NCBI RefSeq assembly: GCF_018143015.1
Contig: NC_054742.1
Coordinates: forward strand, 52,895,195 to 52,959,194
Reading direction: 5' to 3'
DNA: 64,000 nt
Origin: Lytechinus variegatus
Lineage: Eukaryota > Echinodermata > Echinoidea > Temnopleuroida > Toxopneustidae
Part shown: in pieces, positions 1-64,000 of the stretch
Numbering within the stretch: position 1 is the stretch's first letter
Layout of the letters: every line of letters begins with the position of its first letter
The notes under the pieces: generated by a model
Told to the model about the DNA's origin: nothing
The model's input: only the letters and a program-made list of their open reading frames with translations
Database searches by the model: none
Made by a program: the position numbers and the translations under genes

Positions 1-343
1 TATAATGCACATTATATAAACTCTATCCTTAAGAAAACTGGCCTTACCCAAAATTTTAAGAGTGCTTAAATGTGCTTACTTCTGAAATAGAGTCAGGCGA
101 AATATAAGCAAGTATAGATCTAGATCTTATTTATTATTATCGTTATTGGTGTTCCATACCTCTCTATTCTCTTTATAATGTAGTCCATCTTCCCTTCTTA
201 GTGACTTGGCCATCTGTCAGTTAAAAAAGTGCAAGTCCTGAGGAAAAACAAGAAATGAAATTACAATGAGATTACATTCAAATGTTTCAGGAGGGGGGGG
301 GTGGAATATACCCCATGGATAGGTCAAGCCTTAAGAAAGGTAC
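1..343. other. No gene seen; AT-rich flank
   Basis: AT-rich sequence ending in a short G run near 290-300. I see no coding potential, RNA gene or clear repeat boundary before the inverted-repeat element that begins near 348. Confidence 0.5.
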
Positions 344-347
344 TTAA

Positions 348-1141
348 GGCCTGGTCACACCGCCCGAGCGTTGTTGGAGCGGTCATCACCGCTAGCTACC
401 GTTCACCACTGTTTAACCAATGTTGGCCTCCTTTAAGGCAACGCCGAATACACTCGGCCACCGCTGATGGTCCCTCCTACCACTTTGAAAGTTTTGGGCT
501 GCTCAAAATATTGCGAGCGGTGAGGAGCGGGCAATTTTCCGCTCCAGCAAAGTTGACTACCGCTCTAACAACGCCCAGTCAAAGTTTGGCACCGCTAGAC
601 GAAAGTTTGTGAACGCTTAGGTCCGCTAGGCCAACGCAGAAATCTTGAACGCTGGACAACCGCTGCTTCCCAAGCGTTGCCCGGCTGGTGATTAAACGGT
701 TCACAAACTTTGGTGGAGCGGTTGTTAGCGTTTTCCGAGCGGACATGGGATTGCTGGAACGGTGCATTCATCCATTCATTGTTAAATAATAGCACTGAAA
801 GGATGTACTTTTGTCTACCAGATTGATTGTGGTGAGTACATTGAGCAGTTGAAAAAATAGGACACTCTCTCTCTGTCATCATAATCATAGTGTTAAACCC
901 CATCGAGTGGACGCCCGCATGCGCAGAACTCCACTCTATCAACGCTCGAGTCACCGCTAAACCAACGCTCGTCACCGTTGAACCAAAACTAAAGCTACGT
1001 GGGCTTCAGCAGTGCACCACTAAGTGAACGCCCATGTTTTTCGATTTTTTTCCCTTCAATTTGTGAGCGGTGACGAGCGTTGTCGAAATTCGACCCTCTC
1101 TCACGACCGCTCCAACAACGCTCAGGCAGTGTAACCAGGCC
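348..1141. mobile_element. Palindromic TIR DNA element flanked by TTAA
   Basis: The two ends are inverted copies of about 40 bp. Both start GGCCTGGT and run into GAGCGTTGTTGGAGCGGTC, with only about three or four mismatches. TTAA lies immediately outside each end (344-347 and 1142-1145), the target preference of piggyBac-type transposons, although TTAA could also be part of the terminal repeat. The interior repeats GAGCGTTG and its complement many times, so the unit could fold back on itself. No transposase is present, so it is non-autonomous. Short open frames inside it on both strands reflect the GC-rich palindrome rather than a gene. Confidence 0.75.
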
Positions 1142-1199
1142 TTAAATGACTAAAAGGTAAAATGGTAGCAACACTCACTAGTGCATGTGAAGCATTGTG

Positions 1200-1366
1200 C
1201 ATGTCAAGATTGTGTGGCATATATCAGAATCTGGATGCTCAAAAATAATGTTGAATGATAGAAAAACTGAATTGTTGGTTATTGGTACACGTCAGGTTTC
1301 AAAATTTGGGGGCTATAGTTATAGCTTAAATTGTTGGTGATTCGGTTATAACTCCATCAGATAATG
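1200..1366 (+). mobile_element. Fragment of a non-LTR retrotransposon RT (thumb region)
   Basis: Frame-shifted + strand translation gives LNDRKTELLVIGTRQ followed, after a frame change, by IVGDSVITPSDNA. These resemble the region after the FADD box in CR1/L2-type reverse transcriptases (pattern LN..KTE.L.IG). It is a short 5'- and 3'-truncated relic that directly abuts the larger retrotransposon fragment starting near 1366. It appears to come from a different element, because the larger fragment then starts again from a region N-terminal to the RT core. Confidence 0.5.
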
Positions 1367-3670
1367 CCTGAAAAGCGCTCAGTAACCAATACAAGTCCGT
1401 CTTCACAGACGAAAATACTCATCCTTCATCAAACATACCAATTCCTAAAGTTGACAAACTTCCGGACATTGCTCCACTGGTTGTGGACGAGGAGTTGTGG
1501 AGTTCTTAAGCTTCTCCACAAGCTCTCACCATCCAAGGCACCCGGGGCCCTGATGGCATACACCCTTTCATCCTACGTAACTGTGCTGCTGAAATTGCAC
1601 CAATCCTGACCAAGATATGTAACCTGAGCATACAGTCTGGCAGATTGCTGGTAGCCTGGACTCATGCCAACGTTACCGCAATTTACAAAAAAGGTAGCCA
1701 GACTGATCCAGCCAATTACAAACCGGTATCGCTGACCTCGGTTTGCTGCAAAATAGTTGAACATGTTATTTACAGTCATATAATCAATCACTTAGAGAAA
1801 TACAATGCCCTAGATGACTCGCAACATGGATTTCGAGCCAAGAGATCCTGTGAAACACAACTCCTCACTACAGTTCATCATACCTGGGAGGCGAATGAAC
1901 ACAACAAGCAAGTCGATGCAGTCATACTCGACTTTGCAAAGGCATTCGACACCGTACCTCACAAGCGTCTACTACTCAAACTCCAACATTACGGCATATC
2001 TGGCTCTCTATATAACTGGAAAATATCATTCCTTACTTGCAGACAACAGTCAGTAGTTCATCAAGGGATAAGTTCCAAGCCAGTCAGAGTAAGGTCAGGC
2101 GTGCCCCAAGGCTCAGTCCTTGGCCCACTCTTCTCCCTGCTATACATTAACGACTTACCGGTGGGTCTGCAGTCTAAAGTGCGTCTTTTTGCTGACGACT
2201 GCATTATATACCGACCCATTGCGTCCTCCGTCGACTGTGAGATACTCCAGAAAGACTTAAATCTCCTTGAGAAATGGGCTCACACATGGCTAATGTCCTC
2301 AGATTTTCCCGTTGTAAGAATCAAATAGAATCTTCATATAAGCTTGCTGGCCAGACGCTGCAGTCTGCCAACCAGCACAGATACCTTGGAGTAACCCTAT
2401 CGAAGGATATGAAATGGAATACCCAGGGTTGACAAAGCAGTTTCCAAAGCTAAGCCTAATAGCATGATAGGCTTCCTCGTAATCGTAATCTTGGAAACGC
2501 TTCTCAGAAAGTAAAGCTTCAAGCATACAAAAGCCTTGTTCGCCCCCATGTTGAGTACTGCAGGTCTGTATGGGATCCCCACACTAGAAGTAACATCCTC
2601 AAGGTGGAGGCTTTCCAGAGAGGTGCTGCACAGTTTGTTAGTACCAACAACTACAGCCAGGAGAGTTCTGTTACAGCCATGCTCAAAGCTACATGTACGG
2701 AATTACCCACCCTTCAACATAGAAGGCAGACCTGTGAGCAGACTGACCATGATGCATAATGTTGTGTTGGGGTTGGATCGAATGCTCTTTTACTTTCAAC
2801 CAGACTTAAATGAGACGAAGCAATACAAAGCCTGTACAGTTCATATATACATTTATTGAAGATTATAAATAAGTTGATGATGATGACAAATACATGAGTA
2901 AGTCTGATGGTGACTATACTCTGAAGATGAAGATAATATGAATTCTGCAGTATAAAATATAAACTCTTCTGTAGCTGTCTGTATGCTGGAAAAATCTCTA
3001 AAGTAATCTGTAATAATCCGATTTGGTTCAGAAGTGAACCCCTTTTATATTGGTCTGGTCTAGACTCTTTACGATCAAACAGGTGTTGGTCAACCTTGGA
3101 CGCTTGACCAAAACAATCTGTACGTCATATCTTTACTCTGAATTGGGGGAGTTGACCTTTTAGGGAGAACATGAAATGTAAAGAAACCCATAAAATGTAT
3201 GTGCGTCAGAAGTTTAGCTGGAAGAAGAATGAGTAATACTTTCTAATGAAAGTTGGAGCTGGTATACTTAATGTAGATGTATCAATCAATTGATTAAGTA
3301 TTGATTATGTATTGATATAATATTGAATATGTGAGATATGTCTAATCATCAAATAACAATAAGATAATCCATAATAATGTCAGCCTACAAGAGCACCTGA
3401 GCTTCAACAGAAAGGATCTGAATGCAGCATGTACAAGGAAATTCAACCCCCTGACCCTCGAAATCCCATTCTTAAGAACTAATTACTATAAGAAATCCTT
3501 CTTCCCCAATATGGCAAGGTAATGGAATACCCTCCCATATGACTTAATTTCTATAACTAGCTCACAAACATTTCGTCGCATGCACCATGAACCGTCCTCT
3601 CTGCGCACTTTGATGCAAAATTTAGTTTGGCAGAAAACGCATTTAAAGAAAAGCATTTTTAAAACCAGCA
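1366..3670 (+). pseudogene. Decayed CR1/Jockey-type non-LTR retrotransposon ORF2 (RT), interrupted
   Basis: This is a degenerate reverse-transcriptase gene. The best frame (1645-2328) shows RT motifs in order: YKPVSLTS, HGFRAKRSC, ILDFAKAFDTVPH, SGVPQGSVLGPLF, and the catalytic box as LFADD rather than YADD. Upstream pieces are in other frames: VFTDENTHPSS from about 1405 and an APG/PDG-type block broken by a frameshift near 1541. Downstream, a YLGVTLSKDMKW block (about 2381-2420) and a VRPHVEYC-like block (about 2540) are again frame-shifted. The C-terminal tail resumes after an insert at 2761-3369, with SFFPNMAR, a stop codon, then WNTLPYDL near 3500-3540. Multiple frameshifts and stops make it a dead copy. 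The 5' part including the endonuclease is absent. Confidence 0.85.
2761..3369. mobile_element. Insertion nested in the RT relic, 6-7 bp target duplication
   Basis: CATAAT occurs just before (2755-2760) and just after (3370-3375) this ~609-bp segment. An offset alternative is ATAATGT at 2756-2762 and 3374-3380. Removing the segment with one repeat copy rejoins the retrotransposon reading frame in either alignment, which identifies it as an insertion into the RT sequence. It is AT-rich, has no long ORF, and I see no terminal inverted repeats, so the family is unknown (solo LTR or retroposon are possibilities). Confidence 0.6.
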
Positions 3671-3725
3671 ATAATTGCAACTACAATGATAGCAAATTAT
3701 TTACCGGTGTCTTCGTTCGATAGTT

Positions 3726-4759
3726 CTGGGGCCCGTTTCTCAACACCTGGACAAGTTAGTCATATCTTTATCCACCAACCGCGGAGTTAGTTTCGATCTT
3801 ACTAAACCTATTCGGCTTCCTAACTAGAATACCTTGATATCGATACTATCGGTAAAAAGAGCAGACGAGACGTTGCCTTGGTCACAAAATAGCATAATTT
3901 TGAAAAAGAGAAATTATGACAAAATTGCAAATATTGTGATGAATGGGGAAATACATCTTTTAAAAATACCGGTAATAGCACAGGTAAATTATGCATCATA
4001 CATATTTAGGCCATGAAGACTGGAGCAATCCATTGCTGAGAAAATTAAATTATGAACAATACATTTCATGAATAAAAAATCACATATGGACGTTGAGATG
4101 GGTTCCCCCGGGATATTCAATTTTAATAGTTTACGAAAGTAAACCATAACGGTTGTTTTTGTAAAATGATAATTATACGGTATTTTATGATTTCGATTTT
4201 CGAACATCATCAAAATATATTTTAACAAACTTTTTAAATATTTGATACCGAAACATACAATTTGACGAATTCTATGCATAAATTAGAGATAGAATTTATC
4301 CAAATGTTAATACGGGTCTGAAAACGACAAATACGAGTGTAGTTATGGATGGCCTGACGTGGTAGAATCTTTATCGAATAAAATATTTTACTCTTTCAAA
4401 ATGAATGCTTTTGTGGTGTTTTACCAACAGTTTTTATAATTTCTTTGCATTACAGTCATCATTGAATATATTATCCCACTTGTTTTGTGATGTATTTTCA
4501 ACCTCTATGATTGATTACGTAAGCTTATAATTTTCAAATTTCTGGGCACTTTTGCACGTCATAGTCTACCCACGTGATGCCACTACGTCACTAAGAAAGA
4601 AGTTGTGACAGGTTCGGAGTTGTCATAACTATTTAGTGAGGTTGTTGTACCCGAACTTGCCAAAGAGGGCTTCGTGAAACGGTTAGCGGACAAGTAGCTC
4701 ACTATCTCCGATTTAGTCAAGAAGTTAGACTTATGACGGTGTTGAGAAACAGGCCCCAG
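3726..4759. mobile_element. Non-autonomous TIR element (CTGGGGCCYGTTTCTCAACAC ends)
   Basis: The left end reads CTGGGGCCCGTTTCTCAACACC. The reverse complement of the right end reads CTGGGGCCTGTTTCTCAACACC, so the 22-bp ends match with one mismatch and delimit 1034 bp. Weaker inverted similarity continues inward. No transposase is visible. The flanking target duplication is not clear. Confidence 0.65.
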
Positions 4760-5649
4760 GTTCTAAACTTAAGTTTCATCCCGTATCTTTATATTTTCTT
4801 GAAGTGAATTACTTACGCTACAGAAGGCATCGTAACAGAGCGGACGGTTCATGGTGAAATCGCGAGGTGCGATAGCGCACTGTATCTTTTCCAGAGAGAG
4901 GACGGTTCGTGGTGCGATGCTGATGATTTAATAACATATTGATAAGTCTCCAGCTTGACTAGGATGGTCTTCTCTAGCCGACCTCTATTTACTCCAAGTT
5001 GAGTGATGTTCCAGCTGGAGCTTTTCAACATATCAACCGTAAAACCTTGGTGTAGTCTGATACCCACTAACCACTACTTATTTATATTAACCATTTTGGA
5101 ATCACAAATTAGGGGGAATTTGAATTGACTTCACATTGTTCAGTAAGTTTCGAAACTAGAAGTACTTATTTCATAAAACCTCTTCTGAAATCGAAATTCG
5201 CGGGAGTTTGTTGCAATTTTGCATTTTCCATGCCTTCAATTTTCCTGTAAACGGAGGCAGTAATGCACCCATGGGACTAACCTGGCTTAAACCAGCAGGT
5301 GGGACTAGTCAAGCCAAGCCGAATCACCGCCTACAGTTCCGGCCAGCCAGTCATTTCAGTACCCGCTACCGCCCGCTTTTTCAGGGGCCCATTCGCTATT
5401 CAGGGACAAATAAAATATCCAATGGAAACATTCTTACTGTTAAATTATATACTAATCGGCCAGCGATACGACAGTCATCATCTGAAATTTTTCAAATTTA
5501 AAAAAATTGAAAAAATCTTATAAATAATACAAGAATAAAATCACAGATGGCTTACCACAACTTGATTGCTTGCAAAGTTTATTTTGAAATTTGCGCATTT
5601 CGATTTGGCGATAGATGGCGCTCTGAGTTTTTCTTCACACAGCTTTAGT
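4760..5649. other. No gene seen; GC-richer repeat debris near 5.2-5.5 kb
   Basis: No convincing exon. A short direct repeat GGACGGTTC..GGTG occurs at about 4840 and 4900. Around 5260-5420 there is GC-richer sequence typical of repeat remnants, with short overlapping frames that do not look like protein. Confidence 0.35.
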
Positions 5650-5786
5650 GTGAAGTGCCATGGCCGAGTGATACTCTAAAGGCCATATGCGAAAGTCTGG
5701 GGTTCGATCCTCGGCCGCGGCAGATATGCCTGTGAGCAAGGCATTCAATCTATTGACTATTGTTTCAATAAAAAAAAATATATTTT
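5650..5786 (+). mobile_element. tRNA-derived SINE
   Basis: The head is tRNA-like, with an A-box-like TGGCCGAGTGA at 5661-5671 and a B box GGTTCGATCC at 5701-5710. The spacing (about 40 bp) suits an RNA polymerase III internal promoter. The acceptor-like ends GTGCCATGG and CCGCGGCA roughly pair. A short non-tRNA body and an A-rich tail (about 5766-5780) follow. The anticodon region does not fold as a proper tRNA, so this is a SINE and not a tRNA gene. The head is closest in style to class II (Leu/Ser) tRNAs, which is inference. Confidence 0.65.
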
Positions 5787-6116
5787 GGGGCAAGTACCGT
5801 ATATTCCAACTATTCAAAAACTTACTTGCCCAACTGTTATGAAAGCAGTACCCTGCGTACATGTAAGGGGAGCTTTTCTTCATTTACTTTTTTTTATACA
5901 AAATGAATTAAAGGAACAAGTTTGAACAGTACTATTTGTATACATTAATCATTTGACCAGGAAAATAAAAACAAAATAAAATAAATATTCATTCATCCTT
6001 TATATATTTAAATGAATGATGTCAGTCCCGACAGTTTATGGATGTATCGGCACCAAACAGAAAATAGCAAGCCAGCAAACAAAATGAGAAGGGTCAATGT
6101 AATTCCACATTGCAAG

Positions 6117-6332
6117 CACTGGCAGATCCGGGTGGGGGGGCACGACCGGCTCGTGCCCCCCCCCCCCTTGAGAAGCAAATTTAAAATTTGTAATGTAAAA
6201 ATGCCATTAAAACAGAAGTGTGCCCCCGGGCCCCTTTGAAAATAAAGACCTTTTTTCTTTTTCTTTTTTTGCTTATCAATTTTTTCCTCGAAAAAATGTG
6301 CCCCCCTTCGGAAAATCCTCGATCCGCCCCTG
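6117..6332. mobile_element. hAT-type MITE with perfect 8-bp target duplication
   Basis: ATTGCAAG flanks the unit on both sides (6109-6116 and 6333-6340), the 8-bp duplication characteristic of hAT transposons. The left end is CACTGGCAGATCC and the inverted right end is CAGGGGCGGATCG. The 216-bp interior consists of G/C runs and T-rich sequence without a transposase, so it must have moved in trans. Confidence 0.8.
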
Positions 6333-6340
6333 ATTGCAAG

Positions 6341-7876
6341 CTTTCCTTCATTAGAAGAAATAAATGGAATAGACCTAAATGAAATGTCATAATCTAATTT
6401 AAAATGAATATGGCTGCTGAGTGTATCGCCTTGATTTCTACTGGTTTCACAATCAGTTGGTTTTGTGTATTATTGGTTTAAGTTGGCTCAGAGTAACTGC
6501 ATTATAAGTTCTCTTTTACCATCAATTTCGATGGTATTGTCATGCATTGATCTGAAAAAAAAGGATCAGTTAAAACCAGTTTGCTATGTGAAGTAACTAA
6601 TATCATTCTTAAATGATTTAAATCTAAACCCATGAGTCGATCTTGATTTATTCACCATTTATTGTTCTACTGCATGTTTCATTAAACCATCAAAATTTAT
6701 TTATGGATTTTTTTTTCCAATGTGAACTCTTCAGCAGTTCCCCGGGAAGCATTTGTAGGCCAAGTGATCCTTTTTTCCCCTTCTTTTTGGGGGGCTTGTC
6801 AACTTTTTCCTGACGGCCGAATCAGCTTCATTTTGGAGTGAAATAACACCCTTTTTTCCTTGCTAAATTTTGTGATTTTTTTCTTGTCAAAATTGACATC
6901 AGCATGATCAGTGCCCCAGTAAAAAAAAAAACCGTTCCCAGGGCTCTGGAAAACCCCCCATCTATACTTGGGAGAGTGTCGCACAACTCTGGTGGCAGTG
7001 CACACTCCGTTTGATGATAGGCCCAAACAGAAAACCATACGACAAATAAATTTATATTTCCATTGTATTTATTTACATATAAAAAGAAAAAAAAAATATA
7101 TATATACATGATCTATTTAACATAACACACAGATGGAGGATGGCCATTTCAGCGGTATCAATAAGATACCACCGTATTCTTCAATGGGGTCCATTAAGGC
7201 CGTATATACATTCGAACTATATAGATTCTTAGATTTGATAAATTCAGGAGGTAATAGCAAAATGCTATTGATATTCCAATCATTTGAAATTACAAGAGTA
7301 TTATAAAGATTGACAAATTTTCGGTCAAACTTTAATGATTATACCGTTTGCAATAGTTTATGATAAATACGTTTGATTTTTTTTTTTTCCTGGAATTGAC
7401 GCGTTTCTCGGTGCAGCATGACACAGCGGAAATAGCATTAGGGTATCAGTTTCGGCAGTCAACGTCTTAACCATTCATTTAAATCTCCCTCTATGATCTG
7501 TCAACGCAAGTCAGAAAACTGGGGACTTCCTCAAATATCCTCACCTACCTAGAGCCTATACTTGTGTAGATGCCCGATACAGATGAGACAGATATTCGAC
7601 GCCCATGCAGTATGGTTTATAGACCTACAGCTACACAAATGCATTTCTCTGTTTTAATTATCTGAAGTAGCACTTTAAGAATAGTGGTTGATGAGTTGAT
7701 CTGCTATATCCTTGGCCTTGAGTAACTTTGTGCGGTGCATGTTTCTGATGCTGTCTCTGTGTTCTTGAAATGTATTGCTCAGTAACGATTGACCAGAATA
7801 TTGTGCTTGCCAGGAAAGGGCGCGTGAATCAGGCACAGTGGTTGGCTCCCAACGTATAGCACTGCAGTCTCACAGA
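6341..7876. other. No gene seen upstream of the NXPE gene
   Basis: AT-rich sequence with homopolymer runs and a short (TA)n tract near 7096-7106. No supported exon. The promoter and 5' UTR of the NXPE gene presumably lie in the last part, but no clear TATA box or initiator can be named. Confidence 0.35.
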
Positions 7877-8029
7877 ATGTCTTCAAGTCAAATCATCGTA
7901 AATATAATACTCTCCAAGTTTAGCTTCATACAGACTAAAAACATTCATAAAAGAAGGACGGGTATTTCATCATTCAAGAAATGTTTTATCACAGCATTGG
8001 TAATATCTGTGTTATTTATCATCACTTGG
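7877..8029 (+). CDS. NXPE exon 1: N-terminal signal anchor
   Basis: Starts at ATG 7877. The frame is open upstream from 7838, but without another ATG. It encodes 51 residues with a basic stretch (KNIHKRR) followed by the hydrophobic segment CFITALVISVLFIITW. It ends at a strong donor, TGG|GTAAGT, in phase 0. Exon 2 opens in phase 0, which is consistent. Confidence 0.6.
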
Positions 8030-11000
8030 GTAAGTACGATATCATACGGAGTGTTGATCTTAAACATTATTAAAGATACTTAGTATATATTGATTTATAA
8101 CAATTCATCAATGGGTATCCCTTTTGTTGGAGACCCCTATTGCTTTTCTCAAGGAGATTTAAGACATTGAGAACCACCAAACACATTCCCTGTATAGCCA
8201 CTTAGATGCCGTCATGATAAAATATGTTACACGTGTGTTTCATTGCATATTTCTTGCAAAGATTCCTGCCTATAACTACAGACTTACAGGCGAATTACAA
8301 TACATGCTTTTGTAATGGTAATTACTTTACGCTGCAGACACATTGCTCACTTTGACAGGGGACAGCAATAATTAATGTTGCAATATTTCTTCTGGACGTG
8401 TGTGGGAACTTTGTAAAATGTTGATTTAAGATGTCAAATTATCGGGTTTATCATATTTTAAAAATGTTATCATTCAATATTTCGCCCAATATCAAGACAT
8501 AATATGCCTTTGGTAATACATATTTCATGTGTTCAATATTTATGTTTGTGCTCAAATAAAAATGGAAATATTTATCTTTTTCACCATGAATTATTTTTCA
8601 GTTTTCCCATGAAACTGGCGGCATCACATGCAGGTCGCCACCAAAGGCTACATTGCACCTGTGTATTTCTTTGGTACTTCTTTAGATATTGGAAGCTATT
8701 TGCATATCGTTGTCACTCCATTGTTGTTACCTCCATGCTTTTCTTATTCCCGTTTGTAAGGACTGCTCATCATGATCCAAATTCGCCTCGTGTATTTGAA
8801 AATTTGGGTTAATGAATTTATTCACACTTGTTTTCTGTTGAATGTTAGCAGAACTCGATCTCTCCTATATCATGCTTATATACACTGTAAAAACTGTGGT
8901 GTTAAAACTGACACTGATTGGTGTTAAAATGATGTGTTGAACTTACACCCTAGAGATTGAACATAACACCAAAGAGTGTACATGTAACCCGGACATGTAA
9001 CAACCAAGGGTGTTGTATATAACACCTACAGGTGCTAAAATAACACTGTCAATTTAACACCGGTGTAGAATAACTGGTGTGGTCCTCATCTACGTACACC
9101 GGTTAACACCGCAGTTATTGCTGTGTATGATTCATTTGAAAGGAAGGAAGACGAGTACTCTAGGAATTCCCACATCCTTGTCCGTCCCTAGCTAGCAGCT
9201 TCAACTAATCTAACTTCCCCCTCATCCTTGTCGCCCCCCCCCCCCCTCTATCTCTCTCTCCACTGGGACGCCGGAAATGCCTGGATGACAATCATAATGG
9301 AGTCATACAAGCATTAGATTTTTTTATATGAAAATTATCAAACAAGATGTGCATGGAGACAGATCGAAGTAATCATTCTGAATGGATTCAAAACTTAAAA
9401 AAAAAATATTGAATTAGCCTCAGTCATAAGCACATATAGAGAGTTATAATAACAATAATTATATGCAATTACTATTTGTACTAAAGATATATGAATATCG
9501 TAAATTATTAAAACCTGCGGATTTTCACTTTAAAAAAAATCATCACAGACACGTAAATGCCTCACTGATTTGGTTTTTTTTTAATGTTGTATCTTTATTA
9601 TTGTATGATTTATTGTACAAGCAAACTTTTATTATTACATCCCCGGCCAAGTGGCTAAATATTGTATTCATGATACTTCACAGAACTTATCATTGAACAC
9701 TTTAAACAATTGCTTCCTGTATGCATAACTTAAAGCATACATCCATTCTTTCCCGTTTAAATAATTCTACTAATAAGGGGCAATATTTTGTCGTCGTCGT
9801 CACATGAAAGCTAGCCACGAAATCAGGCAATTATGAATTTCCCCTGAACTAATGGATTTCGCTGAACACTGGCGTACGGATGGAGGGGAAGGGGTGCTTC
9901 CTTCCATGACAAGGAAAAAGGGAGAAAATAAAAGAAAGGCAGAGGAAAAAGTATACGCCTATATATTTTCATTTTAAATTACTTAATATATTGTTAAAAT
10001 CTATCACAAAATTGAATCATCGTATTCAAAAGTTAAAAGTTTTTGCTCGGGATATTTTGCACACAATCCGCTATTGTTTGACCCCCTCGAAAGGTTTACT
10101 CATCACTATGCCACTGTTGCTGGATAACAGTATTTCAAAGTCTAGACTAGACGACTTTTGATGTCGGTTCGATGTGATCATGTTCCCGTGTACATGTAAA
10201 TTATTACCAGCAACAGACACTCTAGATTGAAATTAACTGGTAATATTATGCAATAGGGCCTATACGTTTTATCATGTTTAATTGTTGTCAAGACAAGTGC
10301 TCTATGACTCAGTGAAAACATATATTTCCGCCGCTTCTAGCATGTCTAAGTTTTTAAGCCCGATGAGACAAAATGTATAACCTTTGATAAATTAATATCC
10401 ATATTTTTAAACACCTGTATTCGCGTTAATGTAAAATGAAATGGAACATAATAGTACAGCCAGTCATTAGAAACGGTATGAGATAGTAAATAGGATTTCT
10501 AATGTAAAGATGAGGGATCGGAATTATTCTTTTTCATTTTATTTTACTTTGCTCTATTATTTTCAACTATAACAAAAATATGTTTACTATACATGGTTTT
10601 GGACGGGATGGGTTAAGTCAATTGAACCTATCATGTCCACATTTAAGATTCAAGACAGAACTCACCTTTGGTATTAAATTCATTCATTTGTTAGAAAGCA
10701 GAAGATAAGAAAAACGTAATGGTGAGAAGTTGAAAGAGATTATTAAGAAAGTTACAACTTTTGACAAAAGATGTATTACTTGACCTGAAATGTCAAATTA
10801 GCAGCATATTATGAAAAGGTTTAGGATAACTCTCTAATTTTACATTTTCAGCAATTTCCTAAGCATCTTTTTTTCTTCTTTCTTTCTTTTTTTTTATTCA
10901 GGCATTGAACACAGGTAGCATAATCATTGTAAGTCTTCTTGAGATTAAAAAAAAAAACAGAAAAAGATATTATTTTAGTCATTTATACTCTTTGGGTACT

Positions 11001-12509
11001 GGTGGAGAAGAAAAAGAAGCCTCTCTCATATTGTAATTGTGAAAAATTTGTGTTCAAAGAAATAAACGTTGTTTGAAACGTCTTGAAAAAATTATGTTTG
11101 GTGATATGGTGGCAGCGGTGGGATAGTGATCTCGCTGGTGGCCTTGATCCTTATAGGCCTATAATCATGATTAATTAAAGTAATAAACCAGATATGATTG
11201 TAACTTTTCAGTGTCTCATCAGTAAAACTGCACAATCAAGAAGGAGTATTGGAAAGTTTTTTTTATAAAAGTATTTATTTTCTTTCATCAGGTGTTTTCA
11301 GCTTCCAAAAGGATCAGCCTTGCTCTAAGCTTCGGTGCAAAGGACAGCAGGGGAGTTAAACAACACCCGACACAATACATGCTTACACCTCAACACACTT
11401 TTGGATCATTTGGATTGGACCATCTTTTTGATGTCTTTGTTCATAATGACACTATAATCAAGGAGTACTCAAACTTCAATGCTCTGAACCTGACTTCTTC
11501 AGCAACATCCGTGTTTCAGCCGGTCCGACAAGGGTACCAAGTCGGCGATACTGTTGAAATTCGAATAGACGCTTACAATGGGATGGGGTACCCTCAGACT
11601 GCTGGTGGTGACTTCTGGTTTGTGACAGTGGCATCGCCCGACGGGTATTTCAGAAGTGCCGCCCGTCTGGTGGATCATCAGAATGGGAGCTATTCGGCTT
11701 ATTTCTTGGCGCCGCGTCCTGGAAGACTTAACTTGCAAGTTGTTCTAGGTTACCCATCCGACACTGTGAGGTGGTTGAGTGAGGTTTATATGAAAGCCGA
11801 CGGTTGCTTCACTTGGGCTGCAACATACAATCGTTACGGGTTTGGTGATGGTCAAGGTCGATGCGTTGTGAAACGAGGGATGAACCACCTGTTGAACGAA
11901 AACATTTGCTTTTATGGCGCCAATGAGACCGGGATGGGCCAGAGCGCTCTCATATGCACCAAGCCCAATGGGTTCATTTGTGATGATATCAGATCTATAA
12001 TGTCCTATGGACAGTATGCTGGAATAGAGAGACCGGTTAATCAGCTCATTGTTGGAAAGAAATATCTATTCAACAAGTAAGTTCTTCCAATTACGGTTCG
12101 TTATTACAACGGTTCCATGTCATAGGTCATTATTAAACACTTTTTGTACAAGAATCTTCTCGGTTACAACTTCCTCCCGAATGAAATTCTCTTATCGTGC
12201 GATGGTTATATGATAACTAGAAGGGTATATTACGAATGCTGCTATAATCTTGTCGGAAAGAGAACACAGTCACCAGTGTGTTTCATGTTGTGTTAGTGTA
12301 GTCAATCCAGTGGAATTGGAAAATTTCTTCATAGTGTGGTACACAGTGTGTCAATATAGCTATGATGAATATTACCACATAGCGACTAAACTATACAGAT
12401 TGAAAAGGTGTTCGTCGTATATCGCGCTGTGAATATTATATTCACAGTCTCATTGGCGCCATAAAAGCAAATGTATATATATACATATATACATATATAT
12501 ATATAATAT

Positions 12510-12564
<55 letters not shown>

Positions 12565-14715
12565 GTGTGTGAATATATATATTTACATATAAAGTCAGTC
12601 ACACAGTGAACACAGTGATGAAACGCTCACTATTCCATGAAAGATCCTATGAATGATGAAGGACAATTTAATCACATTATATGTATATTTTTTTTACAAC
12701 AAAGCAATGATATTCACAATGTGGTCATTATATAGAACTTTTGCTGAACATGCTTAAGAAGTGTCAGACAGTGGCATTCTTCTTCACAGATTGGCTTTTA
12801 TTTTCAAAGCATAGGGATTGTGTAAACACACAATTGCGAATGAATTTCAGAATTTCTGTTTTTTTTTCCTATCATTTGTTTGAAAGCAGTGTTTTTGCCA
12901 TTATTACATACTGAATAAGTTTTCAGCCAGTGTGAATATTATTGTTTCACTGTGTGGCAACTATGTGTCATAACTGTGTAATATTCGTATTATACTGTGG
13001 TCACGATGTCTTCATACAGTTTACTATAATGTATTGAGTGTGTTGACCATGTATGTTTATGTCCAACAGGGAAGCGGCACTGAACTTGCACTAAAAGGGA
13101 GCGATCCTCGTGGGCAATTCCATAAATCTAGTTTTTGTACGTCCGACCCCCACCCCCATTTTCTCAATTCTTTCTTCACTTTATAAACTGACCAAGTCAC
13201 TGTCCTTTGAGAACATTACAGACTGTCGAAAGAACAAAAAAAAAGACAGAAAATGTCATGAAGTTCCCACATTGGCCACATATTGGGGGCGGATGTACAT
13301 TTTTTTTTATGGAATTGCCTTCTTGTATAATCAAGGTCTGCTCGGGATCAGTGTCCAAATATTTTTTTATGCTTAACCATCTGGTAAACAATGTGTGTTT
13401 TCATTTTCAAAAAAAAATCACAGCACATTTTACAAGACCAACTTGATATCACCCAAGTCAGTGTATCACATAGACATCGCAGAAAAGAGTAATACAGGTA
13501 AGTTCATTCTGGTATCTAGTGCTGACAGGCCGTAGAATTGTCATTACGCTATATTTTTGGACACACTTATTGGATTTCCAATACTCTGGCGAGCAAAAAA
13601 TATGGTGAAATCAAAATAAGCTGAGAATATGATATAAAATATAGATTGCCCTCAGCTTCATGATTCTAATGACATTATACATAATCAATTATATAGTTCC
13701 TATAATCTGGGTACAATTATACATTCTGTCTGTCGTAAAGTGTCACTACTTTTCTAGACATCATTTTTGCAAAGGCTTAACGTTATTTATAAGTAAATGT
13801 ATTGATATATCTTCTTTTTTTCTTCAAATTAATACTTTTTAAATATTTTTCTAAATGTTATCCAATCTAAAATTTCTTTTAAAAGACGTTATTGTGCTTT
13901 TTTCTTTGTAAATCAAATCAGGAATGATGACTGAAGTCTATGATTACAAGGTGGAACGTCCCAGAGTACCTTGCGGTGACGGCGACAGTAGGAACTCAAG
14001 TTTACTCCCAGAAGGATATTGGTTAGGTCCCAGATGGCAATCGCTCGTTTGCGCCAACAAACGGTGGGATGATGTTGACGACGTCAAGAAATGCCTTACA
14101 GGTCACAAAATCATCATTTTAGGCGATTCTATAGGATGTCAGTGGTTCCGCACGCTAGAGAAGAAACTGGGCGACAAAAATGTGCCAAATTCATATTATT
14201 ATTGCACCGAGGATATGACGCACACGGTCCTTTACAAAAGACACGTGCTCTCTGCGGCACTCACTGCAACTTTTAACTTTGTTGGTTTAGAGCGCATGTT
14301 CGAAGGGGAATACATGGATATGCTCAATGACACGAGTGTGAAATACGTCATTTTAATCAGCATGTCGGCGCACTACTCCTCATGGAATATGGACAGCTAT
14401 CGAGATAGAATGCGTTCTATTCGTGACGCCATCGCGCGCGCGCGTACGAGGCTCGGCGACGATCGCGTTATGGCCGTCGTAAAAAAGTCTCAGCCCCGAG
14501 AACAGCCTTCGTTTCTAGCTCGTGTGCACAGTAATGACTATGTTTTCAGACAAATGAGTGGGATAATGGAGGACGAATTTGTCGGTATTGATGCAAAGAT
14601 GATAGACACTTGGGATTTAGTTACATCTTATCAAAACCAAGTATATGTTCATATGCCCTGGCCATGTATTAATGAAGAAGTTGATTTGTTTCTTTCGTAT
14701 TTATGTCCTTCTTGA
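7877..14715 (+). CDS. NXPE-family protein (neurexophilin and PC-esterase domains), 4 exons
   Basis: Spliced gene of 601 codons plus stop: exons 7877-8029, 11292-12076, 13424-13497 and 13922-14715. The splice phases (0, 2, 1) match at every junction, and the total of 1806 nt is divisible by three. Residues about 36-51 are a hydrophobic signal-anchor, suggesting a type II membrane or secretory-pathway protein. Exon 2 carries the neurexophilin-like domain (GGDFWFVTVASPDG, NGSYSAYF). Exon 4 carries the PC-esterase domain with GDS at residues 405-407 and a C-terminal DTWD...VHMPW block that supplies the Asp and His expected in this fold. NXPE proteins of vertebrates are about 540-560 residues, so this is full length. 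The substrate is not known from sequence. The exon 1 assignment rests on phase and the membrane anchor and is less certain than exons 2-4. Confidence 0.85.
8883..9125. mobile_element. MITE with TGCGGTGTTAA-type TIRs (copy 1), TA flanks
   Basis: The left end CACTGTAAAAACTGTGGTGTTAA and the inverted right end CACAGCAATAACTGCGGTGTTAA match at 19 of 23 positions. TA lies on both sides (8881-8882, 9126-9127). The interior is a string of GGTGTTA/TAACACC repeats. A second, similar 235-bp copy lies at 25257-25491. It sits in NXPE intron 1. Confidence 0.75.
9128..11291 (+). other. Rest of NXPE intron 1: no exon seen
   Basis: AT-rich intronic sequence with a C run near 9231-9246 and T-rich runs near 10868-10895. 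Short frames here have no protein character. A small additional exon cannot be excluded, but none is required by phase. Confidence 0.4.
11292..12076 (+). CDS. NXPE exon 2: neurexophilin-like domain
   Basis: The acceptor is TTTCTTTCATCAG before 11292 and the donor is AA|GTAAGT at 12077, phase 2. It encodes the beta-sandwich-like N-terminal domain with GYQVGDTVEIRIDAYNGMG, GGDFWFV and NGSYSAYFLAP blocks, then a cysteine-containing segment (GCFTWAATYNRYG...CVVKRG...CFYG...ICTKPNGFICDD) typical of the middle of NXPE proteins. The apparent stop at 12078 lies inside the donor site. Confidence 0.85.
12474..12596. repeat. (TA)n microsatellite
   Basis: About 120 bp of nearly pure alternating TA with a few C or G interruptions in NXPE intron 2. 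It is prone to length variation. The surrounding intron (12250-13020) also has many CACAGTG/CACTGTG words in both orientations, suggesting a decayed fold-back element. Confidence 0.9.
13424..13497 (+). CDS. NXPE exon 3 (74-bp micro-exon)
   Basis: A 74-bp exon between acceptor AAAAATCACAG and a strong donor ACAG|GTAAGT. Its first base completes the codon left by exon 2, and its last G combines with GA of exon 4. It reads TFYKTNLISPKSVYHIDIAE, linking the two domains. It was found because the flanking phases (2 in, 1 out) require exactly such an exon. Confidence 0.85.
13922..14715 (+). CDS. NXPE exon 4: PC-esterase domain and stop
   Basis: The acceptor AAATCAG precedes 13922 and the exon ends at TGA 14713-14715. 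It begins with VERPRVPCGDGD and EGYWLGPRWQSLVC, then the esterase blocks KIIILGDSIGCQWF and YVILISMSAHYSSWN, and closes with MIDTWDLVTSYQNQVYVHMP and FLSYLCPS. A GC-rich CGCGCGCG patch lies near 14430-14445. No clear AATAAA was found in the first few hundred bases downstream. Confidence 0.9.
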
Positions 14716-15270
14716 AAAAAATATCAAAATATACTATGCAACCGAATTTGCCAACAAAATTGTGAAATGTTCACTTTCATTTATCACGAATGATGAAGCC
14801 TATATTTGAATGCCATGTTCACTTGTGTAATTCTGCTCTTGATAAACCAACACTTTTGAACGTCTACCTCTGTGAGCGAGCGAAGCGAGTGAAAAAAAAA
14901 AATCAGCTATTCATGAGAATCTTACTCGAGATTGATTTTGAAATGGTATTCAGAAAATAACACCATATCTTACACCTTCCTTTCGTTTTCTTTCATCTTT
15001 TCTTTTTTGTTCTCGGTTGTAGAACTTTTTTGGGCCAGTGCTATGCGAATCTGGATCAGGGCAATGGTGGGCCCCAGGATTTTTAACCTCGCGGAAGGCA
15101 AAAAAGCATTTGGGGGCGGGTCAACACACAAATATTTTGCCTATTTCTCAAACTCGAGCAAGAGGCGCGAGCTACTTTCTTTAATGTAGACCCTACCGAT
15201 TTGAAAAAGGACCTGTTAAGGACTAGCTGTTTGATTTGTGTCATGAAGATGTTCTCACCAAATAAATAAT
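14716..15270. other. NXPE 3' flank; repeat remnants
   Basis: No exon. It contains a GAGCGAGCGAAGCGAGTG motif near 14875-14891, including GCGAAGC at 14880-14886, and a GGGCCCCAGG-type repeat remnant near 15070. Confidence 0.35.
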
Positions 15271-15400
15271 GCGAGCGCGAAGCGCGAGCCGAAAAATTTT
15301 GAGACCCTGAGATGATAACTGAACGTTTTATAAGCACTTCTGTAATCATGAACTGGATGGCTATCTAATTAAACATTTGATTTGAGCGCGTAGCGCGAGC
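15271..15400. repeat. GCGAAGC-type satellite units (two)
   Basis: A full motif of 19 bp (GCGAGCGCGAAGCGCGAGC) is at 15271-15289 and a variant (GAGCGCGTAGCGCGAGC) is at 15384-15400, 113 bp apart. This is the same spacing as in the array at 63.3-63.9 kb. Confidence 0.7.
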
Positions 15401-16539
15401 TGTTTTTTATTAAGAAAATTATGAATACGCAGGAGGCGTATCTCGCTAAAACGAATAATGAAAACTCTAATCGCGAGAAGCATAATGACTTGAACATTGG
15501 ATTTTTGAGCCCCATTTGATAAATAACATATCTCAGTCACAGCTACTGCGAACGTGTATAGCGCGGGTGACATGTTCAATTTTATGTAATGACCTGAAGA
15601 ATGTATACTAGTGACAAAAATTATTGGGAGCGAACAGTGACTGGATGAGAAATTTTTCAAAATTTAAGGAACGAAAAAGCTGTTTTTCAGCTTTCAGCAC
15701 TTTTCAGCTTCAGTAGGATGTTTATGATAACATTTAATACACATTTTATTTTTCGAAATTTCGGGGGTGGGGCCTACTCACTGGGGGCAAATGCCCCCGT
15801 GCCTCCCACTTGGTACCGCCCCTGGTCTGGGGCGGAGCCCCCGGAACCTCGTAATATTTTCAAACATCGCAGATGGTCATTGTTTTATCAAATCGCGGGT
15901 AAATACACCAACAATTTTAACCTCAACGCAGTTGCGGATAATAAACGAAATATTTTGAGGCAGCACAACATAGCAAATGAGGAAAAATTGTAAAAGTCGC
16001 CAGCGAGCGAAGTAAGCCAGAAAAATTTGGCCTTTGAAAATGATTTTGAAATTAAATTCTACGTATGTGATAAAGGCTTTGGAAATTTAGCCAAAGTAAA
16101 CAGGCTTTTTACGGTAAATCTAGCAAGCGCAAAGCTTTATTTAGGTTAGGACATAATATCGGTGGATATGATAACTAGCCCTTGGATAGTTCTACTTTGG
16201 CTAAGGATTTTTCCCGGGATTTTTTGTCCTGATTGCAACCATTATTGCATAAAATTTAGCAAGCTTGTAATAGACGCCATCCACCTTTTTAAACGTTCAA
16301 TTTATTTTTCAGTCGTCGGCAACCCGTTCGTCTTAATATGTTCTTTTTTTTCTCGTCCCTTTTCTCTATATCCTGATTTTGCAATTAAGCTTTTGGTTCT
16401 AACTTCATTTCCCATTTCTTTGTGCCTCTTTCTCCTATGCATTTTCCCGCCATTCTTGCCCGTGGCATTGAGTCATTTATTTTTATTGTATATCCCTCTC
16501 TTGCTAATCATGCTAATGTATTAGTATTTCAAGATATTT

Positions 16540-16712
16540 GTACTTCCTCACGTGTTCTTTTCTCCTTCCTTTTCCCGTTTCCTTGCATTTCCCTAGTTAT
16601 GTTCTTCCTTTCTTTCCTTTTAGTCATTTTTCCTTTTTCCCTTTCCTCTTTTCTTTCCCTTTCCCTTTCTCTCTCCCTCCCTTTTCTTCTTTTCCTGTTT
16701 TTTTTATTTTCC
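16540..16712. repeat. Pyrimidine-rich tract near a hAT-like right end
   Basis: About 170 bp consisting largely of C and T on the + strand with some interruptions. It precedes a terminus reading GCCCCCGCCTGTTACGCCACTG that ends at 16760, whose complement CAGTGGCGTAACAGGCGGGG is a hAT-like end. The matching left end could not be fixed. Confidence 0.5.
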
Positions 16713-16875
16713 CGGTGAAATCCGTCAGGGGGCAGCTTGCCCCCGCCTGTTACGCCACTGTTTAGGAACTCTTACAAATTATTTACAATTAATGGTCAAT
16801 AACTAACTTATATGTAAATTGTGATGTCACTTGGGATTGTTTGCTTGGTCCCTTGTTATTTACGCATACATTCGT

Positions 16876-17263
16876 AATTCCGAAGCTTCGTTATTCAGAA
16901 GGTTCGGATATTCCGAAGGTTCGTTGTTCCGAAGGTTCGTATTTCCGAAGCTTCGTAATTCCGAAGGTTCGTTAGTCCGAAAACTAAATGATTAACTAAC
17001 CTTATTTCGTTTTCGGACTAACGAACCTTCGGAGCAACGAACCTTATTTCGTTTTCGGATTAGCGAACCTTCGGAACATCGAACCTTATTCCGTTTTCGG
17101 ATTATCGAACCTTCGGAATAACGCCACAAATGTTCGGATTAACGAACCCTTTTACGTTTTCGGATTAACGAACATTGAGGTATAGGCAATTTGCGTGTTT
17201 CGGAATTACGAACCTTCGGAATAAAGAACCTTCGGAATAAAGAACCTTCGGAATTACGAAATG
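16876..17263. repeat. Inverted tandem array of TTCCGAAGGTTCGTWAT units
   Basis: The first part (to about 16980) repeats a roughly 17-18 bp unit, TTCCGAAGGTTCGTnn, in one orientation. From about 17010 onward the complementary unit, nnACGAACCTTCGGAA, repeats, interleaved with a CTTATTTCGTTTTCGGATTA variant. The two halves can pair into a long imperfect hairpin. The unit itself is close to palindromic (TTCCGAAGGTTCG). Confidence 0.85.
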
Positions 17264-17405
17264 TAACCTGTTATTTACTATTTATACTTATGACATAAAA
17301 TATTCTTTGAATGTCCCTTCTTTTTTATTGCTTGCTGACGATTCTGATTTTGTCATGTCCTACACAGAAGTCCATGAATAGTTTATCTCATGATATTCAC
17401 ATCCA

Positions 17406-17660
17406 GCAGGGGGAGGGGTACTTGGGGCGCTTGCCCCTAAAATTCCCCCCCCAAAAAAAAAAAAGGAAAAGGAGAAAGGGAAGGGTGAAATGTGATTTTA
17501 TTTTTGAATGTTTATATAAAAATCTATCACAAAATTTGACTTTTGTAATACAAATGTCGAAATTTTGCTCGCTCGCTTAGCCCACAATCTTTTCTTAATT
17601 TTGTCTGATACGCCATTTCTGCCCCCCCCCCTCCCCCAAAAAATGCTTACTACGCCACTG
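17406..17660. mobile_element. hAT-like element remnant ending CGCCACTG
   Basis: The right end reads TACTACGCCACTG (complement CAGTGGCGTAGTA), like other hAT-type ends in the window. The left boundary is guessed at CAGGGGGAGGGG. No 8-bp duplication was found, so one end may be eroded. It includes C runs and a GCTCGCTCGCTTAGCCC motif related to the satellite family. Confidence 0.4.
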
Positions 17661-18930
17661 TTCATAAGCATTTAAAAGTAGTCTTTTTTATGAAATGATC
17701 GGTCTCATTACTGATAATACACTATCTTGAAAAGTTAATTTTGACAGTGTATATGCCAGACGTATTCCTGAAATATATGAGTTAAAATAAACTTGAATAT
17801 TATGTCCCCAAATTTACACTGGCAGATCCTTGACATTGATATTACAATATTTGAATTATAGTTTAGTTGCTTGTTTTATTTGACTTTACAACCTCAAATT
17901 TTGAGAATGAAGACGAATAATTATTCTTTCAGAATATACAGTTTTCTGTTTTGTTTGGAAGGCCAAATTACTAGTTTGCCTATTTACAGGGAGCCTTCCC
18001 TGGCGAGTTATTGATGGTTTGGGGGTGACAAGTCGCAATGAGCTGCTCTTGAAATTGAAGTTGGCCTTTCCTCGTTAATTAATGGATTTTTTTATGAATT
18101 TATTCTTACATAAAATAATTCCAGTCATGTAAATGCATGTATGTTGATTTATTTTGATAAAACAGGTAAAAAAAAAGCTACCCACCACTAAGAATGGTGT
18201 TTGCTTTTGTTTTGTTTTTGTTTTTCAAGTTTTGCGTGCAAATCGTTTCGAGCGATCGGCATTTTGGAAAGTACACCAACTGATAATTCATATTCTTTGA
18301 AATGGATATTCTTTTTATTTACTTTTCCTTTTTTCTTCACTGTTTGAAAAGCTTTGATTTTTTTTCTAATTCTTGACAAGAACCTGGAGAATGTTCAGGA
18401 AATTTTTCAATGTACGTATATATATATACATGTCTATTGGAAATATTAAGCCTCCAAACTTCCGTGGATCCCCGGCGTGGACCATCATTTTAATTTCATT
18501 TACATTATTGCCACAGAGTCAACGTGACATTTTTTTTTCGTGTTTCACATGCTTTGTATATAAATGTGGCATGTAAATATATTGACGTTGATTAGTAATT
18601 TTCAGGTACTGTACATTGTAATATATATTTGCACTTTTGATATATATAGGCCTACGCTTTCATATCGAATTTCCAACAACACAAAGTAAGACGTGGCGAA
18701 AATACAGAATAACAGAAATTAAAAGGGAAATCGCTGGAAAAAATAATGGTGTTTTTGTATGCCCCCTTAAATATATAAGAAGGCGATATTATTCTTAGGG
18801 GCGGTAGCTTTCAAAATTACGGCAGTTAAAACTGATTTTTTTTGGGGGGAGGAGTAGTCCTAATTAGATACTGAAATTTAATTCCATCTTATAGCTTTAT
18901 CCTTACAAACAGGTATCCCATTTGACAATG
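17661..18930. other. No gene seen
   Basis: AT-rich intergenic sequence between repeat remnants. Only short frames without protein character. A small TATATA tract is near 18418-18428. Confidence 0.4.
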
Positions 18931-18931
18931 A

Positions 18932-19149
18932 GAGCGCGAAGCGCGTGCTCAAAATTGTGAATATTTTATTACTTACACATGAAAAATGAACATTCTGGGC
19001 ATACATATGATGAAAATATGCACAATCCACTATTCATTGCAAATGATTAGTATACTGACATGAAAAGGGACGTAATAGGACTGTGAGAAGTGACTATAAT
19101 GATATATCTCAACAAACAAATTAATATGATATGAGCGCGAAGCGCAAGC
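18932..19149. repeat. GCGAAGC-type satellite units (two)
   Basis: GAGCGCGAAGCGCGTGC at 18932-18948 and GAGCGCGAAGCGCAAGC at 19133-19149. Both keep the GCGAAGC core while the flanking bases differ. The intervening sequence shares the 'atatctc...' and 'cctgaaa..ggacatt' words seen in the 63-kb array. Confidence 0.7.
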
Positions 19150-19464
19150 TGAATATTGTTGATTTTCCTACCTGAAAACTGGACATTCTAAAAACTTTTT
19201 ATAATCATGGACAGTATAGCAGGGATGGTGGATCGTTTAACGGGGTGGGGAACGAAAAAAATATCGAAGGGGGCATTTGGGTGCAAACAGATATTTTCAC
19301 AATCAGATTATGTTTCTGCCTGAAGTAGCAGTGTTTTACGTGGTGACACGCACAGTCTTAATTTTCCATCCTCAATATTTAACTATTACATGTATGTGAT
19401 AAAAATAAGTGAAAATGTGTATTTAATAAAAATAAAATTTGAAACAAGGTGAACCAGATATGTA

Positions 19465-20110
19465 CAGGTGAGGCCACAAGTTTACATACACCCATGGAAT
19501 TCAGTGACTTTGTTCGCTTGCCAAACATCGTAAAATTTACTATATCTTCAGAAAAATAAATACTACCATGAAGACTTTGGTATCAAATGAAAGAGCGTAT
19601 TAATCTCTTTCACATGATTGGAATGCCGTTGGGATCTAAGTATATTTCAGGTGGAATTTTCTTTGAGGAAAAAAGTAATATTCGTTCCAAATGTATTCTA
19701 TTGTTTTTTATATATTATTTTCAAACATCGTTTCATAGAAATATATAAATGTCAAATCTTTTATTTACGTCACATTTTCTATCATGATATGTCACCACTG
19801 AACAAAAGGTGTAATCTGAAATATTTGTGTTGAGAAGTAACTAGCATAAATATGAAATGTTTTTGTCAAGTTTTTATCTTTAATTTGTCCAAAATATGAA
19901 GATTTGGGGGGAAAATGACACCTAAATATTTTTCATCTCCTGATGACAAAACAATGTGATGAAGGGTATGACATTCTTATTATATCAAATTCGTCATGAT
20001 AGCACAAATATTTTATATAAGATATTGTAAATTCTATGTTTGGCAAGTGTTAACTTTTCATTGAATTTCCTGGCCGGTTACCTGAGTTTACGTAAACTTC
20101 TGGCCTCAAC
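19465..20110. mobile_element. Non-autonomous Tc1/mariner-type element
   Basis: The left end CAGGTGAGGCCACAAGTTTA and inverted right end GTTGAGGCCAGAAGTTTACG match closely and resemble Tc1-family termini (AGTTTACATACAC). TA lies just outside (19463-19464, 20111-20112). The 646-bp interior encodes no transposase. Confidence 0.7.
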
Positions 20111-20114
20111 TATA

Positions 20115-22190
20115 CACAACAAAAAAGTAAGCCCCCCCTTGAACAAACATCAATAATTTCCAAACCAATGCGAGTTTTTGATATATTTTTACATGAGCGT
20201 GTAGGTAATTTTATAAGCTACCCTCTGAGTAAATGTTATGGACGTATTTTACGTCATGCTTCAGTGAGCACCGTCGGAAGGCAAAAAATGTCACTTTTCA
20301 AAAGTCACAAGCCAAATATCTTGACTTTGATTTCATATCATAGGAACTGATTCCACATTCTCATCATGAAAAATAGAAGGCTTGTAAAAGATACTTTCTA
20401 AAAGACGAAACAACTTTTTTGGCTAAATTTCACGGTTGAATAAACACAAGTCCAAATTTGCTATAATTGGATTTTTACACATTTTTATCAATAAAAATGA
20501 TCGAATATGATGACAATTATTTTTGGGAAGAGTATCTTCAACAATATTCATCGTTTCACGGTTCAATGAACATTTATTGAAAACAAAAAATACGATTTTC
20601 AAATACCATAGGCAAGTATTGCTTCATTTTGGTAACTGAAATTGATCTTTTATCAATTTTTTCGTTATGTTCGTACGCTTCAATGATTCAAAGGCGTTTA
20701 ATTAAACACTCACGCTTGAATGAACATGTGGAATGTGATTAGCTCTTTTTTACGTTATTGGAAAAAATGAAATTTGTAACTACGGATATCTGTCACAAAC
20801 CTCCTTGCATGGGTCATTTGATTTGATTTTTATGAAAATCCCGATGTTTATTGCATCAGTGAGCAAACAATATTCGAAATTTATGAAAATGGGAAGAAAG
20901 TTCAAGGCCTTGGCCCCACTCTGTGCCGTATCGAATTGTTATTTTGGTGTGCGCGCCTTTTGGATAGTGTCACTTTGAAGCCATGTGCGAAGTTTCATGA
21001 AATAACTGTTGGCAGAAGTAACAAAAACCGTCCATGAAACAAACCCTTATTTCCTTTGTATTTGTTGAAATATTGACTTCCTCTCTCATAGACTTGTGCA
21101 CATTATGGGTGCATAATTATGTTCAAGAATAAGTAACCCCTTATTAAATATGGTGGAACTTTTTTTCAAGGCTGTCTTTAGCAATGTCATTTGGCAGTAA
21201 TGTTTATCAACCTATGGGCAGAATTCTGTGCAAAAATGAAATCGATTTGTTTATTCATGGATGAGTGAGCACGCATCAAAGTGGGAAAATTGGTATTTTC
21301 AATGTCACAGACTCATTTTAAAGGGTAATAAGTTGAATATTGGGGGCAAATTGGGTTTCAAATATGACTTTAATTGTTGTTGTTTTTATCATCCATTTCC
21401 ATCACCACACACTTTCCGAACTTTTAACCCTTCATGGTTGAGCGAGCACATTCGAAAACTTAGGAATGAATACTCTTTATACTGCATTAATATATTCTTT
21501 TCCTAACAATTTCTCATGATCAGTTTAATTTATGGACAAACCAGGGGTGGATCCAGAATTTAAAAATGGGTAGGGGCCTATAATCGGGGTAGCCACCAAC
21601 ATTTTCAAATTTTAGTAAGACCTAACAAGTTGTAGAGGATACTACTAAAACCCCTCTGATGATACGTCACAATACAGGGGCCGCGGAACGGTTTTCAACG
21701 TGTGGGGGAGGGGCTGAGCCAAAAGTGGGGGGAGGGGGCTGACCATGCAAAAATCACAATCGTATGGTCAATTTTACATTTTGGTACATGCTTTTGGAAA
21801 AAAAGTGGGGGACCCCAGCCCCCCCCCCCCACCCAGCTTCTGTGGCCCCTGCAATATTGTGCTCACGAACATACGATATCAAAATTGTGTGTGGAGTGGC
21901 TAAATGATGGATAGTAAAACAGCATTAATACCATAAAATTCACCTAAAAACAACTTTTGCCCAACTTTGTATTTGCACAATCTGAAAAACGACTCTTGTG
22001 ACTTTCAAAAATTTTCATTTTTAATTAAATCTTTAATTATTCCTGCATGACTCGACTGATCAATCTCATTTTTCCCCAGGAGTTGCTTAATGAGTGTTGA
22101 AAACTATCTACGAAATATATCATATCTCAAAATAATTCCGTTCAAAAGTTACAGCAATTTGATTTAGGGGGACTTACTTTTTTTGTTGTG
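20115..22190. mobile_element. 2.1-kb TA-flanked mariner-like element without transposase
   Basis: The left end CACAACAAAAAAGTAAGCCC and inverted right end CACAACAAAAAAAGTAAGTC match apart from one A, flanked by TA on both sides. It abuts the previous element with only TATA between. There is no recognisable transposase. Instead the interior has a diverged repeated word of the type GG(T/A)TGA(G/A)(T/C)GAGCAC / CGGTTGAATGAAC about nine times between 20180 and 21450. A hAT-like MITE is nested at 21675-21851. Confidence 0.65.
21675..21851. mobile_element. Small hAT-like MITE nested in the mariner-like element
   Basis: Inverted ends CAGGGGCCGCGGAA and CAGGGGCCACAGAA, with CAATA on both sides (21670-21674 and 21852-21856). 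The CAGGGGC ends resemble hAT elements, but only 5 bp of target duplication are identical, so the superfamily is uncertain. Confidence 0.6.
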
Positions 22191-22239
22191 TATATATGTC
22201 ACTTAAACAATTATTAGACCTCAAAAGTGGTCATTCTAT

Positions 22240-23175
22240 ATTCTTTTTATAATCATTGAAATGATGTGTATCTATGATGCGAGCGGGAACCGAGGGTTGA
22301 AATTTTTTTATTTTCGAATCTGAAAACTAGCACGTTTGTAATAAAGAGCAAACTGTTTATATCAATTAATATGAAGCGCAAGCTGAAACATTTGATATAT
22401 TAGACTAAAAAGGAACATGTTAAACATTGTTTAATATGTAAAAATATTATGAAGACAATGATGCTATACTATATTATCATGCGAGCAGGAAGCGCGAGCT
22501 GATTTTTTTTTTCGAATTACACCTAAAAACGGGGTATTAAGTACCTCTTCTTCTTCTTCTTCCAATCTGGTACAGTCCGCCACTGTCGTATTATCGTACC
22601 TTTTGTGATCATGAACAGGATGCATATCTAACTGAACAATAATACTAATCCAAAGCGCTGAAAACATTTTATACAGGTCTACTGACCTGAAAAGGGGACA
22701 TTTCAATGACTTAATGAATTAATGAAGAGGATACATATCTCACTGATCAAAAAGGGAGCGCGTATAGCACAAGCTGAGTATTTTTATATTCAACACTTTT
22801 TTTGTAATTATGAACGGGATGCGTTTCTTGCTTTAAAAATATAAAAATTCGAATCGAGAGCAGAATCTTGGCTTGAACACGTTATTATTATTTTTAATCC
22901 ACGTGTTATCCTTCGAGAAGATTAGTTCTCAAAGGCAATGCAAGTGCGAAGCGCGGGCAACACTTTTTGTGTTGTATATTTACCTGAATTTTTAAACGTA
23001 TTTTGATTTTTCCCTCCACTGGTTTCATTCACTTTTCTACCTCCTTTTTTTCTCCCTTTTCTTCTTTCCTATATTTTTCTTTTTTTTAAAATCTTTTTCT
23101 CAGTTTTCCTTTTTGTGTTGTTTTTACGGAGGGGGGGGGGGGGTCACGGTGGGCACGGCATCTTCGGACCCTGGA
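22240..23175. repeat. Degenerate GCGAAGC-type satellite array
   Basis: Diverged units occur at about 22278, 22372, 22481-22499 (GCGAGCAGGAAGCGCGAGC), 22755 and 22941-22958 (AAGTGCGAAGCGCGGGC). They share the 'ctgaaaa..ggacat' unit body with the 63-kb array. The array ends at a G run and GGTCACGGTGGGCACGGCATC near 23130-23165, matching the start of the 63.2-kb element in inverted layout (GGGTCACGGCATGGGGGG). Confidence 0.65.
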
Positions 23176-23192
23176 TCCTCCTATATGATACT

Positions 23193-24002
23193 AGGCAGTA
23201 CATTCATTGTTTAACAAAATAGCTATACAAAATGATATTATTTTACATACTTTACCCATACCTCTTATCAAAAGGCAATGCTGATAATAATTATTAAAAA
23301 ATGATTTTCTTCTCTGATATTTGACGCCTTTCTGCTGCCCTCTACATTCGTTGGTAATCACGTTACCTGTGAAATTCATCAATTGAAAAAGTCTGTTTTT
23401 TTTCAGAAATTTGAAATAGGAACACTTCCTCCAATGGAAAAAAAATGATACTATCAGACAAGAAAGGTTACATAAACAGACTAAAACAAATTATCGAACT
23501 TGCAAAAAATAAGCAATTAGCAGAAGTATAGAAAGGCATATTCAAACGGGCCACTAAAATGGGGCAAATAAGAGGAATTTGACAATAAAAGGAAAAAGGA
23601 GTACAGTAACTAAAAGGGGCAATAAACACATTTCGAAAAGGATAATTCAATTAAAAGTTGCATTTTTAGAGGTCAAGCTTTAAGGTCCGAAATGGTAAAA
23701 GAACTATATTTCCTACACAAATATTATTACTCAAACGTTGACAATATTAACAGGCCTTCGTTATACTAAATAAATCGTATCTGTCTATATCTTTCATTTG
23801 CCTATTTAACCTTATAAGATTCAAAGAAAGGCATTAAATTCCATTAATAAACAAAAAGTGTAAAGAGGTCCCACCGAGACTTGAACTCGGATCGCTGGAT
23901 TCAAAGTCCAGAGTGCTAACCATTACACCATGGGGCCGTGATTATCAATCCTGAGCAAAATGTTGTTAATATCCGATAGGGGCTAATCCAGTGGCTGATC
24001 CA
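23193..24002. repeat. Segmental tandem duplication, copy A
   Basis: It starts GGCAGTACATTCATTG and includes CCTCTTATCAAAAGGCAA, GAAATTCATCAATTGAAAAA, the tRNA-Gln and a GAGCAAAAT.TTGTTAATAT..GA..GGGGCT tail. The same order recurs in copy B at 24769-25809. Copy B is longer mainly because a 235-bp MITE is inserted in it. Confidence 0.75.
23866..23937 (-). tRNA. tRNA-Gln(TTG), slightly diverged
   Basis: The - strand reads GGCCCCATGGTGTAATGGTT and so on, with anticodon loop CTTTGAA (anticodon TTG), an intact anticodon stem (CTGGA/TCCAG), the T-loop B box GAGTTCAAGTC, and discriminator T. It is 72 nt, the normal length for animal tRNA-Gln. One acceptor-stem pair (3:70) is C.A rather than T.A, so it may be less active than the copy at 28788-28859. 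Confidence 0.85.
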
Positions 24003-24249
24003 TGGCCCTGGGAAGCGGAGATGCTGGGGGTCCTGAAGCACCCCTAAAGTTTTCTTGGGGGTGCTGCGTGTGTCATTTTCCATAGGCAGTATACCCCCTG
24101 GAAATCTGGCAGGTATGATAAATGAAGATATGTAATGAAAATGAACGACGTTTTGTAGGAACCATTTCAGAATTTCCCTACACAGTGCTTTAAGTAGTGA
24201 AATAGTGCTTAAATCCACTCTTTTTCAGATCGGAATATCAAATATTTTC

Positions 24250-24545
24250 AGCCCGCGCTTCGTGCTTGCATTATTGATTTTCATAATAATCTTTTAAAAA
24301 TGTATTTAGAATGCCTAGATTCTAGGTATAAATCTAAACACGCGCACGCATGTTTATTCAGATACATAGCTTTTCTTTCTTTTTTTTATTAAAACGTGCT
24401 AAGTTTCTTCTCGCGCTCACATAATTAATGTAGGAAGATACCTAATCACCCATCCTGAAGTTCCTGATTTACAAAACATGAAAAGAATGTCCCGTTTTGG
24501 GATGTGAAATCTCAATTTTGTTTCCGCTCACGCTTCGCGCTCTCA
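24250..24545 (-). repeat. GCGAAGC-type satellite units in inverse orientation
   Basis: Complement-strand motifs at 24251-24269 (CCCGCGCTTCGTGCTTGCA), near 24411 (TCGCGCTCAC) and 24526-24544 (GCTCACGCTTCGCGCTCTC). The unit bodies between them match the other arrays in reverse, so this block sits in the opposite direction to the block at 22.2-23.2 kb. Confidence 0.65.
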
Positions 24546-25256
24546 TCAATAAATTGTTTAATATATACCTATCCTGTTCATAATAAGAAAAGTGCTTAGA
24601 ATGTCCCGTTTTTTAGATTTGAAATTTCCCCCAAAAAGGAAGAAGGAAAAGAAAAGGGGTGAAATGTGAAATTATTATCTAAATAATTATATTGTCACAC
24701 TCTATCAAAAATATAACTTTTTTAATAAAAAATCACAATGTTTAATTCTGGATATACTTATAATTTTAGGCAGTACAATCATTAACAAAATTGTTTAATA
24801 ATATGAATTTAATTATTTTACATAGTTACCCGTATCTCTTATCAAAAGGCAAAGCTAAATAATATGATGAATGTCTCCTATAAACTGACGCCTTTATGTC
24901 GCCTTGTCTACATACGTTTGTGATGACGTACTACTTGCGAAATTCATCAATTGAAAAAAAATGGTTTGTTTCCCAGAATTTTATGGTATATGGAGAAGGG
25001 ACACTATCAAAAGGGAAGGGGTGCTAATTAGAAATATCTTAGGTAAACTGATTTTTTTTTCAAACTTGAAAAATGGGCAATTGGGCATATATCAGAAGTA
25101 AATAAAGGCATATTCAAACATGCCTATTGAGAGGTAAAAGGTGCGAACTGGTAAAAGAGGAACTAGCTAAAGGGGGTATATAAACAGATTTTAAAAAAGG
25201 GTAAATGCAGTTAGAAGATGTACTTATAAAGGTCCGCATTTTCACATTTCACCAAA

Positions 25257-25491
25257 CACTGTAAAAACTGCGGTGTTAAAACTAACACTAATTGGTGTTG
25301 ATAGAGGACCACATTCTGAGGTGTTAAAATTACACCCTAGAGATTAAACATAACACCAAAGAGTGTAAATGTAACAACAAAAGGTGTTGTAATAACACCT
25401 ACAGGTGTAAAACTAACACCACCAATTTAACCCCGGTGTAAAATAACTGGTGTGGTCCTTACACCGGTTAACACCACAGTTTTTTTCTGTG
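25257..25491. mobile_element. MITE with TGCGGTGTTAA-type TIRs (copy 2)
   Basis: Left end CACTGTAAAAACTGCGGTGTTAA and inverted right end CACAGAAAAAAACTGTGGTGTTAA. The interior has GGTGTTA/TAACACC repeats. It is related to the copy at 8883-9125 and is absent from the corresponding site in copy A of the tandem duplication. Confidence 0.75.
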
Positions 25492-25679
25492 AGTATTGTT
25501 CAATAACGATAGTTTCTCTACAAACAAATATAATTCAGACGTCTATTTTCATTTACATCTATGTTACAAAACAAATTCCATAAGTATCATCTTTTCTTTG
25601 CATGTTTTAACCGGATAAGATTTAAAAAAAAAAGGTATTTAATTTCAGTAAAAAAAAATAAACAAACAAAATATTGCAG

Positions 25680-25755
25680 AGGTCCCACTGAGACTTGAAC
25701 TCGGATCGCTGGATTCAAAGTCGAGCCAAAGTGCTAACCATTACACCATGGGGCC
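25680..25755 (-). pseudogene. tRNA-Gln pseudogene
   Basis: Copy B counterpart of the tRNA at 23866-23937. It is 76 nt instead of 72: the 5' half of the anticodon stem carries extra bases (CGAGCCAAAG on the + strand replacing CCAGAG), which breaks the stem. One T-stem pair is also lost. The TTG anticodon remains, but the arm cannot fold. Confidence 0.8.
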
Positions 25756-25809
25756 GTGATCAGTACTATATTGAGCAAAATATTGTTAATATGCGACAGG
25801 GGCTGATCC

Positions 25810-27669
25810 AAATATTTCATTTATATTTTTTCCTATCGGCCAACTAGGCTGGAAAGCTTGGGACAATTTCCCCTATCTCCTTCACCCAATAAAAAGGAGC
25901 AGAAAGAAAAGAAAAGGGGTGAAATATTATCATTTTCTAAAATTATGTCGTCACAATCTATCAGAAAATGAGCTTTTCGTAACGAAAAACACATACGCCA
26001 TTTTTGCCCCCTTTTTGGTTCATTTTGCTACAAGAGTAGTCCTGAATACTAAAGTTTGGGTACATTTGCAGATACGAACCAATAGCGCCATATCGAGTCC
26101 TCAACTTCACATATCTGGCCAGTTTCCTGACCCATAATGCTAGTGTAACATAAACCCATTTTAATGTTTAAATGATTATTATCTAATCAATACAATACCG
26201 CAATAATTATGTTACCAAGTAGCAAAACAATTACTTTTCCAAACTAAAACATTTTAGTTTCTATACACAAATACAATTATAGGTCAATTTACTTAGTATT
26301 AGTAGATATCTTAAAACGTATATTTGGAAAATGATATCATATTTTAAAAAGAAAATGCGTATCTTGCTAAATAAATGAAGATTCTAGCGCAAAGCAAACC
26401 GGAGTCTTATCCGCTATAAGCCAGAAGCCTCCTTTAATAATGAAAATTAAAGTTCACTTTTTATCTTCATTTATTGTTTTTACACGTAGGCCTGCTAATA
26501 ATAGCAAGTAGCATTTTTTTTGGGGGGGGGAATAGAATCACAGTCATAAATTAAAAAAAAGCTTTCTTTTTTTCGATTTAGTTCTTTTATTTCATCACAA
26601 TTGATATCTATTTTGACAACATTTTACAATGAATAAAAAGTAAAATTATGTTTCTTTTAATAATGTGAGTCTGATTATAATAACATAATCTGTACCATCT
26701 GAACGGCAGTGAATTCGATGTTTCATACATTATACAGTCATTATTGATTGTAGAATACAGTGGACATAAAATTAAGTTATAGAAAAAGAAACATTCTTCC
26801 GTTGAAATTATTTTGTTTGTTGAAGAAAGAGCTATCCGTCATGAAAGATTCCCTCACGAGAGACACTTAATTTTCATCCATTAAAGAAATTATAATAGGG
26901 CCATGTTTACAAGGAAAATGTGGAGGGGGATCATTTTTTCATCCCGAGGGGCACTATTAGGTGAGAGTCAAAATGTCCCCTTTTATGCAGACTTAAGTCC
27001 AAGATCGCAATAAATTTTGAAAAAGGGGGCATTTTTTTATTTTCTTGGGAAAATTGTTATTACATCATGTTCAGGGAGGAATCAAACTTTGTTTTACATT
27101 GCAATGATGAAAAAAAAAGATATTTCATATTTCGTATAACAAAGTGCAAAAGGGATGGTGAGTGGATGACGTCATTTCCCTCATTTGCATATAACTGCTA
27201 TGTAAAATTAAGTAAAAGTTAAAAATCATAACTTTCTTATTCGACATCCGATTTTGATGAAATGTTCAGCATTGAGCTTGTTTTTTGGGGGGTGGCAAAA
27301 TCAACTTTTGGTTGGGGTGGACTTGATGAGGGTTTCTTCCAGAGAAAAATAAACATTTTAAATGAGTTATGCAAAGAGTTATGCTGGAAGTATTTATGTC
27401 AGGCATATCATTTACGTACAATCTGAAACCCCCAATTTATCATTAAAAAACAGCGCTCAGACCAAATCGGTCCCATGGCGAATCTAACAAGACTTTTAGA
27501 GGGGTGTGGAAAAAACAGTAGGCCTATGCAAAATTAGTTTATTTTTCAAAGCCTGCTTCGGGTCAGTCGACCGCTACTCTATTTCATGCGGTTTTGATCA
27601 GTCTTCACGGCGTCAATTTAAATAGCATATGATATCAATGGTACATGTATATATACAAATTTAAATGAC
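25810..27669. other. No gene seen; intergenic with old repeats
   Basis: AT-rich sequence. It contains one copy of a ~115-bp dispersed repeat (26216-26330). A segment near 27150-27300 (GATGACGTCAT.TCCCTCATTTGCAT and so on) has the look of an old dispersed element, but its boundaries cannot be set. Confidence 0.35.
26216..26330 (+). repeat. Dispersed repeat, copy 1 (other copy 35583-35700)
   Basis: Shares long blocks with 35583-35700 in the same orientation: AACATTTTAGTTTCT, ACAAATACAATTATAGGTCA and AGTATTAGTAGATATCT. Differences are scattered substitutions and small gaps. Family unknown. Confidence 0.65.
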
Positions 27670-28787
27670 TTACCTATACATAGTCCACTTGTTGTTGCAT
27701 TTTGCATCCTGAGAATGTGCACTGCAGGCGTCAAACGTTTGATGAAATGATAAAAATGAAAGTTGAAGAGTTTTGACAACACCAATGAAATATCCGTAGG
27801 TTTTCTTCCCTTTCAAAGCTATGTTTACAATCAAGTATTGCGAAACAGTCGTTCTCGACATCAAATATCAAACTTGTTTTCCACAGTACTGTTATTGCAT
27901 GCTTGTTAAACGAAAAACATTCCATTGTAATTGTGTGTGAAAATACCGCCCATTCATGCGCCGATTCTATTATTTCATTGACCTATTCTGAATAAGTTGT
28001 TAAGATTTCCTGCCATTGTGCGTTCGTTTCACCTCGTTGCGCATTACGTAATCCCCAAGTTCAGTAAAAGACCGATTTTATAGCTCTTTGTAAATTTATG
28101 ATGAATATTTAACAAAAATATGAATAAAAATTAAATTCTTCAGTTGTGGATCTCGGCGGAAGCGCAAGGGAGGCGCCTCCTAAATATTTTACCCTATATG
28201 GTTATTCTTGGCGAACAATGGCGGACATAATTTGCCAACAATGCAGAATATGATTTTCGTTATTTTATTTTGGTGTATTTAACTGTAATAGGTCGGTGAA
28301 TATCTTTACAAGAGATATACAGTATTAGACATATTTACTAAGCAAAGACAAAAAAGGAGGTAGTTTGGGGTGCCCCTACATGAGATTTGCAAATCAGGAA
28401 ATGATAACAAATGAATGCTATACTTTGACATTCATCGTAATGTTTTAACAAGATTTTTGAAAGGGATCCCTTATCATGTTTTGGATGTGTTATTATTATT
28501 CTGAAAATGGAAATCAATAAAATGAAATGGAATTACATGTAATGTCTATTGGTTATAAATGGTATAAATTAAAGAAAACGAAAAATATGCAGTGAATCAA
28601 CAGTGCGATCGTTTATGGGTTTTTTTTAATACTTAATGATTACAGAAAAAAACAATGATGTGAGGAATAGATAAAGTAATATTAAAATTAAGAATGATTA
28701 TTGAACATATTTAATCATCTCGCACCCAAAACTGTGGGAGAAAAATTTACTTAGGGAATTTAAAGAAAAGTGAAGAGTAAATAAAAG
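27670..28787. other. No supported gene; possible minor exon on - strand
   Basis: On the - strand an open frame (27864 to 27670) ends at a good donor-like AG|GTAAGT near 27676-27671. It has ordinary composition but no recognisable domain and no partner exons, so it is not called as a gene. The left copy of a local duplication (28478-28712) lies at the right end. Confidence 0.3.
28478..28712 (+). repeat. Local duplication, left copy
   Basis: Matches 29184-29402 in the same orientation: TCTGAAAATGGAA, TGGTATAAATTAAAGAAAACG, AAATATGCAGTGAATCAA, ACAATGATGTGAGGAATA. The two copies bracket the intact tRNA-Gln at 28788-28859, offset about 706 bp. Confidence 0.75.
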
Positions 28788-28859
28788 AGGTCCCACCGAG
28801 ACTTGAACTCGGATCGCTGGATTCAAAGTCCAGAGTGCTAACCATTACACCATGGGACC
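28788..28859 (-). tRNA. tRNA-Gln(TTG), intact
   Basis: The - strand reads GGTCCCATGGTGTAATGGTT and onward, ending TGGGACC plus discriminator T. The acceptor stem is fully paired (GGTCCCA/TGGGACC), the anticodon arm is CTGGA-CTTTGAA-TCCAG with anticodon TTG, and the T arm contains GAGTTCAAGTC. It is 72 nt. This is the only one of the three copies without a stem defect and is the best candidate for the functional gene. Confidence 0.93.
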
Positions 28860-29183
28860 GCGGATGATACACTAATAAACATTGAGGATCTTAAACAAAG
28901 TTTCCTGTTCGTGTCTGGTTTCCCGGACTATGACACACGCGTTACACTATACGTTCTTCAATTTGGAATTTAAGGGGGTGTTGTTGCAGACTTATTTGCA
29001 ATTAATTATTTATTTCCAATCACTTATTTATAGTGTATATACATTCTTGTTTCAGTGTTTATACCTATATGAATTTATAGAATTTTGCTGATCATTTTAC
29101 TCTACTTATATCATATTACCCTAATTGTATAGAATTTTGATAGGGGGTCTTCATCTTACAAGCTAGTTGAAATGGGATTCCAT

Positions 29184-29402
29184 GTTGGATGTGTATTCTG
29201 AAAATGGAAGTGAATGAAATGAAATGGAATGACATGTAATGTCTTTTGGTTATAAGTGGTATAAATTAAAGAAAACGAAAAATATGCAGTGAATCAATGG
29301 TAGAACAGTGCAATCGTTATGGGTGTTTTTTACTTAATGATTCAAGAAAAAAAAACAATGATGTGAGGAATATAGGAATGATTATTGAACTTATTTAACG
29401 AT
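29184..29402 (+). repeat. Local duplication, right copy
   Basis: Counterpart of 28478-28712, diverged by substitutions and small gaps. It does not include a tRNA copy. Confidence 0.75.
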
Positions 29403-29639
29403 GTTATGCAGATGATGCATCTTTTGACATGTAATATTCAGAAAATATACCCAGTTGTTGTGTATCCGGACGGGTTGTGTGTCCGGACGATCAATTTTAG
29501 AATGTCATTTGGAAAAATTTACAAGCGAAGTTTCATCAATATTTAGGAGAAAATGTTAGGAAATATTATAAAGAACAAAATAGATAATGATTACAAGTAA
29601 TGAATTCATATTTTCAGTGTAATCCACAGACAAAAGGCG

Positions 29640-29960
29640 CGATCTCCCAGATGAAAACGCTTGTAATTTATGTCTATGAAAATACGTGAAAAAGTGTCCG
29701 GGCACCTGACTCCCCCACCCTACAATATTACAACCCTTTTCATTTCCTTTTCTTTCTCTTTCGTCTTGTTTATCTATTTTCCGTGGACGTGGAACTTTTT
29801 TTGGGGGGGGCGGGGGCGCGGCTCATAAGGCCACCCTCCCTCTGTACGCCAGTAAAGTCGAATAAGCGCGATCTTGTATGCTATACGCCATGCGCGCTCC
29901 CGGGCGCGCTCTCTCAGATGAAAACGCTTGTAATTTATGTCTATGAAAATACGTAAAAAT
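29640..29960 (+). repeat. Short direct duplication (~45 bp x 2)
   Basis: CAGATGAAAACGCTTGTAAT plus TTATGTCTATGAAAATACGT occurs near 29650 and again near 29918, about 268 bp apart, each preceded by GCGCG-type sequence. Between them lie a G run and GC-rich sequence. It is probably the edge of a decayed element with GTCCGGAC words (29460-29500). Confidence 0.55.
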
Positions 29961-30011
29961 GATTAAGATTTCTTTTATTATGAATAAATGAATATTGAAT
30001 TGTTTTTCAAG

Positions 30012-30140
30012 ATGGATGTTAGGAGACTAAGGATCCATTCCTTTCTCACAGCAATAAGCATGTTTTTGTTCACTTCTTTTATCGTCTTGGGAAAAAGTTT
30101 TCCACTGGCAGAAACTGCAAGGCCCAGGGAGCACACTAAG
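30012..30140 (+). CDS. Novel gene exon 1: signal peptide
   Basis: Starts at ATG 30012. An upstream in-frame ATG at 29988 would add eight residues and spoil the short basic n-region. It encodes MDVRRLRIHSFLTAISMFLF and a further hydrophobic stretch ending near VLGKS, then PLAETARPREHTK. Donor AAG|GTGAGA, phase 0. Confidence 0.65.
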
Positions 30141-32596
30141 GTGAGAAATATTTCATGGTTGACAGCTAGGGCGGCACATCCGATCCGTACTGACGAGCGA
30201 ACACGGCACCCCCTCATTTCGAGAGCCTTTAAAACATTTGACATGTTTGAAGTGGAAAATGATTTTTTTTGCTCGGATCCGACCCTAGGTTCGTCCTCTA
30301 GCTGAACCTATACATCGACCTCATATTTTGCTCACGAGATTTTGATGAGACGTTGTGCACATTTTGCTCTTGAGAATTAAAAGGAACTAAAAAAAGTTGA
30401 AGAATTTAAAAGAAATTCATGTTTAATCGTAAATTCAATTCAAGTTGCCTTAAATGGACCTACCCTGCCTTAAAGCTTACCAGCTTTGAAACTTTCCCAG
30501 CAGATCAGAGAATTTATTCCTTCTTTCTGCCATCCATGAAAAATGACACCCTCTTTAAAATTTTCATGTGCCATGCTTTGCAGAGAGGACTATCCGCTCC
30601 GTGTTTCTCTCATTCAGACTGTCTTCGAACTGAGATCTGTAAGTGGAACCCTTCTGCTGTTGAATTGGCGGGAACCTGTGTTGCTACACTCCTCCAGAAA
30701 GAAAACACAAATCGAAGACATACGGTAGGTCTACGTGAAGAAGAAAAAGAATTATAATAAGAAGGAGGGGGAGGAGGAGAAAGGAGAAGAGAAGAAGAAA
30801 AAGAAGGAGAAGAAGGAGGGGGAGAAGGAGGAGAGAAGAAGAAGAAGAAGAAGAAGGGGAAGAGATCGACGAATATATTTATAATGGAAAGAAATGATGA
30901 ATATATTTCTTTTTAATATATGTTTTCTAAATATGATATGCTCATTACGCCACCGACAGGACTGACCTCTAAAACATTTTACAATTTGATTATGATGAGT
31001 AATGAGAATAAACCATAATTGATCATTGATATTAAAGATTCTTGGTCGAACGCGACGAAAATTGTTATCAGACGAAGTCTTCGACAACAAAAAGACATCT
31101 CGTGAAACACGTGATTTGAATTCAGATGAGTATGATGAACATCAGCACGGAGACGATCGAAGTAAGTTGAATACTTACCATGATTATAAAAATGGCCAAG
31201 TCGTTACCGAAAAGAAGGGTAGGCACTTGATGGACACTTTTAAAAGAAAATACCGACACAAAAACTTTTATTATAGCACATTTTCTTCTGTGGTCATATT
31301 CTGTAAAGACACTGCTGCAACTAAATTTCTAGAAATTGTCCCTTTTAGATATTTTTTCCCAAATACCTGTAATTAAATGCGTATAACAGGCCCGCTATCC
31401 AATCTACATTGCGATTAATTAATTTTTCTCTTTCTAATACTTGTGTTTTGTGAGAAATAGCCAAGTAGGACTTTCATTCTGAATGATCTATAAGGTACAT
31501 GTAAACAAAGTTTACACTTTTCTTTTTTAGACGACGAGCTGCAGGTGTCACATCGTATTCCCCAGGCCTCATACCCACTTCCACATAAGACCCCTATTCA
31601 GAATAACCACCACCACGACGAGGGTGTCGATCGCACGGATGACATCGTGATCGATCATTTTGACGAGAAAGGACTCCCCGTCGTGGTCATAACAGAAGAC
31701 AACCGTGATAAGCACGCCGAAATCGACACCAGTAAAGACTATTACGTTTTCGGTGAAGAAGATGACAAGAACAACCCTGACAGTGAGACGAAAACTGAAA
31801 GCATCGTCTACGATTACGTAGACGGTTCGGAGGTTGACGATGGTGGTGGCAGCGATGAAGAGAGAAAAGAAGTGGTGGTAGACTTGAAAGGTAGACAGAT
31901 TAACCCAGGAATAAAATCCATTTTCAAGAACCCGTGGGGGTTTCAACCGCTCAAAGCAAAACCCGCAGAGGACATGATGGATGGTGGTGACGATGAGTAC
32001 CTTAATGACGATGCACAAGTGTATGGAGTCGGAGATCATAAGCACGTGGGAACAAGATTTAAACATACTGGTGAATATTTATAATGTATGATTCCAGTCA
32101 CACACACACAAAAAAAACATTCGTAATAATCTTAGTGATTGTCGCCTTATTTTGTTGCTTGGTCAGTTTAGTCAGTAGGGCTTTTAATGAGGATCTACTC
32201 GGGTAATATAGGAGCCATCTGACCCCCCCCCCTCCTGTGCCGTCACCCCGTATCTATATATGTTTAAGATCAGAACGATATGCCCTAACTTTTTTTATGA
32301 TTTTATATACCATCATTAATCTCTTTTAATTTGCACCATTATTAATCTCTCGCGCCCTAGCATACCCTTTGTTTCTCTCCCTCCTCTCCCCCTTCCTCTT
32401 TTTGATCTCTTCAATTTACCCTGCCTATTCATTCTACTCCACTTTCTAAGATCTGACCGGTACGAAAATCGAGACGGATGTCGGAGTCGACCAATTTCGA
32501 GAACGTCAACAACCACATAGTTTGGTATCAGCTGACCACTCCAAGATTGCATTGCCTGGACTTCTTACCAAAGATTTAGAAGCACATAACTATTAA
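30012..32596 (+). CDS. Unrecognised secreted proprotein candidate, 5 exons, 359 aa
   Basis: Proposed exons: 30012-30140, 30584-30724, 31038-31161, 31531-32070 and 32451-32596 (stop TAA 32594-32596). Junction phases are 0, 0, 1, 1 and agree at every junction; 1080 nt is exactly divisible by three. The N-terminus is a signal peptide (MDVRRLRIHS then a hydrophobic run to about residue 31). Exon 2 encodes the only four cysteines after the signal (residues 50, 56, 62, 75; spacing C-x5-C-x5-C-x12-C). A furin-type RTRR lies at residues 94-97. The rest is Asp/Glu/His-rich with a conserved-looking NPWGFQPL block near residue 265. The family is unknown. The cysteine spacing loosely recalls half of a colipase/Dickkopf-like knot, which is only a resemblance. 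Exons 3 and 5 have weaker splice sites or rest on phase, so the model is provisional. Confidence 0.6.
30584..30724 (+). CDS. Novel gene exon 2: four-cysteine module
   Basis: Acceptor CATGCTTTGCAG before 30584 and donor ACG|GTAGGT. It encodes 47 residues including PCFSHSDCLRTEICKW and GTCVATLLQ. C-x5-C-x5-C-x12-C suggests two disulfides in a secreted mini-domain. It ends with NTNRRHT, a dibasic site. Confidence 0.65.
30759..30865 (+). repeat. 107-bp uninterrupted polypurine tract
   Basis: Every base from 30759 to 30865 is A or G, built from GAAGGA/GAAGAA units, inside intron 2 of the candidate secreted-protein gene. Uninterrupted homopurine tracts with partial mirror symmetry can form intramolecular triplex (H-DNA). 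The complementary strand's Leu/Ser/Phe-rich frame is an artefact of this tract. Confidence 0.9.
31038..31161 (+). CDS. Novel gene exon 3: furin site and acidic linker
   Basis: Acceptor ATATTAAAG before 31038 (poor pyrimidine tract) and strong donor GTAAGT at 31162. It encodes ILGRTRRKLLSDEVFDN then DLNSDEYDEHQHGDDR. RTRR fits the furin R-x-R-R consensus. Phase 0 in, phase 1 out. Confidence 0.5.
31531..32070 (+). CDS. Novel gene exon 4: acidic domain
   Basis: Strong acceptor TTTTCTTTTTTAG before 31531. The frame stays open to 32084, but a donor ACTG|GTGAAT at 32071 gives the phase needed for exon 5. The alternative is that the protein ends at TAA 32082-32084, giving 315 residues. It has low-complexity acidic runs (GEEDDKNNPDSE, GGGSDEE), a His cluster (NNHHHDE) and one ordered-looking block, INPGIKSIFKNPWGFQPLKA. 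An antisense frame of 165 codons is a shadow. Confidence 0.7.
32451..32596 (+). CDS. Novel gene exon 5: C-terminal tail
   Basis: Acceptor CTCCACTTTCTAAG with a pyrimidine-rich lead of about 60 bp. It reads LTGTKIETDVGVDQF, RERQQPHSLVSADHSKIAL and PGLLTKDLEAHNY, then TAA. The codon split (G|AT) fits exon 4. Composition and length fit a terminal coding exon, but no homology was recognised. Confidence 0.5.
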
Positions 32597-33352
32597 AGAT
32601 ATAGAGGATGCAGCAGAGAATGTGGGAAAGAGCTACATAATGTAGTAGTATTACAGTTCCTGTTATATTCGAGAGAGAAACGAGAAGAGTCGCCAACCAT
32701 GTTCATTTAATATCTAGTACAATGCTCTCTTTTCCTGAGGGGCATCTATAAGAACCCTTTCAGCAGAATTGATAGATGATAAAGATGGATAGAAAAGTTA
32801 AATTGACTTGAAAAGGAGGACGTTGAACAGAAAACCGTGAAATTCTTTTTCTGAATCCAACTGAATTTTAGTGAGAGCAATCCAATTCCGATACACCCTC
32901 TGCAAAGTCATAATTTGCAGGTCAAGACATTATTGTCATACTCCGTACCTTCCCCTCCTTGTCTTCCCTGCCTTCTCCTTTTCCTCTCTCTCTCTTCACC
33001 TTCCTCTCCCATTCTCAAGCTATTAGTGGTGTACAGTGAGACAATCGTTACAAATCAAATCACATCATTTTCCTTTTTGTTATAAGAGACATAATTTATG
33101 AATTGATATCTTGACTGTAAATATCCACAATTTATATTTCAACGAAGCTACAAAATCTTGAAATAAACAGCAGGTCAAGTCAATTACAGTTATACAATAA
33201 AAATTTTAGGTGAAAGACATAATATGATATAAACAATTTATGATATCTGTTAATTGAATGCTTTTTCAGTTGTGTAATTTTTTTTACTGATTTGAACAAA
33301 TATATCAAATGAACCTAACTTGGTCTGTGCATGAAACTAAATTTGAATAAAG
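32597..33352. other. No gene seen; downstream of the candidate gene
   Basis: Likely 3' flank or UTR of the candidate gene. A pyrimidine-rich stretch lies at about 32948-33015. AATAAA-type hexamers exist (for example GAAATAAACAG near 33160), but a cleavage site cannot be assigned. Confidence 0.35.
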
Positions 33353-33354
33353 TA

Positions 33355-34210
33355 GGGGAAGGCGGGGTAAGTTGTGACAGTTTTTGCTTTTTGCATGTTA
33401 GAATTGATATGATTAATAATCTTGTCGAAATAAGTATCTTGCCTTGAAATTTAATTCTTCTGAAATATTTTCCACCTATATATAACTTTCAATCCCACAC
33501 TGAAAGTCATTGTGACCTTTGAAAAAAACGATGTCAAATGGCTCAACTTGCCCCATGTATGGGGTAAGTTTGAGCCACCTTCTGGGGTAAGTTGAGCCAC
33601 AAAAACTATGTACAAAATGTATGATGGGAGAACCAGCATGCCAATTTTTTGTTTAAAGTCTTTTCACTTGCTAATTCTCTATAATACTAACATCCTTTAA
33701 AAGGAAAAGAGCAGTCATGTAAATTTGCTCCTTTCAGCCAGCATTTCAATCGATTTTTATGGTTTGTTTGTTTTTTAAGATACATTACCATAGGAATTAC
33801 CATGGCTCAACTTGCCCCATGCTGTTTGGCTCAACTTACCCCAGTCCGAACTTAGTGCGATAATTTTGTATCCACACATTTATAATGCATCCATCATATA
33901 AAAGACTATGACAAGATTGAAGATCGATACCTGGACTAATAATGTTGTTATCATGTCTTTATTATATTTAAAGACGTGTGTGTTTATAAAGCACTTATCT
34001 ATTTCACACTCTTTTTTACTTTTTGGCTGAAATTCATATTTTTCCCTCTAAAAAACTACTTTTTGTTTCAAAGTTGAAAACAATGTGGTGGGGTTAGGGG
34101 TTATGCTATGGGTCATCAATACATGACACCACCACAATGTCTGACTCATTCATTATTGGCCTGGGCTGGTGGCTCAACTTGCCCCTATGCTCAACTTACC
34201 CGCCTTCCCC
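33355..34210. mobile_element. TA-flanked element built of GGCTCAACTTACCCC-type words
   Basis: Ends GGGGAAGGCGGGGTAAGTTG and inverted GGGGAAGGCGGGTAAGTTGA lie between TA dinucleotides (33353-33354, 34211-34212). Inside, TGGCTCAACTTGCCCCATG or its complement recurs near 33540, 33563, 33583, 33803, 33825 and 34170. No transposase. At 856 bp it is non-autonomous; the TA target suggests a Tc1/mariner- or ISL2EU-like mobiliser. Confidence 0.75.
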
Positions 34211-35582
34211 TACATAATACCATAGCATTTGGCTGCTATTCATCAAAATAATAAAGAAAACCTGTTTAAAAGATGTGTGCAATTTGTGAAGAAAATACCA
34301 GCATTCATTTCAATTATATTTCATTTCTAATCAGTGATATTGCTAATTTTACATAGAATTTAAGCACCAAACTACACTATCAAAATAACTTGCTAGTTCA
34401 AAAGAAAATTGAAAGCAATCAATAATTTTCAGTGTATCAAATAATTTCAATATAATTTCAAGATGCAATTTTTCCAATTTTGAAATCAGATAATTTTCAA
34501 CTGAGTCTTGAAGTAAGATCCAGTACTGATCTGGGAATTAGCGAGCCCATCACATTTATATAACACACCAAAATACATATAAACAACTTTATTATATATA
34601 GCATACTTGTTTGGAGAATATTCCTCTTATACCAGATTTTCACATTCCTAACAATTCCTCCAAATTTGTCCGATTGAGGCATGATAAATTTAATAAATAC
34701 TTGCATGTAGTATTCTGTTACTCTCATCAAATCAAAAAACATAAAATATGTCATATTATGAGTTCATCTTGTGAACTTTTATCAAATTTTATTAATCATT
34801 AACCAAAATTATCCCAGAGTAATACATATTCCACAGAGTGCTTTTAAAAATAAACACATCTTAATAGATGTGACTCATACTTCATGTGTACAATATTAAT
34901 GGATTGACCTAACATGAATTATCTTGTAATTTATGTGTGCATAAATGCACACTGCAAAGATATAGAGCTTCACAGAACATAGATTTAAAATATCCTTAAT
35001 TTTCTAAAGAAATAAAATGAAAAGACAAAAATGCATTTGCACTTATAGCAAGGTTATTCAAACTATATATGGACAAAGATGTTTTGGAATGCCTTATAAA
35101 ACCATTACACCAGATGTTATGATCCTTACAAATCTACATGTCCACAAGCATCTGGTGTAAACAACAATAAAATACAGTATCACAGCAACATCATCAACAA
35201 ACAACAGACCAAATTTTTGAGATGGTGTCATTAATTATCATACTGTAGTACAGCATGGGTACAATTCAATTACTGGCATAAAAAACAAATGAGAATCAAG
35301 GGCCAGGGGAGAGCTTCATCAACATGTTTGTCCGACAAGTTGTCAGATTTGACATGCTTCCTTGATTTTGATTGGATGAGAAGCACAGTTACATGTACTA
35401 TGGTAACTGTGGGATAAAATGGGACTTGATGCATAAAATATCTGACAATTTCACAATATAAACCATGGACATAAGTGTTTATACTTTCATTAGAATGGGC
35501 AAAATAAAGGCATTTGCGGGTATATTGTCAGTGTACAAAGGGGAGAATTCTTCATATGTGACATAAAAAATCTTGGTTGCAA

Positions 35583-35700
35583 GTAGCAATACAATTACTT
35601 TTCCTCTCAAAACATTTTAGTTTCTCTATACAAATACAATTATAGGTCAATTTATTCTCTGTAGTATTAGTAGATATCTGAAAAACGTATATTTTAAGAC
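35583..35700 (+). repeat. Dispersed repeat, copy 2 (other copy 26216-26330)
   Basis: See the copy at 26216. Same orientation, about 9.4 kb apart. The present copy has small insertions (for example TTCTCTGTAG in place of TTAGT). Confidence 0.65.
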
Positions 35701-36839
35701 TTATGTATTTGTAACACACAGTCAATATCACAAGACAACTTCGTATAGATAATATGTATTGTAAGTTATCAAGTTTGGTCAAACAAAAAAGTTTGGTCGA
35801 ACAATGAACATCTGAAATAGAGTTTATACACACACACACACACATATACAGCACAAGTATATTAGCCAATCTAGAAATTTCTATAGATGAAATTACTTTG
35901 AACAAATGAATCTGATCTGCTCATTAATACTTCCTTCAAGCCAACAAAATTTTCAAGATTGCATTTTGTGTGATTTTCCTATTACCTACACATGTAAAGG
36001 GGGGGGGGGTAGGCTAGAAGGAAAAGATCTTCACACATATTACACAGCATGCATGGGTTGAATCATTATACAAATAATGCACAAACATGAATGTATATGT
36101 TAGCAAAGACAGTACAAGGGGAAGACTGGACACTTTTGAAACACTCAATTTCACCCATGGGGTAGGGCAGCCACTAGCATTGAGTAAGTAAACCTTCGCA
36201 CAGCACAAGTGGCTGTGTATAAAACATATGGGGAAAATAAAAGGAGGTTTTGGAGAGGGCACAAGTCGGTGCATGAAGATAATTCCACCTTTTCTTTTCC
36301 AGAAACCTTTAAGACATATACATTTCTAATTTTAGAATGAAAAAAATTTGAAGAAAAATACTCTTAAAATGCCAAAATCGTCTATTCCTTCGCCCCTCCA
36401 CCATTTCCCTCATATGTTATGTACACAGCCCAAAATGGCAATATGCTGCTGTCTACTCACTCATCGCTGTTGTTTCATTACACGCTCTATTAACTGTCCA
36501 GTCTTTCCCTCTTAGTGTCTTTGATGTTAATGACAATGCAACTCTTTCCTGGGTATTAACAATGTGCAACAAGTGCTTTTGCATAATAATTATCATGAAT
36601 ACTTGGGACAATTAAATACATTTACATTCACCTGTGCATTAACCGATTTGGCACTAAAAATGTCCATTAATCGCAAAGAAAGAGGCTTACATGCACATAT
36701 GATCTATTATAACACCACAATTGCAGCAATAAATTATGCTGCAACAATGAGTTAGTGCACCAAAGTTCTTGCCATAGCATTGTCATTGATATAATTAATA
36801 TTTCATATTAATGACTTTTTAGCCACTATGGGTAAAGTG

Positions 36840-36963
36840 ATGCATCCAAAAACGCACAGAATTGCACCCAAAGTGCACAGCTAAACCCTGAACAGACAAT
36901 GCTGCATCCAAAGTGCACAGTGCTAAATCCTAAATGCACTATGCTACACCCAAAAAGCACAGT
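36840..36963 (+). repeat. Minisatellite of CACCCAAAGTGCACAG-like units
   Basis: About four diverged units of roughly 30-40 bp: GCATCCAAAAACGCACAG, GCACCCAAAGTGCACAG, GCATCCAAAGTGCACAGTGC and ACACCCAAAAAGCACAG, separated by CTAAA(T/C)CCT(A/G)AA spacers. Confidence 0.65.
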
Positions 36964-38294
36964 TGGAGGGAAGCATGAAATTCAAACATCAATGAATAAA
37001 CTTGCACACAGACTCACAATTGGCTACGGCCTTGAACCAATTCTATAATCTACAATACATAACATAGTTAATTACGTTTCAAGAATTAATTACCATACTT
37101 AACTAAAAATCAATTACATCAAAACTTATTGCTGTAATAAAAAAAACAAAGAGATAGATATACAGGGGGATACAATGGCTGTAAACAAACCTACCTACAA
37201 CACACACGGTATAGAAAGTACTGAACACAAGTTTCATTACTGCACCAAAAGTTCAATACATAGAACCAAAAATATATATTTTTGGAAAAAAAAGAGGAAA
37301 GAGAATGCAGGAAAAAATAATTACAATTAGGGTGTGTACTACATACAAACAGTCAATTTAATTTTACAGACTGTGCTCACTGCCCAACCTAACCTACCTG
37401 CAATATCATTAGATACAATGATTGACACATTGATTTTAAGAAATTGCATCTATGGGAGGTTCTTTACATGTAACTTATCACAGATACTGGTAGAATTCAC
37501 GAAGAGGATTAGAAGTCGCGAGACAACTGAATACTAAAATTGACAAGTATCACACAATTTTGGGACAATTCTTGACACCATGGTCACCGGAGTGGAAGCA
37601 TGAAAATGAATCTATCTATGATTTATGAATCTTGACCGGTGTAATTCCAAAGTGCTCTTCAGAAAAGTATATAATTCAACAAGCCGGGGTATGTCTGGTT
37701 CACATATACACAATACATATTTTTCTGGTACACAAATACACAATACATATTTTTTTAACCAATATAATAGATTTTGCCATGTAAAAATATTGTGTAACAT
37801 ATCATCATGAATTCATGATCATTGTTTCATGTTTCTATAAAAATATTCTTGTTGACATAAAACATGAAAAATCACATTAACAAATAGCTTTAATAATCAA
37901 TTTCCACACTTCCTGATTCCAAATAAAAGGACCTTGCATAAGGTTTATTGTAAAATGAAAATATTTCAAGCAACATACATGTACAATACATACCAGTGTT
38001 AGACAATATCATAGTGATAATGCCATAATGAAACATTAAAAAAAAGTGAAAATACATGTAAAGAGAATTCTGAAGCAAACTCCAATATTTCAGAATCACG
38101 AAATCCATACCACTACTAAATAAATGACATTTTTTCTTTGGTATGTTCGCAAGGTACAGCGAGTGTTCACGAACATGTGGAATCAAAAACATTCTTAAAA
38201 CTTATGTGAGTTAAAAAAATCAAAATTATTTTCCATAAGCCTTAAAAATGCAACCCCCCCACACACAATATTTTGTCTCAAGGGCTCTTACATC

Positions 38295-38443
38295 TGGGTC
38301 CCATTTCATGAAGTCTTCTTATAATAAATGCACAATCTTTATTCTAAATTTACAATCAGCCAATTAAATTGAATGATTTCAGTAGCTTGATGCTGTTACT
38401 GCAAATTTGTTACCATAACAAGTTTTGTGAAACAGACCTCTGG
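38295..38443. mobile_element. Short fold-back MITE (GGGTCCCATTTCATGAAG ends)
   Basis: Left end CTGGGTCCCATTTCATGAAG and inverted right end CAGAGGTCTGTTTCACAAAA are imperfect inverted repeats bounding about 150 bp. No coding potential. Confidence 0.5.
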
Positions 38444-38692
38444 ACATTTTAGCCAGTGTATGCCAACAATACAGCATGACAATATGTTTTCTCATTCACT
38501 CCAATTTAATAATTATCAAGTATACCAATCTGAATAATAACAAAATAAACTTTCAATAAATCAATTTTTATCAAGAGAAAATGTTGTTCTGATAATAAAA
38601 AGGCAACTCTTGGTATCTAGAAATAGTATTTAATGGGAAAACAGCTTGCCATAGATGCTGGCAAGAATGCTCAGGTGTTAGTAAGTTAAGAG

Positions 38693-38842
38693 CAACTTTA
38701 ATAACGACTGTTGATCCTTTCTTGTGGTGAATGGTATACACCAAAATGTTCATTGGTGATGGTTCAACTCGTAAGAAAGGTTCACCAGTTGTTCTTAAAG
38801 TTGCTCTTAATTTTCAAACAGCTTTATGAAATGGCCCCCTGG
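38693..38842. mobile_element. Short fold-back MITE with 36-bp inner inverted repeat
   Basis: TTAAGAGCAACTTTAATAAC and onward at 38694 is inverted at 38775-38810 (complement TTAAGAGCAACTTTAAGAAC, then AACTGGTGAACCTTTCTTAC). The right flank ends ATGAAATGGCCCCCTGG, like the other family members nearby. Confidence 0.6.
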
Positions 38843-41800
38843 TGTGACTGCATCTTTATCCAAGCTAGTAGCAATCTGACTCATCATAGTCGGGGTGGAG
38901 GGGCATTTTGGGTGTCGGGTGATTCTTGTCTGTGGTTTTATTCTGCAATACTTGTTTATCAGCTAATCAGAGGCAGGGATTTTGGTAGGTTATGACAGAT
39001 GTCAGAGAAATTCACTTTCTTTTCATTTCATGAAACACTCCCCATAACTTGGAATAAAAAAAAAACAGACTTTGAAATAGACCCTGTTTCATAAATTTGC
39101 CATTAAAGAATAAATCAAATGCTACAGATATATATAAACACTCTCTGTTAATCAAATGTCATACCATTCCAGTAGCTTATAATTTGCCATTGCTAGTGGA
39201 ACAGGACCTACAAAGCCTTATTTCTGTCTTCAAAAAGAAGAATGCGTAACAACATGCAATATCTCAATACACAAGTCAATGAATGCTTCAATAATGATAT
39301 AATTGCATACAACCGTCATCCTAAACTGTTGAGCTAGATCTAAAAAACTTACAATCACAAATTGGCCTTATCAATAGAGGGATCTACTGCCACTCATTTA
39401 CATGTATACTTTGGTCTATTTCAAGCAACTTTCCCTGAGCGACTGAGACCCATTCTGTTGTTCCTTTTTTCTACTACCTGCAGAGTAACCCTTTTGTAGA
39501 ATGCAATTTTAATATGTTCCACATTCAAGTGCATTTGAATGAACATGCAAGAAATGTAAGCTAAAGTGTGCTCTACATCCCCCCAAAAAATTAATTAATT
39601 AAAAAAAATCAACATAGGAAAATATTAAAGCAGGATATGAAAGCACAATTGTATCTTATAAAGCATACAAAAGGACTGCATCAACTAGTCAAAATGCAAA
39701 TATGCAGCAATAAATAATATTCAAACATGAAACTGATATTTCATGCTGTCTATTTCAAACATTAGAGTGCTACAACTGTACCAGTAAAAGAGAAAAAAAT
39801 AGTGATAACATAGAAAGCACAGATGGTAATTTACTAACAGTCAAAATCAGTCTTCGAAAGAAATAGGTCCACCTCTTATTATTTTGTGGAAGTGGTTGAT
39901 GGTACACCATGTGGGGAGTCGTAGAAGGACTAAGAGAAGTGGATAGAGGTAGAAGTGGAGATGTGAGAAAGTGGAGGGTTGGAATGTGAAAACAGTATTC
40001 TTTCCTGAAGATGAGTGTAGTTGTCCTTGAAAGAACTGTAAAGCAGACAAGTTGAGAGGCTTGAGTAGATGAATACAAGAAGATGAGAGAAGGCTGGATC
40101 AAGTCAGCGATTGGAGTTGCAGAGAGCAGGAGATTAATAGATTGGTCTACAGCTTTTAAGAATCTTTTTAAATTGTGAGTAAAGAACCCCAATTGGTGCA
40201 TTTTTTAAGAACAACTTCTTTCTAATGTTTACATGACTGACAGGTGCAACATACATGTAAACTAACTTCAAATTTTTTATAGCCAAAAAATTATTAAAAA
40301 ACCTAAACCATTAAGAATATAAAAAAAATCAATAACTTTCACCCCAAATTTAGTAGAACACTTCCTTTGAAAACAGTGAGGCAAGAGAAGTAACTGCCAG
40401 GGCAAGATATTTTTTCTTGCTCTTCTGTGCATGCAATCAAATAATCCAGAAATTAAGACCACCCTGAGCAATCATTTCCACGCTTTAGAAGCTCACACAA
40501 AAGATCCAAACAAGCATGATATCAAATAAAATACCATACAAAATGGGGAAAGTAAAAAAGATATATATATACATTTAAATATATAACACTCATATGGCTG
40601 CAAGTTTACAACCAACAAACTAAAATGATTATCCTAAATTATGAAAGAATAAAGTGTACCTTTACATATTATATCCCAAACATATCTGTGAATTGTAACT
40701 CACAAAAGGGAAGTAGGCAACTAGCCTTTGTTTCATAAAACATGTTTATTACACTAAATCCTAGAATTGTGTGATATATTTGTTCTTTGTCCATACAACT
40801 GCAGAATTTCAGTAGCTTTGAACAGTAGTTTGTAACTTGCCATAAAAAACATGTTCTATGACACATGGCCCAAAACCTGTTTTAGATGGCTGACTAAACA
40901 TAGTTACAATGCGAGAGGTAGTGGTGATGTCACTTCAAAACATACAGTGAATATACAGCAAGGTATAGGAGAACGGAAATGATGATTAAAAAAAATAATG
41001 ATGTTTCATTCCAATCAACTTCAATAACAAAAATCACACCATTCAATATTCAATGATAAGACATATTTATATAGTCATTTTCTCTTGGCAGCAAAGAGCA
41101 TTCTTTGAAGGGTAAAAATTGATTTATACTGAAATACATAACCACTGCATCATCAGATGAAACAGAACTACGTACATAAAGTATTCACAAAATTCACTTT
41201 GATATCACATAAAAATCCAAGGGGGGTGGTGGTATTCTTACAATCTTATACAGTAGCATGAATGCCTATAGCCACACCACAGTCATGATATAAATGTTCA
41301 TATATGTTACGATTACACTCCTGAAATAGTGACTGGTAAATAAATTGTGTGGTAATATTATATCTAAAATGGAAAGGAAAATATATATTATCGATAAGAT
41401 AAATGGATCTAGAATATCAATCACAACATCGCATTATGGATACTTTATTTAGAAAGCAAAATATATTTTACGACCAAAGAGACGTTTTGTTTCTTCCTCT
41501 TTTTCAAAATAATATCTGCCACATCAGAAAGAAGATCTGGGGTGGAATTCTGAAAACATTTTTATCTCTGTTCTTATTTTACTGAGATAGGAAGACACTA
41601 AATCATTGCAAATCGGTTTTCTGAAAATCTTCTTGAATCGTTCTTAGCTGTAAGGACTGCCTCTTTCTCATCTCCAACATGCCCGTTTCTTTTAGACATT
41701 ACCAATCAAAATACACTTTAAATTGGCATTTTAACCAATAGAAGCATTCCTTTTGTTGAGTAAATATTTTGCGCACTGCCCATTTACTAATTACTGGTGT

Positions 41801-42260
41801 AACTACATAATGGCGCGAAATTCAGGATACCACATGCATCATGTTCTTATCTATTTAGTGCACAATGAGAAGCTATAAATTTATGCACTCGGCATAGGTT
41901 GTAAGAGAGAAAAGATAGAAAAAACGAACTTTTTTTCAGAATACCAGTTTGAGATTGTGATGTAGATAAGGACGTATTTGAGATAGGACAGTTTCATAAT
42001 ACTGCCCTGGAATATTTAATAAACATATTTTCAAAATATATACATATCACCTTTTTCTCTGGCAGTATTGCACTTTCTAAAAGAGGTTCCAGTTAGGATC
42101 CAACTCAAGAGACTACAAGCTTTGCAATCGATCATAGGATTAACAAGAATGTTTACCTGTGATTGCATTGATCACTATGAAAAATTAATCACTATTAAAG
42201 CCTTGTGTATAAGGGTCTTGAAGCAAGAGATACAACAAATTGTACAATCAAGGATATCTG

Positions 42261-42507
42261 GAGCCAATCTTACAAAGAGTTGTGATTGATCTGATCAATC
42301 GTAACTATGGAAAGCCAGCAAATTCAACATATCATAAAATGTTTGTTAAAAAAAATGTATATTCATCGATTCCTTGACAATTTGGTGTGTTCTCCTTTGT
42401 TTTCAAAGGACATTTTGCAAATTACCTTTTGAAAAAATTATGACACTGATGGATTTCCATAGAGATAATTGATTGGATCAATCTTAACTCTTTGTAAGAT
42501 GGGCCCC
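42261..42507. mobile_element. Fold-back MITE (CATCTTACAAAGAGTTA ends)
   Basis: Left CCAATCTTACAAAGAGTTGT and inverted right CCCATCTTACAAAGAGTTAA continue into ATTGAT(C/T)(T/C)GATCAAT(C/T), then ATGGA, giving an inverted repeat of about 45 bp around a short loop region. About 247 bp in total. Confidence 0.7.
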
Positions 42508-43164
42508 TGTAGTATATGGCAGATCATGTACAAATGTTATAATCAATAGTACATGTATATATATCAGTTAAGGCCCTACTCGCAACAAAGTTTTGAGCAT
42601 GTTCAAAAACTTTTCTGCGTGCAAATGCAGACTTGCATGAGCCTCTGAGGGCAGAGTGCATACGAGATACATCATACATGTACCAATTCGGGCGACCTGC
42701 AGGTAGCGACGATAGTCACCCACATCTCACACGCAAAGCTTGCATGGAACAATGTGATTAGTGCCTTTAAATCTCTTGGAGAGTGCATCATAAACAAATG
42801 TTTCAATATTCACAATCATTTGTTGGGGGTTTTTTTTTTCCATTTGTACAGTGTGCCATAGACTCACAGATGCTTGATTGGAAGAAAACTTGTATATTTT
42901 ATATCATTGGGAACAGTTAGTATGACTAAGTTTACCTTTGGCTTGAAGCAAATGGAAAAATAACTGGAAGAAAACAAAATCTTTTCTTTCATTTCATAAG
43001 TTCGTGAAAAGAATTAAAAAGATAAAAAATTCTCTAGCTTGTCCATGTTTTTGATAACTACTTTGTGTGATAATAACTTCTGCTGGTTAATGAATGGATA
43101 GATTCATTCAAAGTCTGCTTTTATCACATATGCCTTCTCCACATGTGCTGCTCCATGTAGACCT

Positions 43165-43320
43165 GGAGGCGGTTTCACAAAGCTGTTCATAACTAAAAGC
43201 ATGACTGGAGATCCCTGCTTAATACCCCGATGTAACTGAATTCACACTTGAGAACATGTTCTAGTCATGCGTAAAGTTGTACGTATCTATTCAAACTGCT
43301 TTATGAAACACTACTCGGGT
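43165..43320. mobile_element. Short fold-back MITE (GTTTCACAAAGC ends)
   Basis: Left GGCGGTTTCACAAAGCTGTT and inverted right AGTAGTGTTTCATAAAGCAG, with GCATGACT(G/A)GA repeated inverted inside. It resembles the MITEs at 38.3 and 38.7 kb. Confidence 0.5.
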
Positions 43321-44551
43321 GATTCACACATCTCTCTCCTTCAGCTGTTTCTTCATGGTATCAATCAAATTATTCCATGGAAGTATTCCTTCTCTTCCTA
43401 CCTCCAATCCTCTAAGTACATGCCTCATATAGGAAAAAATGTGGTTGAATCATAAACTCAAATGTACCTACATGTACATATAACCTATCTTTATATATAT
43501 ATAGTGCACAAAAGATAGCATTTATAGGCAACCAATAATGCATTATCCGTCACCAACATTTTGTTATCTTATACAAATCAAACTATATATTCCTTGAAGT
43601 GACTACGTGCCTATACATTGTATATTCTTGTAAAAACTACATGATCAATATTAGTGGAATCACTTGAGCAATGAAAGCATGCAGGTCAAGTATTACCACA
43701 TAGTATTTTAGGAGAGCTTCCTTTTGAGAGAGAATATCAAATGCATTTCAATACAAATAGAAGAATTATTAATCAGATATACAGAACAGAGTAAAGTGAG
43801 GTATTCTGACTACTTTCACAATAGTCAAGTTTTCCTTAAACCATTCACCATACATTACTGGGATGACAGAAAATTATATACCGGCATACAAAAAATCACA
43901 TTCATAAAGCTCTGTCAAATATATTTTTTTACTATACACACATATTGTGGAGTAAAGTTTCCATCCAGAAACAAATAAACTTGGTCTTCTAATGAAACCC
44001 TGATCATTATGGATATAAGGATATCAATATTCATGGTTGGTCAGTCAATCTACATCAATACTCATAAGATGCATTACTTCGGTCGTCAAAGCTATGAATT
44101 ATGCAAACTTTGGCTTGTGACTTATCCAAGAGCTTGTGGTAGTCAGTAGATACATCTGCTGAACTAACTTCTGTGCAGTCATGGATAATACAGGGCACAT
44201 TGCCCTGCCAATAATTTTTTTTTTTAATTTGGCTATGAAAACCAATCAGTTCATATATGTTGACATTTGTTCTTAAGGTCAAGAGTAAGTATCTTACATT
44301 TTCTGCAATATTCTTTGACTTGAAGTAGAAGCTCTCTTGAAGTGTCAGCTTCAGTAGGCATGTCAATATTGACCCATAATCCCACTGACCCCATAAATAG
44401 TATAATTATATTCAAAGTAACAACAAAAAAAAAAAGAAAAAAAGGAAAAGAGGATTCTTGGATATAATATTACTTTTCATACAATTTGATTTGTGCACAA
44501 CAAACACACTTTCATATAACTAGTACAATCACACTTCAGAAGAAGGAAACG

Positions 44552-44833
44552 TTAACTGGTTACTTCCCCATTGCAGTGGACCTCTCCGTTGCTATGTAAG
44601 GTCTTGTTGAGTTCCAGGGTCCCATCGACGTACTGTATCAGCATGCGGTCCAGCCACGACACAGTGTTGGCCTTCAAGAAGCCCCCTTCAAAGAATCCAA
44701 GATGGCCGCCATGCTTGGTCACGGCATAGATGGCACAGTTAGACTTCTGGCTGAACTCCATGGGGGTCCAATTCTGAGATACTGGGATGAGGGCATCATC
44801 ATTAGCATTCAGCAGCAGCAGGGGGATTTTAAT
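44552..44833 (-). CDS. ABHD2: ABHD2 exon 7: Asp/His and stop
   Basis: Acceptor TGTTTTCTCCCAG. Encodes IKIPLLLLNANDDALIPVS and VTKHGGHLGFFEGGFLKA, then a short variable tail ending EVTS and TAA at 44554-44552. Confidence 0.95.
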   Translation of the reverse strand: MKIPLLLLNANDDALIPVSQNWTPMEFSQKSNCAIYAVTKHGGHLGFFEGGFLKANTVSWLDRMLIQYVDGTLELNKTLHSNGEVHCNGEVTS

Positions 44834-47800
44834 CTGGGAGAAAACACATGAGGATTTTATAAGCAAATTGTCTTTGACTTACAATGGGTGTAGCAATAAA
44901 CTAATGAAATCATAGACTTTGCAACCAAACAAGGAAGAGGTTAAAGAAGTTTAAACTTTCGCATAACTTACTAGGCAATTGTGAGTTCAAATACTATATT
45001 GGTAAAGTTTATTTATGTCTTTAATAGGAACCATTTTTTAAATTGTTGTAATGATTGCTATTTTTTTTTCTGGAAATATCTAGTGTTCAAATAATAATGT
45101 CATATTTTACCCAGGGTAGCTACTGTTCTCCCAGTACCTGCATGAATCAATATTATTACCCTTGCTTTAGCATGGCTACCCTGATCAGGCACTCAAGCAG
45201 GAGAAGCGCAATGTGGTAAATTTCTTGCTGTAGGAAAACATGCCATGGCTTAGAATTGAACCCACGTTCCCGAGATTGAAAGACAAAAGTCATAACTAGA
45301 CCACACTGCCCAAAAAATGTTCATTAATGACATCAAATGCCATGTCTTAAGCACAACTTTAACATATGAAATGCCCAGATGACAAATTCTGTGCTTAGAG
45401 TCAGTAAAGGATTCACATTTTCATGACCCTAAACAATGTTTATGTATTCAACATTTTATATATTTCTTACCTTAAACATGTGTGGGGAAGAACTACACGA
45501 TTCATAGAAATCTGAAAGACTGTTATAGCGACACATTTTCCTGGAGAGAACATAATGAAAGGGAAACAATTGATGAAAATGGAAACAGTAGCTTGCATAA
45601 CAATTCTATCATCTTTCTTTTGAAAAGAAATAGAATGAAAAACTTGTTTAAAATCAACCAGCCAAATTAATGTTATTGACACATTTTTATATGACCTGCA
45701 CATCCTTGAATACAAGGCACCCTCTCAAGTGAAACATAGCACGTGATTTGGCAGCCTCTTTTATTTCATTAAATTTGATTTCATTCCATTTCTAGTAATA
45801 CAATAGTTATATAGTAAATATCAATCTTACATTAATACAACATTCAGATACAATATCAGCAGACAAAGAAAACACACTCAAAAAGAAAAAAAGAACGCCA
45901 GCTAATGCCTGGGGATCATCAAAAGAAAACAAGTTTCAGATTTTCCTCATTAGCCGGTGATAAAAGAAAATTCAACATTAAAATGCAGTCCAACAATATG
46001 AATGACAAAAACATCTAAAATATATTTGCAGAAGACATTGGAGTGCAGAGCAAGAGAACACGGTCTGCAGCCTTCACACTAATGCCTACTTGAATTGAGC
46101 ATGTCTGCGGCAGTTGACTAAACAAGTATCATCACACCCAATGATAAATTAATAAAATTGTTTGTACCCACCTGAAAATTAGCCAGGGTAAACAGAACCT
46201 CTTAAAGAGTCAACAGCCTTTGTTTGAGATTATCTACATTCAGTATCTGACATATGCCCAAGAAGAGATTTATTTATCAATTTAGTTACCTCGTCATCTC
46301 TTCATCCAAGTGAACCAAACTGGTGGAACGGAACACCTTCTTGACATCATAGCATGGGGGAGCTTCACTGCGATTCTTCCAGTATGTCTGGGCACCTTCA
46401 CCAAAGAGCATATCAAAATTTTGGCGCAGCTGACGTCGCATGTTCAGGGTCATCATAAAATTGTAAAAGCGGCGCATGCTATCCCACTCATGTAAAACTT
46501 TTGCAGCTCTATGGAAATGGATGAAAATAAATCAAGGAAATGACAAAATTACAAAAAATCATCATAAAAACTAAAAAATTGACGTGTCCAAGGACAGATG
46601 CCCCTACTTAATGCGATCAGACATTCATTCAATATGATTGAACTTAATATCGTGAAGAAACCAAAATGCATTACATATAATGAACAAATTTAGACCTTTG
46701 ACCTAAACACTCACCCCTTTCCATAATAATCTCTGACAGAAGATAAGACAGTCAGGTCATGTGATGTGACCTGACTGTATTTTGGTGTCATGTACCCATA
46801 GTGGACACCAAACATTTTTAATATCTGATGAAAAATGATTTCCAAAGTTATCATGCGGAAACCAACTCGCATATATAATGAGCTGTGACCTTTGACCTGT
46901 GGACTCTGAATTCGAACTTAGCCTGTATTTTGGTGTCCTCTCCTTACACACCCAAATTTTTTTAATCAATTGAATATTTCATAATTTATCATGCGGAAAC
47001 CAACTCGCATATTTAATGAGCTGTGAGCTTTGACCTGCGGACTCTGAATTTGATCTTAGCCTGTATTTTGGTGTCATCTACCTACACATCAAACAAATTT
47101 TAAATCCATTTAATACTTTTTTTTTAGATATATCAAGCAAACTATTTATGTCAGGTAAGTCCTACCACTAACCAATACTGAGAGAGACTGTACAAGTTCT
47201 ATCTACAATGACAAACAAGTGGAATGCCTCTGGCCGTCTCACCTGCATCATGCGGTTCAATATAGCAGTAGTGCTCACTTTGAATACTACTCTAACTCGC
47301 ACAAGATGTTCAGTGATACATGGTTACTCTTATGTCCACTTTATATGAACTAGACCAATAAACTTACAGAGATATGATGGTTATGCAACAAAAAACCCCA
47401 ACATGGCCAAAGTTCATTGACCTTACATGACCTTTGACCTTGATCATGTGACCTGAAACTCGAACAGGATGTTCAGTGATACTTGATTACTCTTATGTAC
47501 AAGTTTCATGAATCAGATCCATAAACTTTCAAAGTTATGATGGTAATTCAACAGATAAACCCAATTCGGCCAAAGTTCATTGACCTTTGACCTTGGTCAT
47601 GTGACCTGAAACGCGCACAGGATGTTCAGTGATACTTGATTACTCTAATGTCCAAGTTTAATGAACTAGACCAATAAACTTTCAAAGTTATGATGGTAAT
47701 TCAACAGATACCCCCGATTCGGCCAAAGTTCATTGACCCTAAATGACCTGAAACTTGCACAAAATGTTCAGTGATGCTTGATTACTATTATGTCCAAGTT

Positions 47801-50800
47801 TCATGAATCAGATCCATAAACTTTCAAAGTTATGATGGGAATTCAACAGATATCCCCAATTCGGCCAAAGTTCATTGACCCTAAATGACCTTTGACCTTG
47901 GTCATGTGACATGAAACTCATGCAGGATGTTCAGTGATACTTGATTAACCTTATGTCCAAGTTTCATGAACTAGGTCCATATATTTTCTAAGTTATGATG
48001 ACATTTCAAAAACTTAACCTCAGGTTAAGATTTCGATGTTGATTCCTCCAACATGGTCTAAGTTCTTGACCCTAAATGACCTTTGACCTTGGTCATGTGA
48101 CATGAAACTCTAATAGGATGTTCAGTAATACTTGATTAACCTTATGGCCAAGTTTTATTAACTAGGTCCATACACTTTCTAAGTTATGACGTCATTTCAA
48201 AAACTTAACCTCAGGTTAAGATTTGATGTTGACGCCGCCGCCGTCGCCGTCGGAAAAGCGGCGCCTATAGTCTCACTTTGCTTCGCAGGTGAGACAAAAA
48301 GATGTTAGAAGGACCTTGAAGGCAGAATTTTCATCAAAAAGTTACAAAGACCACAAAATTATATTATTACAAGCTCCATCTCATAAAAAATTACATTGGC
48401 AAGAGGATTAAAAAAAGTATCACGAATGCATAGTATGGTTGCTATAATAAAAGTCACTATAAAGTCTTTTAAAAACGGAATATGGAATATTATAAAGATC
48501 ACACAATTCTTTGAACAGTTTTCTTATTCTTAACAGTTTGAAAGCTCTATGTGTCAAGGAAAGAAAGATACCAGAATTTACCTTGATGGGATACGTGTAT
48601 CAAGTAATTACTTTTTATCAGGAAGTAAATAGAACAAAGAATTTTATTGATATGTTACAACGATAATCAAATATCAATTCTAGCTTTCCAAAACCGAGTT
48701 TTGTTTGAATATATCATGACCCGTTACAAGGAAGTGTCAAGATTCTTTTATGTGATGGATTGAAATTTTGAAATGCTAAAGGTCTAAGTTCACTTACAAA
48801 GTGACATCATATCCCTGACAAATTGAGATACAACACATGAAGTCCTGTTGCCTTGAAGGTTCTTCTCCCATGTACTTGATGACAATATTAGCTCCCATGC
48901 TGAATCCTATTGATACAAATTTACTGGATGTAAAGTGTTCCTTGACGTAGTCTACCATGGCAGCATATTCCCCAGTCTCTCCTGAAAAATAAAAATTTAC
49001 TATGGTTGTAACATGGTCATTACAGACGTTTCATGGACTTTGTTCTTGATTTAGTACAAGGTGGAAATACATGCGATATTTGTAGTCAAGGACAATATGG
49101 AACAGTTTGGCAGCACTTCCATGATTTTGTGAAGTATATATACCGACTCATTTCAAAGGAATCTAAAGAAAAATATATATATTTTTTTTTTTTTACATGT
49201 AATCATCTAGGAGCACTGTATTACAGAACATAGGCCGGTTTTAACAACATACTAATGTTTACATCGATTTTGTAAGTGATTTTAACTTTAACATGTTTAT
49301 TTTCAAAATTCACTGGAACTGTTGTTTCCCCATTAGAGAACCTTTGAAAAAAAATAACCTAAATGTAGGATTTATATTCACTTGGTCAACAAGTGGTTGG
49401 TCTTCTTCTCAGATAGTCTAATACCACTTGGGCTAAACCCACTTGGTCTACTAACAATTTGGTCTATTTGCCATTTGGTCTACACTATACCTAGTCCAAT
49501 ACCCACTTAGCCTAATGTCCATAATGGTGTAAGTTCTGCTAAGTCTCATTATTTTGCAGTTTTTCAAATGAAAATCTTGTTAATGAACAGTTCTAGGTCG
49601 TGTAGACCAAAATGGATATTAGAAGATATGGGGAAAGCCTAACAGGAAATTAAAAAAAAAAAGAGCTAACTGCAAATTAAACTGAATGATTAGTAGACCA
49701 ACTATGATTAACCATGTGGGATGAAACCAAAATGAAAGTAGTCAAAGCCTTTAAGACCAAGTGACAATTGTTGATACGTACGTAATCTTTAGGATTAATT
49801 CTTAATTATGTTTTATTCTCCGACACATAAGAGCAGATATTATTTACATTACTCATATTAATTATCTGGCAAGTCCAAAGGTGAACTTTTGAACATGGAT
49901 ATTATCTTGAACAAACGATAAGGTCCCTTACTTTCCCTAACTTTCTTTTTCGGAAAGGGATTTTCAGAATCCCCAATTATTACCACTGAGGACAGAGCTG
50001 TAGGCTACCAACAATAAGTCCTGCAAAAGCGTGCCTAATAAATAAACACACTTGCAGAATCGGCAGACATTATTTCTTACCATATGTGAAAATTCTTGGT
50101 GAGGTGAGTGGAACTGAAGGAAGGGCACCTAGGTGGTTGAGGACGGCCACACGGAAGCCCTGTGACATGGCGTAATGGATGAAGGTACGCACGTAGGCCT
50201 TCTCAGAATGGTTGGCTATACCAGGACATACACACAGCGTGACATCAGCTACATGTAAAAAGGATATGAAATCGCTATTTTCAAAATTACACATAAGCAA
50301 ATTATACGCCATTGAAGTTGATATATTTGTACCATATAACTGTTATCGCAACATTCTCAACAATCCCTGATAAACTTTCACTTAAAGGAGAATGAAACCA
50401 TTGGAACAAGATAGCTTGTGTGAAAACAGAAAAATCAAAGAAACAGATCAACAAAAGTTTGTGAAAAATCGGACAAATAATGAGAAAGTTATGAGCATTT
50501 GAATATTGTGATCACTAATGCTATGGAGATAGCAAATTGGCAATGTGACAAAGATGTGTGACGTCACTTGTGAACAACTCTCCCCATTACTTTAGTATAT
50601 ATTTCACTTGAATTGCCTCTTTTATCACATCTATCCATAGATCATGTGTTCTTTCTACATGAGGGCATGTAATACATATTTTTAAGAATACATCATGGAT
50701 AGAGAGTTTGTATCATCATAAAAAAAGCAAAAAGAGACATTTTGAGGTATTTTATTGTCCACCAAGGGGAAATGTTAAAATTAGTGACATCACACATCTT

Positions 50801-52571
50801 GGCATTGCAATGGGAGGATCTCCAGCATTAGTGATTGCATATAATATGTTCATTAATTTCTCATTATTTTGTGATTTTTTTCTAATTTTTTTACATTTTT
50901 ATTCTTATTCTTTGATTTTTCTGTTTCTACAAAGCCTATTTGTTCAAAGGTTCATGTCCAAGTGCCATTGATTTTACAAGTCAATGCTTTTTGGTATTGA
51001 AGGGACAGAGCATACACCTCCAAGTAATTACATCAATGGCTTTCCATACTTCAGAAATTTCTAAAGTGACACATTCCTGTGTCACTTAAGGACAAGTGCC
51101 ATTCCTAAAAATATCACAAAAACAATTATTACAAAATAGTTCATCAGGGTTCTCTTTTTTATTCCTTTAGTTTAAGGATATAAACACCTTATTATTACAA
51201 TTCAAGGTGGGATCCCGCAAAATATACCACCAAGAAGCTCTCTCATATATCTGTTCCCAAAGGTACACACAAATTTTTTGAAAGATTTGACTGGCAACAA
51301 CTGGAATAAGCACCCCCCCCCAAACAAAAAAAAAAAGAGAGCATCAAATGAGTTCTTGAGTTTTTACTTAGTACAGAAATTTTCTAACAGTCTCATCTAA
51401 AATGTGACAAATGACATTCTTTGCACTTGCAATAAAAGTACTAACATTGGCTTATTTCAACTTTGACTATAAATGTATAAATGTGATTTAAAAATGAATG
51501 AGACCAACATTTGCCACATTCCAGACAGTGTACAGTGATGGTCAACTATAATATATGTCATAAATCTCTGATATCATGTATGGTAACTTACCACCTTGAG
51601 GATGGGGATTAGATGGCTCAAAAATATCAAAAGTAAAGGTAGCCCCATCTGGCCGAGGTATATTGATACGCTTCCCCTTCGGATACGGTGCATTGAATCG
51701 ACCGATTTTAGCATAGATGAAGCTCTGAATGTGTGCATTGTGACCCCACAAACGGTTAGGCACATATCTAGGAGAGAGAAAAATAAACAAAGCTTGCTTG
51801 TAGTGGAAAAGGCAGTATAACACATCTTTTTCTTACTAAACATGAGCATACAGTGATGAATATTTCATTCTCTTCCCATTTTCCTGCTCCAAATCTATAT
51901 CTAATTACTTGGGCATAGAATGGAGAAGCAAAAGGAAATCCTTTAAATTACAAACATCTTCTGAAGTGCTATTTGTAGATGTTCAATAATGCATCTCTGG
52001 CACACCATGAAATGTATAATTTCTAAATCTATTCATTATTTTAGAGTGCAGGGATAGCCACAAGCATTATGAAACCTTGTATCAACATTCAGCACAGAGA
52101 ATCAGAGACGCAACCACACTATGAAGAAAATATCATTTGGCAGATGAAATAAAGTGAAATTGCAACCATCCATATAGTTCTATGATTTCTATCAAACATC
52201 TCAGGCACAATGCTTGCTTGTAAATACCTGTAATCAAAACAATTTTATCTGATACAAAAAACCTGGAAATATATGTTTAAAACCAAGTTGAAATTGAATT
52301 TGGGAATAACTGATCTTAAGAAACGCACCATAAGATACCGGGGGGGGGGGGGGGGGGGGAGGGGCTGGAAGTTTGGGTTGATGCAATTTTTTTTCCTTTC
52401 TTCTTTGAGTACCAGGTAAAGTTTTTTTCCTTAGTCCATTGAGACAAGTTTTTTTTTGCCCTTTTCAGATGATTTGACAGTGGACCAAGTTTTTTTTTAC
52501 TCTGATGGTGAGTCAAATTTTAGTTTTTGCTCATAAGAATTAAACAAATAATTTTTTTTTTTTAATTTCAG

Positions 52572-52616
<45 letters not shown>

Positions 52617-52871
52617 ATATCTAATGCTGCATCCTTAACTGCAGTAAAAGCCTTTAATTTACTCCCAGACATTGGTTTCAAACTTCGTGCACAATTTGAT
52701 TGAAACTTACGGTTTTGTGAGGATGGAACACAATGAGATGATGCTGCGGTTGTACTTGCTATCCCTGTAGTGCAGGGTGGCAGCAGCAGGCTGATCAAGC
52801 AGCTTCAATACTTTGAAGAGGAAGAAGTACAAGAAGACAAGGACCAATGCTGTAGATATTAAAATCCCCAT
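44552..52871 (-). CDS. ABHD2: ABHD2-type alpha/beta-hydrolase lipase, 7 exons, 419 aa
   Basis: Exons on the - strand: 52871-52711, 51767-51592, 50248-50081, 48981-48798, 46508-46290, 45540-45471 and 44833-44552. Phases (2, 1, 1, 2, 2, 0) agree at all six junctions and the coding length is 1260 nt. Length (419 aa; the vertebrate protein is about 425) and motifs match ABHD2, a membrane-anchored serine hydrolase acting on monoacylglycerols and reported as a progesterone-activated lipase in sperm. Seen here: an N-terminal membrane segment (ILISTALVLVFLYFFLF), RLWGHNAHIQS, CPGIANHSEK, VLNHLGALPSVPLTSPR, nucleophile elbow GFSMG with Ser196, the acid residue in NANDDALI (338/339) and His370 in HGGHLGFFEG. 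A 5' acceptor (ATTCCACAG, ending 52909) implies a further non-coding exon upstream. Hormone response in this organism is not shown by sequence. Confidence 0.95.
45172..45312 (-). mobile_element. tRNA-derived SINE fragment in ABHD2 intron 6
   Basis: On the - strand GGCAGTGTGGTCTAGTTATG (A-box-like) is followed about 45 nt later by GTGGGTTCAATTCTAAGCC (B-box-like), then a body rich in CCTGCTTGAG. The arms pair poorly, so it is a SINE head rather than a tRNA gene. Confidence 0.5.
45471..45540 (-). CDS. ABHD2: ABHD2 exon 6 (70 bp)
   Basis: Acceptor GTTCTCTCCAG and donor AAG|GTAAG. Encodes KMCRYNSLSDFYESC then HMFK, the YNS..E/DYY..C segment of ABHD2. Missing it would break both phase and homology. 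Confidence 0.9.
46290..46508 (-). CDS. ABHD2: ABHD2 exon 5: cap region
   Basis: Acceptor CATTTCCATAG and donor AG|GTAAC. Encodes AAKVLHEWDSMRRFYNFMM and continues to FRSTSLVHLDEEMT. This is the helical cap characteristic of ABHD1/2/3-type enzymes. Confidence 0.95.
46640..47110 (+). repeat. Diverged tandem repeat, ~140-bp unit, ABHD2 intron 4
   Basis: Two clear units start at TCATGCGGAAACCAACTCGC (46851 and 46989, 138 bp apart), followed by AATGAGCTGTGA(C/G)CTTTGACCTG and GCCTGTATTTTGGTGTC. A third, weaker unit precedes them near 46690. One unit holds a full TGACCTTTGACCT at 46886-46898. Confidence 0.7.
47236..48295. repeat. Tandem-repeat element with DR1 motifs, ABHD2 intron 4
   Basis: Bounded by GTCTCACCTGC (47236-47246) and its exact inverse GCAGGTGAGAC (48285-48295). 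Six units, recognisable by GTTCAGTGATACTTGATTAC, start at 47308, 47471, 47624, 47766, 47929 and 48120, so the period varies between 142 and 191 bp. Units carry AAAGTTATGATGG, GGCCAAAGTTCATTGACC and TGACCTTTGACCTTGGTCAT. The element ends in a GC-rich segment (GCCGCCGCCGTCGCCGTCGG, 48234-48253). The TGACCTTTGACCT copies are direct repeats of the nuclear-receptor half-site AGGTCA with one-base spacing. Confidence 0.8.
48798..48981 (-). CDS. ABHD2: ABHD2 exon 4: catalytic serine
   Basis: Acceptor TTTTTATTTTTCAG and donor TT|GTAAGT. Encodes GETGEYAAMVDYVKEHF, then FVSIGFSMGANIVIKYMGEE (nucleophile Ser196 in GFSMG) and MCCISICQGYDVT. Confidence 0.95.
49381..49760. repeat. TTGGTCTA-rich repeat, ABHD2 intron 3
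   Basis: Words of the type CACTTGGTCTA, CAATTTGGTCTA and CCATTTGGTCTAC recur from 49381 to 49525. Complementary forms (GTAGACCAAAATGG, GTAGACCAAC, AAGACCAAGTG) recur from 49596 to 49770. The layout is an imperfect inverted repeat. Confidence 0.65.
50081..50248 (-). CDS. ABHD2: ABHD2 exon 3
   Basis: Acceptor ACATGTAG and donor TATG|GTAAG. Encodes ADVTLCVCPGIANHSEKAYV and VLNHLGALPSVPLTSPRIFT. The PGxxNHSEK region contributes the oxyanion-hole strand in this family. Confidence 0.95.
51592..51767 (-). CDS. ABHD2: ABHD2 exon 2
   Basis: Acceptor TTTCTCTCTCCTAG and donor GTG|GTAAGT. Encodes YVPNRLWGHNAHIQSFIYAK, then ATFTFDIFEPSNPHPQG, the start of the hydrolase core. Confidence 0.95.
52336..52618. 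mobile_element. MITE-like element with poly-G / poly-C ends, ABHD2 intron 1
   Basis: GATACC followed by a run of about 20 G at the left faces a C run of more than 40 followed by GGATATC at the right, so the ends are inverted repeats that are nearly pure homopolymer. The interior is T-rich. The homopolymers may also be affected by assembly error. Confidence 0.55.
52711..52871 (-). CDS. ABHD2: ABHD2 exon 1 (coding): N-terminal membrane anchor
   Basis: ATG at 52871-52869. Encodes MGILISTALVLVFLYFFLFK, then LHYRDSKYNRSIISLCSILTK. Donor CC|GTAAGT at 52710, phase 2. The exon probably extends to 52908, where a pyrimidine-rich acceptor lies. Confidence 0.9.
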
Positions 52872-54274
52872 GATGGACTACATATAGTGAACCCTCACCC
52901 AGTTCTTACTGTGGAATGGTAAGAGATGAGAGAAAAAAACAAATGAATATTGTAGTAAGACTTAGAGTCACATTTAAATGCTGACATGTACATGATATCT
53001 AATGCACAATCTTATTGTTCAATATGCAGTTGTGTGCTATCCTCTTGGCATGATCTGACCAATGCCATCGTGCCTTTTATAATTCATGCAAGTAGACATA
53101 TAAGTGCGATTCTAAGTCAAACTCAAGTCTTTGTGAAACACCCTTCAGGTGTATGAGAGATAATATGTGAAGTGGTAAGTCAAATAGGATAAGCTGATAT
53201 ATTATACAGATGAGGAAAGAATAAAAAATATATGTTTTTCTCTGTGTGCATTATAATCTTTTATCAATAACCGCTCTTCCAAAAACTGGATCAGTCCTTG
53301 TTTTTTAGCCTATCAAATGGCTGCGAATTGAAGGGAGATGGCGCTATTTACTTTAGAAATGGCCCAAAATTTGTATGCAACCCTAACATCCCCAGTTACT
53401 AGTGAATGGTCATGAACATACACAAATGCCCCCATAGGCATGTTGCATACATGTATGTGTCCACAATAACATGGGAGTGTGAGTAAGAGAGCCAGAGATA
53501 CATGTTAATATTTTGAGACCGAAAAAAAGAAAAACAGTGATATAAGTATTTGTTAACATTTATTGTTTATATAGATATTATATTAATTATATCTAAGAAG
53601 CTCTATTTGGATGTATACATAAACATATTGTACCAGGGACATGAAATAGTAAGAATACTACCCTGCTTTTACCGATGAGCCAACAACAAGATAATTTAGG
53701 TGTCTCAACAATTACAGACATTTTCATTTGGCAGCAGTATCTCGGATCAACGAGATAAAGTCAGATTCTAACTTCGCCTGTCAGTTCTTGATGATGCATT
53801 ACACTCTGAGGTACATTTTGTGGGCATAACAGGTATCAGCAAACAGAAATAGCAATAATTCAAGTAATGAATCATTCAAGTAACAATTACTTGAATTGTT
53901 GTTTTTCAGTTCGCCGATGAAGTTAATTATCTCAGATTCATGCAAGAACATTAAAAACAAAAAAACTATTATAAATCTTTCATAATCATGAGAGAGCTCT
54001 AAAATAGTGCCAATTGTTGGAAAATGCTGAAATTAGTCAATTTGAAAGTAATAACAAAATATGCCATTTTTACAAGATTAAGGGCTTCCCTTCTGTTGAA
54101 CAGAACTAACTTTAAATTTGCAAAATTGATCCAAAACAATGCTTCGAGAGACAAAAAATAGTAAATACCAAGTGCTATTTTTCTCCCGCAGACGCCAGTC
54201 GGCTCCGAAGGGTCAACATCGACATGCTACATGGAATATCAAACCCCTGTTGGAAAACTTTGTCATTAATTTGT
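52872..54274. other. No gene seen upstream of ABHD2 coding start
   Basis: Contains the presumed ABHD2 5' UTR acceptor (ending 52909 on the - strand) and otherwise AT-rich sequence. A non-coding first exon or promoter could be here or further right, but none can be pinned down. Confidence 0.35.
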
Positions 54275-54654
54275 TGGATTCACAATATGGTGCGCCATCT
54301 ATTGGTTGCACCGGACAGGCCGAAATTCGAAATGCCTCATGGGGAAAAAGTCAACATCTGTTGCACATGCTAGAACTAAGGTGCATGAATGCCATTATTA
54401 AGCGCTGGCCGATGCGGATCAACCAGATGGTGCTTACTAGGGATCAAAGGGTTAAAGAGAAATTTGCCCACATATTTCTTAGCGAAATTTTGATCATTTT
54501 TGGTGAAATCTTGCCATATGGTTTCCTTTTAAAAGCATCAAAATCATCTTACGTACAATAGCACTGTGCGCAGCCTGCGTGCGATATCGACCCCAAAGTT
54601 AGAAATTTGGCCTGTTCGCTCCAACCGATAACAGCGCACCATATTGTGAATCCA
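54275..54654. mobile_element. MITE with ~50-bp inverted repeats (TGGATTCACAATATGGTGCG)
   Basis: Both ends read TGGATTCACAATATGGTGCG inward and continue with similarity through CGGTTG..CG(A/G)ACAGGCC(G/A)AA. It is 380 bp long. A frame of 140 codons crosses the left end, but its composition does not resemble a protein family. Confidence 0.75.
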
Positions 54655-55510
54655 CTGAATATGGGATGCTTTTGGATCCCTACAAATTTGTTTAATATAT
54701 TGTGCTTGAGTTTCCTATTCTTCCTAACACACACCGTATTATAACAAACTATTAATCTGAAAGATTTTTAATGCTTTATCCTCGGGAAGTATTTTTAAAA
54801 GGTGTAAATGAGTATTTTGTTGCATTTTTATGCACTTGTACACTGGCATGTATTTTTTTCAACTCAATTCAATTCGGTTTATTATATGAAGACATTGCAA
54901 AAACAGCTTGAAGACTGACACATACAAAGTTAAAAGTGAAAAGGAAAAGTACATGAAATAATAAACCTATAAATTAACAAAAGATAATCAAATAAGAACA
55001 TCAGAGTAAGAATGAATATTGCACTTTGAGTTCATACACATTACAGAAATATCATTCAGGGGGATTACGCTATATCTACAGAAAATGGAATGACCGAAAA
55101 AAATAACACGCAAAAACATTGGGATATGTTAATTGATTTCATTGTAAATTGAAAAAAAAAAAACTATCGTAAAACAGCAGATATAGATTTGTGCATTTAT
55201 AAGAAAACGGTCAAGGTTAAAAGAAGGACAATTACAAAATAACACTGAGAGTCAGGATCTATGACAGCAACCACACACGACCAAACACTTGGGGCTACAA
55301 CAATGAAGTTACTGGACCATTTCACTATTCCGGCCCCGGGTGCACAGTCAAAGCGCAATCTTCTATCAAAGAACACAAACTGGATTGGAAGAGCATACGG
55401 TAATCAGTGAACAGAGAAGACTATCTAATATCTCATATTGTATTATCAAAAGGAAATATTTTGATGGTGAAAATTTGAGCCAATCATTGTCCAACAAACA
55501 ATACCACGGA

Positions 55511-55929
55511 GGGGGGGGGCATTCAAATATATTGCTGTACACACGTGTTTAGGGGGTGTTTGGAGATTACTTGGTCACGCACCAAGTACACGTAATTTCC
55601 AAACACCCCCAAAACGAGTTTTTCTCTGTGTGCAAAATACCCCCTAAACAAGTTTTTCACGGGCTTGTCATATTCAGCAGCTAAACAAGTTGTCGCCAAA
55701 ATATGACTTCGGGGAAAAACCTTGGGAAAACAAAGAAAAAAGCTTTCGGGGAAAAAAAGCATATCGGTAAACTTAATACGTTTGACCCCGCGATTGCCAT
55801 TGACCAGTCTTTCAAAACCACCTTTTTCTTGAAAATCAGTGTTCCTTAACGAGTCCAAAACTAAACACCCTTTAAACATGTTTTTTTTGTCACGCGTGTG
55901 TACAGAAATATATTTGACTGCCCCCCCCC
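55511..55929. mobile_element. MITE with G/C-run ends and an internal 24-bp hairpin
   Basis: Left GGGCATTCAAATATATTGCT and inverted right GGGCAGTCAAATATATTTCT, continuing into GTACACACG. It is about 419 bp. Near the left end, 55552-55610 forms a hairpin (GGGGGTGTTTGGA, ATTAC, TTGGT paired with their complements, with a 6-nt bulge). A - strand frame of 137 codons spans the element. I do not recognise it and treat it as non-coding. Confidence 0.7.
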
Positions 55930-56515
55930 ATACCATATGATTGCTACATGTGAATCAGTAGGTAGTAAAAAGCTTTGTTTCCTTATTTCTAGTGACTCTT
56001 TGTGTGTAATGGATGTCAATTCTTATAAATTGCTACACTATTACATTTCATACTTTGCTTCATGAGGTAATATATTCAACTTTGAAATGAATCACCTGGC
56101 CATCTCACCTCAAAATATATACATGTACTATTCCATGACCAAATAGCAAATATTTATTCAATACCAAAGGTCAAAAGGTAAACAAAGGGATCAAACCATG
56201 GAAATTAAGAGCTACATAGTCAGACTTTGAGTAAACACTATCCTCAGTATTCAATTATTGACTAATGACTATAATGCCCCACATTTTCCTTTCCACCAAA
56301 ACATGAAGATAATCACTATCTATTGACCACAAATGCTGCTCTGTATTGCTTTTAAAGACCCAGACTGGAGTTAAAATTGACACTGACAAATTGTAAATAT
56401 AAGCTTCAAAGTACAGCAAAAATTATATACATATTCACCGCTTGACATCTGAGTATTTTGCCTCAGAAAAACTCAAATTAGCGGGTTTCAACATTGGCTT
56501 TCTTGTACTCTTCAC

Positions 56516-56743
56516 CTGCCTCAAGACCGTGATGTCATGTTGTGTTAGAGGCATTGCAATTCCATAAGTTTGTACACAGAAAATCTGGTGGTTTTTCAGC
56601 TTTTCAGTAATGGATTCATTTTGTTTTTCTATTTGCAGAAGAAATTGACTGGGTTTTTTTATCATTTCTTTGTCTTGTTCTACCGTAATTGGGCCTAAAA
56701 TGCTGTCAGGATCATGAGGATAGGAAAATATGTTACACATGAT
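56516..56743 (-). CDS. Isolated coding exon candidate, function unknown
   Basis: On the - strand, acceptor TCTATCTGCATTCAG and donor GGCAG|GTGAAG bound 228 bp, open in phase 0 throughout. It encodes SILGPITVEQDKEMIKKPSQ, LLQIEKQNESITEKLKNHQ and IFCVQTYGIAMPLTQHDI, charged and helical-looking like a real protein. The frame may instead run on to TGA near 56435 as a terminal exon ending AKYSDVKR. Partner exons were not found. Family unknown. Confidence 0.4.
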
Positions 56744-57262
56744 CTGAATGCAGATAGAATTGGAAGCTGAGATAAATAAGCGGGAAATAAAATATGGTAA
56801 AAAGTAGTCCCAAGCTGTAGGATACTTATTTATAGTGAGTGATTGCATTACCAAATGTGCACATCATATGTATCAGAAATAATTTCATACTCTCAAAACT
56901 TTGCAACATCCTTCCAAAGGGAACTTGAATGAAAAGATGATGAAAAATTGGCAAAAAACATTTTCAAAGTCTTTAGACTATATTCTAAAAATAACAAAAT
57001 ATGGTCAAATAGCTCATCACTGATTTTGTTGTTTCCTGTTCCCACAGGTCACACACATTTGGTGATAAAATACTATTTTTCAAGTGTATAAGATATTTCA
57101 CATGCGAAGCGAGTGAAGCTGATTTTGTAGAAAAGAAAAATTATTTTGGCAAAATGTTTACTCCTTATTTTCTGTAAGTATTTCTGTATAAATGGTCGAA
57201 GCTTAAGAGAATAAACTTGAAAGAATGAAACGTGATTGGTAATACAGCCCACTACCATACAA

Positions 57263-57332
57263 ATGTCTGCCGCCGTCTATGTGTCTCGTAGCTTAGCTAC
57301 TAACAAAGAGGACGAGATGGCCACGTAAACAT
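57263..57332 (+). other. Possible first exon with strong donor
   Basis: A CpG-containing stretch with ATGTCTGCCGCCGTCTATGT at 57263 ends in ACATTG|GTAAGT (donor at 57333). The frame from that ATG closes after 22 codons at TAA, so if transcribed it would be a 5' UTR exon or a short upstream ORF. Evidence is limited to local composition and the donor. Confidence 0.2.
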
Positions 57333-57339
57333 TGGTAAG

Positions 57340-60300
57340 TTAAATCTCTTTTTTTTTTCTCATAATAAATTTTTTGTTTTTTTTAATTCGGCCTCATATT
57401 ATTTTAAAAATGTAATGAATATTGTATTAATGTTGGAACCTGGAAATAAAGTTCTAATGTTAGCCAATTTACATGATTCAGGACAAACTTGTGAGATCCA
57501 GATCTAGATCTTCTTACAGGAAAAGTATGAGTCTAGATCTAGATTAAATCTCACATTTCTCGGGGGCCAAAATTTCAATTTTGACCGTCGTATACGCACA
57601 TGTTACATGATAGTTGATACTTGAATTTTTCATAGGGCTTAGCCATCTAGGGGCACAATCCCTGGCTCCATAAAAAGTAAGCACACGTTAATGCCAGGGA
57701 ATGTTTTTTTTTTTTCGGGTGCTCCATTTTCAATGGTTTGTTAAATTTTGGGGGCAACTTTTTGCATTTCGGGGGCTCTTTTCAAATGCTACGTTTTTGT
57801 ATTTTGAGGAATACCTGTTCACTTATTAATGTATTATTACTTATTGTTTAATATTGTATGATTTTTTCTAAATTATTTGTTTCATACTTAGAGTGTTGTA
57901 TGTGGGTGTGTTTGTGTGGGTGTGACTGTGAGTTGAACTTGGATATAAATGAATTTAATATCTAATTTCTACTTCATCTATTCCAGTACAATAACCTGTA
58001 CTCAGTCATGTAATAAAGGCCCACATACCCTAACTTTTCCTGAAGTTCTTTGAAAACGCAGATCTCCACAAAAATTGCATTTCTCCATGGGGGAGTCTAA
58101 ATTTGGTGAGAATGAATTCATTAATAACTTAGATATACACATGACAATGAAGAAATCATCAAACTTTATTGGCAGTTTTGGATAATATACCCGAAATATA
58201 TACTCTGTCTGAAACAGAAAATCACCATCATTGAGGCCTTTACTGAGCGAAAAGTCTTCCGAGCTCTGGCAGAGAGACAGGGCTCAGACTGGCTAGCTAG
58301 TTCAAGCACCAATGCATACGTGCGTGAGCCTCCCGCCGGCCTTCTAAAATAGATGGAGCTTTGTTTGATTTATTGTCTGATATTTACCTCATCCCCTAGA
58401 AAAACAAAACAAATGATTTTTAAGTTATAATTAGCAAATAAGATTGGGTTATTTTGGATGTTACTAGGCCGTTTTGAAAAGCAAAGCCGAATGACAACCC
58501 ACCAATGCGAGGTTACTAGACTCTGGGATTTATTTCCTGTGTAATTCAAATTATTTTATCACAGAATTGTGATATCTGTAGGGGAAAATGTGCATTAGAA
58601 ATTGCACATGGTGGTAGTCATAATGGACCCCTATACGCGCAACTGTTTCCTGACCGTTGCGTTGATTTTTTTTCATACCATGAGTATGGAAAAACGTGAT
58701 ATGATGGTGAGCCCCACCTCTATGCACCTAACAATTTGAGTTAAGATTTAACATGAAATCATTCTTATTTCACAAAATCTTTTGGTTAATAATGTTCCTT
58801 ATATTATCAAGTGTATTAATTAAAGTGTACCAAATTTCTCATCAAAAAATGAAAGAAAATGTAAGATTTTCTTGAAAAAAAACCTCGGGCAGTCATTTTC
58901 AGATTGAAAAAAAAAATGGTACCCCATGTCTGCGCACTCATTCACTTTGCACACGATTCAGAGATTTTGATGACAAAGGCTGTATTTTGAAGCCGTTATA
59001 TGAAATGCCCTGAATTCATTATTTTTCCACCACTTTGAGTAAGATTTTTTTTATGAATACCTGTCAATGTATTGCATGTGTAAAGTTCGTGCTCGTTGTG
59101 TATCTTCTTTTACTAGAATCGCGCAGATACACGGGTGCGCAGATTTGGGAGACCGCGCAGACATGGGGAACTGACCATACAGAAAAAAAGACGCAACTTC
59201 GGAATTTAAAGACTGTGCTCCTCCCTATTTCCAAGGCTTGTTCATGATTTTGAGTGCGGATTTATTATTTTTTAATGGTAAGCGGAGCTCAAGCATATGG
59301 CACTCGTGGGCCACTGAGACCTCGGCAGTTGTTATCGCTCGGCAATAATTTCGGGGGCGACATTAAGATTTCATGTTGCCCCCGCAATGCCAAAAACATG
59401 ATTTTGGGTGATTTCGAGGGCAACTTTAGCCTTTTTAGGCATTTCCGGGGCAAATTCGCCCACTGCCCCCCTTGTATTTTTTCGCTGGTTAATGCAGTGA
59501 ATTATTTCTACTCTGAGCTAGGCGCCTCCTGGCTAACTGTGCATTGTGTAAATTACAGCCACTGGCATGACCGGACTGGCACAATTGTAACAATCAACTC
59601 ACAGTCACACATGCACATGCACACTCACTGCTAGTGCTACAGCCACAGCCACAGGCCAGGCTTGGCAGTCAAGTCCCTGCAGACACCATGAAACAGTCTC
59701 AAAGTCAAAGTCACACTCACAGAGTCAGAGCTGACAATTCTCAAAAAGTTCTCATATTAATAGCTCACTCAGTTCTTCATAAAACCTACTTAATAATATA
59801 ACACTAATTCCGAAAGTACCAAAAATACTTTACCAGAGAGAAACCTTTCACCAGTACCAAGTAACTTCAATCATAACTCTCGATCGATCTCGGCATCGGC
59901 AGTCGGATCATATCCACTATACTCGAGCTCGATTCAGCTAGCTAGTCTAGTCTAGATATACATACGGCCTATCGGGCGGCGGCCGGTATGCTGCGGTACC
60001 GGTATCGGCGATCTGTGCACGAATTGTATGCGTGATCGATTTGCCCATCGGCTGCTTGGATAAATTATGGCAAGCCAATTCGGTCTTGTGGCTAGCTCTC
60101 CTTGATTTTTCATTTTATATTAAATCATTTTAATTTTGTTTAATTCAACGTAATTTCAGCAGAACTTTGTTCAGAGTTCAGACCAAATTAGCATTTACAT
60201 TTTGTCTATGATCAGCGTACAGGATGAGTAACCGTGTGGCGGCAAAAGGGCACCCAGCCCGCCCAAAGACCCGGCCCCATGAATGCCCACGCAATTAACA
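57340..60300. other. No gene seen; includes CpG-rich patch 59870-60060
   Basis: Mostly AT-rich. Between 59870 and 60060 CpG dinucleotides are frequent (TCGATCGATCTCGGCATCGG and similar), unlike the surroundings. This could mark an unmethylated regulatory region or first exon, but no exon is evident. GGGGGC-rich debris lies near 57555-57780 and 59345-59470. Confidence 0.3.
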
Positions 60301-60317
60301 CAGCCCCCCAAAAAAAT

Positions 60318-60361
60318 AATAGATAGATAGATAAATAAATAAATAAATAGATAAATAAATC
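60318..60361 (+). repeat. (ATAG/ATAA)n microsatellite
   Basis: Runs of AATAGATAGATAGATAAATA and AATAAATAAATAGATAAATA. A second simple repeat (TTTAGTTTAG) follows near 60383-60412. Confidence 0.9.
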
Positions 60362-61185
60362 TAAACTAAAGGTTCGCATACTTAGTTTAATTGGTTTAGT
60401 TTAGTTTAGTGTATTAACTCATTCACCCTCATAATGATTTCGTATTTTGTGATAGAGTGTGCTAAATCCCCTATCATTTTTTTTACCTGGATTTTTTGTT
60501 CAATATTTGAAATTAAAACAGGACCTAGGCCTCCTTATGTTCCAATCAATGCGCATTGATATCAAGGCCGATTTTACAAAGACCATCTCTGGTCTCTGCA
60601 AGTATAAGACCTTGATCTCCATCTCCTTAAGTAGCTCTTGGCCCAATGATTTCGCTTTCTAGAAATGGTTCTATGCATGGTCATCATTACAGTTTCATCC
60701 CTCTTCAAAAATATCCCAACGTCATCCTCCAGAGGCTCGATTAACATATTGCTCGTACCGTACTATTCCTATGAATTCCTTGTAACATTTAATGCTGTAT
60801 TTACAGTTTGCGTTTGAACCCCCCCCCTCTTCTTATTCCTCGATCATAATTTAATGCTGTATTAATTTGCAGTTTTCGTATCACACCCCCCCCCCTCCCT
60901 CCTCCTCTTCTAGGTCTACCCGGGGGTCTCCCCCCCCCCCTCTCCACTCCGGCCGCTCTCTCTGCCTCTTCTCGTTCTCCCTCATCTCTACAAGGGCGTA
61001 GGCTGGGGATGCACGTGCTGTTCCCTCCCGCTGAGGCAGAGGAGTTCCGAGACTGGCAAGGAAAACGAAATTTGTACCCCTTCTTCCAGCATACCTTCTG
61101 CATTTAACAGCCAGTTTTCCAAACTTGAGTTCCACCTGCCCAAGATGTGCCGCCCCCAATATCACTTTAGTTCCACCTCCCCACA

Positions 61186-62568
61186 ACCTCGTAGCCAGGA
61201 TTTCATTTTGGAGGGGGCGATAAATGCACGCGAAGCGTGCCAACACTTACAGCCACTTACACCCACTTACAGCCACTTACACCCCCTAGGGAGGGGGAGT
61301 TTCCCCTCCCGCGCGAAGCGCGAAGCTTTTGGTGTTATTATTAAAGTGAAAAGGATCCGTCTCTCTTGTCTCTAGTATCAGCTCCAATTCAGTTGACAAT
61401 ATTGTGATTTTGAACTTTTTTTTCATGAACCTTGTTTTCAAAAGTGATAGTGAGCGAACGCATAAAAGGAATACAATGGAGGAAATTAAAATAACAATCT
61501 AAAGCGTTTTTTTTTTGCCGTGAAAAGGGGCCCCATTATAATGGTATTCTCAAAGATATATTGAATACTTCCCTTGGAAAGATCAGATTTGATTACAAAC
61601 AATTTAGCGACAGTGCATAACTCGCAAAACAGAGGAGAAGTATATATAGTGTAAATGCCGGGAGGAAGATATTCCTCCCCGCGCAGAGCAATGAAACTCT
61701 GAAATTTCAAAGGGCGGACTTTTCATTAAATGCAAATGTCTTTAATACCCCATCGGCTTTAATTCAATTGATTTTCTAAGATTATTGAACTTCATTACAA
61801 GGAAAGTAGTGCGCAAAAAGTTGAAACTTAATTCTGTGATTGAAATTATATAAAAGGATGCCTAATTTCTTTGACTTATCCTGAAGCGCTTCACTTTGAA
61901 TTATAAAGAAACTTAAGTGTCATTCAAATTTTCAAACTGAGTGCGCAAAACAGGACAGGAGATGAATGTGCATGGAAATGACATGAAGTTGAATAGAATT
62001 TGATAATAAATATTGTACTTTTTTATTTAATACGACACGAATTTTATACCTTCCTCTTTTTAAATTAGGAACCCGTTTACCCCCAAATTTATGGTTGGTT
62101 AGTAATGAGCTGAAAAGCGGACTCTATGGAGGTGACGGCAGAAATTGATATAAAGATTTTACCCGCCCAGAGCCGATCCGTCTAGAAGTTGCGCGATCAA
62201 TTAAAAAAAGGATAACTTCATATACTTCGGCCTAACCTTACTCTAATTCCATGCCCTAATGTATACATTTTAACTTTAACTGGCAAGAAACACATCTAGC
62301 TGAGGTGGAAAAGCAGGGTTAGAGAAAGGATGGGAGAAACAATGGAGAACTTCAATATTATCATTTAACCGCGCACAGCGCGGAAGCAAAATTTACATAT
62401 AAATTTAGAGCAAGAGTGAAGGAGTTTCTCTTTTGAGACAAAAAAATAAAGAATATAAAGAAAAAAAACGCAAAGCTACCTTTCTTCCCTTTCCTCCATT
62501 CCCTTTTCCTTTTCTCCTCTCTTTTTTTTTCTTTTTTGGGGGCGACCGCCCCCCTGGCTACGCGCCTG
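61186..62568. mobile_element. hAT-like element remnant with GCGAAGC hairpins
   Basis: The left end contains CGTAGCCAGGATTTCATTTT and the inverted right end reads CAGGCGCGTAGCCAGGGGGG, so CGTAGCCAGG is shared as an inverted terminus. The outermost left bases differ and no target duplication was found. Inside are GCACGCGAAGCGTGC (61226-61240, a perfect 6-bp stem with a GAA loop), GCGCGAAGCGCG (61311-61322) and a CACTTACA(G/C)CC minisatellite at 61246-61287. No transposase. Confidence 0.5.
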
Positions 62569-63199
62569 CCTCCCCATGCTCAAACAAGGCTACGCTCTTG
62601 CTAATTCTGATAATTATTTTCCTTGTTGGCTCTGTATTCATTATGGGGTTTGTTCCATTTTTATGTTACGCATAATACGTTTGTTAATTTTTTTTTTGGC
62701 TCTCTATACAGTGAGAATAAATCGTCACTCAGTGTCAGAAAAGAGTGACATTCGCCTGGTATAGCTCGATGATGATGATTATCAACATTCTAAGTCAACC
62801 CCTTCAACGGCTGGGATCCATTATTGCTAAAACGCTGGTGTTGATTTAACACCAACCTAGTCGGAAAACACCAGAGAAGTGTTTATGAAACAACACTACA
62901 ACTTATATCGATAATATATTAAACGGGTACTCTAGGCTGGAAATAGTATGATTTGAACAGATAAACAAAAATCAAACGAACAAAACACTGAAAAATTATT
63001 TTGATAAAAATAGGATAAGGAACAACAAAGTTATGACGTTAAAGATTTGCATTATTACGGTGAAATAGTTCTATGCATGGAATGCACTGGCGTAAATCCG
63101 TGTTGATGGGTGTTGGGGTGGGGATGACTGAAATACTTTGGCATTTTTTTTTTGCAATCATGCTTTTAGATATGCAAGGAATTGTCATTGATATGTCCA
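62569..63199. other. No gene seen; fragment of GGTGTTA-type repeat
   Basis: At 62831-62880 GCTGGTGTTGATTTAACACC and CACCAGAGAAGTG resemble the interior of the MITEs at 8.9 and 25.3 kb. Otherwise unremarkable AT-rich sequence. Confidence 0.35.
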
Positions 63200-64000
63200 C
63201 AGTGGCGTACCCTGGGTCACGGCATGGGGGGGGGGCACCAGCAAAATTTTTAAATCACTGCATGAGTGAGCGCGCTCAGTTGCCAGGTATATTGACCTAA
63301 TTTCAAGGACAATAAGAATATGCATCTCCCTGATCATATAATGCGAGCGCGAAGCGCGAGCTGATTTTTTTTTATATTTACACCTGAAAAGGGACATTAT
63401 AATCAAATTTGTGTAATCATGATAGGTATACCTGTCTCACTAAACAGAAAGAGAAACAATGCGAGCGCGAAGCGCGAGCTGAAGTTTTCGTATATTTTTA
63501 CCCCAAACAGCGAGATTTTAAGGAATACATTTTAGGAATCCATTAAGAGTATGCATATCTCACCATAGTCATCTAATGCGAGTGCCAAGCGCTTGCTGAT
63601 TTTATTAGAATTACATCTGAACACATGAAACACTTTTTGTAGTCATTGCAATCATGATTATCATACCATCTCACTAATCAAATATTGCGAGCGCGAAGCG
63701 CGAGCTGAAAACTTAGATAATTCAGACCTGAAGTGGGTATACTAAGGTTTCTTTGTAGGAATTAACTAGGACCATACGTATTTCATTAACAAAATGATGC
63801 GAGCGCGAAAAGCGAGCTGAAAATTTTTTATATTCAGATCAGAAGAAGGGACATTTTGAGGACTGATTTTAGGAATTCATGAAGAGCAGACATATCTCAC
63901 CAATCCATTAATGCGAACGTAATTACGGACAGGATGTGTTTCATAATGTACGAAGACCTTAACACGGGGCAATCACTTTTTGAGTCATGAAAAAGAAACA
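63200..64000. repeat. ~114-bp satellite with GCGAGCGCGAAGCGCGAGC motif inside a hAT-like element
   Basis: It begins with a hAT-like terminus CAGTGGCGTACCCTGGGTCA at 63200 and a G run. Motif copies start at 63343, 63461, 63578, 63687, 63799 and 63913 (spacings 118, 117, 109, 112, 114). The unit body repeats CTGAAAA, CCTGAAAAGGGACAT, AGGAATTCATGAAGAG and CATATCTCACCAATCA. The third, fifth and sixth motifs are diverged. The array continues past the window end, so the right terminus is not visible. Confidence 0.85.

What the first reader, a model, noticed from the sequence alone, without database searches (positions are those of the whole stretch)
30012..32596. Unrecognised five-exon gene for a secreted four-cysteine, furin-site, acidic protein
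Five exons share compatible phases and give an exact open reading frame of 359 codons. The product has a signal peptide, one C-x5-C-x5-C-x12-C module, an RTRR processing site and a long acidic His/Asp/Glu tail with a NPWGFQPL block. I cannot place it in a known family. The layout fits a prohormone or a rapidly evolving extracellular protein.
Basis: partly seen in the sequence, partly recalled or inferred. Interest (0 to 1): 0.7.

Follow-up and report, generated by a model that had tools for sequence, protein, structure and literature searches.

The report
Orphan secreted four-cysteine peptide precursor gene
A single-copy animal gene that looks real encodes a secreted-looking protein which could be cut to release a small two-disulfide peptide from a long acidic tail; it matched no protein family that could be searched here, and what it does is untested.

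Summary
The five exons join exactly as described (four GT-AG introns, 359 codons plus stop). Exon 4 is the strongest coding signal found in the window. A mechanical spliced-ORF search refinds the locus, and 0 of 200 simulated sequences reach its length. No second copy was found in its 870-Mb genome. Least secure are the exon 3 acceptor, which brings in RTRR (open alternatives exist), and exon 5 (read-through gives 316 aa). There is no transcript or orthologue evidence.

No match at a family's cut-off in Pfam or NCBIfam, and nothing significant in the PDB. All four cysteines lie in one symmetric exon framed by dibasic sites: K43-R44, 42 residues, R87-R88. I read it as a convertase-processed precursor of a two-disulfide peptide. 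The spacing (5-5-12) fits the disulfide-directed beta-hairpin except for one Gly/Pro position, and resembles half of Dickkopf CRD1 (5-5-9). The nearest kind I found in print is the starfish KARTESH/CHUPA precursors, with the parts in another order; homology is untested. No structure prediction could be obtained. Modest interest.

The parts
30012..30140 (+). Exon 1: start codon, signal-peptide-like segment (about residues 1-29), and K43 of the K43-R44 dibasic site
   Evidence: donor score 10.7; hydrophobicity 2.25 over residues 12-26; alternative in-frame ATG at 29988, in-frame TAA immediately before it
30584..30724 (+). Exon 2: symmetric phase 0-0 exon with R44, all four cysteines of the protein, and R87-R88
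   Evidence: acceptor 8.7, donor 8.8; only itself matched in the genome
30602..30679 (+). Four-cysteine module C50-x5-C56-x5-C62-x12-C75
   Evidence: C-x5-C-x4..6-C-x6..19-C (no other Cys inside) occurs twice in the six-frame translation of the window, once here
30713..30718 (+). R87-R88, predicted dibasic convertase site on the C-terminal side of the module
   Evidence: position calculated
31038..31161 (+). Exon 3, contains RTRR (31047-31058); least secure boundary (acceptor score 0.0)
   Evidence: other open routes exist (acceptor 31146; skipping exon 3 to acceptor 31545)
31531..32070 (+). Exon 4: acidic His/Asp/Glu-rich tail with the NPWGFQPL block (31929-31952)
   Evidence: Best coding segment of 706 ORFs; period-3 chi2 82.6 against max 25.0 in 611 tiles
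32451..32596 (+). Exon 5: 48 residues including the shared junction codon, then TAA; plausible but unconfirmed
   Evidence: acceptor 3.9; period-3 reached by 79 of 1000 shuffles. Read-through of exon 4 to TAA at 32082-32084 gives 316 aa instead

Best explanation
A secreted precursor processed by proprotein convertases. After signal-peptide removal, cleavage after K43-R44 and at R87-R88 (and perhaps RTRR 94-97) would free a 42-residue peptide, GLSAPC...ENTN, held by two disulfides (most likely C50-C62 and C56-C75, the I-III/II-IV pairing of the disulfide-directed beta-hairpin). The remaining long acidic tail would act as a propeptide or spacer that helps folding and sorting, or as a separate extracellular product. 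The peptide is slightly acidic (net -1), so a signalling or inhibitory role is more likely than a cationic antimicrobial one. Shown: exon chain and coding signal, motif positions, dibasic sites, no second copy found. Inferred: secretion, cleavage, disulfide pairing, fold and role.
For: Exact frame-compatible chain; 0 of 200 simulated sequences and first- and second-ranked tiles of 52; exon 4 coding signal; hydrophobic N-terminus, dibasic sites at 43-44, 87-88 and 96-97, RTRR at 94, charge distribution; all four cysteines in one phase 0-0 exon, with R44 at its start and R87-R88 near its end; spacing fits the DDH consensus apart from the Gly/Pro (consensus from a passage in PMC10779620; tested); the same kind of precursor is described in starfish (PMC11891777), whose KASH2 peptide has the DDH fold with I-III, II-IV pairing.
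Against: No transcript, peptide or orthologue evidence. The 214-residue acidic tail is long for a spacer. No amidation Gly lies before R87. The middle residue of the C56-C62 loop is Thr, not Gly/Pro. Exons 1, 2 and 3 have no significant coding signal of their own. Further dibasic pairs lie at 96-98, 108-109 and 243-244, so the module is not the only stretch so framed. No structure model was obtained.
Confidence: 0.5

Rival explanations
1. An extracellular acidic matrix or calcium-binding protein in which the long His/Asp/Glu tail is the working part and the small cysteine module is only an anchor or folding cap; cleavage is incidental.
For: Tail of 214 residues, 25% D+E, net -27. An abundant, very acidic tooth matrix protein of sea urchins, phosphodontin, is described as sea-urchin-specific (PMC2830187, abstract and passages).
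Against: Dibasic sites frame the cysteine module; no DNA repeat of 25 nt or more lies in exon 4, whereas phosphodontin is built of 35 repeats; no evidence that the organism is a sea urchin or that the gene is expressed in skeletal tissue.
Confidence: 0.25
2. A free-standing half of a Dickkopf/colipase-type cysteine domain that modulates Wnt co-receptors or another receptor.
For: Spacing x5-x5-x12 against x5-x5-x9 in the N-subdomain of Dkk4 CRD1 with pairs C41-C53, C47-C63 (PMC6078440, passages); those authors suggest an ancestor with one subdomain.
Against: Pfam lists no Dickkopf_N (or other) match to the whole protein at E<=10; four cysteines in all against ten in each of two Dkk domains. The search for the genome's own Dkk genes did not complete (first try, last), so their exon phases could not be compared.
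Confidence: 0.12
3. The gene is real but the model is partly wrong: exon 3 is skipped or differently bounded, or exon 4 reads through to a stop at 32084, so that RTRR and/or the last 48 residues do not exist.
For: Acceptor 31038 scores 0.0 and acceptor 32451 scores 3.9; open alternatives at 31146, 31545 and read-through.
Against: The length-maximising search at the lower thresholds kept acceptor 31038 and exon 5; exon 5 is the longest continuation among the 16 acceptors listed for donor 32070.
Confidence: 0.35
4. Chance chain or decayed pseudogene.
For: Four of five exons carry no independent coding signal.
Against: 0 of 200 simulated sequences reach 1080 nt; exon 4 period-3 far above 611 tiles; no internal stop or frameshift in 359 codons.
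Confidence: 0.05

Closest known systems
KARTESH (KASH1, KASH2) and CHUPA precursors of the starfish Asterias rubens (PMC11891777, parts 1 to 4 of 5 read)
   Same: Signal peptide, acidic region, convertase sites, a mature peptide with four cysteines; the 42 residues predicted here fall within the 35-48 given for CHUPA peptides; KASH2 has the DDH fold, pairing I-III, II-IV
   Different: As the paper words it, their acidic region comes before the four-cysteine peptide; here the peptide follows the signal peptide and the acidic tail comes last.
PpCrAMP, cysteine-rich antimicrobial peptide of Patiria pectinifera (passages in the reviews PMC11767717, and PMC11273428)
   Same: Small cysteine-rich peptide with a predicted beta-hairpin; [quoted passage not shown]
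   Different: Antibacterial; the peptide here has net charge -1. Sequence and precursor layout were not seen
Dickkopf CRD1 / colipase fold (PMC6078440, passages)
   Same: First four cysteines of Dkk4 CRD1 spaced x5-x5-x9 with I-III, II-IV pairing, close to x5-x5-x12 here
   Different: Dkk has two domains with five disulfides each; here one half-domain with four cysteines; no Pfam match for the whole protein
Plant carboxypeptidase-inhibitor type knottins (Pfam CarbpepA_inh; PDB 2hlg, a 'fruit-specific protein')
   Same: Only family listed for exon 2, over 16 residues around PC-x5-C-x5-C (E 0.024); 2hlg E 0.52
   Different: 14.8 bits against a cut-off of 25; not listed when the whole protein is scanned; most likely convergent spacing (inference). 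That 2hlg is a plant inhibitor relative is recalled

Membership tests
KARTESH/CHUPA-type four-cysteine precursors | Signal peptide plus convertase sites next to a peptide with four cysteines | tested here: met
   hydrophobic N-terminus (no dedicated predictor run), K43-R44, R87-R88, C50/56/62/75
KARTESH/CHUPA-type four-cysteine precursors | Acidic region before the cysteine peptide | tested here: not met
   Acidic tail is residues 98-311, after the module; order in the family taken from the wording of PMC11891777
KARTESH/CHUPA-type four-cysteine precursors | Sequence homology | not testable with these tools
   The parts of the paper read give accession codes only; no eukaryotic sequence collection on hand
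Disulfide-directed beta-hairpin (DDH) | Spacing C-X5-19-C-X5-C-X6-19-C | tested here: met
   5, 5, 12
[quoted passage not shown]
   Loop is LRTEI; pattern match False; consensus from a passage in PMC10779620
Disulfide-directed beta-hairpin (DDH) | Disulfides I-III and II-IV, beta-hairpin fold | not tested
   The one accepted structure prediction failed and later ones were not accepted
Dickkopf | Two cysteine-rich domains with five disulfides each | tested here: not met
   Four cysteines in the whole protein; definition from PMC6078440
Dickkopf | Pfam match (Dickkopf_N) | tested here: not met
   No family listed for the whole protein at E<=10; exon 2 alone lists only CarbpepA_inh (HMMER's filters drop most matches above about 0.1)
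Inhibitor cystine knot | Three disulfides, the third through the ring of the other two | tested here: not met
   Four cysteines in the whole protein

The most novel reading that the evidence does not exclude
The gene encodes a single-copy peptide hormone or growth factor built on one free-standing Dickkopf/colipase-type subdomain, carried by one symmetric exon. It would be a living example of the one-subdomain form that was proposed as the ancestor of the Dickkopf and colipase domains, and would add a non-venom gene to those that make DDH peptides.
Probability: 0.08. Interest if true: 0.6.

Novelty: new member of a known kind. Interest (0 to 1): 0.35.

Why it matters
If the peptide is made, it adds an orphan ligand or inhibitor candidate to a group of four-cysteine secreted peptides whose roles are open (KASH2 rises after injury in starfish but had no effect on human fibroblasts, PMC11891777). 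It would also help test whether single beta-hairpin cysteine units are ancestral to Dickkopf and colipase domains. If only the tail matters, it is one more lineage-restricted acidic secreted protein.

Tried and rejected
Prokaryotic or viral relatives: the exon 4 protein found none in viral contigs (1 stretch matched a pattern, 0 confirmed) or in prokaryote genomes (55 stretches, 0 confirmed); this method reaches close relatives only. Paralogues: of 7 matches at E<=10 in the own genome, 5 are the five exons themselves. The other 2 (L007 E 0.95, L008 E 5.5) keep 2 of 4 and 3 of 4 cysteines in the alignment, but neither keeps C56; they are 94% identical to each other over 545 bp in opposite orientation, that is, copies of one interspersed repeat, one of them with stops in frame, so I reject them as paralogues. 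Repeat-derived exon: self-comparison of 29501-33500 with the window finds no repeat inside the gene; a 57-bp repeat pair lies upstream at 29636 and 29903. Orexin-type precursors: starfish and sea urchin forms have six cysteines, and an amidation Gly is described for the two starfish ones (PMC4772807, passages); not met here. Echinoderm neuropeptide catalogues: passages on 'four cysteine', 'cysteine-rich' and 'acidic' seen in four papers (PMC4772807, 12 of 35 places shown; PMC6586643; PMC9793003; PMC5627052); crinoid PCNP6 and PCNP7 have four cysteines but are predicted to be amidated, and their sequences were not seen. Seven peptide words of this protein, or near it, occur in no paper of the held library. 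Bacterial promoter scan of the 5' region: uninformative for an animal gene. Other paper searches.
Full report
OBSERVATION. The sequence at 30012-32596 contains the five exons exactly as given. Lengths are 129, 141, 124, 540 and 146 nt; the introns of 443, 313, 369 and 380 nt are all GT-AG; the joined frame is open for 359 codons and ends in TAA. The exons together are richer in G+C (0.46) than the introns (0.32-0.40) and the window (0.36).

IS IT MORE THAN CHANCE? Exon 4 alone points to a coding gene. Its codon-position signal (chi2 82.6) exceeds every one of 611 same-length tiles, whose maximum was 25.0; the tiles cover the window except 11-16 kb (NXPE gene) and the neighbourhood of this gene. 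It also holds the best coding segment of 706 stop-to-stop ORFs of at least 40 codons, above the two NXPE exons on which the score was trained (61.1 against 47.8 and 45.0; families). The antisense frame of exon 4 also scores high (44.8, fourth of 706), though lower. Of 200 simulated sequences none reached 1080 nt (mean 299, maximum 822), and the tiles ranked first and second of 52 both overlap this gene.

WHERE THE MODEL IS WEAK. Exons 1, 2, 3 and 5 have no significant period-3 signal on their own (168, 528, 122 and 79 of 1000 shuffles reach the observed value); they are short, so this weighs little either way. Splice scores against recalled metazoan frequencies are good for the four donors (10.7, 8.8, 7.8, 7.0) and for the acceptors of exons 2 and 4 (8.7, 7.9), poor for exon 5 (3.9), and near zero for exon 3 (0.0). 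Of the 6 acceptors listed for intron 2 (score -3 or better), only 31038 and the weaker 31146 keep the phase and stay open. Skipping exon 3 to acceptor 31545 is also open. A search with stricter thresholds (acceptor 4 or better, which rules out the exon 3 and exon 5 acceptors by construction) gave two plus-strand chains here: one of 1047 nt by that route with another last exon at 32921, and one of 522 nt that also lacks exon 3 and reads exon 4 in another frame; it also gave a 636-nt minus-strand chain across the locus. RTRR, which lies in exon 3, is therefore the least secure feature. At the 3' end, read-through of exon 4 to TAA at 32082-32084 gives a 316-residue product. At the 5' end, ATG 29988 would add eight residues; 30012 has A at -3 and G at +4 and is preferred. 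AATAAA words at 33162 and 33196 fit either ending.

WHAT THE PROTEIN LOOKS LIKE. The N-terminus has a basic start and a hydrophobic core (best 15-residue window at residues 12-26, mean 2.25). After it comes K43-R44, formed across the exon 1/exon 2 junction. Exon 2, symmetric in phase 0-0, carries all four cysteines of the protein and ends two residues after R87-R88. Exon 3 adds RTRR (94-97). From residue 98 to 311 the chain is acidic (25% D+E, net -27), with the NPWGFQPL block; exon 5 adds 48 residues (net -3). Other dibasic pairs are at 4-5, 97-98, 108-109 and 243-244. The script found no N-glycosylation motif. Cleavage at the two dibasic sites around the module would leave a 42-residue peptide of net charge -1 with two disulfides.

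RELATIVES. Pfam lists no family for the whole protein up to E 10 (HMMER's filters drop most matches above about 0.1); exon 2 alone gives CarbpepA_inh at E 0.024, 14.8 bits against a cut-off of 25, over 16 residues. NCBIfam, a prokaryotic library, lists none up to E 1. PDB sequence search gives only chance-level hits (best E 1.3 for the whole protein, 0.52 for exon 2). In its own genome (869,567,369 bases, 33 contigs) no second copy was found: exon 2 matches itself only (E<=0.001; a 37-residue core, E<=10). The whole protein matches its five exons plus two stretches at E 0.95 and 5.5. These two keep 2 of 4 and 3 of 4 cysteines in the alignment, neither keeps C56, and they are 94% identical copies of one repeat in opposite orientation. 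The tool scores only its best candidates, so a very divergent paralogue could be missed. Prokaryote and viral collections hold no close relative of exon 4. No eukaryotic sequence collection was on hand, so orthologues could not be looked for, and whether the gene already carries an annotation is unknown.

MECHANISM. The layout signal peptide, dibasic site, cysteine peptide, dibasic site, acidic remainder is that of a convertase-processed precursor. The starfish KARTESH and CHUPA proteins are the nearest kind my paper searches found: signal peptide, acidic region, convertase sites, and mature peptides with four cysteines (PMC11891777, parts 1 to 4 of 5 read). KASH2 from that group folds as a disulfide-directed beta-hairpin with pairs I-III and II-IV; CHUPA-3, by contrast, did not fold into a defined structure in vitro. 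The spacing here, 5-5-12, fits the DDH consensus quoted in PMC10779620 (passage) except that the loop LRTEI has Thr where Gly or Pro is expected. It is also close to the N-subdomain of Dkk4 CRD1 (5-5-9, same pairing), which its authors suggest derives from a one-subdomain ancestor (PMC6078440, passages). These are resemblances of spacing, not shown homology; a C-x5-C-x5-C start also occurs in the plant-inhibitor hit. The order of parts differs from KARTESH/CHUPA, so I do not file it there.

RIVALS. A matrix-type acidic protein remains possible (about 0.25), since the tail makes up most of the chain. A Dickkopf-like modulator is less likely (0.12). The estimate that some exon boundary is wrong (0.35) is a separate question and overlaps with the others. 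Chance or pseudogene is unlikely (0.05).

COULD NOT BE DONE. The search for the genome's own Dickkopf genes did not complete (last try). The one accepted structure prediction was interrupted and later ones were not accepted, so no fold search was possible.

VERDICT. A real-looking secreted orphan gene, single-copy as far as searched, of a known general kind.

Noticed in passing
window 11226-14715 (+): NXPE-like gene: one exon with a Neurexophilin match (E 1.1e-6) and one with NXPE4_C (E 2.4e-38).
   Followed up: partly
window 48794-52993 (-): Chain of exons of an alpha/beta hydrolase; one piece matches Abhydrolase_1 at E 1.6e-5, just under the cut-off, and two other pieces match no Pfam family. 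It looks to me like ABHD2, which is recalled, not tested; the PDB search with one piece found nothing at E<=0.01.
   Followed up: partly
window 23865-23937, 25679-25755, 28787-28859 (-): Three tRNA-Gln(TTG) genes on the same strand; the first and last lie in 77-bp stretches 98.7% identical to each other, and the middle one scores lower (37.7 bits against 63.9 and 68.7).
   Followed up: partly
window 28497-28690 and 29194-29393: A direct repeat of about 200 bp (84% identical) some 700 bp apart, upstream of the gene.
   Followed up: no
window 29636-29692 and 29903-29959: 57-bp direct repeat (95%) 267 bp apart; the second copy ends 52 bp before the start codon, which may mark a mobile element at the 5' end of the gene.
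   Followed up: no
window 1510-2328 (+): Reverse transcriptase frame of a retroelement (RVT_1, E 1.3e-25).
   Followed up: no
window 30737-30860: GAA/GGA-rich purine tract in intron 2, upstream of the weak exon 3 acceptor.
   Followed up: no
L007 and L008: Two copies of an interspersed repeat, 94% identical over 545 bp in opposite orientation, with matching ends that suggest terminal inverted repeats.
   Followed up: partly
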